Assembly (NCBI RefSeq): GCF_003032475.1
Contig: NZ_CP028369.1
Location: 9,300,001 to 9,364,000 of the forward strand
Length of the DNA: 64,000 bases
Direction: 5' to 3'
Source: Streptomyces sp. P3
GTDB taxonomy: Bacteria > Actinomycetota > Actinomycetes > Streptomycetales > Streptomycetaceae
The position numbers and the translations under genes are program-made. The notes under the pieces are model-generated. The model was given only the letters and a program-made list of their open reading frames with translations. It was not told where the DNA came from and ran no database searches. Position 1 is the stretch's first letter. The number at the start of each line of letters is the position of its first letter. Positions 1 to 64,000 of this stretch are shown here, piece by piece.

Positions 1-311
1 TTCGCCTCCGGGAACCGCTCCAGGAGCGGTCCGAAGCCCAAGTAGTGATCAGCATGATCGTGGGTGATGTAGATCGTCGTGAGCTTCTTGCCGGTGCGCT
101 CGATCAGATCACCGAGTTCCTGTACGTCCTTCTTGAGGTAGAGCGCGTCGATCAGGACCACCTCGGTGGCGCCGCTCACGAGGGTGGCCGTGGTCGGCGA
201 GAAGGTGCCGGACGGTATGCCGGGCACCTCTTCGGCGGGGATGTTCGGCGAGCGACCGACAAAGACCGTCGCGCGGATGGGTACGGCTGGCGAGGGGGTC
301 TCAGAGTTCAT
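1..311 (-). CDS. Metallo-beta-lactamase-fold hydrolase, C-terminus outside window
   Basis: The N-terminal 103 codons of a metallo-beta-lactamase-superfamily hydrolase are present. The metal-binding signature THDHADH sits at residues 83-89, after a strand pattern (TTATLVSGATEVVLIDA) typical of the first half of the fold. This motif binds a dinuclear zinc or iron centre in thioesterase- and lactonase-like members. The ATG at 311 is preceded by GGAGG at good spacing. The gene runs off the left edge, so the remaining metal ligands and the substrate class cannot be judged. There is no signal peptide, so it is probably cytoplasmic. Confidence 0.85.
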   Translation of the reverse strand, partial: MNSETPSPAVPIRATVFVGRSPNIPAEEVPGIPSGTFSPTTATLVSGATEVVLIDALYLKKDVQELGDLIERTGKKLTTIYITHDHADHYLGFGPLLERFPEA

Positions 312-675
312 GAGGTACCTCCGGGAGCGGTGTGGGCGGCCGGCGTCGCATGGCGATCGTCGGCGGTGGGCGAAGTCAAGTTTTGAACGCGCGATCGGTG
401 ACTCGTAGGACGAGCGCGCCCAGCGCTGGTACGTGAGCGCCTCAGTCCTCTGGAGCACCCCCGCGGCCGCCGGAGCCCTTGATCCTGCTCACCGCAGGAC
501 CAGCAACACTGTGCGGAGGCAGCGGCGGCGCAGAGCGCAAGGGTGATCGCGATGGCCAGAGCGGTGCCCGCGCTGTGGTCACGGCACACCCCTCAGACGC
601 CGGAGATGGAAGAAGAGGGCCCGGGGCGCGGTGACCGTCAGCGCCCGACCGTGCGCCGGGTCCTCGGTCAGCAGG
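312..675. other. Intergenic stretch, no convincing gene
   Basis: A minus-strand reading frame (308-589) opens with a hydrophobic, signal-peptide-like stretch (residues 8-27) but continues as low-complexity Arg-rich sequence and overlaps the start of the downstream hydrolase by 4 nt. It could be a degraded small exported protein. I see no RNA gene or clear terminator here. Confidence 0.4.
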
Positions 676-1113
676 TCAGCTCGCTACCTTGAAGGGAATG
701 GCCCTGTTCTCCTTTGCCCAGAGCTTCTCCACGTCGGACTCGGGGGGAGGCGGAACGAGGCCCTGCGTGCGCCACAGGTCCATGGGGCTCTCATCGATGT
801 GGATCTCCCAGTCGTAGCCGCGATCCTTCACGAACGGCGCGAGCTTCTCCCCGATCACCTCCATACACGTGAAACGCATCTCGGGGTCAACCATCTGCCT
901 GGCGACGTGGTTCACCCGTATCCGCACGAAGTTGGTGGCCGCCTTGCCACCGACGTACATGGTGTTCTCCGGAACGTCCTGGAACAGGACCACGACGTAG
1001 AACTTGGGCAGGTTGGCGTAGTCCACGTAGAACGAGGTGATGCGCTCGGACAGCTGTTCCCTGTCCTCCGGCGTGTAGGCGTTCTCGGGGGCGAAGATCT
1101 CCCAGTACGGCAT
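676..1113 (-). CDS. Tautomerase family protein
   Basis: A 145-residue protein of the oxalocrotonate tautomerase / cis-3-chloroacrylate dehalogenase-like group (Tautomerase_3 type). In the superfamily the proline exposed after removal of Met1 is the general base, and the protein does begin Met-Pro-Tyr. Length and the fused-repeat layout (two beta-alpha-beta halves, the second near DPEMRFTCMEVIGEKLAPF) suit this subgroup. AGAGGAG lies just upstream of the ATG. It starts 51 nt downstream of the stop of an alpha/beta hydrolase gene on the same strand, so the two are probably cotranscribed and may act on related small carbonyl or ester substrates; that link is inference. Confidence 0.8.
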   Translation of the reverse strand: MPYWEIFAPENAYTPEDREQLSERITSFYVDYANLPKFYVVVLFQDVPENTMYVGGKAATNFVRIRVNHVARQMVDPEMRFTCMEVIGEKLAPFVKDRGYDWEIHIDESPMDLWRTQGLVPPPPESDVEKLWAKENRAIPFKVAS

Positions 1114-1164
1114 TGCGGCTCCTCTGGATGCACGGCGGGTGGATGTGGCTTTGGTACGGGCGTC

Positions 1165-2070
1165 TCAGACTTGGAGGTGCTTGACGAAGTGGTCACGTGC
1201 GGCTGCGGAGCACTCGTCGAACCCGGATCCCGTGTAGGCGTCGAAGTGGCCGCCCTGGATGACGATGATCTGCTTCGGCTCCCGGGCCTCTTCGTACGCG
1301 TCGAGGGCGTGCTCGAACGGTGTCACAGTGTCGCCGGCGGCCACGATCATCAGGAGTGGGGTCGGGGCGATCCGGCTGATGTAGCTGCCCGGCTCGTATT
1401 CGCTCGCCAGCTCAAGGCTCCGAGCCGTCATCTCGTTCTTCCAGTTGGGGGCCCGGTCAGCCGATGTCTTGCTGAACCATTCGTAGGCCTCGGCTGCGGG
1501 CATCACCGCCTGCGCCATCGGGTCGGATGTGACGACCGGGAGCATCGTGGGCTCTCCGCCCGTGAACTGGTGGAGTCGGTCGCCCTGCAGTGCCGCACGG
1601 GTGTGTGGGATGAAGTCCGGCCGGATGGCCTGGCTCAGCATGTGCGATCCCGAGACGAAAGGCACCTGGGAGACGACGGCCTTCACTCTCTTGTCGATCG
1701 ACGCGACCATGAGGACGTGTCCACCGGAGAAGCTGGAGCCCCAGATGCCGACGTTCGACGCGTCGACTTCAGGGCGGGTGGTGGCGTAGGTGATTGCGTT
1801 CCGGAAGTCCCGGTACTGCAGGACCGGGTCAACCTCCTGGCGGGGAGCTCCATCGCTGGCCCCGAAGTTCTGGTGATCGTAAACAAGCGCGTTGAGACCG
1901 GCTTCGGCGAAGACCACGGCGTAGTCGTCGAGGTGCATCTCCTTAACGGCTGACAGCCCGTGCGCCAGGACGACGACTGGTGCGGGGTCGCTGGTGTTTT
2001 TGGCCGGGTAGAACCAGCCCCGGAGGGTGACGCCACCCTCACCCTTGAACTCGACATCTTCGCGGTTCAT
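1165..2070 (-). CDS. Alpha/beta hydrolase (dienelactone-hydrolase/esterase type)
   Basis: A 301-residue alpha/beta-hydrolase. Visible landmarks in order: oxyanion-loop motif AHGLS near residue 44, nucleophile elbow GSSFSGG near residue 115, acid residue in AAGDTVTP near 245, catalytic histidine in GGHFDAY near 275. The arrangement fits serine hydrolases annotated as acetylxylan-esterase-like or as hydrolases of small acyl esters; the substrate cannot be read from sequence. The open frame extends far upstream, but homology-like sequence begins at MNREDVEF, so the ATG at 2070 is chosen; its ribosome site is weak. It is the probable first gene of a pair with the tautomerase downstream. Confidence 0.85.
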   Translation of the reverse strand: MNREDVEFKGEGGVTLRGWFYPAKNTSDPAPVVVLAHGLSAVKEMHLDDYAVVFAEAGLNALVYDHQNFGASDGAPRQEVDPVLQYRDFRNAITYATTRPEVDASNVGIWGSSFSGGHVLMVASIDKRVKAVVSQVPFVSGSHMLSQAIRPDFIPHTRAALQGDRLHQFTGGEPTMLPVVTSDPMAQAVMPAAEAYEWFSKTSADRAPNWKNEMTARSLELASEYEPGSYISRIAPTPLLMIVAAGDTVTPFEHALDAYEEAREPKQIIVIQGGHFDAYTGSGFDECSAAARDHFVKHLQV

Positions 2071-2242
2071 GTGATGTTCCGATTCTGGTAGTGGTCCGTC
2101 TCTCGAGCTGTGGTTCACTTGGAGTGATCGTTTCTCGAGCCGTGGTTTCGGACAGACGCAATCTATGAGTGCGACCCGGCAGCACATAGAACGATTGCGC
2201 CGCGTGCTGGTATGGCTGTGCCACGGCCTGTGATCAGGCCGG

Positions 2243-2298
2243 TCAGGCGAATCCGTGGGCTTCGCGGTAGTCGCTGGGCGACAACGAGAACCTTGCGG
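2243..2298 (-). pseudogene. C-terminal stub of an AraC-family regulator
   Basis: On the minus strand this piece reads FSLSPSDYREAHGFA followed by TGA. That is the characteristic end of an AraC/XylS DNA-binding domain (second helix-turn-helix, then S-P-x-x-Y-R). Nothing upstream in the same frame continues the domain, and the plus-strand AraC-like remnant begins immediately at its inner end. It looks like the truncated tail of a lost regulator gene left at a recombination joint. Confidence 0.55.
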
Positions 2299-3300
2299 GG
2301 GTTGACCACGCTCGTCAGCGCGGCCGGCGGCCCGGTTCCCGGCCTCCTCGCAGCGTATGGCTTCGACGAGGCGAAGATCGTCGAGGGCAACTCCTTTGTC
2401 AGCCTCCGACTGGTCGAGCGCGTTCTTGAGGAGAGGGCTAGTCAGTTCGCGCTGCCTGGCCTCGGGTTGAGGATGGCTGCGCAGCAGGATCTGCATATGC
2501 TGGGGCCGCTGGCGATCGCCATGGAGAACTCACGCACGATCGGCAAGGCCGTCGGGTGCGCGAGCCGGTACCTGTTCGTCTACACCCGGCCATCTCACTC
2601 GAGGTGACCGAGGATCCGCTGGGAAGTCCCGGGGTGATCGGGCTTCGCTACGCGAGCAAGACGATGGACGCGTCACCGCGGTCGATCGACTACGGCATCG
2701 CGATCGTTCACCGATTCTTGACGCTGATCAACGGCGACGCACCCTACGGACTTCGTTCGGTCCAGCTTCCGCACGCGCGTCTGGCCCCTGAAAGCGCCTA
2801 CCCGGGAGCCTCGGAGCGGAGGTCCGGTTTGCTTGTCCGAGTGCGGTTCTCCGCGTCACGAGCGGACTGTCTCGATGCCGGTCAGCGGCGGCAACGCCCT
2901 GCTTCGTGACATCGCGATCGGCTATCTCGACACGCACTTCGGCCGCAAGGACCTGCCGATCTCGGACCTGGTGGCAGCGATTCTCAGCGAGCAGCACGGA
3001 AGCGACTATCCGGACCTGTCGAAAGTCGCACGGCTGCTGAGTCTCCACCCGCGGTCGCTGCAGCGGTCCCTGTCCGCGGAGGGCACGACCTTCATCGGCG
3101 TCGTCGATCGCGTTCGCAGGGGTCAGGCCTTTGACCTGATCACAACGACCGACCTGTCGTTCTCGCACATCGCGGCGAGACTGGGAATGCACGAGCAGGC
3201 CAGTCTCACTCGTGCGGTACGTCGGTGGTTCGACACGTCACCTTCCGTACGGCGCACAGGGCAGGAGCCGAAGAGCCACTCGGTTTTGATCGACTCATAG
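2293..3300 (+). pseudogene. AraC-family transcriptional regulator, frameshifted
   Basis: The remnant has an AraC/ToxR-type ligand-binding N-terminal domain (LTTLVSAAGG...AYGFDEAKIV, then LRMAAQQDLHMLGPLAIAM) and a C-terminal helix-turn-helix domain (LSKVARLLSLHPRSLQRSL, then SFSHIAARLGMHEQASLTR). The homologous reading moves between all three frames: a base is missing near 2588 (YLFVYT to PAISLEV), another near 2795-2805 (before GAEVRFACPS) and another near 2870 (before SMPVSGGN). Protein similarity is kept on each side, so the damage is recent or reflects base-calling indels. The 5' end also seems cut, abutting a foreign AraC stub. As read, it cannot make a full regulator. Confidence 0.75.
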
Positions 3301-3331
3301 AGGCGGACAGCCGCTTCGTGCGAGGCAGGCG

Positions 3332-3740
3332 TCAGACGGAGTGTTCGAGCAGGCGGTGGGTGAGTGCGAGAGCCGCGTCAGTGAACGCTGGCCCACCAGC
3401 ATGGCCACCGTCCATAACCAGCCAGACGGGTCGGCGAGCGTGTCGGAGTCGTCGGCACCGAGCCGGCGACGATCAGGCGGGCGCTCGCGAGCGTCCGACA
3501 GCCACGACTGCGCAATCCGTACGAGCTCGTCGTCCTCGGCCCGCGCTTCGCGCACGTCGTTGCGCACCGCGCAGCCCGCGAATCGGTGATGCCGAGCCCG
3601 ACTGACCGCCTCGGCGACGTAGGCCTCCAGGCGGACGCAAGATCGTCGTCGAGGCCCCCAAAGTAGGCCCAAGACGCAAGCCGACCGGCCACTGGCAGCG
3701 CCACTTCGAACCGGTCGGCCAGGGTCACCGTCGGTGGCTA
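3332..3740 (-). pseudogene. TetR-like regulator C-terminal remnant, frameshifted
   Basis: Three minus-strand frames together spell the C-terminal ligand domain of a TetR-like regulator: first TLADRFEVALPVAGRLASWA and FGGLDDDLA, then LEAYVAEAVSRARHHRFAG with DELVRIAQSWLSDARER, then VWLVMDGGHAGGP and LALTHRLLEHSV ending in TGA at 3332. No DNA-binding N-terminus is found upstream. The frame changes and the missing start make it a pseudogene. The TetR assignment rests on C-terminal style only and is moderate. Confidence 0.5.
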
Positions 3741-3900
3741 CTCACCGACGGAGGCAGGGGTATGGATGCCGGTGGACAGCCATACCCAGCCGTGTGCAAC
3801 TGGGGGGTTGCGACGGATATCGGTGTTGCTCAACCGATCCCATGGTTCACATTGAGGGTGTCGACGCACGCCCTACCATTGTGCACTGCCGGAGTGAATC

Positions 3901-5511
3901 CTAGCTTTCCTTTCCCGTCAAGATTTTGTATTTCATGCTCCGGAAATCGGCCTCGGAAGTTTGGGGTGAAATAATGCTTCCGAGCCACCCGAGGATGAAC
4001 GCGACAGGAACGGAAACCAGTCCAGGAGTCTGGAACGGATACCAATTGAAGCTGGATTCAGGCCATAGCGCGAATTCCGTCCCAGAGACGATGGGTGAGA
4101 AGGTAGTGAGGACGGTGCAGAGCAGAAGTCCCCCATACACGGACCACAGTAGTCCCCTGCGGTTAAACCGGCTCCAGAAGAACGTGTACATCAGCACAGG
4201 GAATACGCATGAAGCGGCAACGCTTATGGAAAATGCGATCAGGAAGTCGGTCGGGTATCGGCGGATTACAGCGGCCAATGACAGGCCGACCGCGCCCACG
4301 ATGACGGCGGCCACGCGCAATGCTCGTATCTCTTCGCTGTCGGTGCGGCTGCGTTTCCCTCCCGCGAACACATCGTGCGCGAAGGAGACAGCGGCAGCGA
4401 ACGTCGCGCTGGTTACCCCGGTGAGCACTGTCAAAAAGACGGCGCATGCCATGAGGGTGATGAGGACGACGCGTCCTGTCGAACCCTCTCGGAGTAGATC
4501 TGCGGCCAGCAGAATCGGGGACGACTGCCCAGAGGCATCCACCGCGCCGATGCCGCTCGCGCCTACCACAGCAGCTGAGGCGAAGCCGGTGGTGACCAGC
4601 AGGAGGATGAACGCGCCGACCAGCCCCGTGGCGATACTCATAGAGCGCCGCGCCGAATGCCCTGTCCGCGACGCGCCGATCCGCAGGATCAGGTGGGGCA
4701 TCACGGCCGTACCGAGGATGAAGACTACGTGATTGCCGAGCGTGTTGAGCGGCCCGAAGCTCACCGTGTACGGCCACAAACCCGGACTCAGATAGCTGTC
4801 CGGTGCCAAGCTCTTCTCCGCCGCGGTCGAGAGCAGAGTTCCCGGCTCCCACTCGAACCTTTTTAGGGCAAGCAGTGTGACCGCAGCAAGCGTCACCAAG
4901 ATGATCGGCACCTTGGCGACATGCATGAAGCTGTTGCCCCTCAGCCCCGCCATCGCTGCGAAGCAGACAACGAGACAGCCCATCAGCACCGTGCACAACA
5001 ACTGTGCGCCAGCCGTCGGCATACCGATCAGGAGGGCTGCGCTGATGCCGGCGGCACGCAGTTGGATCGCGAGAATGGGGATCACGATGGCAAGAGTCAC
5101 TGCGGCCGCGGCAACTCGGGGCCCGGAACCTGAAGCCCGCAATGAGAACAGGCCACCCAGAGTATAGCGACCACTGTTTCGTACCTTCTGGCCGAGGAGC
5201 AACAGCACGCCGAGCATGATCAGACTGTCGAGGGCGAAGGTGAACCCGTCGTAGCCGAACAGGGCGACGCTCCCAGAGACCGTCAACAGGGTGACGACCG
5301 ATATCTGCTCGCCAGCCATAGCGAAACCGTTGAAGACCGAAGAGAGGGATCGGTTGGCAACATAAAGCCTTTCCGGGTTCGACTCCTCCGCTGCGGCGAG
5401 CGCGAAGAGCCACAAGAGAGAACCTCCGACGAAAATCAAAAAGACAACGATCACGAGGCGCCTCGCGTCCGAACCGATAGGGTCGAGTGCCCCCGAGCTC
5501 AGGATATCCAT
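3901..5511 (-). CDS. Sodium:solute symporter, acetate-permease (ActP) type
   Basis: A 536-residue integral membrane protein with about 13 hydrophobic segments, the usual size and layout of the solute:sodium symporter family. The segment around RNSGRYTLGGLFSLRA matches the conserved loop that follows TM2-3 in ActP-like carriers of short-chain monocarboxylates, and MAGLRGNSFMHVAK matches the later conserved loop. It follows a DUF485 membrane gene after a 2-nt gap, the standard yjcH-actP arrangement, so import of acetate or a similar acid by Na+ or H+ symport is likely. The ATG at 5511 is chosen for this spacing; the open frame extends upstream but overlaps the DUF485 gene. The C-terminus is cytoplasmic and Lys-rich. 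Confidence 0.85.
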   Translation of the reverse strand: MDILSSGALDPIGSDARRLVIVVFLIFVGGSLLWLFALAAAEESNPERLYVANRSLSSVFNGFAMAGEQISVVTLLTVSGSVALFGYDGFTFALDSLIMLGVLLLLGQKVRNSGRYTLGGLFSLRASGSGPRVAAAAVTLAIVIPILAIQLRAAGISAALLIGMPTAGAQLLCTVLMGCLVVCFAAMAGLRGNSFMHVAKVPIILVTLAAVTLLALKRFEWEPGTLLSTAAEKSLAPDSYLSPGLWPYTVSFGPLNTLGNHVVFILGTAVMPHLILRIGASRTGHSARRSMSIATGLVGAFILLLVTTGFASAAVVGASGIGAVDASGQSSPILLAADLLREGSTGRVVLITLMACAVFLTVLTGVTSATFAAAVSFAHDVFAGGKRSRTDSEEIRALRVAAVIVGAVGLSLAAVIRRYPTDFLIAFSISVAASCVFPVLMYTFFWSRFNRRGLLWSVYGGLLLCTVLTTFSPIVSGTEFALWPESSFNWYPFQTPGLVSVPVAFILGWLGSIISPQTSEADFRSMKYKILTGKES

Positions 5512-5513
5512 GG

Positions 5514-5825
5514 TCACTGATCCCACCGCCGGAACCCGTCGATGGGGACAACACCCGACATCTCGGTGCGCTGCACGTCGGACGCCAAGAAATCTTCGGC
5601 AGGTTCGGACTTCTGTGTAATTCGCATGTCGCACAACCAGGCACTGGCGACGAATAGGGCGCACTGCGCGATGCCCCACGCCAATCCCAGAGTGAACTCC
5701 CCGTACACCGCCACGGCGGGAACATCGGTGAAGCAACTCAGGACGATGCTCACGGCGAAGGGAACCGCGTTGACGATAAGGAAGGCACGCTGCGCACGAT
5801 GCGTGGTTACGCGGAGGCTGTCCAT
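5514..5825 (-). CDS. DUF485 small membrane protein, partner of symporter
   Basis: A 103-residue protein with two predicted transmembrane helices (about residues 14-33 and 43-63), matching the DUF485/YjcH family that nearly always precedes an ActP-type symporter. It probably forms an inner-membrane complex with, or stabilises, that carrier; its exact function is unknown even in well-studied bacteria. It ends 2 nt before the symporter start, implying one operon. The start at MDSLRV is a choice on family length; an in-frame extension upstream is possible but not homologous-looking. Confidence 0.75.
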   Translation of the reverse strand: MDSLRVTTHRAQRAFLIVNAVPFAVSIVLSCFTDVPAVAVYGEFTLGLAWGIAQCALFVASAWLCDMRITQKSEPAEDFLASDVQRTEMSGVVPIDGFRRWDQ

Positions 5826-7006
5826 GCGCTGCCACTTCGCGGCATCATGCGTGGCACTCGATGCCAGCGGACCAGGTCGAGTGGGCGGAACGTACGGGTG
5901 CACAGAATCTCCAAGCGGTGAGGGTGGGTAACGGCGCAGCTCGCAGCATTCCGACGCCGGGACGGGGATTTGGCCGACGAGGCACAGGCAATGATGAACA
6001 CAGGGCGAAGGGTGAACGCCCCAGTTGCAACACGGACGCGCTACTCGCAATTGTCGCCACTCGATGCACAGGGCGCTGTGTCGGGCGTCTGGTGAATGCC
6101 CGCAGGGCTCGACACAGATTGCAAAGCCCTCGAAGGACGGCGAACGTTGTTCGCGCACTCACAAGCCGTTGTTGCCGTAATGGGCTGCGTAGTTGCCGAC
6201 CTTGCCCAGCGTGCCGGTGCAGCGGGGCTGCAGTGGCAGATAAGGGGGCTCGCGCTGCCGACGAAGCGAGGAAGCGGCTCCGCAGCAACGATGAAGGCTC
6301 CCCTCGACGAAGTGCGTCCCCGACATCGGGAAACGCACCGTGCGCCCGGCATCGACGCAACCGCGCCGGAAAGCGCCTGCCAAGCTGCCGGAGACCACGC
6401 ACCCCCCTAGCGCACTCTTTGCCCGCGCTTGCTGCACGATCTCGAACCGGTGCTGATCCAAGACCTCAACATACTTACTGATGCGCGCATAAGAGGGCCT
6501 ATCACGCCAGCGGGCCGATGCAGCGCTGCAACCAACGCGCACTGCGTTTCCGTGAGTCAGCGGTCGGCTCCAGATGCGCCGCGGTGATCTACGGGGTGTC
6601 GAGGGTGGCCGGGCTGTGGCGCCAGATCTCGACGACGTCGCGTGCGGTGTGGAGTTGGAAGGCCCTGCATCCTCGACCGCTGCCAGACCCGACCAGGGAA
6701 AGTGGAGTAGCGCGCAGATGCGATAGTCACCGCCTGATTGCCGCACCTGGTGCGTTCCTCGCCCAGAGCCAGGAACGAACGGGTCCCTTCGCAGCACGTA
6801 CAGGATGGCCCGCTCAACGTCGACGCGGTCGAAGCTCGGCCGCGAGCCAAGTCCGAATCGAGAGCACGCCTTCCAGGGAAGCGGTGCGGCTGCGTGAGCT
6901 ACCGTCGCCTCGCCGTCGGCGCTCAACAGACCACCGCACGCGCGACAAGCCGCGGTCCGGCGTTGTCGCGCATGGTCACGAAGCCGCGCGGACTCATGCG
7001 CCGGCG
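5826..7006. other. Gene-poor stretch of about 1.2 kb
   Basis: Several overlapping open frames exist on both strands but none shows a family, a ribosome site or consistent codon bias. The longest minus-strand frame (down to 6159) includes RISKYVEVLDQHRFEIVQQ and ends GNYAAHYGNNGL, which I do not recognise. The stretch may be a decayed gene or promoter DNA for the DUF485/symporter pair. I see no repeat, tRNA or terminator. Confidence 0.45.
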
Positions 7007-8239
7007 TCACCGTGTCGTGCCATATCCGTGAATCCCCGGGACGTTGAGCTCCCCACCCGTCTGGCCGGCCTGATCGATGTCGGCATCTTTCAGGCTCAGT
7101 TGGAACTTGAGGCCGATGTTCCCGGTCGTGTCGTAGAGCCATTCCGGGACGGTGTCAGAAGTGAGGTGCAGATGGAGGACGGGTGGCGTGGGGACGTTTC
7201 CGACGCGGGAGAGGGTGCCCGTCAGGCTTTCGACGTACATGGTGATGTCGTCGCCTCGCAGCGTGGACGTGGAGCCGGGTGCTCCGTCGATGTGCTGGAT
7301 CTGCTGGCCGACGGGTACCGCCATCTTCAGGTCACGGATCTTGACGGCCGCTGCGGAGAACTTGAGCACCCGCCTGGGTCCGGCGGCCGTGTCCACGGTC
7401 ACGACGCCGTGGAAGACGAGGTCGTGCAATTCGAGGCGGCTCCCTTTCATGTTCCAGGGCTCGGCGGCGAAGCGGCCGGCACTCGTCTCCTCGGGGGCCT
7501 CGACGTCACTGATGTCGCAGGTGCGAACGGCTCCCCGGGCGGCCGCGGGCGTGGACTTCGGTGGGGGCGACGGCTCGGCGACGCGGTGGCTGGGGACGGG
7601 TGACGCCGACGTCGTGGACAGCCGCAGGTGGGACGGCTCCGTGGCCTCGGGCGTAGCGGTGACCGAGCTCGGCGAGGGGATCGTGGGGGGTGCCGCACCT
7701 TGCTGGTCGGCGTCGCCGTTGAGGAGATCCAGGGGAGCGAGGAGGTCCGCAAGGCCTGTCTCGGCGGAGGTGTTGTGGGCTGAAGGGCTGGGGGCGGCGG
7801 TCTGTCTTGGGGACGGTGGCGTCTCCTGGTCATGTGCGTGGTCCGACGGCCTGCCCGCCTCGCCACTGCGGTGAGCACTCGACCTCTTGGGGCCAGCGGA
7901 GGGGGAGGGGCTTGCGGGGGCCGCCGTCACCGGGGCCGATGCGTCGCCGAGGCGGGCGCAGTCGACACCTCTGACCGCGTCCCCTTCAAGAGCGGAATGA
8001 GCCGCGAGGGCGCTGGTGTCAGGGGCGGGCAGACGCTGGCTCCCGAGGATGAGGGCGGTCGGCAACGCGGTCAGCGCGAGAGCCCTCGCAACCGGCAGGC
8101 GCAGGCGTGCGCGCGGACGCGGGCGGAGGCGTGGGCGCGTCAGCGTGGACGTGCGGAGGCCGGCTTGTCGGCTTCTCGACGGCCGGGCGAAGCTGGGTTC
8201 TGCGATCTCGCCGTAGGCATCGGATGACTGGTCGGTCAT
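7007..8239 (-). CDS. Membrane-anchored Pro/Ser/Thr-rich protein of DUF6230/DUF6114 operon
   Basis: A 410-residue protein in three parts: an Arg-rich cytoplasmic N-terminus leading to a hydrophobic segment (about residues 48-68), a long Pro/Ser/Thr-rich linker (about 85-255), and a C-terminal globular part (about 265-410). The C-terminal part resembles the beta-rich domain of the neighbouring DUF6230 protein (repeated V-x-I-x-D-L-x-M and T-x-Y-V-E-S-L-T patterns). The likely topology is one transmembrane anchor with a surface domain held off the membrane. Its ATG overlaps the stop of the DUF6114 gene (ATGA at 8236-8239), so it is translationally coupled. Function is unknown. Confidence 0.7.
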   Translation of the reverse strand: MTDQSSDAYGEIAEPSFARPSRSRQAGLRTSTLTRPRLRPRPRARLRLPVARALALTALPTALILGSQRLPAPDTSALAAHSALEGDAVRGVDCARLGDASAPVTAAPASPSPSAGPKRSSAHRSGEAGRPSDHAHDQETPPSPRQTAAPSPSAHNTSAETGLADLLAPLDLLNGDADQQGAAPPTIPSPSSVTATPEATEPSHLRLSTTSASPVPSHRVAEPSPPPKSTPAAARGAVRTCDISDVEAPEETSAGRFAAEPWNMKGSRLELHDLVFHGVVTVDTAAGPRRVLKFSAAAVKIRDLKMAVPVGQQIQHIDGAPGSTSTLRGDDITMYVESLTGTLSRVGNVPTPPVLHLHLTSDTVPEWLYDTTGNIGLKFQLSLKDADIDQAGQTGGELNVPGIHGYGTTR

Positions 8240-8718
8240 TCGCCGGTCCTCTCTTTTGGACTGGCGGTGTCCGACGCCTCCTGGGCGCCGCCGGGTGTCT
8301 CCGTCAGGTGTACGTCGGCCGGTCCCCAAGCCAGAGCCAGGAGCCCGCCCGTGGCCGCGAACAGCGTGCCGATGAAGAAGCCGCCGAAGTTGGAGATGGG
8401 GAGTGACAGCACACCGAGGAAGACGGCGACGCAGCCGGCGAAGAACCTGATGATCGGCTGGAACCAGAGGAGTCCGCCGAGGACGATCAGGGTCAGGCCG
8501 ATGACCAGGGACCCGGCTCCCGCGGTGGTGGACATCGCCACGGACAGGGCGCCCAGGGAGAGGTTGAAGTACGGGAAGTAGATGATCGGCGCGGCGGCCA
8601 GGAGTACCAGCAGGCCCGCCCAGAAAGGGCGGGTGCGCCGCCAGGTCCGGAAGGCCCGGCGAGCGCCAGTGAAGCCGATGTCACGGTGGGCGTTCGCGGG
8701 TGCGCCGACACTCGTCAT
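8236..8718 (-). CDS. DUF6114 domain membrane protein
   Basis: A 160-residue protein with four hydrophobic segments between residues about 30 and 130, ending in an acidic tail. It matches the actinobacterial DUF6114 family, commonly encoded next to DUF6230 proteins. GGAG lies a few bases before the ATG. Middle gene of a three-gene operon; the stop overlaps the next start. No biochemical role is established for the family. Confidence 0.8.
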   Translation of the reverse strand: MTSVGAPANAHRDIGFTGARRAFRTWRRTRPFWAGLLVLLAAAPIIYFPYFNLSLGALSVAMSTTAGAGSLVIGLTLIVLGGLLWFQPIIRFFAGCVAVFLGVLSLPISNFGGFFIGTLFAATGGLLALAWGPADVHLTETPGGAQEASDTASPKERTGE

Positions 8719-8835
8719 GGGGGAGCTCCCGAGTCATGGGTGGGGGAGGGGTGTCTATGAGCGGGCGGGTCGCTCGGCGTCCCGCCTCTGTCGCCGGCCG
8801 CTTCCATGCCGGAGACGACGAGGGCGGGAGCGACC

Positions 8836-9450
8836 TCAGAAGCAGTCGTGGCGGCCGGCGGCGATGTTCATGTGCAGGCCCGGCAGTTCGAAGGTTCCCG
8901 CACTCGTGGCCCAGACCTGCTGGTGGGCGTCGATGATCTCGACCGAGTCCGCCTGCTGTGCGTAGCCGTCGGGGTCGACGTGGTCCTTGGGATTGACCTG
9001 CCCCTTGGTCATGGAGCCGGTGGCGACGCCGATGTCGACGTTGTTGAAGGTGGCGGTCTTGGCCTGGAGGTCGGTCATGTCGATGTACAGGTCCTCGGCC
9101 CTGACCGGTGTGCCCGACCCGCCGGCCTTGAGTGTCATCGTGTAGGTCCCGAGCACAGGGATGGTGACGGGGACGGACTGGCACATGCCGGTGATCGTCG
9201 CGTTCTCGATGGACGAGACGGCGACAGGTATGCGCTTGCCGTTCTTGGCCACATCCACGGTGGCGTAGTTGCCGAATCCTTTGCCGCTCAGCTTGTCGGC
9301 CGAGACCTGGAAGTCGGCGCCGGAGATGCTGAACGAAGCGGCCAGTGCGCCCTGGGCCATGGAGACGACGACGGCTGCTGTTGCGGCCACCGTCGGCACC
9401 GCAGCTATGGCGAAACGCTTCCAGTGGGTCTTGCCGATTCGCTGGGACAT
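8836..9450 (-). CDS. DUF6230 family protein
   Basis: A 204-residue protein with an N-terminal hydrophobic anchor (about residues 12-35, ending QGALAASFSISG) and a beta-rich domain with repeated D-x-x-A-K/T-x-A-T-F-N-N patterns, ending HDCF. It belongs to DUF6230, a Streptomyces family sometimes annotated as cholesterol esterase without catalytic evidence; I see no serine-hydrolase elbow, so an enzymatic role is doubtful. The ATG at 9450 (MSQRIGK) has GGAGAA about 9 nt upstream and is preferred to an ATG 15 nt earlier. First gene of the operon, divergent from a MerR regulator. Confidence 0.85.
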   Translation of the reverse strand: MSQRIGKTHWKRFAIAAVPTVAATAAVVVSMAQGALAASFSISGADFQVSADKLSGKGFGNYATVDVAKNGKRIPVAVSSIENATITGMCQSVPVTIPVLGTYTMTLKAGGSGTPVRAEDLYIDMTDLQAKTATFNNVDIGVATGSMTKGQVNPKDHVDPDGYAQQADSVEIIDAHQQVWATSAGTFELPGLHMNIAAGRHDCF

Positions 9451-9641
9451 TGTGTGGTTCTCCATGGTCGAGGCGTACGAGACGACCGGACCCACGACTG
9501 ACTTGCCCGGGTCCGGGGACGGGGGAGGAACTACGGCCGGGTGCGGCCGGGGTGACGCCGAAGGCTTCCGCAGGAGCATGTTGTCCACGCGAACGGAGGA
9601 AGCGGGCACGCCGAAGAGGCACTTGATAGCGTTACTACCGA

Positions 9642-9662
9642 GTGCCTGATAGTGGCACTATC
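9642..9662. promoter_or_regulatory. Palindromic operator candidate between MerR and DUF6230 genes
   Basis: GATAGTG-G-CACTATC (9648-9662) is a perfect 7-bp inverted repeat with a 1-nt centre, and a second nested pair GTGCC/GGCAC (9642-9646, 9654-9658) overlaps it. It lies in the divergent intergenic region, 57 nt before the regulator start. The MerR-type protein is the obvious candidate ligand, controlling itself and the membrane operon. Confidence 0.55.
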
Positions 9663-9718
9663 GAGAATCGGGGGCAACCCTGGGGACACCGGTGGGACAG
9701 TTGAGTGTGAGGGAGCGC

Positions 9719-10423
9719 ATGAGGATTTCAGAGCTCAGTCGGCGGTCCGGGGTACCGGTGGCGACTATCAAGTACTACCGACGGGAAGGGCTGCTTCCCG
9801 AGGGCCGCGCGCTGAACCCGACAGCGGTCGAGTACGGCGAAGAGCACATCCAGCGGCTCCGTCTGATCCGTTCCCTCACCCAGCTCGGCGGACTGTCCGT
9901 CGCCCGTACCCGCGAAGTGCTCGAAGCTGTTGACCGTCCGCTGGACGCGTTCGAGACCCTGGGCGTCGTCCACCACGCACTGCCCGTACCCTCCGCCGAC
10001 AAGACCGGAAGGGACGGCCGGGGCAACTCGGGGTCAGATAGCTTGGTCGACGAGGCGGCGTCAGGCGAGGGAACCGCTGCGAGGGTCGAGATCCTCATCG
10101 AGAGCATGGGCTGGCAGATCTCCGACGAGTCGCCGCACCGCCCGGCGCTCGCCGAAAGCCTGGCAGCACTGTCCCGCCTCGGCGCCGAGTACGCAATTGA
10201 CGACCTCCTCCCCTACGCCCAGCTCGCCACCTCCACCGCGGACCTGGACTTCAAACAACTCAACGGAATTGACGACCGCATCGCCCTCGCCGAACGGGCC
10301 GTGTTCCTCACCGTGCTCTTCGAACCGGTCGTCAGACTTCTGCGCCGCTTGGCCCAGGAGGACGCGAACCATCGCCGCCATCAGCGCCGTGCGTCCAGCG
10401 GGGGAGAGCCTCCGGCGGAGTGA
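9719..10423 (+). CDS. MerR family transcriptional regulator
   Basis: A 234-residue regulator. The N-terminal winged helix-turn-helix (MRISELSRRSGVPVATIKYY, then REGLLP at about 23-28, and HIQRLRLIRSLTQLGGLSV near 48-66) is canonical for MerR. The remainder is a helical effector domain with no cysteine cluster, so a metal sensor of the classical kind is unlikely. The ATG at 9719 is preferred because GAGGGAG sits 6 nt upstream and the motif starts there. It is divergent from the DUF6230/DUF6114 operon and probably regulates it. Confidence 0.9.
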   Translation: MRISELSRRSGVPVATIKYYRREGLLPEGRALNPTAVEYGEEHIQRLRLIRSLTQLGGLSVARTREVLEAVDRPLDAFETLGVVHHALPVPSADKTGRDGRGNSGSDSLVDEAASGEGTAARVEILIESMGWQISDESPHRPALAESLAALSRLGAEYAIDDLLPYAQLATSTADLDFKQLNGIDDRIALAERAVFLTVLFEPVVRLLRRLAQEDANHRRHQRRASSGGEPPAE

Positions 10424-10629
10424 AGAGGACGTGTCACGACGACATCTGCGCCACGCTCGCCGCATCGCCCGCGTTGTAACAGCCCCAGGTGCTAGCTGCC
10501 GTTCTCGCCGTACCAGACCGTGCTGGCGCGCCCCGGCGAGGTCCTGGATCCCGAGACCCGGCTTCGCGACCCGGACGACCATGAGCGGTACCGAAGCGGA
10601 TCGGGTCGCCAGGGCGGCCAGGGGCAGGC

Positions 10630-10890
10630 GGCGCCCCAGACAGTGATCCGCTTGCTGGCGAGGTCGCCGCCCATCTGTTCGCGGGCGAGGTCGATGATGC
10701 GCTCGCGGCGCCGGTTGTTGATGGCGTCGACCTCGCCGAGGATCGTCAGGGCCTGGCCGACGCCGAGCTCACTGGCGGAGACCATGAAGCCGCGGATGTC
10801 CTTGGGGAGGCAGCCGCTGCCGAAGCCGAGGCCGGGGCGCATGCCGCGGTGACCGATGCGGATGTCGTGGCCGAGGATGTCTCCTTTGCC
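10630..10890 (-). pseudogene. UDP-glucose/GDP-mannose dehydrogenase internal fragment
   Basis: The minus strand encodes GHDIRIGHRGMRPGLGFGSG then CLPKDIRGF and ELGVGQALTILGEVDAIN, the central dimerisation helix and catalytic-cysteine motif (G-F-G-x-G-C-L-P-K-D) of UDP-sugar dehydrogenases. The NAD-binding N-terminus and the UDP-binding C-terminus are missing; on both sides the frame passes into unrelated sequence. This is a short relic directly beside the left end of the pPIWI-RE island, so it may mark an insertion or deletion joint. Confidence 0.7.
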
Positions 10891-10983
10891 ACTTCCAGCC
10901 GACACCAGGACGAAGAGCATCAGCCCCATGGGCCCGCTGCGCCAGTGCCACCGGTGACCGCGCGCATGCATCGCTTTTGGCGG

Positions 10984-13740
10984 TCATCCGGTGGCGTCGT
11001 CGTTGTCCCAGTCGACGGTGCGCCGGTACTCGGGGTGGTTTTTGTCCATCTGGATGCCGGCGTGGACGGGCAGGGGATGCCGGGTGCGGTGTTCCCAGGC
11101 CAGGGCGTGGTTGCACAGCCGTGCTGCGGTCAGGGCGTAGGGGAGGGCGTCGTCCTCGGCGGGATGCTGGACGACGGCGATCTCGGTGGCGGTGAGGTTG
11201 TGCCAGGTCTCGGCCTGCTGCTCCTGATCGTCACACCGCCAACGTCCCTGACTGCGACCGGACTTGGCCGAGGGAGTCTTGCCGTCCATCTGGTGGGGGC
11301 GGCGGCTCATGATGAACGTGGTGTCGGTGCCGTCGAGCTGGAACAGCGCGTTGCTGGTCTTGTCACCGTCGCTCGTGGCGCCGTTCTCGTCGATCTCGTG
11401 GAAGAACGCGGGCAGGGGGATGCTGGGGTCGGCGCTGGAGGTGGTACGGATGACGGCACGCGGCCGGTGATCGGGTGTAAGGGTGGCTCCGGGCAGGGCG
11501 GGCCTGCCGTTGGCCAGGCCGTTGTCGTCGGGGAGCAGGTCGGCGTTCTTGTTGGACAGCAGTGGCCAGACGGGGCGGGTGGAGTCGCCGGAGACGTAGA
11601 GGACGTAGCCGCACTCGAGGTACCGGCTCAGTTCGTACAGGGCGTGGTCGATGCGGCGGGGCAGGGTGTCGTCGCCGCGGCTGCCCTCGGGGATGGGCCG
11701 GCTGCGGGACAGACCCTGGGCGCGGGCGTAGTTGAACCAGCCGCCGTGGCCGCCTTTGCCGGGAGGAAGGTAGGCGAGAGCCTTCCACTGCTCGCCGACT
11801 GGCACGAACGCGGTGAGGACCCACATGAGTTTGGGTTCCTCGGTGCGATTGGTGTGCTTGTCGCCGAGTTGGGCGCGCATGTGCAGGCCGAGGTGAGCGA
11901 CGCGATTCTTGATCCCCTTTCCCGTGGAGATGGCGCGGGTCAGTCGGGGATGGACCAGGCCGGCGGAGCGCAGCATGTCTCCGATGGCGTGGTGGCCGGG
12001 GAAGTCCGCGGCGAGCTCCAGGCCGAGGGCCTCGAGCGGGGTTTGCGCCTCGCGTTCCTTCTTCTTCGAGCGCCGCTTCTTGGCTTCGGGGGTGAGGAAC
12101 TGGGCGAGGACACCGTGACGTGCGAGGTGGCGGGAGACCTCCGGCTTGGCATCGAGCGTGTACGGGTCGACGGCGCCGTCCTCCTCGCGGCGGGCGGCGC
12201 GCCGCTGACGGCGCCAGTCCTTGGCGTCGTACTCGGTTTCGACCAGGGCCAGGACCCCGGTGTCTGGGGCTTGGAGTCCGGGCAGCGCGTCGGTGAGTGC
12301 GCCGCGCCGGTCATGGTGGCTGCCGTGGGACAGCAGCTCAGGGGCCCGGTGCAGCAATACCTCGGTGTGGCAGCCGAGCTGAACGACCTTGTCGTCGGGC
12401 ATGCCGTCGGCGAGGTGGGGCTGGTTGAAGTGGTAGGCCAGCAGGCGCTGCATGCGGGTGCGCATGTCCTGGTGCAGGTACAGGGCCAGGACGCGCAGCT
12501 TGGAGCAGCCGGCGGCGGCCAGGATGTCCTTGAGGCTGGCGTCGTCGAGGAGGGTGGCATCGCGGCCGTACTCGGTCTTGCGGGCGCCCACCGAGAGGAC
12601 TTTGGCGACCTGCCGGCCGTGGACGAGGTCCTGCCCGGTGACGGTGGACAGGTGCTCGGCGAGGGCGGTGATGGTGTGCAGGCCGACGCCCTTGCCGATG
12701 GGAAACGACTTCGAGAAAGGGATCAGCGCGCGGAGGTTGCCTGGTTTGCCGCACAGGTCCATGGCGCTGAGGGGAAGGAACTCGGTGTCGTCAGCGCTGC
12801 GGGGGAAGACCGGGTCGTCCATCAGCCGGACCCAGGCGTTCAGGGCCAGGCGGCTGGTGTGCTCGAGGTGGGTGTGCTTGCCCCTCCCGCCCAGGTTCAC
12901 ACGCAGCAGCGGGGCGTTGGGGGAGCGGGGCGCCCACCAGGCGGTGCGGGCGCCGTTGACCTGGTTGCTCAGTCTCGACACGCGTGGTGTCATGACCACG
13001 AGCGGAACGGGAAGGCAGTGCAGCGACTTCATCGCCACTTCCACACGCAGCGCGGCGTAGTGGCGCCTGACCTTCCACTCCTCCGCCTCCTCGTCTGTCC
13101 CGTCCTCGCCCGTCTTCTCCTTGGCGGGTCGGGCCTCGAGCCAGGTGTTGGACCAGAGGTGTTCGGTGTCCCAGACCATCATGTTGTTCTCGGTGTCCGG
13201 GCGAAGCGCGATGGTGCGGCCGTCCGCCGTCAGGTCGGTCCGGGCCAGGAGGGAGGCGAGGTTCCAGCTGGCCGCGTCCCACACCCAGCCGTCGGCGTCC
13301 ACCGCGTGCGGTCCGAGGCGGACGTGGTCCCACACCGCCACCTGCTCGGGCTCCACCGAGGCGAACAGGTCGGCGAGGTCACTGGGGTGGGCCAGGGAGA
13401 TCTCGTCCTGCGGTGTCTGCAGCAGGGCCTGCTCCCACAGTGCGACCGCGGCCCGCAGGTGGGTCGGTGTCAGCTTTTTGGACAGGGCAAGGAACTGTGG
13501 TGGCTTGCTCTTGCTGGTGGGATACAGCGATGCGCTGGTGGTGCCGCTGGCGCGCAGCACCATCAGCAGTCCGGCATAGGGCAGGTTGGCTTTCGAGCCG
13601 GTCTTGCCGTGGTAGATGGCGCGCAGCTTCTTCCATGCGGGCTCGATCTTCTCGGGGAGCCGGTACAGCCACGCGGTGCCCATCAACGAGCTGGTCAACG
13701 GCGCGGCCAGCATGGACATGCGGGTGTCATTCGACGGCAT
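10984..13740 (-). CDS. pPIWI-RE protein (prokaryotic Argonaute-like, RNaseH-fold)
   Basis: A 918-residue protein matching the pPIWI-RE family, whose members carry a family-specific N-terminal module, a MID-like domain and a PIWI RNaseH-fold domain with conserved Arg and Glu replacing the usual Argonaute nucleic-acid contacts. Visible late-domain features are ALYELSRYLECGYVLYVSGD and TRPVWPLLSNKN near residue 715, RAVIRTTSS near 770, and the terminal WEHRTRHPLPVHAGIQM block. The start at 13740 overlaps the preceding helicase gene by 14 nt, so the genes are cotranscribed. Family knowledge: pPIWI-RE proteins occur in three-gene islands with a DinG-type helicase and a REase and are proposed to target R-loops of invading plasmids or phages. 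The guide type is not deducible here. Confidence 0.82.
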   Translation of the reverse strand: MPSNDTRMSMLAAPLTSSLMGTAWLYRLPEKIEPAWKKLRAIYHGKTGSKANLPYAGLLMVLRASGTTSASLYPTSKSKPPQFLALSKKLTPTHLRAAVALWEQALLQTPQDEISLAHPSDLADLFASVEPEQVAVWDHVRLGPHAVDADGWVWDAASWNLASLLARTDLTADGRTIALRPDTENNMMVWDTEHLWSNTWLEARPAKEKTGEDGTDEEAEEWKVRRHYAALRVEVAMKSLHCLPVPLVVMTPRVSRLSNQVNGARTAWWAPRSPNAPLLRVNLGGRGKHTHLEHTSRLALNAWVRLMDDPVFPRSADDTEFLPLSAMDLCGKPGNLRALIPFSKSFPIGKGVGLHTITALAEHLSTVTGQDLVHGRQVAKVLSVGARKTEYGRDATLLDDASLKDILAAAGCSKLRVLALYLHQDMRTRMQRLLAYHFNQPHLADGMPDDKVVQLGCHTEVLLHRAPELLSHGSHHDRRGALTDALPGLQAPDTGVLALVETEYDAKDWRRQRRAARREEDGAVDPYTLDAKPEVSRHLARHGVLAQFLTPEAKKRRSKKKEREAQTPLEALGLELAADFPGHHAIGDMLRSAGLVHPRLTRAISTGKGIKNRVAHLGLHMRAQLGDKHTNRTEEPKLMWVLTAFVPVGEQWKALAYLPPGKGGHGGWFNYARAQGLSRSRPIPEGSRGDDTLPRRIDHALYELSRYLECGYVLYVSGDSTRPVWPLLSNKNADLLPDDNGLANGRPALPGATLTPDHRPRAVIRTTSSADPSIPLPAFFHEIDENGATSDGDKTSNALFQLDGTDTTFIMSRRPHQMDGKTPSAKSGRSQGRWRCDDQEQQAETWHNLTATEIAVVQHPAEDDALPYALTAARLCNHALAWEHRTRHPLPVHAGIQMDKNHPEYRRTVDWDNDDATG

Positions 13741-16700
13741 CACTGGGGTCCTTGGCATCCGGGGTGGGGGCGGGGATGAGGGTGACGGGGTTCGGCAGCA
13801 GGTCCTCGCTGTGAGCGAGGTCGAGCCAGGCGGTGAGGGTGGAGCCGTAGACGCGGCGCAGGATGTCCTGCTCGTCAGCGTCCAGCTGGCCGTAGTAGGA
13901 GCGCAGCAGCCGGGGGAAGTCGCAGCCCAACTGCTGGTTGAAGAAGGCGTGGTCGACCAGGTAGAGCTCGACGGGGGTGCCGCCGCGGCGTGCGCGCCCG
14001 GCCAGCTGGATGAGTTCGACGAGGATGCCCGCCAGGATCTCGGTCTTGAGGAACTTCGGCATGCGGGAAAACCGCGGGTCGGTGCGCAGCAGCAACTCCC
14101 GCTGGCGGACGGCTGCGGTGCGTTGGGAGGCGAGCATGCCGGCGGGATCGGCGCTGACGGTGCCGGCCGCGATGCCGCAGGCGTTGATGCTCGCGTACAT
14201 GACGGCCGGCTCGTGCAGGTGCGTGAGGGGGCGCACACCCACCCATACCGAGGCGAGCGCCGAGCGGTCGGTGTGGGGAATGAGGATGTTCAGGCCGCGG
14301 GAGACCACCGACAGCGGCGCGCAGATCACCTTCACCCGTGGATGGGTGGCGGGCAGGTCCTCGAGTTCGTCGATGGTCACCCGCACCACGCTCTCGGGCA
14401 GATCCACCGCCTTCCCGGAGGAGGTCTGGTTGCTGCTGACGAGGACCGCGACCCATTCGGGGCGGCCGCACGCGGCCGCGATCCCGGCGGCCATCACCGC
14501 CGCATGGAAGTAGGAGTTCCCGGCCAGCAGCGCCAGCTCCCGCAGCGGGTCGTTGCGGGCGACCTTCTCCAGGTGCGACGACAGCTGGGTGTGCCAGAGC
14601 CGTTCGGCGAGCCTGCGCAGCTCGGAGGGCTTGCGTTTTTCCTCCACACCGCCGATCGAGATGGGCTGCCAGCCCAGATCGGTGGACGACACACTCCCGG
14701 CGTGGGCGGTGACCGCGCCCGGGGCCGCGTCGGTCATCACATAGGCGGGCAGGGTGTGCACGTGCTGCAGGGCGGCCTTGGGGAAGAACGCGGTGGCGGA
14801 CAGGCCCAGAACGCTGCGCCGCACTCCGGCGGTGGCCAGCGCGACGGTGTCGCCGAGGCGGACGGTGGAGGTGTGCGGATCGCCGCCCAGGGACTGCAGC
14901 GAAAGGCGGCCGGTGCCGCTGGCGTTCTTGTCGAGCTTGAATCCGTACAGGTTCTGTCCCAGCGGCCCGTAGGGAATCGGCTCGTCGCGAGGGAGCAGGC
15001 CCATGGTGGAGACCAGGTCGGTGGCCGCGTTCAACTGTCCGAGCAGCGGCAGGATCGACCACTTCAGGGTGTGGAGTTCGTTGTGGAGCGCCCCGAGCCA
15101 GGCCCGCACGAGGAGGTCGTTGACCACAGCGGCCCGTTGGGAGGCGGGCACGTGGAATGGCGCGTCGGCCAGGATGCGGGCGATGGAGTGCTTGAAGACC
15201 GCGAGCTTTCTGCTGCGGCGGGTGCCTTTGACCTTGCCGGCCAGGGCCTGGCGGATCTGATCGGCGAGCGGCTGCCAGCCCGTCGGCAACTCGGCACCGG
15301 ACCGCTCGCCGGGGAAGAGGGCCAGGTAAGCCTGGTGCACCGCTTCGGTGATCTCGGCGTCCGACGAGGCGCCGGTCAAAAGGCGGCACAACTCGGCATC
15401 CTTCTTGCCCACCATGTACCAGCCGGAGCCCGGGCGATTGTGCCGCTCTTGCTCGGAGTCCAGGTAGAGGTGCCCGGTCAAGACGTTGTCCAGGAAGGTT
15501 TCGCTGAGCCGGCGCGCCTCCATCAACGGGCCGGTCACCAGCAGGTTCTCCAGCGCCGACAGGCCGCCCCGGTGCCGGTCGACCTCTTCAAGCCGCCCCG
15601 CGTGACCCTGCCCGCGGCTGATGAGGGTGAACTCCTGCGCGCCCTGCGTGCACCACGTCGCCTGGAAGGCGTCGACCTCGTCGATGATGACGACGCGGCA
15701 GCGCCGCAGCACGAACTCCAGCACGCTCATGTCCTGGACGATCCGCTCGCCGTCCACCTCGACGGGCACCTTGCAGCGTCCACGGATCAGGTTGTGGTGG
15801 TTGGTGACGATGATGTCGGCCTCCGCGGCCTGCCGGATGTGCTCGAAGCGCCGACAGACGCCCATACGCGGGCACAAATGCTTGCCGGCCTGCTCCGGCT
15901 CGGCGGGACCGGCGACCCACTCCAGCTGGGAGCAGGGGAGCCTGGTGCGGTCCAGCCGGAGGCCGTCCACCTGCCAGCCGGTCATCTCGCAGCCGCCGGC
16001 GAACTGCTCGAAGCGGTCCTCGCGGCCCTGCGCGAAGGCGAGCGCGGCCTGGTCATCGTGGCGTGAGGACGCCACCCACGCCACCACCCGCAGCGGCTTG
16101 CCGGACCGCTCGGCAGCGTCCCGGACATCGGTGGCCGTGTCCTCGACCAGCTCATCGTCCGCGGCCAACTGCTCGGCGGTCTGCAGGCCTTCACGGATGC
16201 GGCCCACCACGATGAGGACCGGTCCCTGGCCGCCGGCGGCCAGCAGGTGCGCCGCATCCCGCATCAGCACGCTCTTGCCCACTCCGGTGGGCGCATTCAG
16301 CAGCGTCATCGGCCCCGCGGGCAGCCGCAACTCTGCCGCCGTGCGCCCGTACGCGTCGGTGAGCCGGTCGAAGAACCCCTGGAGCAGACCGGGTTTCCAC
16401 CCGAACTTCTCCGGCTGGGCGGTTGCCTGGCCCACCACGCGGTCCATCACCGCTTGTCGAGGCAGCTTCACCTCCTCAAGGAACGGCTCGGTGCGCAACC
16501 GGACCGGGGCCACGAAGGCGTCCTTCTCGCTGGCAGGAATCTCCACCGTGTACAGACGCTCCCGCCCGAAGGACCACAGGCCCTCGCCGGCCGTCGGCAG
16601 CACCCTGTGGAGCATGGCCCGGTACTCCTCGGCCTCCTCGACGAGATGCTCGGCCAGGACGAGGGGCTCTTGCGCGTGGCAGGCCACCAACCAGTGGGTC

Positions 16701-17032
16701 TCGTCAGCATTCGACTCCCCCGGAATCCGGAACAGCGCAGTGGGAGTCACCGCGTACTCCAGGACCGCCTCGCGGAACGTGTCCGGCTGCGCCAGGTCCC
16801 CCTCCTGCTTCAGTGCCTGCCACAGCCGGCCCACCAGCTCGTACTCGGCGCGCGGCAGCGACAGCCACCTACCCCATGCATCGGTGCGCCGGGCGGCGAA
16901 CATCTGCGCGAAGTCCAGCGGCACACCGCGACGGCCATCGACTGTCTCGAATGCGAAGTACTGCTCGGACAGGGCGAGATACGCCGCGATGGCGCACCGC
17001 TGCAACGCCTCACGGACATCGCCGCTCACCAC
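13727..17032 (-). CDS. DinG/XPD-like SF2 helicase of pPIWI-RE island
   Basis: A 1,101-residue helicase. Walker A APTGVGKS lies near residue 248, Walker B-type IIDEVDAF near 450, and the C-terminal motif VI QLAGRARRGG near 1010. Cysteines between motifs I and II (around CSQLEW, CPRMGVC and then the IIVTNHHNL strand) resemble the Fe-S cluster insert of XPD/DinG helicases. The family domain termed pPIWI_RE_Z probably covers flanking regions. It starts with GTG at 17032, overlapping the REase gene stop by 7 nt, and its own stop overlaps the pPIWI-RE start. Likely role: unwinding of DNA or RNA-DNA hybrids for the island's nuclease. Fe-S binding is inferred. Confidence 0.85.
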   Translation of the reverse strand: MVSGDVREALQRCAIAAYLALSEQYFAFETVDGRRGVPLDFAQMFAARRTDAWGRWLSLPRAEYELVGRLWQALKQEGDLAQPDTFREAVLEYAVTPTALFRIPGESNADETHWLVACHAQEPLVLAEHLVEEAEEYRAMLHRVLPTAGEGLWSFGRERLYTVEIPASEKDAFVAPVRLRTEPFLEEVKLPRQAVMDRVVGQATAQPEKFGWKPGLLQGFFDRLTDAYGRTAAELRLPAGPMTLLNAPTGVGKSVLMRDAAHLLAAGGQGPVLIVVGRIREGLQTAEQLAADDELVEDTATDVRDAAERSGKPLRVVAWVASSRHDDQAALAFAQGREDRFEQFAGGCEMTGWQVDGLRLDRTRLPCSQLEWVAGPAEPEQAGKHLCPRMGVCRRFEHIRQAAEADIIVTNHHNLIRGRCKVPVEVDGERIVQDMSVLEFVLRRCRVVIIDEVDAFQATWCTQGAQEFTLISRGQGHAGRLEEVDRHRGGLSALENLLVTGPLMEARRLSETFLDNVLTGHLYLDSEQERHNRPGSGWYMVGKKDAELCRLLTGASSDAEITEAVHQAYLALFPGERSGAELPTGWQPLADQIRQALAGKVKGTRRSRKLAVFKHSIARILADAPFHVPASQRAAVVNDLLVRAWLGALHNELHTLKWSILPLLGQLNAATDLVSTMGLLPRDEPIPYGPLGQNLYGFKLDKNASGTGRLSLQSLGGDPHTSTVRLGDTVALATAGVRRSVLGLSATAFFPKAALQHVHTLPAYVMTDAAPGAVTAHAGSVSSTDLGWQPISIGGVEEKRKPSELRRLAERLWHTQLSSHLEKVARNDPLRELALLAGNSYFHAAVMAAGIAAACGRPEWVAVLVSSNQTSSGKAVDLPESVVRVTIDELEDLPATHPRVKVICAPLSVVSRGLNILIPHTDRSALASVWVGVRPLTHLHEPAVMYASINACGIAAGTVSADPAGMLASQRTAAVRQRELLLRTDPRFSRMPKFLKTEILAGILVELIQLAGRARRGGTPVELYLVDHAFFNQQLGCDFPRLLRSYYGQLDADEQDILRRVYGSTLTAWLDLAHSEDLLPNPVTLIPAPTPDAKDPSDAVE

Positions 17033-18204
17033 TCACCCCGGCACCAGCGAAGAACCTCGGCGATGAAGTCCTTGTCGGTCATCACTTCAAGGTCCCGCCG
17101 CCCCGCAAGGCGTGCCTGTAGCAGCGGAAGGTCGGATCGCTGCCGGTGGGGGACCACGATCGTCAGCGGCACCGGCGCGGCCAGGACGGGACGCTCCAGC
17201 AGGGCATCGGCCAGGGCCCCGAAAGATCGCCACGCCTTCGCATCCACCCGCCACTCTTTGGCCACCAGCGGCTCTGCGGCCGTGATGCGCAGGTCGTAGC
17301 GGTCACCGCCGGGGTACATGAGGACGTCGAGCCCGGCGATCCCCGACAGCGCGTCCCGGATCGCGAATTCCATGCGGCCCGGCAGGGTCATATACCGCCA
17401 CACCGTCCGGGAGACCGCCAAGTAGTCGCCGGCAGCGGGAAAGCCCTCCACTTGACCGGCTGAGGCCCCGCCGTCCTCCAGGACCGGAGGGCCGCTGCTG
17501 CCTCGCACCGGGCGGTAGGTGTACTGCACCCCCTCCAGCAGATGGGCGTCGCACGCGACGGCGAAGACCCCCTGCCCGGCGGGCTGTGCGCGCATCGGCC
17601 AGGCACAGACAGGACACGGGAAGCACCAGCCCGCCGCGTTGCACCACGGCCAGGACGCAACCGGCTCGAAGAACCCGAACCGCCCCCACAGCCCGTCCCA
17701 CTTCTCCCACAGCACGCCCTGCTCCGCCACAGGATCACTCGCCAGCAGCTCGCGCACCTTCGCGTAGTCGTCCGGCGGGAGCCGCCGGATCTCCGCGTAC
17801 AGCTGCTGCTCCTCCTGCTCGGCACGCAAGCGTGCCCAGGGCCAGTACTCCATCAACGCCTGCTGAGGCACGAGGTGTTCGCGGCCCAGGTCCTCCACGG
17901 CGTCACGCAGCAGGCCGTCGTGGTCCAGCAGCCTCATCTCGCCGAGCGGATCACCGTCCTCGCTGCAGGCGGGCAGGAGGGGTGCGAGCCCGTGGCGCAA
18001 GCCGCGCCGCAGCGCGCGCATATCCACGGCGGTGGCTGCGCCGACGCCGTGTGCCGAGCGCAGGACTCCCAGGCAGTCGATGAGGCGGGCGGCTCGCTGG
18101 CCCGGATCGCCGGTGCGGTCCGCTTCCGCGACAGCGGCAGCGCAGCACGCGGTCAGCGCCAGATCACGGCGCCACCGGAGGGAGTTCCGTTCCACAAGAC
18201 CCAT
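17026..18204 (-). CDS. REase-fold protein of pPIWI-RE island (domain Y plus nuclease)
   Basis: A 392-residue protein, first gene of the island. The N-terminal two thirds match the helical/pPIWI_RE_Y style; the middle has a CPVCAWPM cysteine pair (about residues 197-203). The C-terminus carries a PD-(D/E)XK-like core: DLRITAAEPLVAKEWRVDAK near residues 303-322, where the acidic residue and D-x-K could form the nuclease site, followed by predicted strand-helix alternation to the end. In described islands this subunit is the restriction-endonuclease-fold partner. A 41-nt AT-rich gap separates it from a divergent plus-strand gene. Confidence 0.78.
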   Translation of the reverse strand: MGLVERNSLRWRRDLALTACCAAAVAEADRTGDPGQRAARLIDCLGVLRSAHGVGAATAVDMRALRRGLRHGLAPLLPACSEDGDPLGEMRLLDHDGLLRDAVEDLGREHLVPQQALMEYWPWARLRAEQEEQQLYAEIRRLPPDDYAKVRELLASDPVAEQGVLWEKWDGLWGRFGFFEPVASWPWCNAAGWCFPCPVCAWPMRAQPAGQGVFAVACDAHLLEGVQYTYRPVRGSSGPPVLEDGGASAGQVEGFPAAGDYLAVSRTVWRYMTLPGRMEFAIRDALSGIAGLDVLMYPGGDRYDLRITAAEPLVAKEWRVDAKAWRSFGALADALLERPVLAAPVPLTIVVPHRQRSDLPLLQARLAGRRDLEVMTDKDFIAEVLRWCRGEW

Positions 18205-18245
18205 AACGGGTAAATAAGCAAAAAAATTAATGAACTTCGCATACA

Positions 18246-18812
18246 GTGCCGATCGTGATCGTCAAGACCGCCCCATCGGCCCAGCAGGACGCCCCATCAC
18301 GCGAGACCACCGAGCACTGGCTATGGGCCGCCGCCCCGGACGCCCCCCTGACCGAGGACGACCATCCCTGGAGCGGCAAGTGGCTCTGGTTCACCCCGCT
18401 CAGCCTCCTTGACCGCTCCTGGGCCACGATCCGCACCGCAACCGAAGACGGCCTTCTCGGCTACCGCAGCAAGGCGGCCACGCTCATCAACACCCGCACC
18501 AAAAGCGACGACACCCGCCGTCCCATCTGCGTCTACACCCGAGACTGGCGCAACATCGACGACGTCCAACGCGTCCTGACCAGCCTGCGGGCCCTCGGCA
18601 TCGTCGACGTCCTGCTCTACAAGACCGACAGCGACACCCACAACGGCCGCTACGGCACCGGCGCCAGCACCTTCGTAGCGCCCGCCACCAAGATGAAACT
18701 GATCATCCCCAAGCGCACCCGTGAAGCACTCGAGCATCAGCACGCTGCACGCGCCCAGGCCCGCAGGACTGCCGCGGCCCGCAGGAAAGCTCCCGTGCCG
18801 AAGCGCACCTGA
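18246..18812 (+). CDS. DUF1917-like / putative phosphothreonine-lyase-domain protein
   Basis: A 188-residue soluble protein divergent from the pPIWI-RE island. The block EHWLWAAAPD, SGKWLWFTP, DRSWATIRTATEDGLLGY, ICVYTRDWRNIDDVQRVL and LLYKTDSDTHNGRYG resembles a widespread small family annotated in actinobacteria as putative phosphothreonine lyase domain (DUF1917-related). No enzymatic activity is established to my knowledge. The last 30 residues are Arg/Ala/Lys-rich and might bind nucleic acid. It shares an AT-rich divergent promoter region with the island, which suggests common control. Confidence 0.6.
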   Translation: MPIVIVKTAPSAQQDAPSRETTEHWLWAAAPDAPLTEDDHPWSGKWLWFTPLSLLDRSWATIRTATEDGLLGYRSKAATLINTRTKSDDTRRPICVYTRDWRNIDDVQRVLTSLRALGIVDVLLYKTDSDTHNGRYGTGASTFVAPATKMKLIIPKRTREALEHQHAARAQARRTAAARRKAPVPKRT

Positions 18813-18952
18813 GCAGGCTTCCTGTGCTTGCGTGCTGAGAGAACAGGCGTCGCTGCGAAGCCCGGCCACAGAGCGGGCGAAGTATCCGACATCACGTGCA
18901 GCAGCGCTGCCGTTTCCCCGGTGCGCAGAGCGGGTGCTTCGCTACGCACGAC

Positions 18953-20023
18953 TCAAGGGACAAGAGCGCCGGCGGGCAGGGTCAGGCCGAGCCGGGGCAG
19001 GCGTCCGGCGTGCGCGCGCAGATGCCGAGCCTCGGCCAGCATCACGGGGGCGAACACGCCGTCCCCGGGCGGGTGGGTCGTCAGACGGTGGTGGGCGCGG
19101 GCGCCGGCCAGCAGGGGGCGTGCCCAGGCAGGCACAGCGTGCAGAGGACAGGACCGATGGCCTACCCCATGGAGCTTGATGGCGCAGACGTCGCCGGTGA
19201 TGTCGAGGTCGCGGGTGAAGCGCAGGCTGCCCAGGCCGGCCCGGGTGAAGGCCAGCACACTCAGCGCTGCGGCGATGAGCGGGTGCGCGAGAGCGGCCAG
19301 AGCGGCGGCCTCCTGGGACGCGATCTCGATGGCAGGGGCGGCCTGGACCAGCTGCGCCGTTGCCAACGCACCGATGCAAGGGTGAGCCGGCCGCCCGGGC
19401 CTCATCGCCGCCGCCCTGGTCCCCCGCGGCGGCCGGGCGGGTGAGGACCGCCCCGCAGCCACCGCCAGCGCCGCCGGTCCCGGCATCGCCGGCGCAGCAG
19501 GAGGGAAGGACGGGCGCGCGGGTATCGGTCCCGGCTCGGAGAGAAGGGCCTCGAACTCCTCTCGGCCGCTGATACGGCGCTCCACGCGGGCCAGCGCCGG
19601 CGGCAGCCCGCGCGGGGGCTTTTGCCACAGCAGGGTCAGCTGAGCTCCCGTCAACTCGCGCCAGGCGAGCAACTGGTCGATGCGCCGGATGGTCAGCAGA
19701 TGGGCCCGGGTGACCACAACGTGCCGCACCCCGGTCGCGACACCCCAGGCAGCCGCGGCGAGCCAGGCCGCGTTCACCGAGTCCAGCCACACATCGGGGG
19801 AGTGGGGCCCGGGGGCCAGCCGCTTGCCCAGCGCATACAGCATGTCGTGCGCCAGCGCGGCCGGGCTGCCGCTGGCCGGCGTCGGCTGCACAGTGATGCG
19901 GCCTTCTGCGGGCCGGTGGGCCTGCAACGCCGCCCGTGTATAGAACAGGTCGTCCCGCTCGTCCACCACGACCGTCACGTCGCCATAAGCCAGCGCCACC
20001 GCCGCTCCCTTCCGGCCGGGCAC
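18953..20023 (-). CDS. Third gene of Tni-type module, unrecognised
   Basis: A 356-residue protein encoded 97 nt after the TniB-like gene on the same strand, with GTG as likely start. The N-terminal half has alternating strand/helix sequence with HVVVTRAHLLTIRRIDQLLA, which resembles the Walker B/sensor portion of a MuB-like ATPase but has no Walker A. A Pro/Ala-rich linker follows (about 165-225). The C-terminal part (LAHPLIAAALSVLAFTRAGL, then RDLDITGDVCAIKLHG, then CPLHAVPAWARPLL) loosely recalls the strand arrangement of tyrosine recombinases without the catalytic Arg-His-Arg-Tyr set. No TniQ-type zinc finger is seen. Position suggests a transposition accessory or target-selection role, which is inference. 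Confidence 0.6.
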   Translation of the reverse strand: MPGRKGAAVALAYGDVTVVVDERDDLFYTRAALQAHRPAEGRITVQPTPASGSPAALAHDMLYALGKRLAPGPHSPDVWLDSVNAAWLAAAAWGVATGVRHVVVTRAHLLTIRRIDQLLAWRELTGAQLTLLWQKPPRGLPPALARVERRISGREEFEALLSEPGPIPARPSFPPAAPAMPGPAALAVAAGRSSPARPPRGTRAAAMRPGRPAHPCIGALATAQLVQAAPAIEIASQEAAALAALAHPLIAAALSVLAFTRAGLGSLRFTRDLDITGDVCAIKLHGVGHRSCPLHAVPAWARPLLAGARAHHRLTTHPPGDGVFAPVMLAEARHLRAHAGRLPRLGLTLPAGALVP

Positions 20024-20120
20024 CTGCCGCGGATGTGGAGACGCCAGGCCCGTCTGCGCGGCGCACCAGGTTGTCGGCGGCGGCCCGTGCGCCGGGCCGC
20101 CGCCCCTTGTGCGGCCGCTG

Positions 20121-20894
20121 CTACATGCCGCCCAGCTTGCTGTACACCCAGTTGACGAGGTCCTGCTTGACCTCGGTCAGGCCCTTCATCTTCATGCCGT
20201 TGAGCATGTGCTTGGTGATGGTGGCCCAGTTGCGGAAGTTGCCGTGTGCCGCGGCCCGGTCGATGTTGCGGATCATCTGCGGGGCCACCTTGGCCCACAG
20301 GGAGTGGAACGCCGGCAGCGTGGCGACGACCTCGTCCTCGGGCATGCGGGTGAACTTCTGCCAGATGAAGATCCGTGACGCCAGCATCGGTTCACGCTTG
20401 AGGACCTTGTAGCAGTTGTCGCCGCCGGCGAAGATCACCGCGATGTCGGTGTTGCGGTCGTCCCACAGATGGCGCCAGTACTCGAACGAACTGCGGCCCA
20501 TCCACTGGGCCTCGTCGCACACCAGCACGCGGAACGTCTGCGACAGCGTCTCCTTCAGGAGGGTGTCGAATTCGATCGGCCGGGTCGGCGGTTCCCCGGG
20601 CAGCCCCAGGGCGTTAAACAGTCCGTGGCGGATGTCGCGCGGGGTTGGCCCCGAGCGCAGCTCCAGGCGGTAGGTGTTGTCGGGGGCGATCTTGCGCAGC
20701 GCCGAGTTCACCGACATCGTCTTGCCGTATCCGGCCGATCCGTAGGCGACCATCATGGCCTTGGCGTCGATCGTCGCCTGGACGTCGTCCAGGGTCGTCA
20801 TGAGCGTGTCGGTGGCCACCAGATGCGCATCGAGGCGGTGGAAGTGGTCCTCGTCCTCCGCGGGAAGCCTGCCGTAGTCCATGTCGCCGCTCAC
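20121..20894 (-). CDS. TniB-like AAA+ ATPase (transposition target protein)
   Basis: A 257-residue AAA+ ATPase of the MuB/TniB/TnsC group. Walker A YGSAGYGKT lies at about residues 51-59 and Walker B VLVCDEAQWM at about 124-133. The role in the family is ATP-dependent binding of target DNA and recruitment or activation of the DDE transposase. The start ATG overlaps the tniA stop (ATGA), so expression is coupled. The length is close to usual TniB size, and no TniQ-interacting extension is apparent. Confidence 0.85.
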   Translation of the reverse strand: MSGDMDYGRLPAEDEDHFHRLDAHLVATDTLMTTLDDVQATIDAKAMMVAYGSAGYGKTMSVNSALRKIAPDNTYRLELRSGPTPRDIRHGLFNALGLPGEPPTRPIEFDTLLKETLSQTFRVLVCDEAQWMGRSSFEYWRHLWDDRNTDIAVIFAGGDNCYKVLKREPMLASRIFIWQKFTRMPEDEVVATLPAFHSLWAKVAPQMIRNIDRAAAHGNFRNWATITKHMLNGMKMKGLTEVKQDLVNWVYSKLGGM

Positions 20895-22486
20895 GCGTTC
20901 TCCTCAGGGGTGTCGTTTTCCGGCCCGTCCGCGGCCGGCGGGATCGGGCGCGCCCAGCCGTCCGGGACGGGCTGGTGCGGGATGTAGTCGGGATCGGCCC
21001 GCCGCAGGTCCGCGGCGTCCGATTCGGCAAGTTCTGCCTCGGCCTCCGCCTCGGTCAGCGCACCCAGACGCTCGGGCGGGGTGGCGGTGGTGACGGCCTC
21101 GAAGCGCTCGCGGCGCAGCCGGGCGGCGGCCTTCATGTCCGCGCGAAGCCGCCGCGCCTTGGCGGTGCGGGCTTTGCGGACCTTGTTGACCTGCTCCTCG
21201 CTGGCCGCCTCGGCCAGAACGGCGCTGCCCAGGTACGCACCCTTGAGGTCGAAGACCTCGATGGTCGTGTCGTGGTGGGGCAGGTGGCGCACCACCACGT
21301 GGATGCCGGCCTGGCCGACCATCCAGGGGGCGATGTAGTGGCGGTTGCGCCACTGCACGCCCTGCGTGGTGATGGTGCGGGTGCGTCCGTCGTCCTCGAG
21401 CCCGAAATGGGCCAGCTGTTCGGCGGCAACGTCGTGCAGGGGAGTGGGGTCGCTCGACCACGCCTCCATCGGGGTGCGGCCGCCCAGCGCCCTGGGCTGG
21501 TGCTCGGTGTTCCACCAGTGCACCCACTTCAGCAGCAGTTCCACGAACGCCTCGAAGGAGAGCGCGGGCTCGTCCGGATCCGCGGTGCGCCCGCCGGTGA
21601 GAGTCTGCCGGTGCACGTAGCGCGGCATGGAGACGAACAGCATGTCCTCGACTGCACCGTTGAGCGCCTCGATGGTGCCCTTCAGATGCGGGCTGTAGGC
21701 CGGGAGATCGACGACGGGCACGGCGAAGGCGCCCAGGGCCGAGGCCACGGTGGCACACAGGAACTCCTTGCCGCGGTCCACCCGGATCAGGCCCGGCAGG
21801 CCGCCGGCCGGGCCGAAGGGCTCGGCACGGTCCAGGGCCATCCGCAGGGCCGCCAGCACCGCATCCGCGCTGGGTGCGTGGGGCGTCACGGCCACCCCTG
21901 TGATGACTTTGGTGCGGCAGTCGATGAACCAGGTCACCCAGGGCTGCACGAGTTGGTCCTCGAGCAACACCCGCACGGGCACACACTTGTGGTCGCCCTC
22001 CCAGGCGGCGTTGCGATGCGTGGCAGGGCGCTGCCCGAACACATCGAAGGCCCGCCGGGCGGCCTCCCCCTTGGCGAGCCCGGCCCGCTCCCCGGGCGTC
22101 AGGTCCCGGCGCAGCGCCCGGTGGATCGTCGACAGCGACGGGGCCGCAGGCAGCCGGGGATCGTTCAGGGCCCGCTGCTTCAGCTCGCGGTGCACGGCGG
22201 AGGCGTTGCCTCCCCACAGCACCAGCAGGCGCCGGATTTCCGGCGTGACGCTGAACCGTGTCCGGTCCGCCGCGTCGACGTGGCCGGTGGCGCGCGCCTT
22301 GGCGACCCACCGCCACACCGCCCGCTCCGAGCGGCCCACGGCCGTGGCGACCAGCTTCACGTGCGCGCTGGTCAGCTCGCCGCTCTGGTCCAGCGACAGC
22401 AGGCGCGGCAGCGCGGCCAGCCGCCCCGAGCGGGCGGTGAAAACCGCTTTCTCGGCACCCTGCGTGCCGGCAGAAGAGTCACTCAT
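20891..22486 (-). CDS. TniA-like DDE transposase (Mu-type integrase core)
   Basis: A 531-residue transposase. The N-terminal helix-turn-helix region (SAHVKLVATAVGRSERAVWR) precedes an RNaseH-fold rve core: first Asp in WEGDHK near residue 165, second in IRVDRGKEF near 236, and Glu in LKGTIEALNG near 271, so the D-to-E spacing is about 35. The Mu-type C-terminal beta-barrel follows (GVQWRNRHYIAPWMVGQ, near 375-400), then a basic segment. All catalytic residues are present, so it may be active. AAGGAAC precedes the ATG. It acts with the downstream TniB. Confidence 0.9.
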   Translation of the reverse strand: MSDSSAGTQGAEKAVFTARSGRLAALPRLLSLDQSGELTSAHVKLVATAVGRSERAVWRWVAKARATGHVDAADRTRFSVTPEIRRLLVLWGGNASAVHRELKQRALNDPRLPAAPSLSTIHRALRRDLTPGERAGLAKGEAARRAFDVFGQRPATHRNAAWEGDHKCVPVRVLLEDQLVQPWVTWFIDCRTKVITGVAVTPHAPSADAVLAALRMALDRAEPFGPAGGLPGLIRVDRGKEFLCATVASALGAFAVPVVDLPAYSPHLKGTIEALNGAVEDMLFVSMPRYVHRQTLTGGRTADPDEPALSFEAFVELLLKWVHWWNTEHQPRALGGRTPMEAWSSDPTPLHDVAAEQLAHFGLEDDGRTRTITTQGVQWRNRHYIAPWMVGQAGIHVVVRHLPHHDTTIEVFDLKGAYLGSAVLAEAASEEQVNKVRKARTAKARRLRADMKAAARLRRERFEAVTTATPPERLGALTEAEAEAELAESDAADLRRADPDYIPHQPVPDGWARPIPPAADGPENDTPEENA

Positions 22487-22886
22487 ACGGTCTGTTCCTT
22501 ACATGAATGCGAATCGCGGAAGCACGACAAGTGCCTTGTTTTCTCGGGGAGTTGGCGGTTTCTGGGCAGGACTGTGCGGGCGCCGCCGGCCCTCAGGGCC
22601 GTGACGCGGCGTCATGCCAGGGAAGGCGGGGCACGGCGCCGTCAGTCCGCGCCGGGTGCGAGCGTTCAGCAACTGCGTTGGAAGGGGGGCGTGTTCCTCG
22701 ACGGCCCGGCTGCTCCAAGGAAGAGCACTCTTGCGCCGGGATGCCGGGCAGAACCCGGCACAGGCGCGGCGTCGTCGGGTGGGCGGCTGCGGTCGGCGCT
22801 GAGTCAGTTGCTGTCAGCGCCGGCCGCCGGCATGCAGGGGCGTGTGCCCTGTGATGCGCCGGAAAGGGTCGGTTTGGCAGTACTGC
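22487..22886. other. 400-nt gap upstream of tniA
   Basis: No gene is supported here. It lies between the tniA start and the sbcC stop and is where one transposon end should be if the module ends beyond tniA. I found no convincing TGT-ending terminal repeat or clustered transposase-binding repeats by eye. Confidence 0.4.
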
Positions 22887-25800
22887 TCAGGTGTTTTCCA
22901 GCAGGCGCCCGATCGCGTCCTGGATGGCTTCGGTGGTTTCTTGCGGTGTGAGCCAGGCGGCGGTGGAGCCCTGGTCGGTCTTGTGGACGAGCAGGACGTC
23001 GTCGACGACATCGGCTACCGGGAACAGGTGGCTGATGACGATGACCCTCGTGTCCTGGGCCACGCTGTCGCTCAGGACGGCGAGGGTGTCGCCCAGGCGG
23101 ATGTTGTCCAGCGAGCCGAAGCCTTCGTCCAGGAACAGGCTTTCCAGCTTGCTGTGGCTGGTGTTGTGGAGTTCGACGAGCGCCAGCGCCAGCGCGAGGG
23201 AGGTCTGGAAGGTCTCTCCGCCGGAGAGGGTCTCCGGCTCGCGCGCGTGATTGGTGGCGCGGTCAACGATCTGGAAGTCCTCGGTGAACCCGTAGTCGCC
23301 CATGGAGATCTGCCGGAGGATCCTGCTGCCGTGCCTTAGCAGCGCATGGGTGCGCTGATCGGTGAGATAGGTGAGGAACCTCCCGTCGGTGAGCTGTTCG
23401 CTCACGTTCTTCCACACCGCGGCCTGCCGGTGGGCATCTGTGAGGGCGGTGCCCAGCGCGTCGGCGTAGGGGATTTGGGACCGCGCGGTGCTCAGGTCGG
23501 TCTTGGCCTTGTCGTGCGCGGCTTCGGCTTGGATGGTCTTGCGGCTGAGCGGGTCGAGAACGGCGGGGGCGAGCAGGTCGCTCTTCTCGGGCACCGAGAA
23601 GCCGGGTTCCTGGTCTGTCTCGTCGGCGGGGGCGCCGGCTTGGCGGATCAGCTCCTTCTCGAATGCGCGGACCTCGTCGACGGCGTGCTGCGCGGCCTGC
23701 CCGAGCGTGCCGGTCAGACGCTGATGCAGCGAGGCGAGGGCCATGCAGTAGGTGTCGACGGCGGCCAGGTCGCCTGCGTCCGGGACAGGAGGCAGGTCGG
23801 GGGATGCCTTGGCCTCGAGAAGGCCTGCGGCCTCGGTGGCCGTGTCCGCCCAGCGCTCCAGCTGCTTGATGAGATTGCGTGTGGGGGTCTCGATCGTGCG
23901 CCGGCGGCGTGCCTCCAGGGCCTGGAGGTTTTCGCTGTGCAGCGTGAGGGCCTGCCGGGCGTCGTCACGCTCCAGTGTCCTCTGCTCGAGCCGTTCGAGG
24001 CGCTGGCCGGCCGCCTCCTGCGCGGAGGCGATGTCTTGCAGGGAGGGTAGTTGTGACGGGGAGGGCTGGGCGGGGCGGATGGAGGGCGGCAGTTCGCCGA
24101 CCTCCGTCAGCAGACTCGCCAGCTCGGTCTCGTACTGCAGCCGGGTCTTGTCCAGCCGTTTGCGTTCACGCTGCAAGCGGCCGCGCTGGCGTTTGAGCTC
24201 GGCCCGGGCCGCCTCGTGCTCGGCCTGCGCCGCCCCCAGCTCCGCCTGGGCGCTCGTGTGGGCTGTGAGGGCCTCACCCTCCGCGTCGCGCAGCGGCTGG
24301 GCAAGTCCTTTGACCGCACGGGTGATCTCCGCCCGGCCTACTGGTTCGCCCTCGGCAAGGGCGTGTGCCTGAGCCGTCGTCTGCCGGCCCAGCGTGTCCA
24401 GGGCGGTGGCCGTGGCAGGAGCACCGGCTGGGTGTACCGCGTCCACCAGCTCCTGCACCTGGAGCAGCGCCGCGTCCATGCGCTCGCGGGCGGCCAGGTG
24501 TCCGCGGCGGTGCTTTTCGACCTTCCGCTCGGTTGCCTTCAGCTGGGCGGCCGCCTCCGTCTTGGCAACGACCGCCGTTTCGACGGCGTTCGAGCGTGTG
24601 GTGACCTTGCGTCTGGCCTGAGTAAGCGCCTTGCCGTCCAGCAGCGGCGGGGGAGTGAAGTCGCTCGGGAGGGGCTGGGCGCACACCGTGCAGGCGTCCC
24701 CGGGCGCCAGACCAGCACCCGCCGCGGGGGCCGCTTCCTTGCGCTGCAGCGCTGCGAGGTCGTCCTGGGCTGCTTCCAGAGCGCCGCGCAGCTTCTTCAG
24801 CTCGCTCTCCAGGCTGGCGCTGTGGCCGCGCTGTTCCTCCACCGTCTCGAGCGTCGTGCGCTGAGTCTGCAGATGCCCGGCCGCGGTGTTGGCCTCCTGC
24901 AGCGCTGCCCGGACGGCCTCCTGGATCTGGTCGGTGTGCGTGCGTGCCTCGCTCACCATGCGCTCGGCCCGGCCGGCGGCCTCGACGAGGGCCGCCTTGC
25001 GCTGCTCGTGCTCTTCCAGTTCCTGTCGTGCCTGCGTGTGCTCCTGTTCGTGCTCGTTGTGCTGCTCCTGCTCCTGCTTCAGCCGCTGTTCGACGGCGTC
25101 CAGGCCGGCTGCACGCTCCGGCAGGCGGGACAGGACAGCGAACGCGCTGGACAGGGAGCGGAGCGTGTCACCGGACTGTGCGGCCGTATCCAGGGCGCCC
25201 TGTGCCGCCTCCAGTTTCTCGGTCAGGTCGCGTCCGGTGGTCTCCTGTTCTGCTGCCTCGGCATCGAGTTCCCTCTTCTTCCGGGCCAGCGCGGCCATCG
25301 TGATGCTCGCATCCGCAACAGCACGCTCACGCAGCAGTCGCGCCGCTTTGTCCAAGCCCGTCTTGCGGTGCTTGTGCTCGACGGCCCGGCTCTGGGCCGC
25401 GCGCAGCGCATCCAGTCGCTCGCGCCGACGGGCCGCGATACCCCGGGTGCGTTCCAGGTCCAGCAGCGCCTGGGAAGCGGCAGCATGAGGATCCGGCAGG
25501 AGAAGCGCGCGGGCCCTGGTCCCCTCGGTGATCTGCGTATTCAGGCGCTCCAGTCGCACGCCGGCCCGCTTGCGTACACGCTCGAGCTCGTTGATGCCGA
25601 AGATGTGCCGCAGGATGTCGGCACGCATGGCCTTGGGGGCCTTGAGGAGGGTGTCGAACTTCCCCTGGCGCAGCAGGACCGTGCTGACAAAGCCGTCCCA
25701 GTCCAGTCCGATGATCCGGGTCACCGCCTGCGTCACCGCGGCCTTGCCGTCGACCTGCAAGTCGGCGCTGTCTTCGGCCAGGGGCTCGAGCAGGGCCTGC

Positions 25801-26099
25801 GGCCTTTGCTTGCGGTCCGCATGCAGGGTGCGGCGCACACTCCACTCGCGGCCGTTCGCCGAGAACTCGAATGCCACGTCCATGCTGGGGCATCCCTTGC
25901 CGATCAGCTCGTAGGCGGCCTTGGGGTCCTTGGACCACGAACACGTCCCGTACAGGGCGAAGATGATCGCCTCGAGGATGGTGGACTTGCCCACGCCGGT
26001 GTTGCCCAGAATGGCGAGCAGGCGTTTGCCGGTGAAGTCGATGCTGCAGGTGCCGGCGTAGCTGCGCACTCCCGTGAGGGTGAGCCGCAAGGGCTTCAC
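22887..26099 (-). CDS. sbcC: SbcC-like SMC/Rad50 nuclease ATPase
   Basis: A 1,070-residue Rad50/SbcC-type ATPase. Walker [11 protein letters not shown] is at about residues 30-39; long heptad-rich coiled coils flank a zinc-hook CTVC at about 466-469; the ABC signature [10 protein letters not shown] is near 959 and Walker [15 protein letters not shown] near 990, with the switch histidine in VISHLF. In the family it forms a tetramer with SbcD that opens hairpins and cleaves protein-blocked DNA ends. The ATG overlaps the stop of the preceding 78-residue partial SbcC gene. Its place among mobile and nuclease genes suggests an accessory copy rather than the housekeeping one; that is inference. Confidence 0.88.
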
Positions 26100-26332
26100 G
26101 ATGCCTCCATCCCGGTGTCTTCCAGCGCGGTGCGCGGCAGTTCCTCAAAACCCCTGCTGTCCTTCGGCCACGGGCACCTCCCGTACAGGGCGAAGATGAT
26201 CGCCTCGAGGATGGTGGACTTGCCCGCGCCGGTATCGCCAGTGATGCCAGGCAGATGCTTGCCGGTGACGTCGATAGTGCTGGCGCCGGGGTAATTGCGC
26301 ACTTCTGTGAGGGTGAGCCGCACGGGCCTCAT
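26096..26332 (-). CDS. Mini-SbcC: stand-alone copy of SbcC N-terminal Walker A segment
   Basis: A 78-residue frame, aligned with the first about 60 residues of the next gene: [16 protein letters not shown] matches [16 protein letters not shown], Walker [10 protein letters not shown] is kept, and [12 protein letters not shown] is identical. It then diverges and stops. It overlaps the SbcD stop (26329-26332) and the SbcC start (26096-26099), each by 4 nt, so it sits exactly in the operon reading order. It is either a relic of a partial tandem duplication kept in frame or a small peptide that could interfere with, or assist, Rad50-type ATPase assembly. Codon use resembles its neighbours. Confidence 0.7.
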
Positions 26333-27573
26333 GACGCCTCCTTCCAGGGGTTTTCCAGCGCGGCGCGCAGCTGTTCCTCGGCAGGGACCGGGGTCAGCGT
26401 CTCGTCGTCGAGTTCGTTGAGCAGGTGGAGGAATGCGGTGACGGTCGACTCCGCGGCATCTGCGTCCACTCCCTCACGTGCCAGGTAGGCCCGGAATGCG
26501 TCGGGGAGTGCCGGCTCGTCGCTCAGGTCACCGTCCAGGACGGCGCTGACGGCCGCTTCCCGCGCCGGGGCGGCGTTGATGAGGATCGCGTTCGGGACGA
26601 TCTCGGCGATCTTCTGGCTGAGGAGCCCGTCGGGCTCCTCGCCGGTGATCGCCGGTTTGAGGAAGGTCCCGTCGTATTGGTCGGCCGTGGCCTTCAGTTC
26701 CTCGAGGGTCCCGGTGAAGTGGGTCAGCCGCCGGCCGCTGGAGAGCCGGCGCGGCAGCACCCGCACCGGCCGCCCCGGGTCGGCGTCGACGATCACGACG
26801 CTCTTGATCTCGTCGGCCTCGCCGAAGTCCATGGCAAGCGGGCTGCCCGCGTAGCGGGCGGCGAACTTCAGGCCCTCGATGGCCTGCGGGCGGTGGATGT
26901 GTCCGAGAGCGGCGTACGACACCACCGGAAGGTCTTCGGGAGGGGTTTCGAAGGCCTCGTCCACGGCCCGTTCGCTCGGGGAGGTCCTAGCGCCGGTGAT
27001 GAACACATGGGTCGTGAACAGCAGGATGTCCCGGTTGGGGTCGTATCCCTCGTGCAAGGCCTCCGTCAGTTCCCCCTGCAGACCGCGCATCGCCGCGGTG
27101 TAGTCGGCATACGACGTGCCGGAGGTGGAATCGTGCCGCCAGAACCGGTTCGGGTGCACGAAGGGCAGGACAGCCAGCCGGATGCGCTGCTCACCGCCGC
27201 AGGCCTCGAAGGTCATTACGCCCCCGTCGTGTGCTGGGCGGAGCCGGTCGACGAAGAACAGGCCCCGGCCGCAGGAGGGACCGCTCATGAAGTTGAAGAA
27301 CTCGAAGTAGTCGGGGGAGTCGTGGTTGCCGGCCAGGACCACGGTGGGGGCGATGGCGGCGAGTTCGCGCAGGGTGCGCATGGCGCGGAACATGTCCCGG
27401 ACGGTGGGACGGGAGGAGTGGAACAGGTCGCCGCTGTTGACGATCAGGTCCGGCTGGCTCTCCTGGGCGATGGCCACGATCTCGGCCAGGACGGCGTCGA
27501 AGTCCTCGTCGCGTGGATGCCCGTGCAGGATGTGGCCCAAATGCCAGTCGGAGGTGTGGAGCAGTCTGCTCAT
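26329..27573 (-). CDS. sbcD: SbcD-like Mre11 exonuclease subunit
   Basis: A 414-residue Mre11/SbcD-type calcineurin-like phosphoesterase. Metal-ligand motifs appear in order: SDWHLG (residues 8-13), GDLFHS near 48, GNHDS near 82, TTHVF near 187 and GHIHRP near 223, so all five are present and the Mn-dependent nuclease should be active. The C-terminal 130 residues form the capping and SbcC-binding part. It is the first gene of the sbcD / mini-sbcC / sbcC operon; all junctions are 4-nt overlaps. Confidence 0.88.
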   Translation of the reverse strand: MSRLLHTSDWHLGHILHGHPRDEDFDAVLAEIVAIAQESQPDLIVNSGDLFHSSRPTVRDMFRAMRTLRELAAIAPTVVLAGNHDSPDYFEFFNFMSGPSCGRGLFFVDRLRPAHDGGVMTFEACGGEQRIRLAVLPFVHPNRFWRHDSTSGTSYADYTAAMRGLQGELTEALHEGYDPNRDILLFTTHVFITGARTSPSERAVDEAFETPPEDLPVVSYAALGHIHRPQAIEGLKFAARYAGSPLAMDFGEADEIKSVVIVDADPGRPVRVLPRRLSSGRRLTHFTGTLEELKATADQYDGTFLKPAITGEEPDGLLSQKIAEIVPNAILINAAPAREAAVSAVLDGDLSDEPALPDAFRAYLAREGVDADAAESTVTAFLHLLNELDDETLTPVPAEEQLRAALENPWKEAS

Positions 27574-27644
27574 GCCTTCATGCGCCCTTCTGGAAGCGAG
27601 GCGTAGGAGGGCACCGGTGGTGCCTTATGAGCCCGGGACTGTAC

Positions 27645-27945
27645 ACCAAATTCCCTGGAGTAAAACTGGATGTCCCGAGTAGCTGTCGACATCCAGCATG
27701 GGTGAGCATCGGGTCACTCTCGAGAGGCGCATGCGACAGATGCAGGAGGCGGTCCGGCAGGCGCTCACGCAACACGATACTTTCCAAGTCTGCTTTCTAA
27801 GCTCGAATTTGACATCCGCCTGAGGCGTCTGAAACGTTCTTTGCGGGCTCAGCGATGCCCCGACACGGTCCAGTCGACGCCCGCGCCTACGGCGCCGAGT
27901 TCCGCCAAGGTGTGCCCACACGCGACCGGATCCATCAAGCGTCGG
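27645..27945 (+). pseudogene. Decayed tandem copy of the 5' part of the coiled-coil gene downstream
   Basis: The sequence from about 27650 parallels that from about 27955: a shared TGGA-TAAAACTG upstream element, then an ATG near 27699 reading MGEHRVTLERRMRQMQEAVRQ against MDEHLVALEKRMQQLQEALRQ. After ALTQHD the frame is lost, but nucleotide similarity resumes around GCGGGCTCAG and GACACG, extending to CAAGCGTC near 27945. It is a degenerate duplicate of the promoter and first 250-300 nt of the 28003 gene. Confidence 0.65.
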
Positions 27946-28002
27946 TCTTGGTAATTTACTGGAATAAAACTGGGAGCCCCGAGTGACTGCTAGCATGCGT
28001 GC

Positions 28003-28842
28003 ATGGACGAGCATCTGGTCGCTCTCGAGAAGCGCATGCAACAGCTGCAAGAGGCGCTCCGGCAGGCGCTCACACAACATGACGACGCCCAAGTGAACGT
28101 CCTGGGCAAGGAGTTGACCCGCATTCGACACGCCTGGGACGTGCTGTGCGGGCTCAGTGATGTCCCGGACACGACCCCGCCGGAGGCCCAGCCAGAGGTC
28201 CGGCCGGAGCCCGTGCTTACGGTCGCCGAGCCGCCCCAGGGCGTGCCCGTACGTGACCAGGTCCACCAGGCGCTGGCCCTCCTCACCGTCCCCGCCTCGC
28301 CCAAGCTGCTCAGCCAGGTGCACCAGGCGTTCTTCTCCAGCCCGCTGAACACGGCCCGCCTGACCACCCTGCGCCGTGACGAGGAACGCTCCTTCCGCTC
28401 CGCCCCCTATGGCCGCGCCTACTACATCTGTCCCGCGCTGACCTTCGACCTGCTCTCACCGGCCCGCGGGTTGCTCGCCTTGAGCACTTGGCCGCTGGAG
28501 CAGCGCCTGGTGGGGCCGCTCACCCAGCGCGTCCACTTCCTCACCTCGGCCCTGCGGCTCGCGGACGCCGCCGAACACCTCGCTGGCGAGGCCGGGATGC
28601 CACAGCCCGTCCAGCAGCTCCTGCTGCACTACAGCCGCAACATTCACGGCGACACCCCCCGGGGCCCGCTCGACCTGGAGGCGCTGCGCCGGGCCGCCGC
28701 AGCGGAGCTGGAGATCCACGCCGACGACGACGCCGACACCCGCGCCGAAGCGGCCCAGCGCGCACGCGAGCAACTCGGCGACGTTGAGCAGATCTTCGGC
28801 AATATCCTGCGCGACACCGCCCGCCTGCGCCGCACTTCATAA
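28003..28842 (+). CDS. Coiled-coil / winged-helix-like protein, unknown function
   Basis: A 279-residue protein I do not recognise. The N-terminus (residues 1-50) is an amphipathic, Gln-rich coiled coil. A Pro/Glu linker follows (56-78). The middle (about 82-150) reads like a winged-helix unit: DQVHQALALLTVPASPKLLS, VHQAFF, then RLTTLRRDEERSF and a wing-like YGRAYYICPAL. The C-terminus (about 165-275) is helical and acidic. It is the first gene of the plus-strand arm opposite sbcD; with a DNA-binding-like core it may be the locus regulator or a DNA adaptor. A degraded copy of its 5' end lies just upstream. Confidence 0.7.
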   Translation: MDEHLVALEKRMQQLQEALRQALTQHDDAQVNVLGKELTRIRHAWDVLCGLSDVPDTTPPEAQPEVRPEPVLTVAEPPQGVPVRDQVHQALALLTVPASPKLLSQVHQAFFSSPLNTARLTTLRRDEERSFRSAPYGRAYYICPALTFDLLSPARGLLALSTWPLEQRLVGPLTQRVHFLTSALRLADAAEHLAGEAGMPQPVQQLLLHYSRNIHGDTPRGPLDLEALRRAAAAELEIHADDDADTRAEAAQRAREQLGDVEQIFGNILRDTARLRRTS

Positions 28843-28892
28843 ACCCGCCCCTGCAACCAGCACGGCTGTGCCCTGTCCCGCCAAGGAAATCA

Positions 28893-30038
28893 GTGAGCTC
28901 GCTCGACGCACGACTGGGCGTATTGCGCGGAACCGCGCCGCCCATCCCGCACAACGCACGCACCCTGGCTGCTTTGACCGCCAATCCGAGCTGCGACCGC
29001 CGCTCCCTGCTGGACGCGGCCGGCATCGACAAAGACGCCCTCGCCGGCCATCTGGGCCTCCCGCGGCCGCTGAGAAAATCCCAGCTCGCCCTCGACTACG
29101 GCATCGCCTTCGAACGCACGGTCACCGCTCAGGCCGGAGCCCCCCTGGTGCCGCTGCTCCGCCAAGCCCTGGGCCTGACCCTGCCGGAGGTGTCCTACGA
29201 GGACGTCAACAGCGTCGGCAGCGATGACGACAAGTCCCCCCTGAAACTACGCCGCGCCCATACCCGCTCCCGCATCCTCAGCGCAGCACACCACAGGTCG
29301 GACAACCCTCGCACCCTGCTCGACCACCCCGTACTGTGTCTGACCGTCGCCGGCCACCAGGTCTACCTCGAGCCCGACGTCATCGCCTTCCAGCGCGACG
29401 GCATCTTCCACGTCGTGGAGATCAAATCCTTCCCCGTCATCCACGGACAGCCCGACCCCATCAAGGCCAACGCAGCACTGACCCAGGCCGCCGCCTACGT
29501 CCTGGCCCTGCGGGAACTCCTCGCTGGCGACGGCCTCCCGCCAGAACACGTCTCCGACACCGTGATCCTGGTCAACCCGCGCAACTTCACCCGCCACCCC
29601 ACGGCCACGCCCTTCAGCGCCCACAAGCAGATCAAGAACCTAAGCCGCCACCTCGGCAGACTGAGGCGCCTGCCCGAAATGCTGGACAAACTTCCCCCCG
29701 ACACCACCTTCGACCTGGCGCCCGGCCCCGACCAGAAACCGACCCGGCCCCCCGGTGAACTCGTTGCCGCACTCGCCACCGTGCGGCCGCACTACACCCC
29801 CGGCTGCCGCCACCACTGCGACCTGGCCTTCCACTGCCGAACCGAGGCCCGCAACCAGGGCCGGACCGCGGCCCTGGGCACCGCAGTCCGTGACGACCTC
29901 GCGGGGATCGACACCATCGCCAAGGCCCTGGCCCTCACCGACGGGCACCTGCACCCCTCACGGGGCCAGAAAGACCTCACCCAGGCCCTGCGCCACGCAC
30001 AGCGCATCCACGCAGACCTCCAGACGGACACCGCATGA
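28893..30038 (+). CDS. Cas4/AddB-like PD-(D/E)XK nuclease with Fe-S cysteines
   Basis: A 381-residue nuclease. The PD-(D/E)XK core is clear: LEPDVIAF near residue 158, HVVEIKSF near 172 (the E-x-K pair), then QAAAYVLAL near 195, the Q-x-x-x-Y motif. Four cysteines fit the Fe-S cluster of Cas4/AddB nucleases: one N-terminal (NPSCDRR, residue about 33) and three near residues 309-320 (GCRHHCDLAFHC). Such enzymes are DNA exonucleases or end-resection factors. It follows the coiled-coil gene by 50 nt, and its stop overlaps the next start (ATGA at 30035-30038). It is not next to any CRISPR array or cas1. Confidence 0.8.
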   Translation: MSSLDARLGVLRGTAPPIPHNARTLAALTANPSCDRRSLLDAAGIDKDALAGHLGLPRPLRKSQLALDYGIAFERTVTAQAGAPLVPLLRQALGLTLPEVSYEDVNSVGSDDDKSPLKLRRAHTRSRILSAAHHRSDNPRTLLDHPVLCLTVAGHQVYLEPDVIAFQRDGIFHVVEIKSFPVIHGQPDPIKANAALTQAAAYVLALRELLAGDGLPPEHVSDTVILVNPRNFTRHPTATPFSAHKQIKNLSRHLGRLRRLPEMLDKLPPDTTFDLAPGPDQKPTRPPGELVAALATVRPHYTPGCRHHCDLAFHCRTEARNQGRTAALGTAVRDDLAGIDTIAKALALTDGHLHPSRGQKDLTQALRHAQRIHADLQTDTA

Positions 30039-31534
30039 TCCGGCTTACCTCACTCCTGCGGATGCGCGCCGCCCACACCGGCAATGCTCAACGCGCCAGC
30101 CAACTGCGCCACCTCCACCTCAGCGACCAGCCGCTGATGCTGCTGGCGCTGAAGCAAACCGGCCCCGCCGCACGACCGCTGGCCATCATGCTGGGCACCG
30201 ACCCACACCGCCCCCAGCTCCTGCTCGCCCCGCCCTCAGGCAGCACCACTCCCATGCTCGCCGCCCTGGCAGACGCCGTCACCGCCTACATCAACGCCTG
30301 CCAGCGGCACAGCGAGCACCTGCCCGCCACCTCCAACAAGCCGGCACGCCGCCGCTACACCGATGCCCCCCAGATCCTCGTCCCCAACCCGCAGACCGTG
30401 CAGCACCTGAAAGACCTCGGAGACGACCTGAGGTTCCGCAGCGCCGACGACCAGAATCCCGACTCCCGAGCCGTCCAGCGCTTGGGACACTGGCTCACCT
30501 ATCTCACCGACCGCGCCGACCTGGCCGGCTCAGCCGCCCTCATCCCCATGACCAGCTTCCTCGGCATGCACTGGATCAGCGGCCAAAGCCCCCTCGAGGA
30601 CGAGGACCTGGCCACCCTGCTGGCCTGGATCGACCCGCCCCACCACGCAGCCTCCGGACGTGGCGCCGCACTGGAGGCAGAAGACCCGGCCACCCACCGC
30701 CCGGCGGGACCAGCCACCGACGCCGCCTTCGACAACGACCACCTGGCGCCCCTGTTCGACGCCCACGCCCGCGCCCGGCGCCGGGCCCTGGGCCAGGAGC
30801 AGACCCGCACCCTGCAAGAACTCGACCGCCTGCTGGCCACCTACCTGCAGCCCACCTGGGACCTCATGTGGCAGGCCTACACGCTCCTGCAGGCCCTCCC
30901 CGAAGCCAAGGGCACCGCACGCCGCTGGGACCACGAACGCACCGCATTCACCGACGAATGCCTCTACCTGGCCCAGGACGGACGCCCCCGGCCGGCCCGC
31001 GACAACGCCGTCGCCGCCGCCGTCCGCCTGGCCCACATGGAACACGCAGCCGCCGCCTTCGCCGCCGAACGCGCCGCCGACGACCCCTTCGTACGGGCAG
31101 AACTGCGCACCACCGGCGAAGCCTTCGGCGGTCCTGTCACCGTGATCGACTCGGAGCGCACCCTGCGCGGGCCCAGCGGACGAACCCAATGGCGGCCCAG
31201 GCTGACCGTGTCCACCCCGGACCCCGTGCCGATGGAACCAGGCCAGCTCCTGGTCTGCCACACCTACCCCAACGCCCGCTACAAGATCTGCGAGGTCACT
31301 CCGGCCGACGGCGACACCCTCGTCGAACTCGAGATCACCGCCGGCATGGGCACCATGGCCCGCCCCAACCACGCCGTCCTGCCCGAAGCCGGCGCCTTCC
31401 TCGTGTTCACCATCGCACCGGGGCACTACCGGATGCCGGAATTCCCCGCACGAGAGCAGACACCCTGGACCCACGGCGGACCTCCTGCCGACCATCCGGA
31501 CCACAGCGACGACAGGGGCGAGGAAGAACAGTGA
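30035..31534 (+). CDS. Unknown 499-residue protein coupled to nuclease and helicase
   Basis: No family recognised. Residues about 1-130 look like an alpha/beta domain (LRHLHLSDQPLMLLALKQTG, PLAIMLGTD). The middle (about 215-360) is strongly helical, Ala/Arg-rich, with a possible coiled coil. The C-terminal 110 residues are beta-rich (PMEPGQLLVCHTYPNARYKI, then LVELEIT, AFLVFTIAPGHYRM), reminiscent of an OB-like fold. The last 25 residues are acidic and His-rich. ATGA and GTGA overlaps on both sides tie it between the Cas4-like nuclease and the SF1 helicase, so it is probably a subunit of the same complex. Confidence 0.65.
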   Translation: MIRLTSLLRMRAAHTGNAQRASQLRHLHLSDQPLMLLALKQTGPAARPLAIMLGTDPHRPQLLLAPPSGSTTPMLAALADAVTAYINACQRHSEHLPATSNKPARRRYTDAPQILVPNPQTVQHLKDLGDDLRFRSADDQNPDSRAVQRLGHWLTYLTDRADLAGSAALIPMTSFLGMHWISGQSPLEDEDLATLLAWIDPPHHAASGRGAALEAEDPATHRPAGPATDAAFDNDHLAPLFDAHARARRRALGQEQTRTLQELDRLLATYLQPTWDLMWQAYTLLQALPEAKGTARRWDHERTAFTDECLYLAQDGRPRPARDNAVAAAVRLAHMEHAAAAFAAERAADDPFVRAELRTTGEAFGGPVTVIDSERTLRGPSGRTQWRPRLTVSTPDPVPMEPGQLLVCHTYPNARYKICEVTPADGDTLVELEITAGMGTMARPNHAVLPEAGAFLVFTIAPGHYRMPEFPAREQTPWTHGGPPADHPDHSDDRGEEEQ

Positions 31535-32895
31535 CACCCCCTCACCAGCCATCGCCGCAGCAGCAGATGGATCAGGCCGCCCACGCCATCCTGGAACAAC
31601 TGCCCACGCTCACCCACCGCGGACTCGTCGTGGACTCTCCGCCCGGCGCCGGCAAATCCACCCTGGTCGCCCAGGCCGCCGACGCTCTCGCGCAATCCAG
31701 CGCCCCCCGCGTCGTCATCACCCAGACCAACAGCCAGGTCGACCACCTCGTGCGGCGATTCGCCCAGCACCACCCGCACCTGCGAACCGCCCGGCTCACC
31801 GCAACGGACCACACCGTCCCGCACGACCTGCAGGCACATCCCGGCATCCGGATCGGCACCCGCATCGAAGCCCTCGAAAAGACGGCCGACGTCATTGTGG
31901 GAACCGCCATGAAATGGGCCACGGTCACCGACCGCCGATGGCCATGGGCGATCATCGACGAGGCCTACCAGATGCGCTCCGACACGCTTTTGTGGATCGC
32001 CGGCATCTTCGACCGGGCCCTCTTCGTCGGAGACCCCGGCCAACTCGACCCCTTCTCCGAGGTCGAAACCGACCGCTTCCATGGCCTGTCCCACGACCCC
32101 ATGAACAGCGCGGTCGCCGTCCTGCTCGCCAACAACCGCGACCTGCCCGTCCACTCCCTGCCCGTGTCCTGGCGCCTGCCACCTTCAGCGGTCCCCCCGA
32201 TCAGCAACGCCTTCTACCCCTCCACGCCCTTCCACGCCGGAAGCCGTGAAGCCGACCGCACCCTCACGTTCTCCCCCCTCGACATCCGCACCCCCACCGA
32301 CGAGGTCATCGAACACGCCGCCCGAACCGGATGGGCACTGTTCGAGCTACCGGCCCGCATCACTGGCCGACGCGACATCGAAGCCTTCCAGGCCGTCCTC
32401 GGCATCGCCGAGCGGCTGCTGACCCGGCGCGCCATCACCACCTGCGAGGAAAACCCCCAGGGGCACATCCTGCAGCCCGGTGACATCGCCATCGGCACCG
32501 CCCACCGCAGCCAGGCCCACGACATCCGCGCACTCCTGACCCGCCACTACCCCCAACTGCACGGCATCACCGTCGACACCGCCAACCGACTCCAAGGCTG
32601 CGAATTCCGCATCACCATCGTCCTGCACCCCCTCTCCGGCCGCGGCGACGCCTCCGCCTTCCACCTGGAAGCCGGCCGCCTGTGCGTCCTCACCTCACGC
32701 CACCGCCACGCCTGCATCGTCGTCGCCCGCGCCGGCATCGCCGAACTCCTCGACGCCCACCCCTCCAACGACCCCGTACACCCCGGCGCCGCCTCCAAGG
32801 TTGCCGACGGCTGGGAGGCCAACCACGCAGTCCTCGCCCACCTGACCGAGCACACCATCAACGCCCAGGCACGGCCCGGTCGCCGACGCGGATGA
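31531..32895 (+). CDS. SF1 (UPF1/DNA2-like) DNA helicase
   Basis: A 454-residue superfamily-1 helicase. Motif I SPPGAGKST is near residue 37, motif II IIDEAYQM near 137, motif III GDPGQLDPF near 166, motif IV VSWRLPP near 212, motif V region VDTANRLQGCEF near 350, and motif VI LTSRHRHACIVVA near 387. It is compact, without large 1B/2B inserts. Start GTG at 31531 (GTGA overlap with the previous stop; GAGGAAG upstream). With a Cas4-like nuclease two genes upstream it forms a split version of an AddAB- or DNA2-like helicase-nuclease pair. Last gene of the arm. Confidence 0.85.
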   Translation: MTPPHQPSPQQQMDQAAHAILEQLPTLTHRGLVVDSPPGAGKSTLVAQAADALAQSSAPRVVITQTNSQVDHLVRRFAQHHPHLRTARLTATDHTVPHDLQAHPGIRIGTRIEALEKTADVIVGTAMKWATVTDRRWPWAIIDEAYQMRSDTLLWIAGIFDRALFVGDPGQLDPFSEVETDRFHGLSHDPMNSAVAVLLANNRDLPVHSLPVSWRLPPSAVPPISNAFYPSTPFHAGSREADRTLTFSPLDIRTPTDEVIEHAARTGWALFELPARITGRRDIEAFQAVLGIAERLLTRRAITTCEENPQGHILQPGDIAIGTAHRSQAHDIRALLTRHYPQLHGITVDTANRLQGCEFRITIVLHPLSGRGDASAFHLEAGRLCVLTSRHRHACIVVARAGIAELLDAHPSNDPVHPGAASKVADGWEANHAVLAHLTEHTINAQARPGRRRG

Positions 32896-32938
32896 GCAGC
32901 TCGTGGCCCGCGCCTGCAACGCGCGCATCGGCCTGCCC

Positions 32939-33337
32939 TCACCCGCGGTCGCGCACCACACCGCAAACGATCATGATGCGATGTGCCGACCACGCGCTAT
33001 GGCAGGCGCCGCATACGGCCTTGCGCCATCCCCCTGGCCAGTCGTCGCGGGTGCGGATACGGCCGGGTGCGCCGCAGAACTCACAGGTGCGCTCCGCCTC
33101 CTCCTCGGCCGGGGCGATCAGGCTCCTTAGGGTGTCGCCGCTGCCCGGCGGCCCTTCCACATAGACGCGCAGACCACCGAGTTTCTCCTTGAGATCGAGG
33201 AGACGGTAACCGGGAAAGGCCGCACGGATCTGTTCATGCAGACGCTCCAGCAGATGTCGCCAGCCCGGCCCCACTGCGTGGATCCGCGCGGGAATCTGTA
33301 CCGGGCGCGCATCAGGGGCAGCGGGGTCGTCAGCCAT
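32939..33337 (-). CDS. Small conserved Zn-ribbon protein
   Basis: A 132-residue protein convergent with the helicase gene. The N-terminal helix GWRHLLERLHEQIRAAFPGY and the strand LKEKLGGLRVYVEGP are typical of a common bacterial family of unknown function that ends in a zinc ribbon; here CEFCGAPGR and, 20 residues later, CGACHS supply the two cysteine pairs (about residues 87-90 and 112-115). Start MADDPAA is chosen; the open frame extends further upstream without likeness. Cytoplasmic; function unknown. Confidence 0.65.
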   Translation of the reverse strand: MADDPAAPDARPVQIPARIHAVGPGWRHLLERLHEQIRAAFPGYRLLDLKEKLGGLRVYVEGPPGSGDTLRSLIAPAEEEAERTCEFCGAPGRIRTRDDWPGGWRKAVCGACHSAWSAHRIMIVCGVVRDRG

Positions 33338-33506
33338 GGCCCCATCCTCGCGCACCGCGCGTTGCCGAGGCTCAGCCCACAAGGGGTGCTGGTACACGAC
33401 GCGCCTGAGCACTCAGCGCCCCAGACGCCTGCATGGCCCCGGGATGTCAGTGGAGTACCGGACACTGGTCGTGCGTGACTGCGGCAGTGAGACCGGGGGG
33501 AACGAC

Positions 33507-36500
33507 GTGAGTGACGATGCCGTCCAGCTCGAGAAGCGTATCCGCTTCGCCTTGGGCACCCTCGGCGAGAGCAACAGCCACCACGAGTTCGAGGCCCTGT
33601 GCCTGGGCCTGGCCCGCCGCAGGATCACCAGCAATCTGCTGCCGGCGACCGGCCCCGTCAGCGCCGGCGGGGACCAGGGCCGGGACGCCGAAAGCCACTG
33701 GAGCAACATTCCCAGGGAACTGCCCGACACGTCCCTGTTCGCGTCGCTGGCCTCCACCCAGAGGGTGGTGATGGCCTGCACCATCCAGGCCGCCGACATC
33801 CCCGGCAAGATCCGAAAGGACCTGGCATCGATCTGCGGGCAGGGCACACCCGTTGACCGCGTCATCTACTTCACGGTGACCGCCGTGCCCACCAGAAAAC
33901 GGCACGACCTGATCGAAGAAGCCGCCCGGACGCACCAGGTCGACCTGGAGATCTGGGACGCGGCCGCCCTCGCTCTCCACCTCGCCGACTACGACCTGTT
34001 CTACCTCGCCGTCCAGTACCTCCACCTGCCCTCCGACCTCACTTCACCGCGCCCGGACGGAGCCGGTGAACTGCCCGACTGGTATGCCGAAGCCCGCCGT
34101 CGATGGCAGGCCAACGACGAGCCGGCCCGCACCCTGGGCGACCTGGTGGACCTGCGGGGCCCGCTGCGCCACGCCACCTTCCACGACGAGGCCCGGGCGG
34201 ATCTGCCGGAATGGATCGGTCACGCACGTGCCCTGCTGGCCGCCGCGGCGGGGGAGCACACCGCTCTGCGGGCCCGCTACGAGATCGTCGTGGCCACCCT
34301 GCGCGGCCTGGGCGACATGCGCCCGGCGGACCAGGTGGCCCGCGACTTCTTCGACACGGTCACCGCCGACGACACTCTCACCGACCCGGGAATCCTCGAG
34401 GACGCCGTCGTGCTCCTCGGATACGGATTCGGGGCACTGATCCGCAATCTCACCGCGCTGAGTGCAGACGACCTGTGCGGCTGGCAGCGCCTGCTGGCCG
34501 ACAAGACCGACCGCCTGCTGAACGCGGACCCGCCCGCCAACGCCATGGCCCATCTGCTGGCCATGCGAGCCCGCCTGGCCCTGCACACCGACATGACCGC
34601 CGACCTCGAATCCGTGCCCGAGGACCTGCCGACCGTCGCGGAGGTCACCGCATCCGTCCTCGAAGCGGTGGAAGCCGGTGAACCGGTACCTGCTCTCCAG
34701 ACGCGGCCGCCGCTCACGGACCTCGACACCGCCATGAACATCCTGCTCCGGCTCGGCCACCACCTGGACAACGCACCGCTGTTCCCCATCGAGCACACCG
34801 CCGACCTCTTCGACTACCTCACCCCCGTACTGGTGGACCACCCCCTGTACCGGGAGGTCCGTGACCTGCTCGACCAGGCAACCGACCGGGTCATCGGCCA
34901 GAGTGCACGCGGCGAACGCGCTCAGTCCCGGGGCCACGCCCTGATCAAGAGCGGCCGCATCCTCCAAGCACTCCAGGAGATCCACGAGGCCAAGGCCAAC
35001 TGGCTGCGCGGCGACACCCTCGAGGGCGGCCTGATCATGCTGCTGCTGTGCGCGCGCCTCTACAGCGAACTCGGCCTGCCCATCGCCGCCAAGCAGTACG
35101 CACTCGCAGCCGCCACCGCCGCAAAGTCCGCGCCCAACCCCGAACTCAGCCGCTTCATCCCCCGCGGCATCATCCACGCCGCCCAGTACGACCGCCAGGC
35201 CGGAAACTGGATCTCCGCCACCCGCCTGTTCTGCATCGGCCTCATGGCACAAACCGACTACTGCGACGAGCCGTACAACAACGAACGCTACCCCCACGTC
35301 TGGGACATGATGGGCAATCAGGCGCTCACTCTGCGCGTGGCCGGCGAGGTGCGGCCCGGCTTCGTCCCCCTGCTCCGCACGATCACCGCCTCGGTGGGCA
35401 TCGACACCATCATCGACGAGATGCTCGCCCCGACCGCCAACGTCCCCACAGCAACCGAAGAGACGTACGCCGAGGAGGCCGACACCCACGGTGCGGGACG
35501 GCCCTTCAGCGACGCCGGCCCCACACGCCGCTACGCCTGGAACGCGCTCGGCGTCGACTGGGAGATCACCTGTCTGAACGACCGGCTGTCGGTACTGGCC
35601 ACGGAACGCTACACCGCAGCACTCCAAGTGTTCCTCGGCGAACTCGCCCTAGGAGACCCGCTGTTCCTGCCCGGATGCCTGAGCGTCGAGATCCACGCAG
35701 ACGCCACCCTGCCCCACGACCAGCCCGCCCTCTTCGACCAGAGCGCCGACCGGGACACCAACCGGTGGAGGCTGCGCCTGCCCACAATCGCCCCCGCGGA
35801 CCTGGAAACAGAGCCCTCCCGTCTGCTCACCGCCCTGGTCAAGGTGGTGCTCTCCCAGTCGCTGCTCTCCGACCAGGCATTCATGCACCTCGTCGAGCAG
35901 GCGCTCGCCGGCGGCCTCTGGCACAAGCTCTTCGTCGGCCGCCCCTACGACGAACTGGCCGACTTCCTGAGGGCCGACGACTACCAGACGATGGCTGCGC
36001 TCGCCGACCCGGCCGTCGGAGCAGGCACGCCGCGCGGCCAGGCGAAACCGGCTGCCCTGCCGGCCCGGACCGGGCCTGGGCCCGGCTACGAGCACGAGAC
36101 AGCCCTCGACACCGTCCGCAACCGCTATGCCAACCTGCTCCCCATCGTGCGCTACACCCTTCCCCGCCTGGCCGCGGACCCCGGCTTCCGGCGTACAGCC
36201 ACGCAGTTGAGGCAGGAAGGGTGGCGCGACTGGCACCTGCTGACCGCCATCGCCAACGCGGTCGGAAACCATCGCGCCCAGCAGCAGGGCCTGCGTCCTT
36301 CCCCGGGCGATTCCCCAGAACACCGAGCTCGCATCCTCGCCGCCATGCAGGCCCCCGAGCGTCCCGACGACCCGCCGGTTCCCGCAGAGGCATTTACCGA
36401 ACATGCCCTGCGCTCACACCTGTCCGTGGCTGCGGTGAGCACCGCGCGCGGCCTCGGCCTCGCCATCCGCCCCGGCCCGCTCGACCCTCAGGCACTGCTG

Positions 36501-36593
36501 TCGGTGCTCGGCGACCGGTACGGCTACTGGACGGACGACATCGAGCACACGGACCCGTTCGGCTGGCCGGCCACTCAGGACGACACGATCTGA
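33507..36593 (+). CDS. Mrr-like nuclease domain with long helical-repeat region
   Basis: A 1,028-residue protein. Residues about 10-150 look like a restriction-endonuclease-like domain: HHEFEALCLGLARRRI, then GPVSAGGDQGRDAE (the G-x-G-G-D-x-G-x-D motif common in Mrr-type domains), then VVMACTIQAADIPGKIRKDL, whose Q and K complete a (Q/E)-x-K-like site, and VIYFTVTAVP. The rest is helical, with TPR-like segments around 440-620 (RAQSRGHALIKSGRILQAL, YSELGLPIAAKQYALAAA). There is no Walker A motif, so it is not an AVAST/STAND NTPase. GGGGGG precedes the GTG at 33507, which is in frame; an ATG 63 nt earlier is an alternative. It probably acts as a single-gene defence effector. Confidence 0.7.
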   Translation: MSDDAVQLEKRIRFALGTLGESNSHHEFEALCLGLARRRITSNLLPATGPVSAGGDQGRDAESHWSNIPRELPDTSLFASLASTQRVVMACTIQAADIPGKIRKDLASICGQGTPVDRVIYFTVTAVPTRKRHDLIEEAARTHQVDLEIWDAAALALHLADYDLFYLAVQYLHLPSDLTSPRPDGAGELPDWYAEARRRWQANDEPARTLGDLVDLRGPLRHATFHDEARADLPEWIGHARALLAAAAGEHTALRARYEIVVATLRGLGDMRPADQVARDFFDTVTADDTLTDPGILEDAVVLLGYGFGALIRNLTALSADDLCGWQRLLADKTDRLLNADPPANAMAHLLAMRARLALHTDMTADLESVPEDLPTVAEVTASVLEAVEAGEPVPALQTRPPLTDLDTAMNILLRLGHHLDNAPLFPIEHTADLFDYLTPVLVDHPLYREVRDLLDQATDRVIGQSARGERAQSRGHALIKSGRILQALQEIHEAKANWLRGDTLEGGLIMLLLCARLYSELGLPIAAKQYALAAATAAKSAPNPELSRFIPRGIIHAAQYDRQAGNWISATRLFCIGLMAQTDYCDEPYNNERYPHVWDMMGNQALTLRVAGEVRPGFVPLLRTITASVGIDTIIDEMLAPTANVPTATEETYAEEADTHGAGRPFSDAGPTRRYAWNALGVDWEITCLNDRLSVLATERYTAALQVFLGELALGDPLFLPGCLSVEIHADATLPHDQPALFDQSADRDTNRWRLRLPTIAPADLETEPSRLLTALVKVVLSQSLLSDQAFMHLVEQALAGGLWHKLFVGRPYDELADFLRADDYQTMAALADPAVGAGTPRGQAKPAALPARTGPGPGYEHETALDTVRNRYANLLPIVRYTLPRLAADPGFRRTATQLRQEGWRDWHLLTAIANAVGNHRAQQQGLRPSPGDSPEHRARILAAMQAPERPDDPPVPAEAFTEHALRSHLSVAAVSTARGLGLAIRPGPLDPQALLSVLGDRYGYWTDDIEHTDPFGWPATQDDTI

Positions 36594-36769
36594 CCCGGGT
36601 GCGCAGGTACAGCGCAGCGACCACCCCGACATGCTGGTGCTGTTCTCCAAAAGCCGCGGGTGTGCGCGGCCGGCCGCCTCGACGGCGATCCGAGGTCCTC
36701 CAGGGGCCATACCGCACCGCCGCGACAGAGCCTGGGACGGCGCGCACTGACGCGTTGTGCCCACCCGTT

Positions 36770-36817
36770 GCTGACATGAGTGACAGAAAGGTCATGTCAT
36801 TCTCACGCCGACCGTCA
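36770..36817 (+). repeat. Dispersed repeat, copy 1 (core only)
   Basis: A 48-bp copy of the core beginning GCTGACATGAG and ending CACGCCGACCGTCA. In this copy TGACATGA and TCATGTCA form a perfect 8-bp inverted repeat. It ends 144 nt before the start of the mobilome CxxC gene. The left half present in copies 2 and 3 is not recognisable here. The remaining 36594-36961 DNA has no gene. Confidence 0.8.
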
Positions 36818-36961
36818 GCGCACGATGGGTGGTCTGATCGCACCTGGCCGGACCAGTTCAGCGGCCTGGCAGGCAAGGTGAGTTCAAGCGCCGCAGTAGA
36901 CTCCGGTGCCCCCACTGGCCTTCCATTGGGCGGCGAAGGATGGCAACCGGGGGAAGGAAGC

Positions 36962-37528
36962 ATGGCGCCAGGCACCGACGAATACCGACGCAAGTGCTGG
37001 GACGCAGCCCTGCACGCCTATGGGACCGGGTACATCTTTCAGAAGCGCGCCGAACGTCTGAAGCGCAAAACCGACGTACTGACCTGGATTGGTTTCGTGG
37101 TCCCGTTGCTCATCGGAGCAACGGTAGGAACGTTCGGCCAATACAAGTACTGGAACGTGGTCCTTGCCGTTGCGACTGCCGTCGCGGCCCTGCAACTCGC
37201 CATGAGCCTATGGTCGCTCGTCAAACGGTGGACAGAAGAATTGTCCTACTCCTCAGCATCGGCCACAGTCAATGAGTCCCTGGCCTCCAGGTTCGCCGCA
37301 CTTGGTGAAGACCCCCCAGGGCTTCCAACGCTGCGGACTCAATTCGAAAAGCTCAGCATCGAAGACACCGCAAGGCGAGACAGAGACAACGAAAGAGGCG
37401 TGACGGAAAAGGAGCGTCGCATGGGCATGCGCGCCGGGCTCCGGAAGTACCAGCGCCCGTGCGCGGCCTGCCATCAGGTTCCTACAACGATGGAGCCATC
37501 CGGCTGCGGTGTCTGCGGACAGTTCTAA
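36962..37528 (+). CDS. Mobilome CxxCx(11)CxxC membrane protein
   Basis: A 188-residue protein ending CAACH...GCGVCGQF, with exactly 11 residues between the two CxxC pairs, the defining feature of the family named mobilome CxxCx(11)CxxC protein. Two transmembrane helices (about residues 38-57 and 64-84) and a following long helix recall SLATT-type membrane proteins. Family members are found on mobile elements; the zinc-ribbon tail presumably folds in the cytoplasm. AAGGAAG precedes the ATG. It is followed 19 nt later by its usual small partner gene. Its action is unknown; a link to membrane-based immunity is inference. Confidence 0.8.
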   Translation: MAPGTDEYRRKCWDAALHAYGTGYIFQKRAERLKRKTDVLTWIGFVVPLLIGATVGTFGQYKYWNVVLAVATAVAALQLAMSLWSLVKRWTEELSYSSASATVNESLASRFAALGEDPPGLPTLRTQFEKLSIEDTARRDRDNERGVTEKERRMGMRAGLRKYQRPCAACHQVPTTMEPSGCGVCGQF

Positions 37529-37547
37529 GCCAGTAAGGAATCAGTAG

Positions 37548-37754
37548 ATGGACAACAAGGTAGCCGCGGCCCTGCGGGGCTTCATCGCCCTCACACCAGC
37601 CCAGCGCGACGAATTCATCACCATCGCCAACAGGTACATCAACGGCGGCCCGCTCACCCAGGATCGCATTATCGACGAATCCACGAGGGACTGGGGGATC
37701 ACCAAAGTTGATCTCGGTCCGACTTCCCAGACTTGCCCCTACTGCGGCAAGTAG
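37548..37754 (+). CDS. Small partner protein ending in CPYCGK
   Basis: A 68-residue soluble protein immediately after the mobilome gene. It has the helical pattern ALTPAQRDEFITIANRYING and a single CPYCGK pair at the extreme C-terminus, a half zinc knuckle that could complete a site with another chain. The first ATG of the frame is used. Gene pairing and the shared cysteine theme suggest it works with the membrane protein upstream. Confidence 0.65.
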   Translation: MDNKVAAALRGFIALTPAQRDEFITIANRYINGGPLTQDRIIDESTRDWGITKVDLGPTSQTCPYCGK

Positions 37755-37999
37755 CAGACCCGCCTGCGCCGCGCAGTGCCGGTGGCCAGCCGCAAGGGAA
37801 CCCTGAAGGCGAAGACGTTCGTGCCGCCGCCATCGGGCAGTTGTCGGTCGTGTACTTCGCCAACCGCACGGTGCGGCACCTGTCCGTACTGGAGATTGTC
37901 TGCATCGGCTGACCCGTCCCGTCGACGAACGGCTCCGCCCCGGCACGTCAGCCGCCGCGGGCGAAGTCGTCTCGGATGCTGGCCGCGTCTGACCACGGG

Positions 38000-39001
38000 T
38001 CACGCCACGGATGTGGACCGAGCGGGACGTACCTGCACGTTGGTCCGGCCCAACTGCCATCTCCCGGGCCCCACTTGATGGAAGGCGGGAAAACGGTGCA
38101 GGAGCCGCCCCAGTCCGTCCATCTGCCTGCGGTGCGGTGTCTGCACCGACTCGGGCAGGGCGGCGAGGATCTCGGTGCGGGTCATTGGCACGGGCGCACG
38201 GGCCAGCAGCCGGGCGACCTGTGACAGCACGTCATCTCCCGCTGTACCGCGTTCCGCCTGCGTCCAGCCGGGCTTGTGCAGCTCGTACTGGCCGTACGGC
38301 TCGGTCAGGATCCTCAAGGCCTCCGTGCCGAACCGAGCAAGCTTCGCGCGGGTGTCGGCGGTGAACCGGGCACGGTTGCGGTAGGCGTAGACACCAGCGA
38401 CAGCCGCCACGATCCCAGCAGCCACGGGATAGGCACGGGCCAGGCGCGCGGCACCGTACAGGCCGTAGCCGGTCCCCACGAACGCGGTGCCGCTGGCCTG
38501 CATGCCTGCCTCCGCCTTGCCGATCCGCCCCAGAGCGGCCCGTACGTCCCTCCACCCCGATACGGCGATGCCCTGGCGGATCAGGTCGGGGTCTTCGGCG
38601 AACAGCACGACGGGCGCGAGGACGCCGGCCAGCTGGAGGATGCCGACGTCGCTGAGATCCTCCTGGGCGAGCTTGTCGGCGGCTGCCGTCATGGGCAGTC
38701 CGTTCACGCAGACGACGTGCAGCAGCGGTACGTACTGCTGCCACCACAGCCGCTCCGCCGCCGCGAGATCGAAGGCGCCGCCCTCGCGCTTGAGATCGGC
38801 CAGCACCCGGGGGACCTCCGCCCACACGTAGTGCGGGATGAAGCCCCGCAGCGTGCCGTACCGCATCCCGTCGAGGATCGAGGACGGCCGGCCGCGGAAC
38901 ACCGCCGCGGTGACGTCCGTGGTGAGCACCGACGTGTCGAAGACCCCGAGCCGGAAGCCGGCACCGGTCGCCGGGCGGGGGCGGGTGTAGAGGCTGTACA
39001 T
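38000..39001 (-). CDS. PIN-domain protein with transmembrane helix and C-terminal winged helix
   Basis: A 333-residue protein. The N-terminal PIN-like ribonuclease domain starts GVFDTSVLTTDV (first acidic residue), continues FIPHYVWAEVPRVLADL, and LSDVGILQLAGVLAPVVLF with AEDPDLI carries later acidic residues. A hydrophobic helix (AGIVAAVAGVYAY, near residue 200) follows, then a C-terminal module DDVLSQVARLLARAPVPMTR, TEILAALPE, which looks like a winged helix. ATG at 39001 is preferred over an in-frame TTG 21 nt upstream. It is divergent from a second PIN-domain gene. A membrane-tethered RNase with a DNA- or protein-binding tail is unusual for a PIN toxin. Confidence 0.65.
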   Translation of the reverse strand: MYSLYTRPRPATGAGFRLGVFDTSVLTTDVTAAVFRGRPSSILDGMRYGTLRGFIPHYVWAEVPRVLADLKREGGAFDLAAAERLWWQQYVPLLHVVCVNGLPMTAAADKLAQEDLSDVGILQLAGVLAPVVLFAEDPDLIRQGIAVSGWRDVRAALGRIGKAEAGMQASGTAFVGTGYGLYGAARLARAYPVAAGIVAAVAGVYAYRNRARFTADTRAKLARFGTEALRILTEPYGQYELHKPGWTQAERGTAGDDVLSQVARLLARAPVPMTRTEILAALPESVQTPHRRQMDGLGRLLHRFPAFHQVGPGRWQLGRTNVQVRPARSTSVA

Positions 39002-39104
39002 GACGGGAGCGTAGGCCCCCAACAGGTCCTTGGTGCACGGGTTTTCCCCGGTGGCAGGACTCGGCGGGACCTGGGATGTCAGTGGGGTGGGCCATCATCG
39101 GTGG

Positions 39105-40001
39105 ATGCCGCAGAAGAAGCCCCTCCCGCCGACCTACCGAGAGCGCCTCCTGGAGCAGCTCGACACGATCGAGCGGGACTACCTCGCCGTGCTGGAGGCC
39201 TCCGAGATCCAGTACGTGAACCCGAACAGGCCAGGCGACTACGCCGTCATCATCATGAGCGCGGCGGACTGGGGTTGGGCACCGAGCGGCCCGGCGCTGG
39301 AGTCCCAGCGGATGGACCTGCTGCGCCGTCTGCGGAGCTGGGAGCCGCGGTTCCGGCTGCTGTTCCCGCACCCGACTCCCGAGGCGGCGGAGAAGCTCGA
39401 CGAGAGTCTGGAGCACCTGGAGCGCTGGCTGGTCCGGGAGGGCACCTGGTCCGACTGGTCCGTCCCGCAGCACATGCCGGAGGCGGTGAAGCTCCTGCAG
39501 ACGTCCGTCCAGCAGCTGCGGAGCCTGACCGATCTGCTGCCGACGGACCCGTGGCCGGTGCGCCTGACGGTCGACACCAACGCGCTGATCGACAACCCGG
39601 ACCTCGCCGCCTACACAGGGCAGATCGGTCCGCGCTACATGGCGCACCTGCTGCCGGTCGTGCTGCGCGAGCTCGACGACAAGAAGCGCGCCGGCCGGAC
39701 CGACGTCCTGCGCGAGGCGGCCAAGAAAGCCGACCGGCGCCTGAAGGGGCTGCGCAACAACGGCGACGTCACCCTCGGGGTCCGGGTCGCCGGCGACGTC
39801 CACGCCGTCTTCGAGTACATCGAGCCCAAGTCCGACGCGCTGCCCGACTGGCTCGACCTTGATGTCCCGGACGACCGGTTCATCGCCTCGACCCTGCTCC
39901 TGCAGTCCCGGCACCCCGGCTCTGCGTGGTACGTCGCCACCAGCGACATCAATCTCCAGACCAAACTGCACGCCGTCGCACTACCGTTCATCGAACCCTG
40001 A
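39105..40001 (+). CDS. PIN-domain nuclease protein
   Basis: A 298-residue protein with a helical N-terminus (1-150) and a C-terminal PIN domain: VDTNALIDNPDL near residue 158 (first Asp), VVLRELDDKKRAGR near 185, and the late acidic cluster DVPDDRFIASTLLLQ and VATSDINLQTK near 260-290. The motif spacing fits VapC/PINc-type Mg-dependent RNases. The ATG at 39105 is used. Its promoter region (39002-39104) is shared with the divergent PIN gene. No antitoxin-like gene is adjacent. Confidence 0.75.
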   Translation: MPQKKPLPPTYRERLLEQLDTIERDYLAVLEASEIQYVNPNRPGDYAVIIMSAADWGWAPSGPALESQRMDLLRRLRSWEPRFRLLFPHPTPEAAEKLDESLEHLERWLVREGTWSDWSVPQHMPEAVKLLQTSVQQLRSLTDLLPTDPWPVRLTVDTNALIDNPDLAAYTGQIGPRYMAHLLPVVLRELDDKKRAGRTDVLREAAKKADRRLKGLRNNGDVTLGVRVAGDVHAVFEYIEPKSDALPDWLDLDVPDDRFIASTLLLQSRHPGSAWYVATSDINLQTKLHAVALPFIEP

Positions 40002-40022
40002 TCTCCCCGCCCTCACGGCAAG

Positions 40023-40155
40023 TGATGGTCTGTGGGGGAGTGTCAGTTGAGCTTCGTCATCCGAGCGTCACTGGTCCAGGTGCGGCGCCCCGGTCACTGA
40101 CACCCGGTGCCGACATGAGCGACGAAAGGCCGTGTCATTCTCACGCCCACCGTCA
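40023..40155 (+). repeat. Dispersed repeat, copy 2 (long form)
   Basis: It starts TGATGGTCTGTGGGGGAG, continues through CAGTTGAGCTTCGTC, and ends with the core GCCGACATGAGCGACGAAAG to CACCGTCA (core 40109-40155). About 80 percent alike to copy 3 over the full length, and like copy 1 over the core. It ends 84 nt upstream of the DUF4238 gene and presumably contains or abuts that gene's promoter. Confidence 0.8.
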
Positions 40156-40239
40156 CATCAGCCAGCACGCGGTTCCGATCGAACGGCTTCTGGAACACGC
40201 GATCAATCACCCTCAGCAGGGTCACCTACGCTGGGTGGC

Positions 40240-41238
40240 GTGTCTGCACCGAAACTTCACCACTATGTGCCTCAGAGCTATCTGGCACGGTTCGGCCGAG
40301 GCGACATGGTCAGGGTGAGGCGCCGGTGCCCGCCGAAGACGCACCTCGCCAACGTCAAGAACGTCGCAGCTGAGACTGGCTTCTACACGATCACGGACGA
40401 GAACGGCATGCCCTCCACGGCCATCGAGCTCGAGCTCAGTGGCCTGGAAGGCCAGGGGCTCGCCGCCCTGCGCCGAATAGACGAGACAGGAATGCCTCCG
40501 GCCGTCGGCACCGACGACCGCGAGCTTCTCTGCCTCTACCTGGCCGTACAGATGGCCAGGACGCCCAGGCAGCGCACGATGCTGCTTTTCGGGCGCGACG
40601 TCACCGCCTACGCAAACGGCCGAGAGGTCGACCAGGCGCTGATGACCGAGTACCTCACGCGCAAGCATCTCGGTCACCTGCCACGGGCAGCCGAAGCCCA
40701 GGGTGCCTGGGACTACTACCACGGCACGCGAGCGATGAACGGCGGCAACGACCCCACCCACGACGAAGCGGTCGCCGTGCCGCTCAGCTCCGTCCAGGCC
40801 TGCATCCCGCAGTACCGTGCTCGGCACTGGCGGCTCGAGACCAGCCGCAAGCCGATCTTCCTCACCTCCGACGCACCCCTCGTACTCTGGCGCCCGGAAA
40901 CTCCGAGTGACGCCTACCAAGGGTTCGGCCTGGAGGACGCCCACGAGATCAGGTTCCCCGTGAGCCCCACGGCCCAGCTCGTGCTCATCCCCGGCCACGG
41001 CACATCCTCAGAAGAGGTCAAGCTCAGCCGAGTGATCAGCTGCAACCAGGACCTCACGGACAGCTGCGAGCAGGTCGTCATCGGGCACCCGGACCGGCAC
41101 ACCGCACTCGACAGGGTCCAACTGAGCAAGCGCGGGCCCACGCTGCGCTTCAACACGGCCCCCGGCATCCGGAAGAACCCGGACGGCACGGAAGAGCCCA
41201 TGGGCGACATCCTGCACCTCTACACGACCCGCCGCTGA
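40240..41238 (+). CDS. DUF4238 domain protein
   Basis: A 332-residue protein with the DUF4238 hallmark HHYVPQSYLARFG at residues 6-18, followed by the family blocks KNVAAETGFYTI, LYLAVQMARTPRQR and the C-terminal FLTSDAPLVLW with FPVSPTAQLVLIPG. DUF4238 proteins are widespread orphan genes, frequent in mobile and defence-rich regions; a nuclease role has been suggested but not shown to my knowledge. The GTG at 40240 is chosen because the hallmark begins immediately after it. A hairpin follows the stop. Confidence 0.85.
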   Translation: MSAPKLHHYVPQSYLARFGRGDMVRVRRRCPPKTHLANVKNVAAETGFYTITDENGMPSTAIELELSGLEGQGLAALRRIDETGMPPAVGTDDRELLCLYLAVQMARTPRQRTMLLFGRDVTAYANGREVDQALMTEYLTRKHLGHLPRAAEAQGAWDYYHGTRAMNGGNDPTHDEAVAVPLSSVQACIPQYRARHWRLETSRKPIFLTSDAPLVLWRPETPSDAYQGFGLEDAHEIRFPVSPTAQLVLIPGHGTSSEEVKLSRVISCNQDLTDSCEQVVIGHPDRHTALDRVQLSKRGPTLRFNTAPGIRKNPDGTEEPMGDILHLYTTRR

Positions 41239-41246
41239 GACCGAAC

Positions 41247-41285
41247 AGCAGTGGGCCGGGCAGAAGCCCCGCCCGACCCACTGCT
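41247..41285 (+). terminator. Hairpin after DUF4238 gene
   Basis: AGCAGTGGGCCGGGC pairs with GCCCGACCCACTGCT (one mismatch) around a short loop, starting 8 nt after the stop codon. There is no T-run, as is common in Streptomyces. Confidence 0.6.
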
Positions 41286-41339
41286 GCGCCCGCGCGCTAC
41301 CGACCTCAACCCATCCTTGAGACCGTTAGGTTCGCAGTC

Positions 41340-42551
41340 ATGAGTGTCCCCGCTGCTGACTACGCCTGGTTGCCGGATCATCAGTTGCACGTGGCGGCAA
41401 CCCTGGCCCATGTCGATCAGACGGTCGACCGTGTCATCCGGATGATCCACGACTACACCGCCCAAGGGCCCCTCTCCCTCAAGACCGTCGTGGAAGGCGA
41501 ACAAGCGCAGGCTGTTGTGACCGCGATCGCTCCCCTGCCGGAAGCGATTCCCCGCCTCGTCGCGGACGCTCTCACGCAGCTGCGTGCCGCACTCGAGCAC
41601 ACCGTGTACGCCGAAGTGGAGCACCAACTCGCACGACCTCTGACAGCTGAGGAAGCACGAAGCATTGAGATGCCCGCCAGCACGAGTCCCGCCGACTTTG
41701 CGTCCTGGCTCAACCACCGCCGCAGGCGCGGCCTTTCGCCGCTGCAGCAGAGTGCTCCCCTTGCTCAGCGCATCCGGGACCTGCAGCCCTTCCAACGCCG
41801 TACTCCTGACGAACACCCACTCAAGATCCTGGTCGAGTACACCAACTTGGCAAAGCATCGCCGTCCGGCCGTCGCAGCGGCTCGCCTTGGCGCGGTGCAT
41901 CCCGATGTGCCGCATGCGGACCTTGCCGTCTCCCAGCCACTTGAGCGGCGACCTCAGCCCGGCAGCGGACAGCCGCTACATGTCGACGACGTCATCGCGA
42001 CGGCACCGCGCCATGACTACATCCCCATCTCCATCTGGACAACTGTGTCACTGCAGCGTCCGCACACTGAGATGTGGAACATCGCGGTCAAAGAGCTGGA
42101 GTATTTGGAGGACTGGGTCCGCACCACGGCCATCCCCATCCTCGTGACGGGGAACCGCGACGTCGTGCCGCTGCCGCCGCAGCTGGACATCTCAACCGGA
42201 CACGACAACCTCCGTGGCGAACTGTCGCGTTCAGGAGCCATGTCTGCCGCAAAGAGAGGCAGCCAGCGGATCCAGGCATCCGTAGCCCGTACCGGCCTGG
42301 TTGAGCTGCTTGTCCCGCTGGCCGGGAGCAGCATGAACGAAACCATCACAGCCTGGGCGGCCGCGCTGACCGACGATGGCGTGTGCGAGCGCGTGGACCG
42401 CCTGGTCCGCGCTCGCCGTAGCTCCCGGGATGCGCTCCGAGTCACGGAAGAACTGGTTGCCGAGGCACATGCGTACGAGGCCTGCCATGACGAGTCAGAG
42501 ATGGGTGACGGGTCGGGCAAGACCGTCTTGCCCGACCCGCCGCCCGGTTAG
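41340..42551 (+). CDS. Unknown protein, possible HEPN-like helical domain
   Basis: A 403-residue protein, not confidently assigned. The segments IPRLVADALTQLRAALEHTVYA and LKILVEYTNLAKHRRPAVAA resemble the helical core of a family of orphan proteins with R-x-A-L-D/E-H and N-x-x-K-H-R motifs, which recalls HEPN-like RNases, although the typical R-x4-6-H is not certain. A beta-rich stretch follows (near 215-290) and then a helical tail. The ATG at 41340 opens the frame. It converges on a small membrane-protein gene with a 4-nt overlap. Confidence 0.55.
   Translation: MSVPAADYAWLPDHQLHVAATLAHVDQTVDRVIRMIHDYTAQGPLSLKTVVEGEQAQAVVTAIAPLPEAIPRLVADALTQLRAALEHTVYAEVEHQLARPLTAEEARSIEMPASTSPADFASWLNHRRRRGLSPLQQSAPLAQRIRDLQPFQRRTPDEHPLKILVEYTNLAKHRRPAVAAARLGAVHPDVPHADLAVSQPLERRPQPGSGQPLHVDDVIATAPRHDYIPISIWTTVSLQRPHTEMWNIAVKELEYLEDWVRTTAIPILVTGNRDVVPLPPQLDISTGHDNLRGELSRSGAMSAAKRGSQRIQASVARTGLVELLVPLAGSSMNETITAWAAALTDDGVCERVDRLVRARRSSRDALRVTEELVAEAHAYEACHDESEMGDGSGKTVLPDPPPG
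42510..42538. terminator. Hairpin inside the 3' coding end of convergent genes
   Basis: GGGTCGGGCAAGA and TCTTGCCCGACCC form a perfect 13-bp inverted repeat with a 3-nt loop, just before the overlapping stops of the converging genes. It could act as a bidirectional terminator. Confidence 0.65.
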
Positions 42552-42796
42552 CCGATCAGCCTGTGGAGTACAGGGGTGCTGACTGCCGCGGTCGTCAAGC
42601 CTGTAGCAACAGCCTTGGGCACGGACTTCTCGGAGAGGAACATGAGCCCGCCCATGGCCACGCCGAAAAATGCGGCGGTCAGCATCACCACAGTGGTGTG
42701 CAGTGACACGAACGGCGGCGATGCTGCAGACGGCAGGCCGACCGGGCTGGGCGGTTCCGGGCGAGAGGGTATGAGGGGCTGTGGGTCCCGAGACAT
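42548..42796 (-). CDS. Small membrane protein, unknown
   Basis: An 82-residue protein: a Pro-rich N-terminus (1-25), one clear transmembrane helix (about 32-52, TVVMLTAAFFGVAMGGLMFL) and a second weaker hydrophobic stretch to the end. AGGAGACTCCCG precedes the ATG at 42796. Family not recognised. It converges with the 41340 gene. Confidence 0.6.
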   Translation of the reverse strand: MSRDPQPLIPSRPEPPSPVGLPSAASPPFVSLHTTVVMLTAAFFGVAMGGLMFLSEKSVPKAVATGLTTAAVSTPVLHRLIG

Positions 42797-42960
42797 CGGG
42801 AGTCTCCTTGCAGAAGGACGTGCAGAGACGGCGGACACCAGCGGTGGTGTCGTCCGCGTGGGGTACGCCTCGCGGTCGGCGGTCCTGCTGCTCTCTGCGT
42901 GAGAGCGTCCCTGTGGGGTCGCGGCCCTGGCCCAGGGTGGCGTGTCCAGGTTAGCCGCGA

Positions 42961-43106
42961 TGATGGTCTGCAGGGGAGCGCCAGTTGAGCTCCGCCGTCT
43001 GATCGGCAGTGGCACAGGCGCGGCGATCTGGTCTGACACTGACGGGTGGTCTCACCCGTGCTGACATGAGCGACGAAAGGCCACGTGATTCTCACGCCGA
43101 CCGTCA
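42961..43106 (+). repeat. Dispersed repeat, copy 3 (long form)
   Basis: It starts TGATGGTCTGCAGGGGAG, continues CAGTTGAGCTCCGCCGTC, and ends with the core GCTGACATGAGCGACGAAAG to GACCGTCA (43060-43106). Same orientation as copies 1 and 2. The flanking DNA (43107-43313) has no gene. Confidence 0.8.
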
Positions 43107-43313
43107 CTCGTGGACGAGAGTGACGGGCGAACACAGACTGCCGAGCAGGCCGCCCCCCGCACTCAGCTGAAGGCATGGCCGAACCTGGCACTCCATGAAG
43201 CGGGCCACCGCTCGCCCTGACGGCCCACGAGCTGAGGGCCTGCCGCCCTCTGCACACCGTCACCCTCCGGAGGCAGGACCAGGCCACGTGATCACACGAG
43301 ACCCCGACCACAG

Positions 43314-43367
43314 CGGTACATAATTCGGCGACCGGCGGTACATAATTCCGGCGAATATTATGTACCG
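43314..43367. promoter_or_regulatory. Iteron-like operator: CGGTACATAAT repeats
   Basis: CGGTACATAATTC occurs twice directly (43314 and 43336), and the second copy forms a perfect 11-bp inverted repeat with ATTATGTACCG (43357-43367) around a 10-nt spacer. It lies 135 nt upstream of the DnaB-like gene and is distinctly A/T-rich. It could be a repressor operator or a replication-initiator site of an integrative element. Confidence 0.6.
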
Positions 43368-43501
43368 TCAGCTAGACTGGGTCGTAGCGTTACATTTTTT
43401 GACGGCGCGGTCGTTCCACAGCTGCTGGCGGCCACCGCCGAGCCGACTGCCCGACCTTCCCCTCGTAACCCGCTTGCCGCTTCTGCTCTTGGAGTCCCCG
43501 G

Positions 43502-46500
43502 GTGTCCTCCTCGCGTTCATCCCGCACCGCCGGTGAGGCGTCTTCCGGCGCTGCCGTGCCGGACAACTCCGCCCCCACTGCCCCGCCCGCAGTCCCGGCG
43601 GAGCCGCCCGACCTGGCTCCGCGCTGGGCGGGCAACTGGTCTCTGAGTTTCCCGACACCTCCCACCCCATCCGCAGGGGCCAGGACAGCCTCCGAAGACG
43701 CCAGCCGCCGGCATGGCGAGGACAGTCAACCCGAGTCAGTTGAGGGCCCGTTGACCGAGCCGGGAACAACCGCCACCCCTGGTGCGGAAGCACCACGCGC
43801 TCTGGTGCGCACCGGCCCAGCAACGCTGCACGGGGCCCGCAACGCATTGCGACAGCTGATCGACGCCGCCATCCAAGGGAAACCCACATTCCTGACCCGC
43901 GGCCCGCACTATGCACTGCTCACCACCCCCGCCCACGCAGCCGAACTGGGCTGGGACCTCATCCAAGCCCCAACCCACAGCATCGCGGACGCCCGCAAAC
44001 AGTTCGGGAACCTGATCCGGTTCGGCGCCGAGGGCCACCCGCAAGTGCTATGCCGCCACAGGACTCCCGTCGCCGTACTGCTCCCTGCAGCAGCGGACGG
44101 CACCCCCGTCCCGCCCGCATCTCACGCCGAGCCCGCACCCGACACAGCCCCGGCTGCAACAGCAGTCCCGGACTCCACCACACCCCCTGAGGGACAGAAA
44201 GCAGGCCAGAACCCCCTTCCGGCCGCGCCAGCAGCCGAAGCCGCCAAAGACTTCACCCCCGCGCCGACAACTACCCCTGCCGAAGCGGCCGTTGCCCCTA
44301 CCACGTCCTCGGAACCGCAGCCGGAACCGGTGCCAGCAGTCCAAGACACGCCTGCACCTGCCGACACGCCCCCCGCCTCACTTGGCACCACCCCAGCCGC
44401 ACCGGCCACCCCCACCGGCTCGCCGGCTACCACCGCTGTCACCCCCGCCGCTCCTACACTCCAGCACCCGGTCACACCGCCGACCGCCCTCCCCGTACCC
44501 CCCTCGCCCATGTCCGAGCCGAGCCCGCCGGCCCCCGCTCCCGCGATGCCCGGTACCGGTCACGAGACCGGCATCCCGGCCAGCGGCCCACCAGCTACCC
44601 CTGCGCCGCGCACCCCGCGGCGCCTGGCCGCACTTGCGCAAGCCCTGGACACCGTCCTCCCGACCACCGTTCCCACCGGTGACACCACCACACCTACACC
44701 CCTGATGGGCCTGTCGACTGGCATCCGTGCCCTGGACGACGTCCTCGGTGGTCTCCAGCCCGGCCGCTTCTATCTCGTTGCCGCCGCCCCGGGCGCCGGA
44801 TCCAGCCTGATCGCCACTGCCGCCGCGCGCACCAGCGCCCTCGACCAGCATCAACCCGTCCTCTATGCCGCCTCCGGGCTCACTCGCGCCGACATCGCCG
44901 CGCGCATCGTCGCCGCGCACCTGCCCGTCGACTACCGCCGCCTGCGAGCCGGCCGCCTCACCCCCACCGAGCAGGACGACGCCGCGGCCCTTCACCACCA
45001 CCTGGCCCAAGCCCCGCTCTACATCGACGACGGCACCGACCTGACCACCGACGCGATTACCGAGAGCGTCCCGGACCTGCCGGGCCTGGCCCTGATCGTG
45101 GTCGACCGCCTGCAGACCACCGAGGACCCCCGGCTGCCGCTGTCCGGCCCGTCCCAGATCACCGACGCCGCCCAGGCCCTCGCTCACCTGGCCCGCACGC
45201 ACGAGCTCCCGGTCCTCGCCGCCGTCGACACCGACGACTCTCAGCTGATTGCCGCGCTCAGCCTCGACATCACCATCACCCTGGCCCGCGACGCCGACCA
45301 GATCCACGCCACCGTCACCGAACGCGACCTCGGCCCGCAGGCAACCCTCACTCTCCACGCTGACCTCGCCCACGCCCGCATCACCGACCTCACCCACCCC
45401 CACGCCGGCGCCGTCACCTCCACCTCAGCACCACAGACACCCCCGGCCGTGACCCCGCCCGCCCCCGCACAGACCCCGCAGGCGCCTCTCCAAGCCCCCA
45501 CCAGCCCGCCCCCGGACCCCGCGCCCCCCCGGCCCGCGCCGACGGCCCGCCCCGCCGCCCCACCCAGGCCATCGCCCCGCCGCGCCACCGCTCCACCTCC
45601 GCCCGAAGGCGGCTACGCCAACCGGGACTACAGCTACTTCACCGGCATGATCACCCGCGCCGTCGACGAAGCCCTCCACGACCACGACGGCGACATCGCC
45701 GCTGCAACCGAAGCCCTGGTGAAAAAGGCCGTTCCGAACGCAATGGCCCTGTTCGAGGCAACCCGCGTCGGCGGGAATTACGAACACACCGTCTATCCGG
45801 AAACCCTCGAATTCCTCCGCAAAAAAACCAAAGACGGCGCCGACGAAATCTGGGAAGGCCGCCACAACTGGACCAACACCCATCTCATGGACGCCCTCCA
45901 AAACGGCACCCACCCCCCGATCACTGTCAACGCCCTCGATACCAACGCCAGCTTCCTGTCCGCCTTCAAGACCCACCTGCCCATCGGCGCCCTCATCCAC
46001 CAACCCGACGGTGGCTTCGACCCCAAGCGCTCCGGCATCTACCGCCTCCCCAGCCGCCCCACCTGGCACCACCCCGACCTGCCCGACCCGATCGGCAACC
46101 GGGCTGGTGGTCGAACACCGTGGAGGCCGGGATGCCGCGGATGCGGGCCGAAATCGAACGGGTCCTCGGCGATGTCCGCCGGGACCTTCAGTGAGAAGAG
46201 ACAACGCATGATCATCACGTACACGCAGGACGACGGCACGCCGGAGCGCATGACGACCGACGATCTGTCGGCGATCGAGGCGGCTGCCGTCGAGGAGGAA
46301 ATGGGCCTGCAATGGCGGACGGTCGAGGACCGGCTGCGCGGCCAGGACCCGACCGCGATGCGCGCCGTGCTGTGGGCGTTCCGCCGGCGTGAGGACCCCG
46401 GGCTGCAGTTCGCCGCATTCGACGTGCCCAGCTGGCGGCGCCGCCTCACGGTCCGCATCGAACGCCACGAGATCGACGACGTGCTGACCACGATCATGTC

Positions 46501-46651
46501 CGAGGCCCTCGCCAAGTCGGAGGACGCGGCGATCGACGCGATGCTGCCGCACCTGCGCAAGCTCGCCCACGACCGGGCGGACGTGGACGCGGCACTCGAC
46601 GCGCTGGGAAAAGGCCACTTGGCTCCCGGCCTCCAGGACTCCGCGGACTGA
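43502..46651 (+). CDS. Chimeric ORF: Phd-like repeats + DnaB/RecA-like domain, fused to prophage sequence
   Basis: The frame is continuous for 1,049 codons but composite. Residues about 100-200 hold two tandem Phd/YefM-like units: RNALRQLIDAAIQGKPTFLT with HYALLT, then SIADARKQFGNLIRFGAEGH with TPVAVLLP. A long Pro/Ala/Thr linker follows (200-395). Residues about 400-640 form a DnaB C-terminal-like RecA fold: LSTGIRALDDVLGGLQPGRF, a degenerate Walker A APGAGSS, IVVDRLQT as Walker B. A helical domain follows (ANRDYSYFTGMITRAVDEAL and on to PDPIGNR near 868). At about 46106 the sequence changes to phage tail DNA, in frame by chance with the chaperone at 46208. The GTG at 43502 has TTGGAG upstream. 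The replication-type function is plausible; the C-terminal end is probably lost. Confidence 0.7.
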   Translation: MSSSRSSRTAGEASSGAAVPDNSAPTAPPAVPAEPPDLAPRWAGNWSLSFPTPPTPSAGARTASEDASRRHGEDSQPESVEGPLTEPGTTATPGAEAPRALVRTGPATLHGARNALRQLIDAAIQGKPTFLTRGPHYALLTTPAHAAELGWDLIQAPTHSIADARKQFGNLIRFGAEGHPQVLCRHRTPVAVLLPAAADGTPVPPASHAEPAPDTAPAATAVPDSTTPPEGQKAGQNPLPAAPAAEAAKDFTPAPTTTPAEAAVAPTTSSEPQPEPVPAVQDTPAPADTPPASLGTTPAAPATPTGSPATTAVTPAAPTLQHPVTPPTALPVPPSPMSEPSPPAPAPAMPGTGHETGIPASGPPATPAPRTPRRLAALAQALDTVLPTTVPTGDTTTPTPLMGLSTGIRALDDVLGGLQPGRFYLVAAAPGAGSSLIATAAARTSALDQHQPVLYAASGLTRADIAARIVAAHLPVDYRRLRAGRLTPTEQDDAAALHHHLAQAPLYIDDGTDLTTDAITESVPDLPGLALIVVDRLQTTEDPRLPLSGPSQITDAAQALAHLARTHELPVLAAVDTDDSQLIAALSLDITITLARDADQIHATVTERDLGPQATLTLHADLAHARITDLTHPHAGAVTSTSAPQTPPAVTPPAPAQTPQAPLQAPTSPPPDPAPPRPAPTARPAAPPRPSPRRATAPPPPEGGYANRDYSYFTGMITRAVDEALHDHDGDIAAATEALVKKAVPNAMALFEATRVGGNYEHTVYPETLEFLRKKTKDGADEIWEGRHNWTNTHLMDALQNGTHPPITVNALDTNASFLSAFKTHLPIGALIHQPDGGFDPKRSGIYRLPSRPTWHHPDLPDPIGNRAGGRTPWRPGCRGCGPKSNGSSAMSAGTFSEKRQRMIITYTQDDGTPERMTTDDLSAIEAAAVEEEMGLQWRTVEDRLRGQDPTAMRAVLWAFRRREDPGLQFAAFDVPSWRRRLTVRIERHEIDDVLTTIMSEALAKSEDAAIDAMLPHLRKLAHDRADVDAALDALGKGHLAPGLQDSAD
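46106..46199 (+). pseudogene. 3' end of a phage neck/tail-completion gene
   Basis: Read in the frame of GGC-TGG-TGG, this encodes GWWSNTVEAGMPRMRAEI then ERVLGDVRRDLQ and TGA at 46197-46199. It looks like the C-terminus of an HK97 gp10-like or minor neck protein that normally precedes the tail-assembly chaperone. The 5' part is absent, replaced by the DnaB-like gene. Confidence 0.5.
46208..46651 (+). CDS. Phage tail assembly chaperone (short form)
   Basis: A 147-residue protein from an ATG with GAAGAGAC upstream, in the position and style of the gpG-type tail assembly chaperone of siphophages: an acidic N-terminus, WRTVEDRLRGQDPTAMRAVL and a helical C-terminus. Its coding also lies inside the fused upstream frame, so automatic annotation would miss this start. 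It ends at TGA 46649-46651 after the slippery site. Confidence 0.75.
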   Translation: MIITYTQDDGTPERMTTDDLSAIEAAAVEEEMGLQWRTVEDRLRGQDPTAMRAVLWAFRRREDPGLQFAAFDVPSWRRRLTVRIERHEIDDVLTTIMSEALAKSEDAAIDAMLPHLRKLAHDRADVDAALDALGKGHLAPGLQDSAD

Positions 46652-46776
46652 TCCACGAGTACGAACCGCTGCTGATGTTCTACCTGAAAATGCAGCCCTC
46701 CGAGATCGACCGGCTCAAGGTCGACCGGTTCCTGCGACTGGTCGCGTGGATCGACCGGCACATCGCTACGAGGTGA
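46208..46776 (+). CDS. Tail assembly chaperone, -1 frameshift extended form
   Basis: A slippery heptamer G-GGA-AAA sits at 46606-46612, with GGA and AAA exactly in the zero-frame codons. A -1 slip there yields 135 residues of the short form plus 54 more (IHEYEPLLMFYLKMQPSEID, DRFLRLVAWIDRHIATR), ending at TGA 46774-46776, just before the tape-measure gene. This is the classical gpG/gpGT arrangement in which the extension recruits the tape measure. The extended chain would be 189 residues. Confidence 0.7.
46606..46612 (+). promoter_or_regulatory. Programmed -1 ribosomal frameshift site GGGAAAA
   Basis: X-XXY-YYZ heptamer in correct phase near the 3' end of the chaperone gene; the overlapping -1 frame is open from here to 46776. 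Confidence 0.7.
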
Positions 46777-46787
46777 GGAGGTGACCG

Positions 46788-49559
46788 TTGACTACGCGTC
46801 TCACCTTCACCCTCGCCGGGCGGGACGAGCTGTCGCGGGTCCTGGACGGCTCGGCGGATTCCGCGGACCGCCTCCGGCTGCGCATGGCGGGCATCTGCCG
46901 ACGCCGACGGCCGGCTGCGCGACCTGCAGGGCCGGCTCCTCACGGTGGCCGACGCGCAGCGCCGTGTCGACGACCACACCGGGCAGGTCCGCAGCCGCTT
47001 CGACGAGCTGTCCGTGGCGGCCGGCAAGGTCGGCGAATCCCTCAAGGCCAACCTGATCAGCCTGGCGCCGGCCGCGATCCCCGCCTCCGCGGCTCTCGCA
47101 GGCTCCGCCCTGCAGCTGGCCGGGCAGTTCGGTGCCGTGGCCGTGGCCGCGGCCGCCTACGGTTCTCGCGCTCAAGCCGCAGATCGCCGCGATCAGCGAG
47201 GCGGTCCAAAGCCCAGGACGCCTACGAGGAGGCGGTGCGCACCTCGGGCGCCACCTCCCAGGAGGCCGTTCAGGCGCAGGCCGCGTATCAGCAGCAGCTC
47301 GAGAAGATGCCGCCCGCCACCCGTGAGGCAGCGGTCGCGGTGGGGCTCCTGCACGACAACTTCCAGGACCTGGTCCGACAGTCTCGCGGGCGACGTGATG
47401 GGCCCGTTCAACAAGGGCGTGGCGATCGCCAACGCCCTGCTGCCCAAGACGACGGGCCTGGCCAAGAGCGCGTCGACGCAGGTCGACCGGCTCGTCACCA
47501 TGGTCGGCGCGCGATCTCCACCCCAGGGTTCGACAAGCTGAACAGCCGGTTCACCGACTTCGCTGACCGGACGATGGACCACGCGGTCGACGAGCTGAAC
47601 ATCTTCCTGGCCAAGCTCGACGCCGGCGAGGTCGGCGGCGACTTCAAGGAGTTCCTCGACTACGCGCACGCCAACGGGCCGCCGTGTGGGAGACCCTCCA
47701 CACATCGGCGACGCCCTGCTGAACGTGCTCGAGGCCGGCTCCGACGTCGGCGTCGGCATGCTCGACGTCATCAACGCCCTGTCCGGGATCGTTTCCGCGT
47801 ACCGCCCGAGGCGATCGCGACCATGCTGCAGCTGGCCATCGCCGTCAAGGCAGTGCGCCTGGCGGCGGTCGGACGGACGCGGCCAAGGCCGCACTCCTCG
47901 CGCTGGGCGTGCAGGTGGGGGCGATGCGCGCGGCGGCCGCCGGCGCACCCGGCGCCATCGGCGGCGTCACCGCGGCGATCGGCGGGCTGTCGCGCGGCGC
48001 GAAACTCGCGATGGCCGGGACCGGCCTCGGGCTGCTGCTCCTCACCCTCTCGGAGCTGTCTTCAAGCAGTCAGCGGCCGAAGCCGGACGTCGACAAGCTG
48101 TCGACGTCGATCGCGGAACTCGGCAGGTCCGGCAAGGTGGGCGGCGAGGCGCTGCGCGCATACGGCGCCGACCTCGGCGGCCTGTCCGACAGCCTGCAGA
48201 AGATCACCGACCCGCAGGGGATCGACCGCGTCCAGCAGGCGATCATCTCGTTCTTCGGCACGGACTCGACGCCGGTGAAGAACGCCAAGGAGGACATCGA
48301 CGCGCTCGACAAGTCCCTCGCCAGTCTGGTGTCCGGCGGCAAGGCCGACCTCGCGGCCGCGGGTCTCGACGCGACCATCAAGAAGATGGGGCTCACCAGC
48401 AAGGAGGCCGCCGAGCTCCGCGCGGAGCTGGGCGACTACTCGGACGCGCTGGCCGGGCAGGCCCTCGAGCAGCAGCTGGCCGCCGAATCAATGGGTCTGT
48501 TCGGCGAGCAGGCGCAGACGGTGCAGGGCCAGCTCGAGGCGCAGAAGCAATCCGCCGACGGGCTGCGGCAGAGCATCCAGGCGCTGAACGAGGTCAACCG
48601 GCAGGGCCTGTCCGGGATGATCGGGTTCGAGGCGGCCATCGACGCGGCCAGCAAGGCGGCGTCGGAGAACGCCGGCGTTCTCGACATGCAGGGCGGCAAG
48701 CTCGTCCTCAACAGCGAGAAGCAGCGCAACCGCCGCATCGGCCCTCAACGACCTTGCGGCGAAGACGGATGCGGCCACGGCGTCCGCGCGTGAGTCCGGT
48801 GCGTCCTGGTCGGAGGTGTCCGGCATCTACGACCGGGGTCGGGCCGCGTTCATCAAGAGCGCCGAGACGATGGGCCTGACCCGGGTGGAGGCCAAGAAGC
48901 TGGCTGACCAGATCATGGGCACGCCGCCGAGTAAGACGACGTATCTCAAGGGCGATCTCCAGGACCTGCAGGCGAAGCTGGCCGACGCCAAGGCGCGGCT
49001 GGCCAAAGCGCCGTCCTCGAAGACCGCGAAGATCAAGGGCGAGATCAGCGACCTGCAGCACAAGATCGACCTAGCGAAGCTTGGGCTCGGTCAGCTGCAC
49101 GACAAAACGGTGTACATCAATGCGCACATGTACGTCACCGGGTCGTCGCAGGCCCAGGCCGCGGTGTCGACGTCCGGGAGCGGCCGCATTTTCGAGCGGG
49201 CAGGCGGCGGCCTGATCCGGGGCCCGGGCACCAGCACCTCGGACAGCATCCCGCTGATGGCGTCCGACGGTGAATACGTGATCCAGGCCGCCAGCGTCGC
49301 GAAATACGGTCTGGCCTTCCTCAACGCCCTGAACGACGGACAGCTGCCGGCAGGCCGCGACACCCGCCCCGGGCTGCCGGCGACGGCCTCGGCGGCGGCC
49401 GCCGCTTCCCCGCAGCAGGGCGCGGGCGGCGGCGAGTTCACCGGCACCCTCGTCCTCGACAGCGGCCAGTTCCTCGGCGTCGTCCGCGGCACCCTGCAGC
49501 CGATGATCCGCGACTCCCAACAGCAGGCCGCGTTCAGAGCAAAGGTGGGACGCAGGTGA
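46788..49559 (+). pseudogene. Tape measure protein, about ten frameshifts
   Basis: Starting at TTG 46788 after GGAGGTGA (MTTRLTFTLAGRDELSRVL), the homologous reading passes through all three frames: LRDLQGRLLTVADAQRRVDD, QIAAISEAVQ, AYEEAVRTSGATSQEAVQAQ, DVMGPFNKGVAIANALLP, STPGFDKLNSRFTDF, ALLNVLEAGSDVGVGML, ATMLQLAIAVKAVRLAA, then a long open part from about 47905 to 48733 and the last third in one frame (to FRAKVGRR). The content is typical: Ala-rich coiled coil, a central hydrophobic patch (MAGTGLGLLLLTLSEL) and a C-terminal GGGLIRGPGT motif. About 920 codons if repaired. Codon quality is kept between breaks, so the damage is recent or due to base-call indels. Confidence 0.8.
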
Positions 49560-51031
49560 CCATCTCCTACGGCGCGGCGGGCGCATCCGCGTCTGCCGCC
49601 GAGAGCGTGACCCCGGCCCTGCCCGCCGGGGCGAGCGCCGGCATGCTCGCCGTCCTCCAGGTCGTCTCCGGCCACCAGGACGACCCCACCCCGGCGACCC
49701 CGTCGGGATGGCTGCTGGCCGGCTCGTTTAGCGGGGGCGGAGGCAGCTTCGGGGCAGGCACCGGGCCGCGCCGGATCACGTTCTTCGTGCGCGAGCTCCT
49801 CGCCTCCAACAGCGCACCCACCGTGGCCATCCCCACCGGCGGGACAGGGTCCACGATCGCCGCCCGCATCTACACCCTCTCCCGGTCGGCGGGCACCGGG
49901 TGGCGGTGGGCGGCCGCGTTCGCCGAGGACACCTCGAGCGGCACCGGCTTCTCCGCCGCCTCCGCCATCGCACTCACCTGGAAGGCAGGGGATTTCGCCG
50001 TCATCGGCTACGGCATCCCCCTGTCGACGGCCACGTTCAGCGCCGAGGGCGTCGCCGCCAGCGGCATCACCTTCGGCACGGTCACCGAGCAGGCCGACGA
50101 CAGCATCACCGCCGGCAACGACTCCCGGTTCGTCACCGCCACCGGGGCCGTCTCCTCCGGGGCGGGCACCCAGGCGCCGACCATGACCGCCACGCTGTCC
50201 GCCGCATCCACCGGCGTGGCCGGCGTGCTGCGGGTCCGCGAGGCGTCCAGCACCCTCACCGTCAGCGCACAGTCGGTGTTCCCGCCCCGCAACCTGGTGG
50301 CCGCGACCAGCCTCGCCGCGGACGACATCGTGACCGCCACCCTGTACCGGCAGGTCGGCACCACCCTCACCCCGGTCCGCGCAGCCAGCGGCGTCGACGT
50401 GACCGGCGCCGACGATCTGCTGCGCATCGACGCGGAGCAGCCGTTCGGAGTCAGCCTCAACTACGCCGCCGACCTGGTCGACGTCAACGGCAACGTATGG
50501 CGGATCACCTCCGGCTCGATCACCTCGAGCGTCGACAGCGACGTCCTGTCCGACGCGGTACGCGGCATCGGGGCCGCCGTCATCATCCAGACCTGGCCCG
50601 ACAAGAAACGCGACCGCGACGCCACGGTGTTCAACGTGGGCGGCCGCATGGTCGCCGTGTCCCGTCCCCGCTCCTCAGCGCAGGCCACCGTGACCGTGCG
50701 CACCATGACCGACGAGGAGGGGGACGCCCTGCAGGAGGCCCTCGACGGGGCGACCGAGGGCGTGCTCCTCATCCGCAAGCAGGTGTCCCTGCCGGGTGTC
50801 GACAACTACCTCGCGGTCCTCGCCGACAGCGAGAACCGCACCTGGTACAACCCGATCCGCTACTGGGCGCTCGACACAATCGAGACCGAAGCCTGGGCGG
50901 ACGTCCTGGAAGCGGCCGGGTTCACCCTGCAGGACATCGCCGACAACTACACCAGCCTTCAGGACCTGGCCGACGACTTCACGCCCGGCACGCTCCTGGA
51001 CATCGCGCTGTTCGACTTTGGGACGGTGTGA
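49556..51031 (+). CDS. Phage distal/minor tail protein
   Basis: A 491-residue protein with a GTGA overlap (49556-49559) with the tape-measure stop. The N-terminal 230 residues form a beta-rich, Gly/Ala/Ser/Thr-rich, lectin-like domain; the C-terminal half (from about 330, DLVDVNGNVWRITSGSI through VSLPGVDNYLAVLAD) resembles distal tail or tail-adaptor proteins that follow the tape measure in actinophages. Late structural gene with no enzymatic motif. Intact, unlike the gene before it. Confidence 0.65.
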   Translation: MTISYGAAGASASAAESVTPALPAGASAGMLAVLQVVSGHQDDPTPATPSGWLLAGSFSGGGGSFGAGTGPRRITFFVRELLASNSAPTVAIPTGGTGSTIAARIYTLSRSAGTGWRWAAAFAEDTSSGTGFSAASAIALTWKAGDFAVIGYGIPLSTATFSAEGVAASGITFGTVTEQADDSITAGNDSRFVTATGAVSSGAGTQAPTMTATLSAASTGVAGVLRVREASSTLTVSAQSVFPPRNLVAATSLAADDIVTATLYRQVGTTLTPVRAASGVDVTGADDLLRIDAEQPFGVSLNYAADLVDVNGNVWRITSGSITSSVDSDVLSDAVRGIGAAVIIQTWPDKKRDRDATVFNVGGRMVAVSRPRSSAQATVTVRTMTDEEGDALQEALDGATEGVLLIRKQVSLPGVDNYLAVLADSENRTWYNPIRYWALDTIETEAWADVLEAAGFTLQDIADNYTSLQDLADDFTPGTLLDIALFDFGTV

Positions 51032-51032
51032 C

Positions 51033-52115
51033 GTGCTGGACATGTCGGACGAGGCGCTGAGCATCGTGCAGCGATCCTTCACCATGAAGATCCGGGCCGA
51101 CGCCTGGCTGAACGGCGAACTCGTCGCCGCGGACATTCCCGTCGCCGCCGGGAGCGAGGACCGGGACCGCTCGCTGGCGGTCCCGGAGCGGGTCACCCTG
51201 ACCGTGCCGCGCCGCGACCGCGGCATCACGTGGGATCCGAGCATCGACCCCGAGCATCCGCTTGCCGCCTACGGGCAGCAGCTGCGGATCTCCTATGGCG
51301 TCGACGTCGGCGGGGGCTTCGAGTGGATCGACCGCGGCTGGTTCCTCATCACCGACTCCGGCGTGGATGGTGACACGGTTTCCGTCACCGCCGAGGGTCT
51401 GCTCACTCTCATCGACGAGGCCAAGTTCGTCGGCCCGTTCCAGCCGTCCGGCACGTTCGTCTCGACCGTGCGCAGCCTCGTCGAACCCGCTCTGACCGCC
51501 GTCTTCGACGGCAGCCTTATCGACCGGGCCATCCCGCTCGGCATGCAGTGGGACGGCGACCGGATGGCCGCACTGACGGAGGTCCTCGACGCGTGGCCGG
51601 CCGTAGCCGAAGTCACCGCCGACGGGCACCTGCTCGTCGAGCTGCTCACCGACGGCGGCACCCCGGTACTCGACATCACCGACGGGCAGGGAGGCACCGT
51701 GATCCGCTGGTCCGGAGACACTTCCCGCGACGGGGCGTTCAACGTGGTCGTCGCCGAGGGCGAGGACAGCACCGGCAGCCAGGTGCAGGGCGTCGCCTAC
51801 GACACCGACGGCAGCAGCCCGTTCCGCGCCGGCGGCCCGTTCAGCCCGCTGCCGGTGCCCACCCGGGTCTCCTCCCCCCTGCTCACCACCGTGGCCCAGT
51901 GCCGTGCCGCGGCCAGCGCCCGCCTGCAGACCCTGCGTCGCACCGCCTTCCGGAAGCTGAAGGCCACCCTGGTCCCGCACCCCGGGATCGTCACCGGCGA
52001 CGTCGTCTCGGTGACCGGTGCCGGACTCACCGCCAGGGCGTGCGTGGTCGAAGGCCTGTCGCTGCCCTACACGCCGGGCTCCATGTCCCTGACCCTGAGG
52101 GTGCTCAATGGGTGA
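51033..52115 (+). CDS. Phage tail protein, DUF5047-like
   Basis: A 360-residue protein in the tail-associated position. The N-terminal block (VQRSFTMKIRADAWLNGELV, VPERVTLTVPRRDRGITWDP, YGQQLRISYGV) matches DUF5047-type phage tail proteins; a beta-rich body follows with two repeated T-x-T-x-D-G-T-V sections. A GTG at 51033 opens the frame 1 nt after the previous stop; an ATG three codons later is an alternative. It overlaps the next start by 8 nt. Likely part of the tail tip complex. Confidence 0.65.
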   Translation: MLDMSDEALSIVQRSFTMKIRADAWLNGELVAADIPVAAGSEDRDRSLAVPERVTLTVPRRDRGITWDPSIDPEHPLAAYGQQLRISYGVDVGGGFEWIDRGWFLITDSGVDGDTVSVTAEGLLTLIDEAKFVGPFQPSGTFVSTVRSLVEPALTAVFDGSLIDRAIPLGMQWDGDRMAALTEVLDAWPAVAEVTADGHLLVELLTDGGTPVLDITDGQGGTVIRWSGDTSRDGAFNVVVAEGEDSTGSQVQGVAYDTDGSSPFRAGGPFSPLPVPTRVSSPLLTTVAQCRAAASARLQTLRRTAFRKLKATLVPHPGIVTGDVVSVTGAGLTARACVVEGLSLPYTPGSMSLTLRVLNG

Positions 52116-52917
52116 CTTCGCCGATACCCGCGTATCCCTGACCGGGCAGGGGACCCTCGTCGCCATCGCGCAGACCGCCGGGTCCGGCGGCGCCTGCCTC
52201 GCCAACGTGGCCGGCCTGCAGGTGACGGTGCGGATCGTGGCCGGGCTGAGCGTGGCCGCCGGGAATGTGCTGCTGATCCTGCGGCGCGGGTCCACGTACT
52301 GGGCGATCGCCACGCTCGGCGCCGCCCCGGTGGTCGCGCCGTCGCCGCCGTCCCCCGACACCGCGCCGCCGTCCACCGGTGACCCGGCACCCGCACCGAA
52401 GCCGGACATCACTACCGGTGTCCTCACCTGCCCGCCGGTCGCCACAGCCACCTACCGGGACGGCTCCTGGCGCTCCGACGGCGACCCCGTGAGCGGGTTC
52501 GACACCTACCAGGGCCGCTACGCCGGCTCGTCGTTCGGCCGGATGACGGGCTGCGCCTTCTACGGCACCAAGCCCCGCAGCCTCAGCGGAGCCACTGTCA
52601 CCAAGGCCACGCTCAAGGCCCGGCGCCTGTCCGGCGGCGACTTCGCCGCCCGCACACCCACCCTGCGGCTGGTGTCGCAGTCCACGCGGCCGAGCGGGGC
52701 CCCCACCCTCAACGAGACCACCGCCGGCCCATCTCTGGCCGTGAACGCGACGACGACCAGCTTCACGATTCCCACCGCGTGGGCGCAGGCCATGGTCGAC
52801 GGCACCCGCGGAGGTCTCGCCATCTCCATCGGCTCGGACACCCCCTACATCCACCTGGCGGGCCGAGGCAGCTGGAGCGCGGCCTGGACCCTCACGATCT
52901 ACTGGAGGCGCGGCTAA
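52108..52917 (+). CDS. Phage tail tip / minor structural protein
   Basis: A 269-residue protein. The N-terminal 75 residues form a small beta domain, then a Pro-rich hinge (about 77-100), then a jelly-roll-like domain in which TYQGRYAGSSFGRMTGCAFY, ATLKARRLSGGDF and PTAWAQAMVDGTRGGLAISI recur as in carbohydrate-binding modules of actinophage tail proteins. It overlaps both neighbours (8 nt with the previous gene and TAATG with the next). Probable receptor or glycan binding is inference. Confidence 0.6.
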   Translation: MGDFADTRVSLTGQGTLVAIAQTAGSGGACLANVAGLQVTVRIVAGLSVAAGNVLLILRRGSTYWAIATLGAAPVVAPSPPSPDTAPPSTGDPAPAPKPDITTGVLTCPPVATATYRDGSWRSDGDPVSGFDTYQGRYAGSSFGRMTGCAFYGTKPRSLSGATVTKATLKARRLSGGDFAARTPTLRLVSQSTRPSGAPTLNETTAGPSLAVNATTTSFTIPTAWAQAMVDGTRGGLAISIGSDTPYIHLAGRGSWSAAWTLTIYWRRG

Positions 52918-53642
52918 TGAGCCAGGAGACGTCGAACGGCATCGTCTACCCCGAGAGCACCGACCACACCCGGACGTGGGAGCACTGGCAGACGATGGCC
53001 GAGTCCATCGACCCGCAGCTCAGCCCGCCCGACGTGCAGGTGTTCACCTCCTCCGGCACGTGGACCCGGCCCGATGACGCGAAGTGGGTGCGGGTAATGG
53101 TGCAGGCCGGCGGGGGAGGCGGGCACAACGCTGTCGCCACCGGTGCTTCGCAGACATCGTGCGGCGGCGGCGGGCAGGGCGGCGGCTATGCCGAGTCGTA
53201 CCTTCTGGCGTCCGCCGCTGGCGCTTCCCAGGCGGTGACCGTCGGGGCGGGCGGTGCGAGCGGCGGCGGCTCCGGCGGCACCTCATCATTCGGGTCGCTG
53301 GTGTCGGCCACGGGCGGCGGCGGCGGCACAGCCAGCGCCGCCGACGGCACCCCGGGCGCGACAGCAGGAGGGTCCTCGACCCAGACCCTCACCGGCGGCA
53401 TTCGGGTGTCCGGCAGCGGAGGAGGAGCCGGAGCCAAGTTCGGCACCGCGGGCGCGATGGGCGGGGCCGGCGGCAACGCCGTCCTCGGCGGCGGCGCCCG
53501 TGGTGTCGCCACCAACGGCACCGGAGTCACGGGCTTCACCTACGGCGGCGGCGGCTCCGGCGCGGCGAACACCGCCTCCCAAGTCCAGCGCGGAGGCGGA
53601 GCCGGCGGTGACGGCGTCGTCATCGTCATCACATTTTTCTGA
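52917..53642 (+). CDS. Glycine-rich phage tail fibre-type protein
   Basis: A 241-residue protein with a short N-terminal helix region (ETSNGIVYPESTDHTRTWEH), then a domain beginning VFTSSGTWTRPDDAKWVRVM and a Gly-rich body (GG content above one in three from residue 60 on, with repeated GAGGASGGGSGG-type runs), ending in VVIVITFF. The pattern matches the Gly-rich domain of phage tail fibre tips, where polyglycine loops bind receptors. The start ATG overlaps the previous stop (TAATG). Confidence 0.7.
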   Translation: MSQETSNGIVYPESTDHTRTWEHWQTMAESIDPQLSPPDVQVFTSSGTWTRPDDAKWVRVMVQAGGGGGHNAVATGASQTSCGGGGQGGGYAESYLLASAAGASQAVTVGAGGASGGGSGGTSSFGSLVSATGGGGGTASAADGTPGATAGGSSTQTLTGGIRVSGSGGGAGAKFGTAGAMGGAGGNAVLGGGARGVATNGTGVTGFTYGGGGSGAANTASQVQRGGGAGGDGVVIVITFF

Positions 53643-53651
53643 GGAGTAGCA

Positions 53652-54218
53652 ATGCCCTACCTGTCCACCACCGACCTGCACAAGTGCTGCGAGAACGCCA
53701 CCGACCCGTTCCAGCCCCCCGCGCCGCCCCTGCTGCTGGGCGCGCTGGAGACCAGCGAGATCCCCGTCGACCTGTCGTCGTCCAGCTACCGCACCCTGTA
53801 CCGGGTCGTCATGGGCCCCGTCTCACGCGGCGACATGCTGAAGGTGACCGGCGAGGCCCGCGTCACCAACGACGTCGGGGTCGGTATCCCCAACGGCAAG
53901 CGGTACACCGTCGGTGTCGGCTGGCACTTGTGGATCTACGACTACAGCAACCCGCTGAAGACGGCGGGCCCGTGGTGGCAGATCTCCCAGCTGCGCGGTC
54001 AGAACGTCACCGTGGACATGCACCACATGACGCTGGCCGTCACCACCCTGGCCGAGGTTCCCGACGACTGGACCGACGGACACCGCCCAGTCGTCGTCCT
54101 GCGCGCCGACGCCCACTCGACCGCCTGGAACTACAACGGGGGCAACGACACGTTGACCGCCGACGCCGGATACGGGCAGCTCATTGCCAAGCACTACGTG
54201 CCCGCCCCTGCCGCCTGA
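53652..54218 (+). CDS. Phage structural/accessory protein, unknown
   Basis: A 188-residue protein located between the fibre-type gene and the endolysin. Beta-rich (YRTLYRVVMGPVSRGDMLKV, YTVGVGWHLWIYDYS, LAVTTLAEVPDDW), possibly a jelly-roll head-fibre or tail-spike accessory. The start ATG has AGGAG upstream. I do not recognise a family. Confidence 0.55.
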   Translation: MPYLSTTDLHKCCENATDPFQPPAPPLLLGALETSEIPVDLSSSSYRTLYRVVMGPVSRGDMLKVTGEARVTNDVGVGIPNGKRYTVGVGWHLWIYDYSNPLKTAGPWWQISQLRGQNVTVDMHHMTLAVTTLAEVPDDWTDGHRPVVVLRADAHSTAWNYNGGNDTLTADAGYGQLIAKHYVPAPAA

Positions 54219-54282
54219 CCCCACCCCACCCCGCCCGCCCTGAGCCTGATGGCCGGGGCGTTTCTCATGCCCGGGAGGGCCC

Positions 54283-55365
54283 ATGAAGTTGATCACCAGA
54301 GCGGCCTGGGGTGCGCGCCCACCCCGCTACGACCTCGTGTACATCGCTGGCACGCAGGGTGTGAAGGTGCACTACGAGGGGACCTACGTCCCGAAGTCCC
54401 TCGCGGCCGCGGACGCGCACGGCTCCTGCGCCGGCCACGTACGCGACATCCAGGCCAGCCACCTCGCCAACGTGAAGGAGGACTACAGCGACATCGCGTA
54501 CTCGGCGCTGGTCTGCCCGCACGGCTTCACGTTCGAGGGGCGTGGCCAGCACCGCAAGACCGCCGCGAACGGCGACCAGACCCTCAACAAGCGGGACTAT
54601 GCGGTGTGCGCGATGCTCGGCAACTCCGGCCTGGTCCAGCCCACTGACGCGATGCTCGACGGCCTGGTCGACGCCGTCCAGTGGCTGCGGTCCGGGGGCG
54701 GTGCGGGCAGCGAGATCCTCGGACACCGCGACGGGTACGCGACCGAGTGCCCGGGCGCCACGCTGTACGCGTGGGTGAAGGCCGGCGCGCACCGCCCGGA
54801 CGGAACGAGCGCCGGCGGCGGGTCGGGGATCGCCCGCTACCAGGTCGTCATCAACAAGCTGCCGTACGGGTACGGCGCCGAGGGCGCGCACGTCACCGCG
54901 GTCGGGCGGGCGCTCGTCGCCGCAGGGTTCGGCCGGCACTACGCCGAGGGGCCCGGGCCGCGGTGGACCGACGCCGACACCGAGTGCTTCAGCGATTTTC
55001 AGGTGAGCCTCGGTTACAAGGGGACGGCCCCGCACGAGGACGCCGACGGCGTGCCCGGCCCGGTCAGCCTGCAGAAGCTCCTCGGCCACCTCCCCGGCGC
55101 GACGAGCACCACGACGCTGCCGCCGTTCCCCGGCCGGAGCGCGTTCGTCCTCGGCAAATCCAACCCCGCCGTCACGACGCTGGACAACGGGTTGATCCGG
55201 AAGGGCTACGCCCGCCACCACGCGGGCGCGGCCTACACGCCCGGGCCCCTGTTCAGCGAGAACACGCGCCTGAACGTCCGGGACTTCCAGCGCGCCACCC
55301 CGGCTCTCGCGGGCGACGCCGACGGCTACCCGGGCCCGCTGACCTGGAAGCTCCTCCTCTCCTGA
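54283..55365 (+). CDS. Endolysin: N-acetylmuramoyl-L-alanine amidase with two peptidoglycan-binding domains
   Basis: A 360-residue endolysin. The PGRP/amidase_2 domain (1-165) opens MKLITRAAWGARPPRY; zinc ligands are HYEG (His at about 30), and HRDG and CPG in LGHRDGYATECPG (about 147-159). It is followed by two peptidoglycan-binding repeats: FSDFQVSLGYKG with DADGVPGPVSLQKL (about 200-270) and VRDFQRATP with DADGYPGPLTWKLL (about 285-360). It cleaves the amide between muramic acid and the stem peptide at lysis. GGGAGGG precedes the ATG. Confidence 0.9.
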   Translation: MKLITRAAWGARPPRYDLVYIAGTQGVKVHYEGTYVPKSLAAADAHGSCAGHVRDIQASHLANVKEDYSDIAYSALVCPHGFTFEGRGQHRKTAANGDQTLNKRDYAVCAMLGNSGLVQPTDAMLDGLVDAVQWLRSGGGAGSEILGHRDGYATECPGATLYAWVKAGAHRPDGTSAGGGSGIARYQVVINKLPYGYGAEGAHVTAVGRALVAAGFGRHYAEGPGPRWTDADTECFSDFQVSLGYKGTAPHEDADGVPGPVSLQKLLGHLPGATSTTTLPPFPGRSAFVLGKSNPAVTTLDNGLIRKGYARHHAGAAYTPGPLFSENTRLNVRDFQRATPALAGDADGYPGPLTWKLLLS

Positions 55366-55379
55366 AAGCGAGACCCGCC

Positions 55380-55703
55380 ATGCCCAGCAACCTGTTCGTC
55401 TCGATGATGCGGACCCTCGTCCCGATCGTCGCCGCCCTGGTCATCAGCTGGACAGGACGCCTGGGGATCCCGGTCGACAGCAACGCCGCGGCGAGCGCCG
55501 TGGCGCTCGGCCTCGCCGCCGCCTACTACCTGCTGTTCCGGGGTCTGGAGTGGCTGGCCGCGCGCCTGTCCTGGGCGCCGCTGCAGCGCGCCGCCGGCGT
55601 GTTCCTCGGGTGGGCTCAGCCGCCCGCGTACGGCGGCAAGGACGACGATCTGCGCGCCGCGCTGCAGCGGGCGCAGGGCGGGGACCGGAGCAGCGGTTCC
55701 TGA
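55380..55703 (+). CDS. Holin-like small membrane protein
   Basis: A 107-residue protein with two transmembrane helices (about residues 9-24 and 38-55) and a hydrophilic, charged C-terminus, located directly after the endolysin. Size, topology and position fit an actinophage holin that forms the pore for endolysin release. The family is not individually recognised. Confidence 0.7.
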   Translation: MPSNLFVSMMRTLVPIVAALVISWTGRLGIPVDSNAAASAVALGLAAAYYLLFRGLEWLAARLSWAPLQRAAGVFLGWAQPPAYGGKDDDLRAALQRAQGGDRSSGS

Positions 55704-55732
55704 CGTTCCATCGCACGACCTGAGGAGCCACC

Positions 55733-55996
55733 TTGGACGCGACCACCCTCGGGACCCTGCTCGTCGGTGTGGGGGCGGTCGTCGGCGCGGTGGTGACGTA
55801 CCTCGGTAAGCGGGGCGAGACCGCCCTGACCGGCTACAGCTCGCTCACAGGCGACCTGCAGGAAGAGCGTGACCGGCTCGACCGCAAGGTGGGCGAGCTG
55901 CACGCCGAGATCGCGCAGCAGGCGGCGCTGCGGGCCGCAGACCAGGCGGAGATCGCTCGGCTCCGCGCCCTGATCCCACCCGGAGGAATCCCGTGA
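55733..55996 (+). CDS. Small holin/antiholin-like membrane coiled-coil protein
   Basis: An 87-residue protein: one transmembrane helix (about 7-24, [19 protein letters not shown]) followed by a coiled coil ([20 protein letters not shown]). The start is TTG at 55733 with GAGGAG about 8 nt upstream. Such proteins accompany holins in actinophage lysis cassettes. The stop overlaps the next start (GTGA). Confidence 0.65.
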
Positions 55997-56661
55997 CCCG
56001 TACCGAACGGGCACTGGCCCGACGCTGGCGTCCGCTGACGCTGCTGTGCTGGCTGATCGCGCTGTCCGGCGCGGTCATCATTATTTGGGCGCGCATCGAC
56101 GCCGAGACGTCCCGTGCCGACGAGCTCGCCGCGGAGGCCGACCGGCGGGGCCAGGCCGTCAGCACGCTCGCCACGGACGTACGGCAGCTGCGGACGCAGG
56201 TGTCGGGCGAGGGCCAGACGCCCGTGGCTCCGGACCCGTCCGAGGCCGTCGAGGACCTCCCGGCGCGGGCCGAGGTACCCGTGCCGATCCCGGGCCCCAA
56301 GGGCGACCCAGGCCGCCCGGGCAAGGACGGCACCCCGGGCACCGCCGGCGCCACCGGCGCCCCTGGCGCGGCGGGCAAGGACGGGGCACCCGGGACGGAC
56401 GGCGCGCAGGGCGTGCAGGGGGAACCGGGCGTGCAGGGTGAGCAGGGGCCGGCGGGCGAGCAGGGCCCACGCGGTGAGACAGGTCCTCGCGGCGAGCAGG
56501 GACCGCCCGGGCCGTCGTGCCAAGCCGGCTACAGCCTGCAGGTGCCTGCGTGGGATCCGGACGCGCTGGTCTGCCGGAAGGACGACGTCCCCGACCCAGG
56601 CGGCAGCACACCAGCCGGGCCGCTCGCCGCAGGCCTCGACCCACGCCGCCAGTACCCATGA
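55993..56661 (+). CDS. Membrane-anchored collagen-like protein
   Basis: A 222-residue protein. A single transmembrane helix (about 16-34) is followed by a short coiled coil (38-65), a linker, then an uninterrupted run of about 27 Gly-X-Y triplets (about residues 98-178, such as [16 protein letters not shown]), and a small C-terminal region with two cysteines. Collagen-like tracts are known in phage tail fibres and spikes; placed here after the holins with an N-terminal anchor it could instead be a cell-surface or superinfection-related protein. GTG start; terminator directly downstream. Confidence 0.7.
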
Positions 56662-56666
56662 GAGAC

Positions 56667-56706
56667 GCCCCCTGCACGGCCCACGTGGCCGTGCAGGGGG
56701 CTTTCT
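56667..56706 (+). terminator. Strong intrinsic terminator after lysis cassette
   Basis: GCCCCCTGCACGGCCAC pairs perfectly with GTGGCCGTGCAGGGGGC (56667-56701), followed by TTTCT. It closes the late operon 6 nt after the collagen-like gene. Confidence 0.9.
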
Positions 56707-56813
56707 CGCGTTCGGTGCGTCGCTGTCGGTGGGGGCCGCTATCCTCGTGGCACACGCCCCCGAGGCCCGACACCCGGGGGCGTCGTGCTGTCGAGATCGC
56801 TGGAGCTGGAGTC

Positions 56814-57269
56814 ATGGCGCGCTGGAGTCTGCAGTATTACCTCGGCACGCCACACCGCCCACGGGATGTTGACGCCGAGCTCGACGACCTCCTCGGCGAG
56901 GGCATCGCAGCCGCGCACGAGTACGTCCGCCGGGTGAGCGGCGGCGCCGGCACTCTGCGGGAGGCCGTGCTCCTGGTCGACGACGAGCCTGGCGAGGATC
57001 CGCTGGAGGGTGGCCCGACCATCCCGCTGTGGATCACGTACGTGCCGTACCGGCCGGACGCGGACCCGGACGCCGGCGAGGCTGAGCCTCCTCGGCGCGA
57101 GGTGTTCCACCTGCCCGCCCGGCTCTTCGAGACGAGGGTGAACGCTCAGGGCGTCGCCTCCTACGGCAGCCCGGCGCTGGGGTACCTGCAGCTGGCGGTC
57201 CGCCGGCGTCTGGACGACGGCCGTGAAGGCACCATCCGGAGCGTGGATCTCAAGGCGACCGCGGACTAG
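56814..57269 (+). CDS. Unknown protein convergent with XRE regulator
   Basis: A 151-residue acidic protein with GGAG upstream of its ATG (MARWSLQYYLG). The helix EYVRRVSGGAGTLREAVLL and the beta-rich C-terminus (REVFHLPARLFETRV) show no known motif. It ends with a 4-nt overlap with the converging XRE gene. Probable prophage cargo gene. Confidence 0.6.
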   Translation: MARWSLQYYLGTPHRPRDVDAELDDLLGEGIAAAHEYVRRVSGGAGTLREAVLLVDDEPGEDPLEGGPTIPLWITYVPYRPDADPDAGEAEPPRREVFHLPARLFETRVNAQGVASYGSPALGYLQLAVRRRLDDGREGTIRSVDLKATAD

Positions 57270-58312
57270 GCCCGCCGCGCGGCGTCGTCCAGCCGCGCCT
57301 GGTAGTAGGCGTGATCCCGGGGGAAGGCCACGAGCGACGGCAGCGCAGTGCGGAAGCCGTCGGCGGCGTCCGCCCACCGCTGGCACGCGTACGCCGCGTC
57401 GGCGACCTGCAGCTGAGCGCGCGTCGGATCGAGCCAGTACAGCCAGCCCGGCCGCTCCTCCTCGGCCGGCACCCGCAGCGCCAGCTTGCAGGCCTCCTCG
57501 GCCAGCCTGCGGGCCCGGTCCCGCTCGCCGACCTGCGCGGCCGCCATCGCCTCCTGGTGCACCGCCGCGGCCTCTGCTGCAGGAGACAGCGTGCGCGGGC
57601 CCACGTAGCGCGCGGCCTCGGCGGTGCGCAGGGCACGGACCGGGTCGCCGTGGCTGAGGGAGTAGTAGGCCCGGATGCGCTGCGCCCAGGAAGCCATGTC
57701 GGCATGGCCGCCGTCGACGGCCCATCCGTGCGCGAGGTCGATCCACGCCAGCGCCGACCCGCGCTGTTCGGACTGCCACGCCACCCAGGACAGCCAATGC
57801 GCGTGCTCGGCGGCGAGCAGCATGAGCCGGTCCGCAGCGGCCCCGGCCGCCTGGGGGATGAGCCCGGTCACCGCGTCGAGCTGCTGGCGCACGATGCCCC
57901 ACAGTGCTGTGCCCAGGACCTCGTCCTCTGCGCGGCGATGCTGGGCGAGCACCAGGCCGATCCAGTCGGCGGTGCGCAGATCGGCGCGGCCCACCGAGTG
58001 GGCATGCGCGATGCGCTCGCGGAGCTCGGCTGGCGGCGCCCACGCATCGGGCCCCTGTGGTCTCGGGGCACCAGTCAGTTCTTCCGGCACGTGCAGCCCT
58101 TCGGTGAGGCGGGCCATGAGCTCGGCTGAGGTGACCTGCCGGCGGCCCGATTCGATCGCGGAGATGTGGGGCTGCGGCATGCCCACGATCGGCTCGAGGC
58201 CCCGCTGAGAGAGGCCTGCAGCGCGCCGGTACTCGCGGAAAATGGCAGCCCAGTCCTGGCGTGCCCACGCGGCACGGAGACGGACGTCTGCCCATGGTTC
58301 CCGACTGGCCAT
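57266..58312 (-). CDS. XRE-family regulator with TPR-like C-terminus
   Basis: A 348-residue regulator. The helix-turn-helix (REYRRAAGLSQRGLEPIVGM, PQPHISAIESGRRQVTS) lies at about residues 25-60. The rest is helical with TPR-like repeats (ALAWIDLAHGWAVDGGHADM, AQRIRAYYSLSHGDPVRALR), a layout common in Streptomyces regulators that may sense peptides. The ATG at 58312 is chosen; the open frame continues upstream. A perfect palindrome lies 20 nt upstream and probably allows autoregulation of this gene and the divergent 58418 gene. Confidence 0.85.
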   Translation of the reverse strand: MASREPWADVRLRAAWARQDWAAIFREYRRAAGLSQRGLEPIVGMPQPHISAIESGRRQVTSAELMARLTEGLHVPEELTGAPRPQGPDAWAPPAELRERIAHAHSVGRADLRTADWIGLVLAQHRRAEDEVLGTALWGIVRQQLDAVTGLIPQAAGAAADRLMLLAAEHAHWLSWVAWQSEQRGSALAWIDLAHGWAVDGGHADMASWAQRIRAYYSLSHGDPVRALRTAEAARYVGPRTLSPAAEAAAVHQEAMAAAQVGERDRARRLAEEACKLALRVPAEEERPGWLYWLDPTRAQLQVADAAYACQRWADAADGFRTALPSLVAFPRDHAYYQARLDDAARRA

Positions 58313-58332
58313 AAGGGGACGATACGCCGGGT

Positions 58333-58349
58333 GATACACAGTGTGTATC
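58333..58349. promoter_or_regulatory. Palindromic operator GATACACA-G-TGTGTATC
   Basis: Perfect 8-bp inverted repeat with 1-nt centre in the divergent promoter region between the XRE regulator and the 58418 gene; A/T-rich relative to its surroundings. Confidence 0.7.
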
Positions 58350-58417
58350 GGATCGCTCACAGACCTTGCCGACCATGACGACTCAGCCATCCCGAGTCGG
58401 GTCGGAAGGAAAGCGCA

Positions 58418-58981
58418 ATGTCCCACCACACACCGTCGTCGGTGCAGATGGACCCCAGCACAGACCCCGAAGAGACAGCCGCGGACTGGCTGCTAAGGAC
58501 CCTGCCCGAGCAGGCCCAGGCGCGGATCCTCGCGCTGTGGCAGCGCAAGCTGACGGCCATGCTGCCGCTCGGCGAGGGGCTGTCCGCGGTGAGGATCCCG
58601 AGCGCGCCACTCCGCGCGCTGACGGGCCAGCCCGAGACGCCGTCCGCCGCCATCGACGAGTACCTCGCCCGTGTCCTCGAGGGCGGCCCCGTCATCTGCG
58701 ACCCCGCCAGCCTGCACTACTACGTCATCGTCCCGTCAGGCCTGCCCGCCGCCTGGCACCGGGCCGCCGCCGCGTGGCGAGAGGTCGGCATCATCTACCA
58801 GGGCGAGGGCTCGTGGATGGGCGCGCCCGGTCCGGCGCGCGACGTCCTCGACCCGGATACCTACAGCCTGTACTGGGCAGTCCCCCTCGCCGACCCGCCC
58901 ATGCCGTGCGACCCGTTGGCCGTGGCCCGCCTCGGCGATGACCTCTACCGCGCCGTCACCCACCGGGAGCCGCCCCGATGA
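58418..58981 (+). CDS. Unknown protein divergent from XRE regulator
   Basis: A 187-residue soluble protein with helical N-terminal half (WLLRTLPEQAQARILALW) and an alpha/beta C-terminal half (ICDPASLHYYVIVPSGLPAA, SWMGAPGPARDVLDPDTYSL). The block around YWAVPLADPPMPCDP recalls small actinobacterial proteins that regularly sit beside XRE regulators, but I know no function. The stop overlaps the next ATG. Confidence 0.6.
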   Translation: MSHHTPSSVQMDPSTDPEETAADWLLRTLPEQAQARILALWQRKLTAMLPLGEGLSAVRIPSAPLRALTGQPETPSAAIDEYLARVLEGGPVICDPASLHYYVIVPSGLPAAWHRAAAAWREVGIIYQGEGSWMGAPGPARDVLDPDTYSLYWAVPLADPPMPCDPLAVARLGDDLYRAVTHREPPR

Positions 58982-59091
58982 ACCGACGACGCATCGACTG
59001 GCGCGCCGTGACCTACCTGGGGGTGCTGCTCGTCCTGGCGGTCGCACTAGTGTGGGGCATCCTCAACTGCGGATGCCCGGAGGGGACATGA
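58978..59091 (+). CDS. 37-residue transmembrane peptide
   Basis: A short frame between two ATGA overlaps: MNRRRIDWRAVTYLGV, then a single hydrophobic helix (LLVLAVALVWGIL) and NCGCPEGT. Basic N-terminus in, cysteines out. The tight coupling on both sides supports translation. It could be a holin-like or toxin-like peptide, or an anchor for its neighbours. Confidence 0.55.
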   Translation: MNRRRIDWRAVTYLGVLLVLAVALVWGILNCGCPEGT

Positions 59092-59750
59092 GGCGGCCGC
59101 TGCTCTGGCAGGGGATCCGGGTGCCGTGGATCACGCCGTGGTCCGGCGAGGTGCGCCCCATGGCGGAGGTCGAGATCAGACACGGCAGGGGCGGTGTCGG
59201 CCTCGGCTACGCGGACGAGGTCGACACCGACCGCCGCTTCGATGCCCTGTGGGTACGCCGCGCCGCGACCCCCGGCGTCGGGCGGCCCGACCTGCGCAGC
59301 ATGCACCCCCTGCGCCAGCGTCAGGCGATGACGCACATGCTGTGCCAGGTCTGCGGCACGGCCGTCGACGGCGGCGAGCAGTCTCTGTTCCTCATGCACT
59401 CCCGCCCCGGCGACGCAATCCGTGAGGGCGAGGTCACGGCCGTCCCGCCCGCCCACGACGCGTGTGCGAGAAGGGCCGTGCGGGAGTGCCCGCACCTGCG
59501 CAGGGGATGGGTGGCCGCTCTCGTACGCCGCGCCCCGCTCTGGGGCGTCGCAGGCGTCGCCTACGACCCCCGCACGCTCACGCCGCTGCCCGGCCCGGGC
59601 GCCGGCGGGAGCGGCCTGCACCAGGTGCCGTACGCGGACGCGACGGCTCTACGCTGGCTCCTCGCCGCCCGGCTGCTCGTCAGCCTGCAGGGTGTCGAAC
59701 CCGTCGACGTCGACGGGTTCGCAGACCAGCCCGCGGCCGCCGGCAGGTAG
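59088..59750 (+). CDS. Unknown protein with zinc-binding CxxC, prophage edge
   Basis: A 220-residue protein, ATG overlapping the previous stop. A CQVCG pair lies near residue 87 and two further cysteines (HDACARR, RECPHL, near 125-136) could complete a zinc site in a treble-clef arrangement. Arg-rich. Last gene of the prophage-side block; followed by a hairpin. Not assigned to a family. Confidence 0.6.
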   Translation: MRRPLLWQGIRVPWITPWSGEVRPMAEVEIRHGRGGVGLGYADEVDTDRRFDALWVRRAATPGVGRPDLRSMHPLRQRQAMTHMLCQVCGTAVDGGEQSLFLMHSRPGDAIREGEVTAVPPAHDACARRAVRECPHLRRGWVAALVRRAPLWGVAGVAYDPRTLTPLPGPGAGGSGLHQVPYADATALRWLLAARLLVSLQGVEPVDVDGFADQPAAAGR

Positions 59751-59805
59751 CGGCTCTCCCGATCTCCGCTCCCGGCCCGAGCGCCGGCCAGGCCGGTAGC
59801 GGACC

Positions 59806-59842
59806 GTCGGCTGCTCTGTGCTTCCGGGGCAGAGCAGCCGAC
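59806..59842 (+). terminator. Terminator hairpin at prophage right edge
   Basis: GTCGGCTGCTCTG pairs perfectly with CAGAGCAGCCGAC around an 11-nt loop, with no T-run. It lies between the last prophage-side gene and the MpaB-type gene. Confidence 0.7.
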
Positions 59843-59899
59843 GTGCTGCTGCCTGACCAGCAGTCGCAACAGGCCCTTTAAGGTTGCATCTCCTGGCAG

Positions 59900-60697
59900 A
59901 TGCACGGCGACCCGATGATGTGGGTCGCGGGGATCCGCGCGCTCTACCTCCAGGCGCTGCACCCGCGAGCCGTCCGCGGCGTCACCCAGAACTCCGACTT
60001 CCGGCGCGACGCCTGGGGCCGGCTGATGCGCACCGCCGACTTCGTCGGCACCACTGCGTACGGAACGGCCGAGGCGGCCGAGAAGGCGGGCGCCCGCGTC
60101 CGCAGGATCCACCGCATGCTGTCCGCGACCGACCCGGAGACGGGGGAGCGGTACGGCGTCGACGAGCCCGCGCTGCTGCTGTGGGTGCACTGCGCCGAGA
60201 TCGACTCCTATCTGCAGGTGCTGCGCCGCTCCGGCTACCCGCTCACCGACGCGGCCGCCGACCGCTACGTCGCCGAACACCGCGTCAGCGCCCGACTGGT
60301 GGGCCTCGACCCGGAGACGGTGCCCGCCGACCGGGCGCAGATGGCGGCGTACTTCGACCGGACCCTCCCCGAGCTCGCCGCGGGAGCGGAGGCCCGCGAG
60401 GTCGACGACTTCCTGCGCCGTCCGCCCGTCCACCCCCTGCTGGTCCCGGCACGCGCCGTGCTGTGGCGGCGCGTGGCGAACCTGGCGTATGCCTCGCTGC
60501 CGCCGTACGCCCACGCGCTGTACGGCAGACCCGCCCCCGCACCCGCCGTCGTCACCCGCCGGCTGCGTGCCACGGGCGCCGCGCTGCGCTGCGTTCCCGC
60601 ACGTCTGCGATGGCAGCTCCCGCCCAAACACGTCCTGCGGGCGATGGCGAGACTGGGCCCCGAAAGCCGTCCGGCACCGTACAAGGTGCGACGATAG
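59900..60697 (+). CDS. Oxygenase MpaB family protein, 5' end altered
   Basis: A 265-residue haem-type oxygenase of the MpaB/DUF2236 family: MHGDPMMWVAGIRALYLQAL, HPRAVRGVTQNSDFRRD, LLLWVHCAEIDSYLQVLRRS and RPPVHPLLVPAR are conserved family blocks. In relatives the WQ-(M/L)-HGDP block is preceded by 15-25 more residues. Here WQ precedes the ATG in frame but a TAA lies four codons further up, so the usual start is missing and the internal ATG at 59900 would be used without a good ribosome site. This fits a prophage attachment site inside the gene's 5' end. Host-type gene otherwise. Confidence 0.75.
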   Translation: MHGDPMMWVAGIRALYLQALHPRAVRGVTQNSDFRRDAWGRLMRTADFVGTTAYGTAEAAEKAGARVRRIHRMLSATDPETGERYGVDEPALLLWVHCAEIDSYLQVLRRSGYPLTDAAADRYVAEHRVSARLVGLDPETVPADRAQMAAYFDRTLPELAAGAEAREVDDFLRRPPVHPLLVPARAVLWRRVANLAYASLPPYAHALYGRPAPAPAVVTRRLRATGAALRCVPARLRWQLPPKHVLRAMARLGPESRPAPYKVRR

Positions 60698-60752
60698 GCC
60701 GCCATACTGAACCCTCTGGGGGAGGGCCGGAAAGCGACGGGGGCGGCACACC

Positions 60753-61847
60753 ATGGCGGAGAGCACGCTGATCCAGGGCCGTTACCGGCTTCTGGACCGT
60801 ATCGGGCGCGGTGGGATGGGCGAGGTGTGGCGGGCCCGTGACGAGTCCCTCGGCCGGCAGGTCGCCGTGAAGTGCCTCAAACCGGCCGGACCGCACCACG
60901 ACCCGTCCTCGGGACGCGTCCTGCGCGAGCGGTTCCGGCGCGAGGGCCGGGTGGCCGCCGCGCTCCAGCACCGCGGGGTGACGGTCGTCCACGACTTCGG
61001 TGACCACGACGGTGTCCTCTTCCTCGTCATGGAACTCCTGGACGGCCGCAACCTGTGCCAGTTGCTGGACGACGGGGAACGCCGGCCGCTGCCCGTGCCG
61101 GAGGTCGTCGACATCGCCGACCAGGTGGCCGCGGCCCTCGCCTACACCCACCGCCAGGGCGTGGTGCACCGCGACCTGAAGCCGGCGAACATCGTGCGCC
61201 TCGGCGACGGCACCGTGAAGATCTGCGACTTCGGCATCGCCCGCCTCAGCCACGACGTGGGTTTCACCTCCCGGCTCACCGGCACCGGCATCGCCATGGG
61301 CACCCCGCACTACATGTCGCCCGAGCAGATAGCGGGGGAGGAGGTCGACCGGCGCAGCGACCTGTACTCGCTGGGATGCGTGCTCTACGAGATCGCCACC
61401 GGCCGTCCGCCGTTCGACCTGGACGACCCCTGGGCGATCCTCGTCGGACACCGGGACACCCCGCCGCGGCCGCCGCGCGAGCACCGCGCCGACCTGCCGG
61501 ACCACCTCGACCGGATCATCCTCGACCTGCTCGCCAAGCAGCCCGCCCAGCGACCCCACGACGCCCGCGAGATCGTCCAGCGCATCGCCGAGGCCCGCAG
61601 CACGCCGACCGGCCCGTCCACGTCCGTGCCGTCGCGGCCCGCGCCGCAGCCGTCCGGGGGGCACACGGCGGACGGCGGTGGTCCCCGACTGCCGTCCTGG
61701 ACCCGGGGCATGACCGTCGGTCACCGGGCCGTCGGCGCCGGACCGCGGGGCGCGCGTCCGGACGCCGGGGCTGCACTGACCGACGAGTGGATCCCCCGGG
61801 CGACCCTGGTGGCGGTGCCGACTCCGGACGGTGCGCAGGCCCCGTGA
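60753..61847 (+). CDS. Serine/threonine protein kinase, soluble
   Basis: A 364-residue Hanks-type kinase. Gly-rich loop IGRGGMGEVWRARD near residue 17, catalytic Lys in VAVKCL near 38, HRDLKPAN near 137, DFG in ICDFGIARL near 158, and the activation segment GTPHYMSPEQ near 183: all key residues are present. The C-terminal 75 residues are a Pro/Gly-rich tail with no transmembrane helix and no PASTA or other sensor domain, so it is cytoplasmic. GGAGGG lies some distance upstream. It follows the MpaB-type gene by 55 nt on the same strand. Confidence 0.9.
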   Translation: MAESTLIQGRYRLLDRIGRGGMGEVWRARDESLGRQVAVKCLKPAGPHHDPSSGRVLRERFRREGRVAAALQHRGVTVVHDFGDHDGVLFLVMELLDGRNLCQLLDDGERRPLPVPEVVDIADQVAAALAYTHRQGVVHRDLKPANIVRLGDGTVKICDFGIARLSHDVGFTSRLTGTGIAMGTPHYMSPEQIAGEEVDRRSDLYSLGCVLYEIATGRPPFDLDDPWAILVGHRDTPPRPPREHRADLPDHLDRIILDLLAKQPAQRPHDAREIVQRIAEARSTPTGPSTSVPSRPAPQPSGGHTADGGGPRLPSWTRGMTVGHRAVGAGPRGARPDAGAALTDEWIPRATLVAVPTPDGAQAP

Positions 61848-61997
61848 AGCCGGGCGCACCGGGTCTTGCGGGACCGCGCCGCACGACGACACGGTCCGCG
61901 TCACACCGCACTGCCCGGCCGCCGGGGCGAGCGGGAGGCGCGGCGCACCGGGGCCGTCTGCAGGGGGCGGCCCAGGCCCGCCGGCCGGGACACGCCG

Positions 61998-62888
61998 TCA
62001 CGCCGGGGCCGGTTGCCGCTCCCAGCCCAGCTCCGAGTACGGCCGTCCCGCACGGATCCCGGCGACGGCCGTGCGCGCGTAGCCGACCATCGGCTCCGGC
62101 AGCGCGTCCAGCGGCCACCAGTTCCAGCCCAGGCACTTGTCCGGTTCCAGCAGCCGTGGCTCGCCGCTCCAGCGCCGGGCCCGGAAGACGAGCTGCAGGC
62201 GCGGCCGGGCGGTGGGCGAGTCGACGACATGCACGACGTGCACGAGCTCGACGTCGCGTGCCGCGATCTCCAGTCCGGCCTCCTCCCGGGCCTCGCGGAC
62301 GAGACACGCCACCGCGGACTCCCGCTCGCAGTGGCCGGCCAGGAAGTGGTGCCTCAGGGGCGCGAAGGGCGAGTCCGGGTGGCGCAGACCGAGGAGGATC
62401 TCGCCGTCGCGCTCCAGGTAGAGGTGGACGCCCACGGCGTTGAGGACGGGCTCCCGCACGGTCGGCTGCGGCGGCGGGGCGACCGGGTCCGCCTGGTGCC
62501 GGGCGATGACCTCCGCGGCGCCCGGTGCCATCGTCAGGTGCGCGGTGGTCGCCGCGTCGAAGAAGGCGAACATGATGCCCTCGGTGACGGGCAGCCGCGA
62601 GGGATCGCCGTCCCAGCCGCCCAGGAAGACCTGGATGCCGTCGACGACCGCGTACCGGGTCAGCCCCTCGAGGACCAGGCCCGTCTCCTCCCTCAGCTCG
62701 CGGGCGACGGCCTCATCGAGCGTCTCGTCCCCCTCGCACGCGCCGCCGGGCAGCGACCAGAGGCCCGCGTCACAGATCGGTTTGTGCGCGTCCCGCAGAT
62801 GCAGGAGGTACTGGCCGCGCCGGTTGACCAGCATGGCGGCGGAATTGCGCGGCTCGGCTCCGGGCATGGCGGACGTCTGGACGGTCAT
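61998..62888 (-). CDS. Tandem-Nudix hydrolase
   Basis: A 296-residue protein with two Nudix domains. Box 1: [20 protein letters not shown], followed by ETGL (about 47-70) matches G-x5-E-x7-R-E-U-x-E-E-x-G-U fully. Box 2: [20 protein letters not shown] then AGLEI (about 195-220) matches with Gly-His-Cys start. The two halves are separated by a linker ([13 protein letters not shown]). Such proteins hydrolyse nucleoside diphosphates linked to another group; with two active-looking boxes the substrate is unclear. GGGGGAG sits just before the ATG at 62888. Confidence 0.85.
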
Positions 62889-63059
62889 GGGCTCCCCCTG
62901 AATCCAACGCGCTTGCACCTCGACGCACTTGAGGCCATGACGATCGTAGGGGAGCCCGGCCCGCACCGGCCCGCACCCCGGGTTCCGGCTCCGGAGCCGT
63001 GGAGCAGCCCGGCGCAACCCCCTCTGGCCGACCTTGATCGGCCCGTGTTACGAAGAACC

Positions 63060-64000
63060 ATGGCTGCACACGAAGGACGCGCTGGACGCGCGGGACACGA
63101 GGGCGATCACGGCCGGCGGGATCACCGGGGGCGCAGCGTCCACGACGCCGTCGTCGTCGGCGGCGGGCACAACGGTCTGGTCGCCGCCGCCTACCTGGCC
63201 CGGGCAGGACGGTCCGTGCTGGTGCTGGAGCGGCTGGACCACACCGGGGGCGCCGCCGTCTCCACCCGGCCGTTCGCCGGGGTCGACGCCCGGCTCTCGC
63301 GCTACTCCTACCTGGTCAGCCTGCTGCCGCAGAAGATCGTGCGGGACCTGGGGCTCCGCTTCCGCGTCCAGAGCCGCACGATCTCCTCGTACACCCCCGT
63401 GGAGCGCGACGGACGGGCCACCGGGCTGCTCGTGGGCGGTGGCGCCCGGCGCACGCGGGAGGCGTTCGCGCGGCTGACCGGCGGCGAGCGCGAGTACGCG
63501 GCCTGGGAGCGTTTCTACGAGATGACCGGGCGGGTCGCCGGGCGGGTGTTCCCCACGCTCACCGAGCCGCTGCCGACCCGCGAGGAACTGCGCCGGCGCG
63601 TCGACGACGAGGAGGCCTGGCGGACCCTGTTCGAGGAGCCGATCGGCGTCGCCGTGGAGGAGCGCTTCGCGGACGACCTGGTGCGCGGCGTGGTCCTGAC
63701 CGACGCGCTCATCGGCACCTTCGCCGACGCCCACGACCCCTCGCTCCGGCAGAACCGCTGCTTCCTGTACCACGTGATCGGCGGCGGCACCGGCGCCTGG
63801 GACGTCCCCGTCGGCGGCATGGGCGCGCTCACCGACGCCCTGGCCGCCGCCGCCCGTGACGCGGGCGCGGTCCTCGCCACCGGCCACGAGGCGGTGCGGA
63901 TCGACACGGACGGCCGTACGGCGGAGGTCGCCTACCGCACGGCCGACGGCGAGGGCGTCGCCGTGGCCCGGCACGTCCTGGTGAACGCCTCGCCGCAGGC
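63060..64000 (+). CDS. FAD-dependent phytoene-desaturase-type oxidoreductase, C-terminus outside window
   Basis: The first 313 codons are in the window. The dinucleotide-binding motif DAVVVGGGHNGLVAAAYLAR (near residues 29-48), then VLVLERLDHTGGAA, is typical of the NAD(P)/FAD oxidoreductases related to CrtI and to human PYROXD2. GGTGAWDVPVGGMGALTDAL near 242-260 is a second conserved block of this family. A stretch of about 27 Arg/His-rich residues precedes the fold, so the true start may be internal; the ATG at 63060 is the first in frame. The substrate cannot be told without neighbours to the right. Confidence 0.8.
   Translation, partial: MAAHEGRAGRAGHEGDHGRRDHRGRSVHDAVVVGGGHNGLVAAAYLARAGRSVLVLERLDHTGGAAVSTRPFAGVDARLSRYSYLVSLLPQKIVRDLGLRFRVQSRTISSYTPVERDGRATGLLVGGGARRTREAFARLTGGEREYAAWERFYEMTGRVAGRVFPTLTEPLPTREELRRRVDDEEAWRTLFEEPIGVAVEERFADDLVRGVVLTDALIGTFADAHDPSLRQNRCFLYHVIGGGTGAWDVPVGGMGALTDALAAAARDAGAVLATGHEAVRIDTDGRTAEVAYRTADGEGVAVARHVLVNASPQ

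Follow-up and report, generated by a model that had tools for sequence, protein, structure and literature searches.

We find that a divergent gene cassette of Streptomyces sp. P3, encoding SbcCD (Mre11-Rad50)-type proteins on one strand and a Cas4-like nuclease with a compact helicase on the other, adjoins Wadjet genes in most of its sbcCD-bearing relatives outside its own clade, which suggests that it is a previously undescribed partner of Wadjet defence. No description of the cassette was found in the accessible parts of the open-licence PubMed Central literature, a scope in which bioRxiv is not covered separately. On balance, we lean slightly towards the view that the locus encodes a DNA-end-processing and degradation machine, made up of Mre11-Rad50 and a split DNA2, that has been recruited to defence against plasmids or other mobile elements, the clean-up after Wadjet included. 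The functions given to the cassette genes are throughout predictions from sequence. The DNA analysed comprises positions 9,300,001-9,364,000 of contig NZ_CP028369.1 (GCF_003032475.1); this whole stretch of 64,000 nt is denoted the window, and all positions are counted within it. Genes were called from open reading frames and codon-position GC rather than with a gene finder.

The minus-strand arm consists of sbcD (26329..27573; SbcD/Mre11-like nuclease of an accessory type, 414 aa) and sbcC (22887..26099; SbcC/Rad50-like ATPase, accessory type, 1070 aa). The plus-strand arm comprises the 28003 gene (28003..28842; a putative adaptor of 279 aa with coiled-coil and winged-helix-like parts), the Cas4/AddB-like nuclease gene (28893..30038; 381 aa), the 30035 gene (30035..31534; 499 aa) and the gene of a compact SF1B helicase of the UPF1/DNA2 type (31531..32895; 454 aa). 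All six genes are under purifying selection (dN/dS 0.20-0.42 for one pair, the window versus L003). Overlaps of 4 nt link sbcD to a short frame termed mini-sbcC (26096..26332, minus strand, 78 aa), mini-sbcC to sbcC, the nuclease gene to the 30035 gene and the latter to the helicase gene; a gap of 50 nt separates the 28003 gene from the nuclease gene. Gene set and overlaps are as described in the original prediction, with the exception of the status of mini-sbcC. This frame, which had been taken for a gene of its own, derives from a direct repeat (25919-26146 and 26152-26379, 82% identical, spacing 233 nt) and shows a dN/dS of 0.75 in the same pair, a relaxed constraint on which we reject it as a functional subunit. 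It is probably the remnant of a tandem duplication of the sbcC start and is also found in L003, L007, L009 and L133. A second decayed duplicate, seen as direct repeats D2 and D12, covers the 5′ end of the 28003 gene together with its promoter (27649..27862, plus strand; 27696-27862 versus 28001-28167, 74%); it is present in the window, L003, L006 and L007 and absent from L005 and L010. The search for a conserved operator yielded at best a 13-nt motif, in only 5 of 135 loci.

SbcC scored above the cut-offs of AAA_23, SMC_N and SbcC_Walker_B and, with 172 bits, below that of TIGR00618 (478.5). An alignment of the window protein with 40 of 50 relatives (ten were left out by length) revealed the zinc-hook CxxC in all 41 sequences and conserved Walker A, signature and Walker B residues. 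SbcD exceeded the cut-offs of Metallophos and TIGR00619, and its residues D9, H11, D49, N83, H84, D85, H189, H225 and H227, which include the metal ligands, are invariant in 16 aligned sequences. The pair is therefore predicted to combine the two parts of an SbcCD complex, a phosphoesterase with its metal residues and a split ABC ATPase with a zinc hook. It is not the housekeeping copy of this genome, a possibility named beforehand and checked here: a second sbcD lies at 5.07 Mb. Members of the accessory SbcD subfamily are 39-77% identical to the window copy, and housekeeping sbcD genes score far lower.

In the nuclease, residues E160, D162, E176 and Q198 are invariant across 32 aligned sequences, K178 is nearly so, and the four cysteines that had been expected (C34, C305, C309 and C315) are all invariant. 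The arrangement of a PD-(D/E)XK core with one upstream and three downstream cysteines is that of a Cas4/AddB-type, Fe-S-type signature; no curated Cas4/PD-(D/E)XK, Pfam or NCBIfam model exceeded its cut-off, and NERD was sub-threshold (E 0.0033). The helicase exceeded the cut-offs of AAA_11, AAA_12 and AAA_30, and its motifs SPPGAGK, DE.YQMRSD, GDPGQLDPF and SRHR are invariant in 42 rows; AAA_11 and AAA_12 together with these motifs identify a helicase core. Because its Walker A motif starts near residue 36, the N-terminal stalk/1B region appears to be absent. The 30035 protein, with a DnaQ/RNase-H-like N-terminal part and a putative stalk-and-barrel C-terminal region, is proposed to supply this 1B part. 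The best fold match of its C-terminal half is the stalk and barrel of Sen1/senataxin, a weak one, and eight full-length proteins carry 30035 and the helicase as a single fusion; the nuclease, 30035 and the helicase together therefore resemble a DNA2 split over three genes. A complete fusion of all three was not found among 120 proteins. For the 28003 and 30035 proteins no Pfam or NCBIfam model matched, and Foldseek gave no match at E 0.001. Sequence searches of the PDB returned designed proteins and coiled coils and otherwise nothing. Two further fusions were set aside as evidence: P0353, in which the helicase continues into SbcC, and P0274, in which nuclease and helicase are linked with no 30035 between them. 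Each is a single metagenomic sequence that lacks conserved parts at its junction and is probably a product of assembly or deletion.

At least 421 relatives exist, of which the nearest 80 loci were compared; counts drawn from these are no census. The nuclease-30035-helicase triad is present in all of these best 80 (with 30035 and helicase fused in L011, and the helicase of L032 interrupted by a contig end) and 28003 in 79 of them; 33 of the 80 carry the plus arm without sbcCD. In 199 Streptomyces genomes, where scoring covered the top candidates from an initial pass and figures hold among the matches listed, all 13 accessory-type sbcD genes adjoin accessory-type nuclease genes, likewise 13 of 13, and accessory sbcD occurred only beside the four-gene arm. 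This adjacency bears out the idea that the arms form one linked end-processing unit. Counter-cases are intermediate sbcD matches in G129 (E 9e-72) and, twice, in G128 (E 2e-68), which adjoin no accessory nuclease gene; the G128 frame is intact, the stop within the match being the gene's own stop codon. Since the plus arm is common without sbcCD and accessory sbcD, in the genomes searched, does not stand alone, the independence of the arms that was named in advance as speaking against the prediction holds for one arm and not for the other. One of the 13 sbcD genes, that of G022, is partial.

Outside the window clade, the sbcCD-bearing loci are associated with Wadjet. Among the nearest relatives (the best 80 of at least 421), jet genes accompany 35 of the 38 such loci and 2 of 33 loci without sbcCD (Fisher p 2e-14, relatedness ignored). 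Each locus was followed for 10 kb or to the contig end, and a locus scored as lacking Wadjet lacks it over that distance; L014 and L017, two of the 35, were counted on a convergent jetD 3.3 kb away, and L021 was classed as sbcCD-bearing from an sbcD fragment. A JetC2x call in L011 (78-aa ORF, 57 bits) was rejected. Wadjet types I, II and III are all represented beside the cassette, jetD was confirmed by PADLOC in the five operons examined (L124, L126, L127, L128 and L130), and two plasmid records are annotated with the same layout. A second sample (199 genomes, among the matches listed) contains 8 accessory cassettes that do not belong to the window clade, and 7 of these have a jetA close by.

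This association might reflect passive proximity, cassette and Wadjet gathering in terminal defence islands with no joint function, and the enrichment of Wadjet at Streptomyces chromosome ends reported in PMC10482375 fits such gathering. We regard it as quite improbable, because jetA follows hel or sbcC directly and co-directionally in 28 of the 35 loci, with gaps down to 2 nt, because Wadjet is nearly absent from the loci without sbcCD, and because the Wadjet type has been exchanged repeatedly. On the nuclease tree (without L051, L058 and L097, whose aligned nuclease is shorter than 300 aa) the type changes 9, 10 and 7 times for types I, II and III, with at least 7, 9 and 6 changes forced by supported branches. 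We judge it an even matter whether Actinobacteria have repeatedly coupled Wadjet to a bacterial counterpart of MRN-DNA2, interchangeable among all three types, with TnsB-TnsC-X as the partner in the window clade.

In the window no Jet gene was detected by phmmer or profile search, and JetD_C (PF09983) had no match in the window genome, which carries jetA of type II at 1.78 Mb and of type III at 4.95 Mb. Type II jetA occurs in 2 of 6 window-clade genomes and, judging by coordinates, is not close to the cassette in either. The neighbours of the window copy are instead a pPIWI-RE system and transposase-like genes on the minus strand: a TnsB-like DDE transposase (20891..22486; Mu-transpos_C over cut-off, rve below), a TnsC/TniB-like AAA ATPase (20121..20894; AAA_22 over cut-off, TniB sub-threshold) and, as third gene, protein X (18953..20023; no match in Pfam or PADLOC). 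With pPIWI-RE beside the window copy and Wadjet beside its relatives, the predicted defence setting is supported. A further reading has the cassette serving the TnsB/TnsC element, as a transposition-end accessory or plain cargo. TnsB is a constant neighbour of sbcC in the window clade (L003, L005, L006, L007, L009, L010, L011 and L090), its residues D165, D237 and E273 are invariant in 7 sequences, so that the catalytic residues are intact, and TnsC is 81-98% identical across window-clade loci. Protein X is kept with both in the window clade and in L017; the three genes stand beside sbcC in 7 of 9 window-clade loci, the other two loci ending at contig ends, and on the helicase side in L017. 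Service to a transposon, also part of the original prediction, is nevertheless the least probable explanation we considered: outside the window clade nearly all sbcCD-bearing loci carry Wadjet genes, with TnsB/TnsC confined to L017 (best 80 of at least 421), and a repeat search over 17-40 kb of the window, itself inconclusive, gave no convincing transposon ends.

In the proposed mechanism, SbcD-SbcC would recognise DNA ends and open those that are blocked, hairpin or protein-bound, as its family suggests. The nuclease, 30035 and helicase would act as a DNA2-type helicase-nuclease, in DNA2 domain order, that unwinds and degrades DNA; the 28003 protein may, speculatively, bridge the two parts or contact DNA. 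JetABCD would extrude and cut a foreign circle, after which the cassette would destroy the linear product, an order made likely by the position of the cassette beside Wadjet genes in most sbcCD-bearing relatives outside the window clade. The window copy could act on ends produced by the genome's other nucleases (Wadjet types II and III, whose jetA lie elsewhere) or by pPIWI-RE. A self-standing undescribed defence system, as originally envisaged, is not supported, given the Wadjet genes of most relatives outside the window clade and the 33 plus arms that lack sbcCD. If true, a type-independent partner would offer a direct genetic handle on the fate of Wadjet-cut DNA and on Wadjet partners, and a DNA2-like enzyme split over three genes and joined to Mre11-Rad50 for immunity would parallel eukaryotic end resection.

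Two other activities have to be weighed. The cassette could complement Wadjet as an independent defence directed at DNA ends, with Wadjet dealing with closed circles and the cassette attacking linear plasmids or phage genomes through their capped or hairpin ends; we consider this possible, if unlikely. Mre11-Rad50 enzymes open blocked ends, cassette and Wadjet travel together, and the window clade retains the cassette without adjacent Wadjet. A phage protein is reported to shield hairpin telomeres from SbcCD (PMC12624138). The nuclease is found in 3 of 72,556 plasmid records, including a Nonomuraea record the size of a chromosome. In 50,697 phage records nothing matched, which counts neither way. 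Streptomyces chromosomes themselves have protein-capped ends, and cassettes occur near both contig ends in the single-contig genomes G049 and G128, within about 6 kb in G093, and on a linear plasmid (one record); self-attack would therefore need to be avoided. Alternatively, the cassette could serve repair or protection, resecting accidental breaks that Wadjet or other defences leave in the host chromosome for recombination. Mre11-Rad50 and DNA2 are the resection pair of eukaryotic recombination, at least one nuclease copy is present in 186 of 199 Streptomyces genomes (among the matches listed), and 11 of 16 non-accessory copies read are triads without detectable 28003 (phmmer only) or sbcCD. 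The accessory version is patchily distributed, occurring in 11 of the 199 genomes (among the matches listed), and its Wadjet types are swapped, which looks like defence and makes a repair role doubtful.

The cassette can be compared with several known systems. Wadjet as described has four genes (JetABCD, types I-III); it shares the locus with the 35 relatives counted above, but the cassette contains no Jet subunit and the window copy no adjoining Wadjet. AddAB, AdnAB and RecBCD are helicases paired with Fe-S-type or RecB-type nucleases that work on ends. The cassette likewise pairs a helicase with an Fe-S-type nuclease, but its helicase is of the UPF1 type (AAA_11/AAA_12) and matched no UvrD-type model, which rules out an AddAB-type enzyme; of the AddAB and DNA2 parallels drawn initially, only the latter stands, in split form and with Mre11-Rad50. 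The archaeal Mre11-Rad50-HerA-NurA system similarly links Mre11-Rad50 to a helicase and a nuclease in end resection, but no HerA or NurA model exceeded its cut-off in the nine window proteins scanned. With SbcCD/Mre11-Rad50 the cassette shares an intact phosphoesterase, a zinc-hook Rad50-type ATPase and overlapping genes, differing in being an accessory subfamily that adjoins a four-gene arm (199 genomes, among the matches listed). DNA2 and TM0106-type enzymes have the domain order nuclease, stalk/barrel, RecA cores. The TIGR03491 model had no match to window proteins, and in a shallow hhalign comparison with five TIGR03491 proteins, some incomplete, the nuclease (E 0.96) and 30035 (E 0.37) gave no significant match and the helicase matched over the P-loop only (E 0.0019). 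The cassette appears to share with DNA2 and TM0106/TIGR03491 a Cas4-like Fe-S-type nuclease, RNase-H-like and barrel regions and a UPF1-type SF1B helicase, in the same order; it differs from DNA2, a single polypeptide, in dividing these functions over three genes, or two in the 30035-helicase fusions.

Family scans of the window locus confirmed the predicted identities of SbcD (26329-27573) and SbcC (22887-26099), both on the minus strand, and of the SF1 helicase starting at 31531 on the plus strand, which is of the UPF1 type; the plus-strand products starting at 28003 (coiled-coil/winged-helix-like) and 30035 were assigned no family. For the plus-strand nuclease starting at 28893, no family model scored above cut-off; its acidic PD-(D/E)XK residues and all four Cas4/AddB-type cysteines were invariant in 32 aligned sequences, in agreement with the Fe-S-type nuclease originally proposed. 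The window (G000:C1:9300001-9364000) is part of a single contig of 9.85 Mb, and relative searches placed its closest relatives in Streptomyces. Between sbcD and sbcC, a minus-strand 78-aa ORF arose by tandem duplication (233-nt spacing, 25919-26379); dN/dS between the window and L003, a relative locus, was 0.20-0.42 for the six genes of the two arms versus 0.75 for this ORF. The start of 28003 was likewise duplicated (spacing of about 305 nt, 27649-28167) and the duplicate has since decayed; each divergent arm carries a separate, independent tandem duplication of its own 5′ end. Such duplications are common to some close relatives (that of 28003 is absent from L005 and L010), and are either chance remnants or something regulatory.

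We searched 199 Streptomyces genomes with profiles of the locus-type sbcD and nuclease. The sbcD profile yielded 13 matches at E 5e-82 or better in 11 of the genomes (the match in G022 being partial), the nuclease profile 13 matches at E 1.8e-160 or better, and the two stood side by side in 13 of 13 cases; three further sbcD matches, intermediate in score (E 1e-68 to 1e-72), had no locus-type nuclease beside them. In the nuclease tree (97 rows; three loci were left out as too short), one supported clade (52 rows, 96/90) takes in 50 of 51 sbcCD-bearing loci; L077 falls outside it, and its sbcD-sbcC is located downstream rather than divergently. The sbcCD arm and the plus arm belong together. 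The original prediction of a two-armed unit holds for these accessory copies but not for the plus arm in general, which lacks detected sbcCD in 33 of the best 80 of at least 421 relative loci (Actinomadura, Nonomuraea, Dactylosporangium and others). Across the phylum, the nuclease was found in 13 of 296 sampled genomes, two of the matches being weak, and in 5 of 198 genera.

The window sbcCD is not the housekeeping copy, a second sbcD being present at 5.07 Mb. A second nuclease, at 3.23 Mb, forms a nuclease-30035-helicase triad beside which neither 28003 nor sbcCD was detected. At least one nuclease match occurred in 186 of the 199 Streptomyces genomes; the 16 non-accessory copies inspected comprised 11 triads and five that also had 28003, none with adjacent sbcCD. 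Ten of the 11 triads are present in the tree, as a single clade (100/100).

Neighbour clustering and scans with PADLOC and Pfam first revealed, beside many relatives, jet genes of Wadjet (JetABCD, types I-III), which cuts foreign circular DNA; they were detected with profiles from complete operons, and representatives were confirmed by PADLOC. Among the best 80 of at least 421 loci, jet genes accompanied 35 of the 38 sbcCD-bearing loci outside the window clade (jet-free: L032, on a short contig, L040 and L077) and two of the 33 without sbcCD (L028, L065); no credible jet gene was found in the nine window-clade loci. For 28 of these 35 loci, jetA is read in the same direction as the helicase gene or sbcC that it follows; the gap ranges from 2 nt to about 2.1 kb, apart from two that were computed as negative because ORF starts are uncertain. 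Six of the 35 have convergent jet genes, including L014 and L017 with jetD only, 3.3 kb off; in L043 jetB was the closest jet gene detected, and L044 has jetA and jetC as fragments only. JetD was looked for in five operons, and PADLOC confirmed it in every one: one of type I (L124), two of type II (L128 and L130) and two of type III (L126 and L127). All three types are represented beside the cassette, requiring 9 (type I), 10 (type II) and 7 (type III) changes on the nuclease tree, of which supported branches force at least 7, 9 and 6, respectively; the sisters L034 and L053 differ, type I versus type II.

In the 199 Streptomyces genomes, jetA lies close to seven of eight accessory cassettes outside the window clade (G022, G033, G086, G095, G097, G137 and G194), the eighth (G093) being situated at a contig end. 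Chance would place ∼0.003 jetA within 10 kb of a locus (hand estimate from ∼290 jetA loci in ∼1.7 Gb). The converse association is weak, with a cassette at roughly 7 of 290 jetA loci. Type III JetA occurs in 193 of the 199 genomes, so that type III Wadjet seems close to being part of the Streptomyces core genome. In Streptomyces sp. NBC_01244, the public record of a linear plasmid contains the complete unit, SbcC-SbcD followed by 28003-nuclease-30035-helicase-JetA-JetB-JetC-JetD; a second plasmid retains the four-gene arm and JetABCD, its sbcCD being broken.

No Wadjet adjoins the window copy. The same genome has jetA at 1.78 Mb (type II) and 4.95 Mb (type III), so that action in trans with a distant Wadjet would be possible. 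A TnsB-TnsC-X operon (X, a third gene without a family match) lies beside sbcC in seven of the nine window-clade loci among the best 80 of at least 421, the other two ending at contig ends; the TnsB DDE residues are intact, and a search of 17-40 kb in the window found no convincing transposon ends. L017, from a sister clade, has an operon of this type on the helicase side. Directly left of the window Tns operon, PADLOC placed a pPIWI-RE system (PprPIWI, PprDinG and PprRE models; 10984-18204, minus); L040, one of the few Wadjet-free cassettes, has distant PIWI (24%) and DinG (32%) matches close by. The helicase gene is followed by one for a 1085-aa protein (33336-36593, plus) without Pfam, PADLOC or NCBIfam match, which has a 93% identical counterpart downstream of the L004 cassette and a partial one in L008. 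One subclade repeatedly has, next to the cassette, a gene for a DEAD/DEAH helicase that bears helicase-associated (HA) domains; it is found after the UPF1-type helicase gene in L012, L013, L014, L015, L024 and L040 and on the sbcC side in L039.

Accessory cassettes were also seen in terminal positions, both on chromosome contigs and on plasmid records (G049, G128, G093, L123 and L124); two of the genomes have one near each end of the same contig. This fits the enrichment of Wadjet at chromosome ends described in passages of an actinobacterial defence survey (PMC10482375). Those passages mention no cassette-like Wadjet partner, and neither do passages of an SMC-immunity review (PMC10586767) and a BREX paper (PMC12839542). 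We judge the enzyme types to be known ones, and the novelty to lie in their combination, repeatedly linked to Wadjet.
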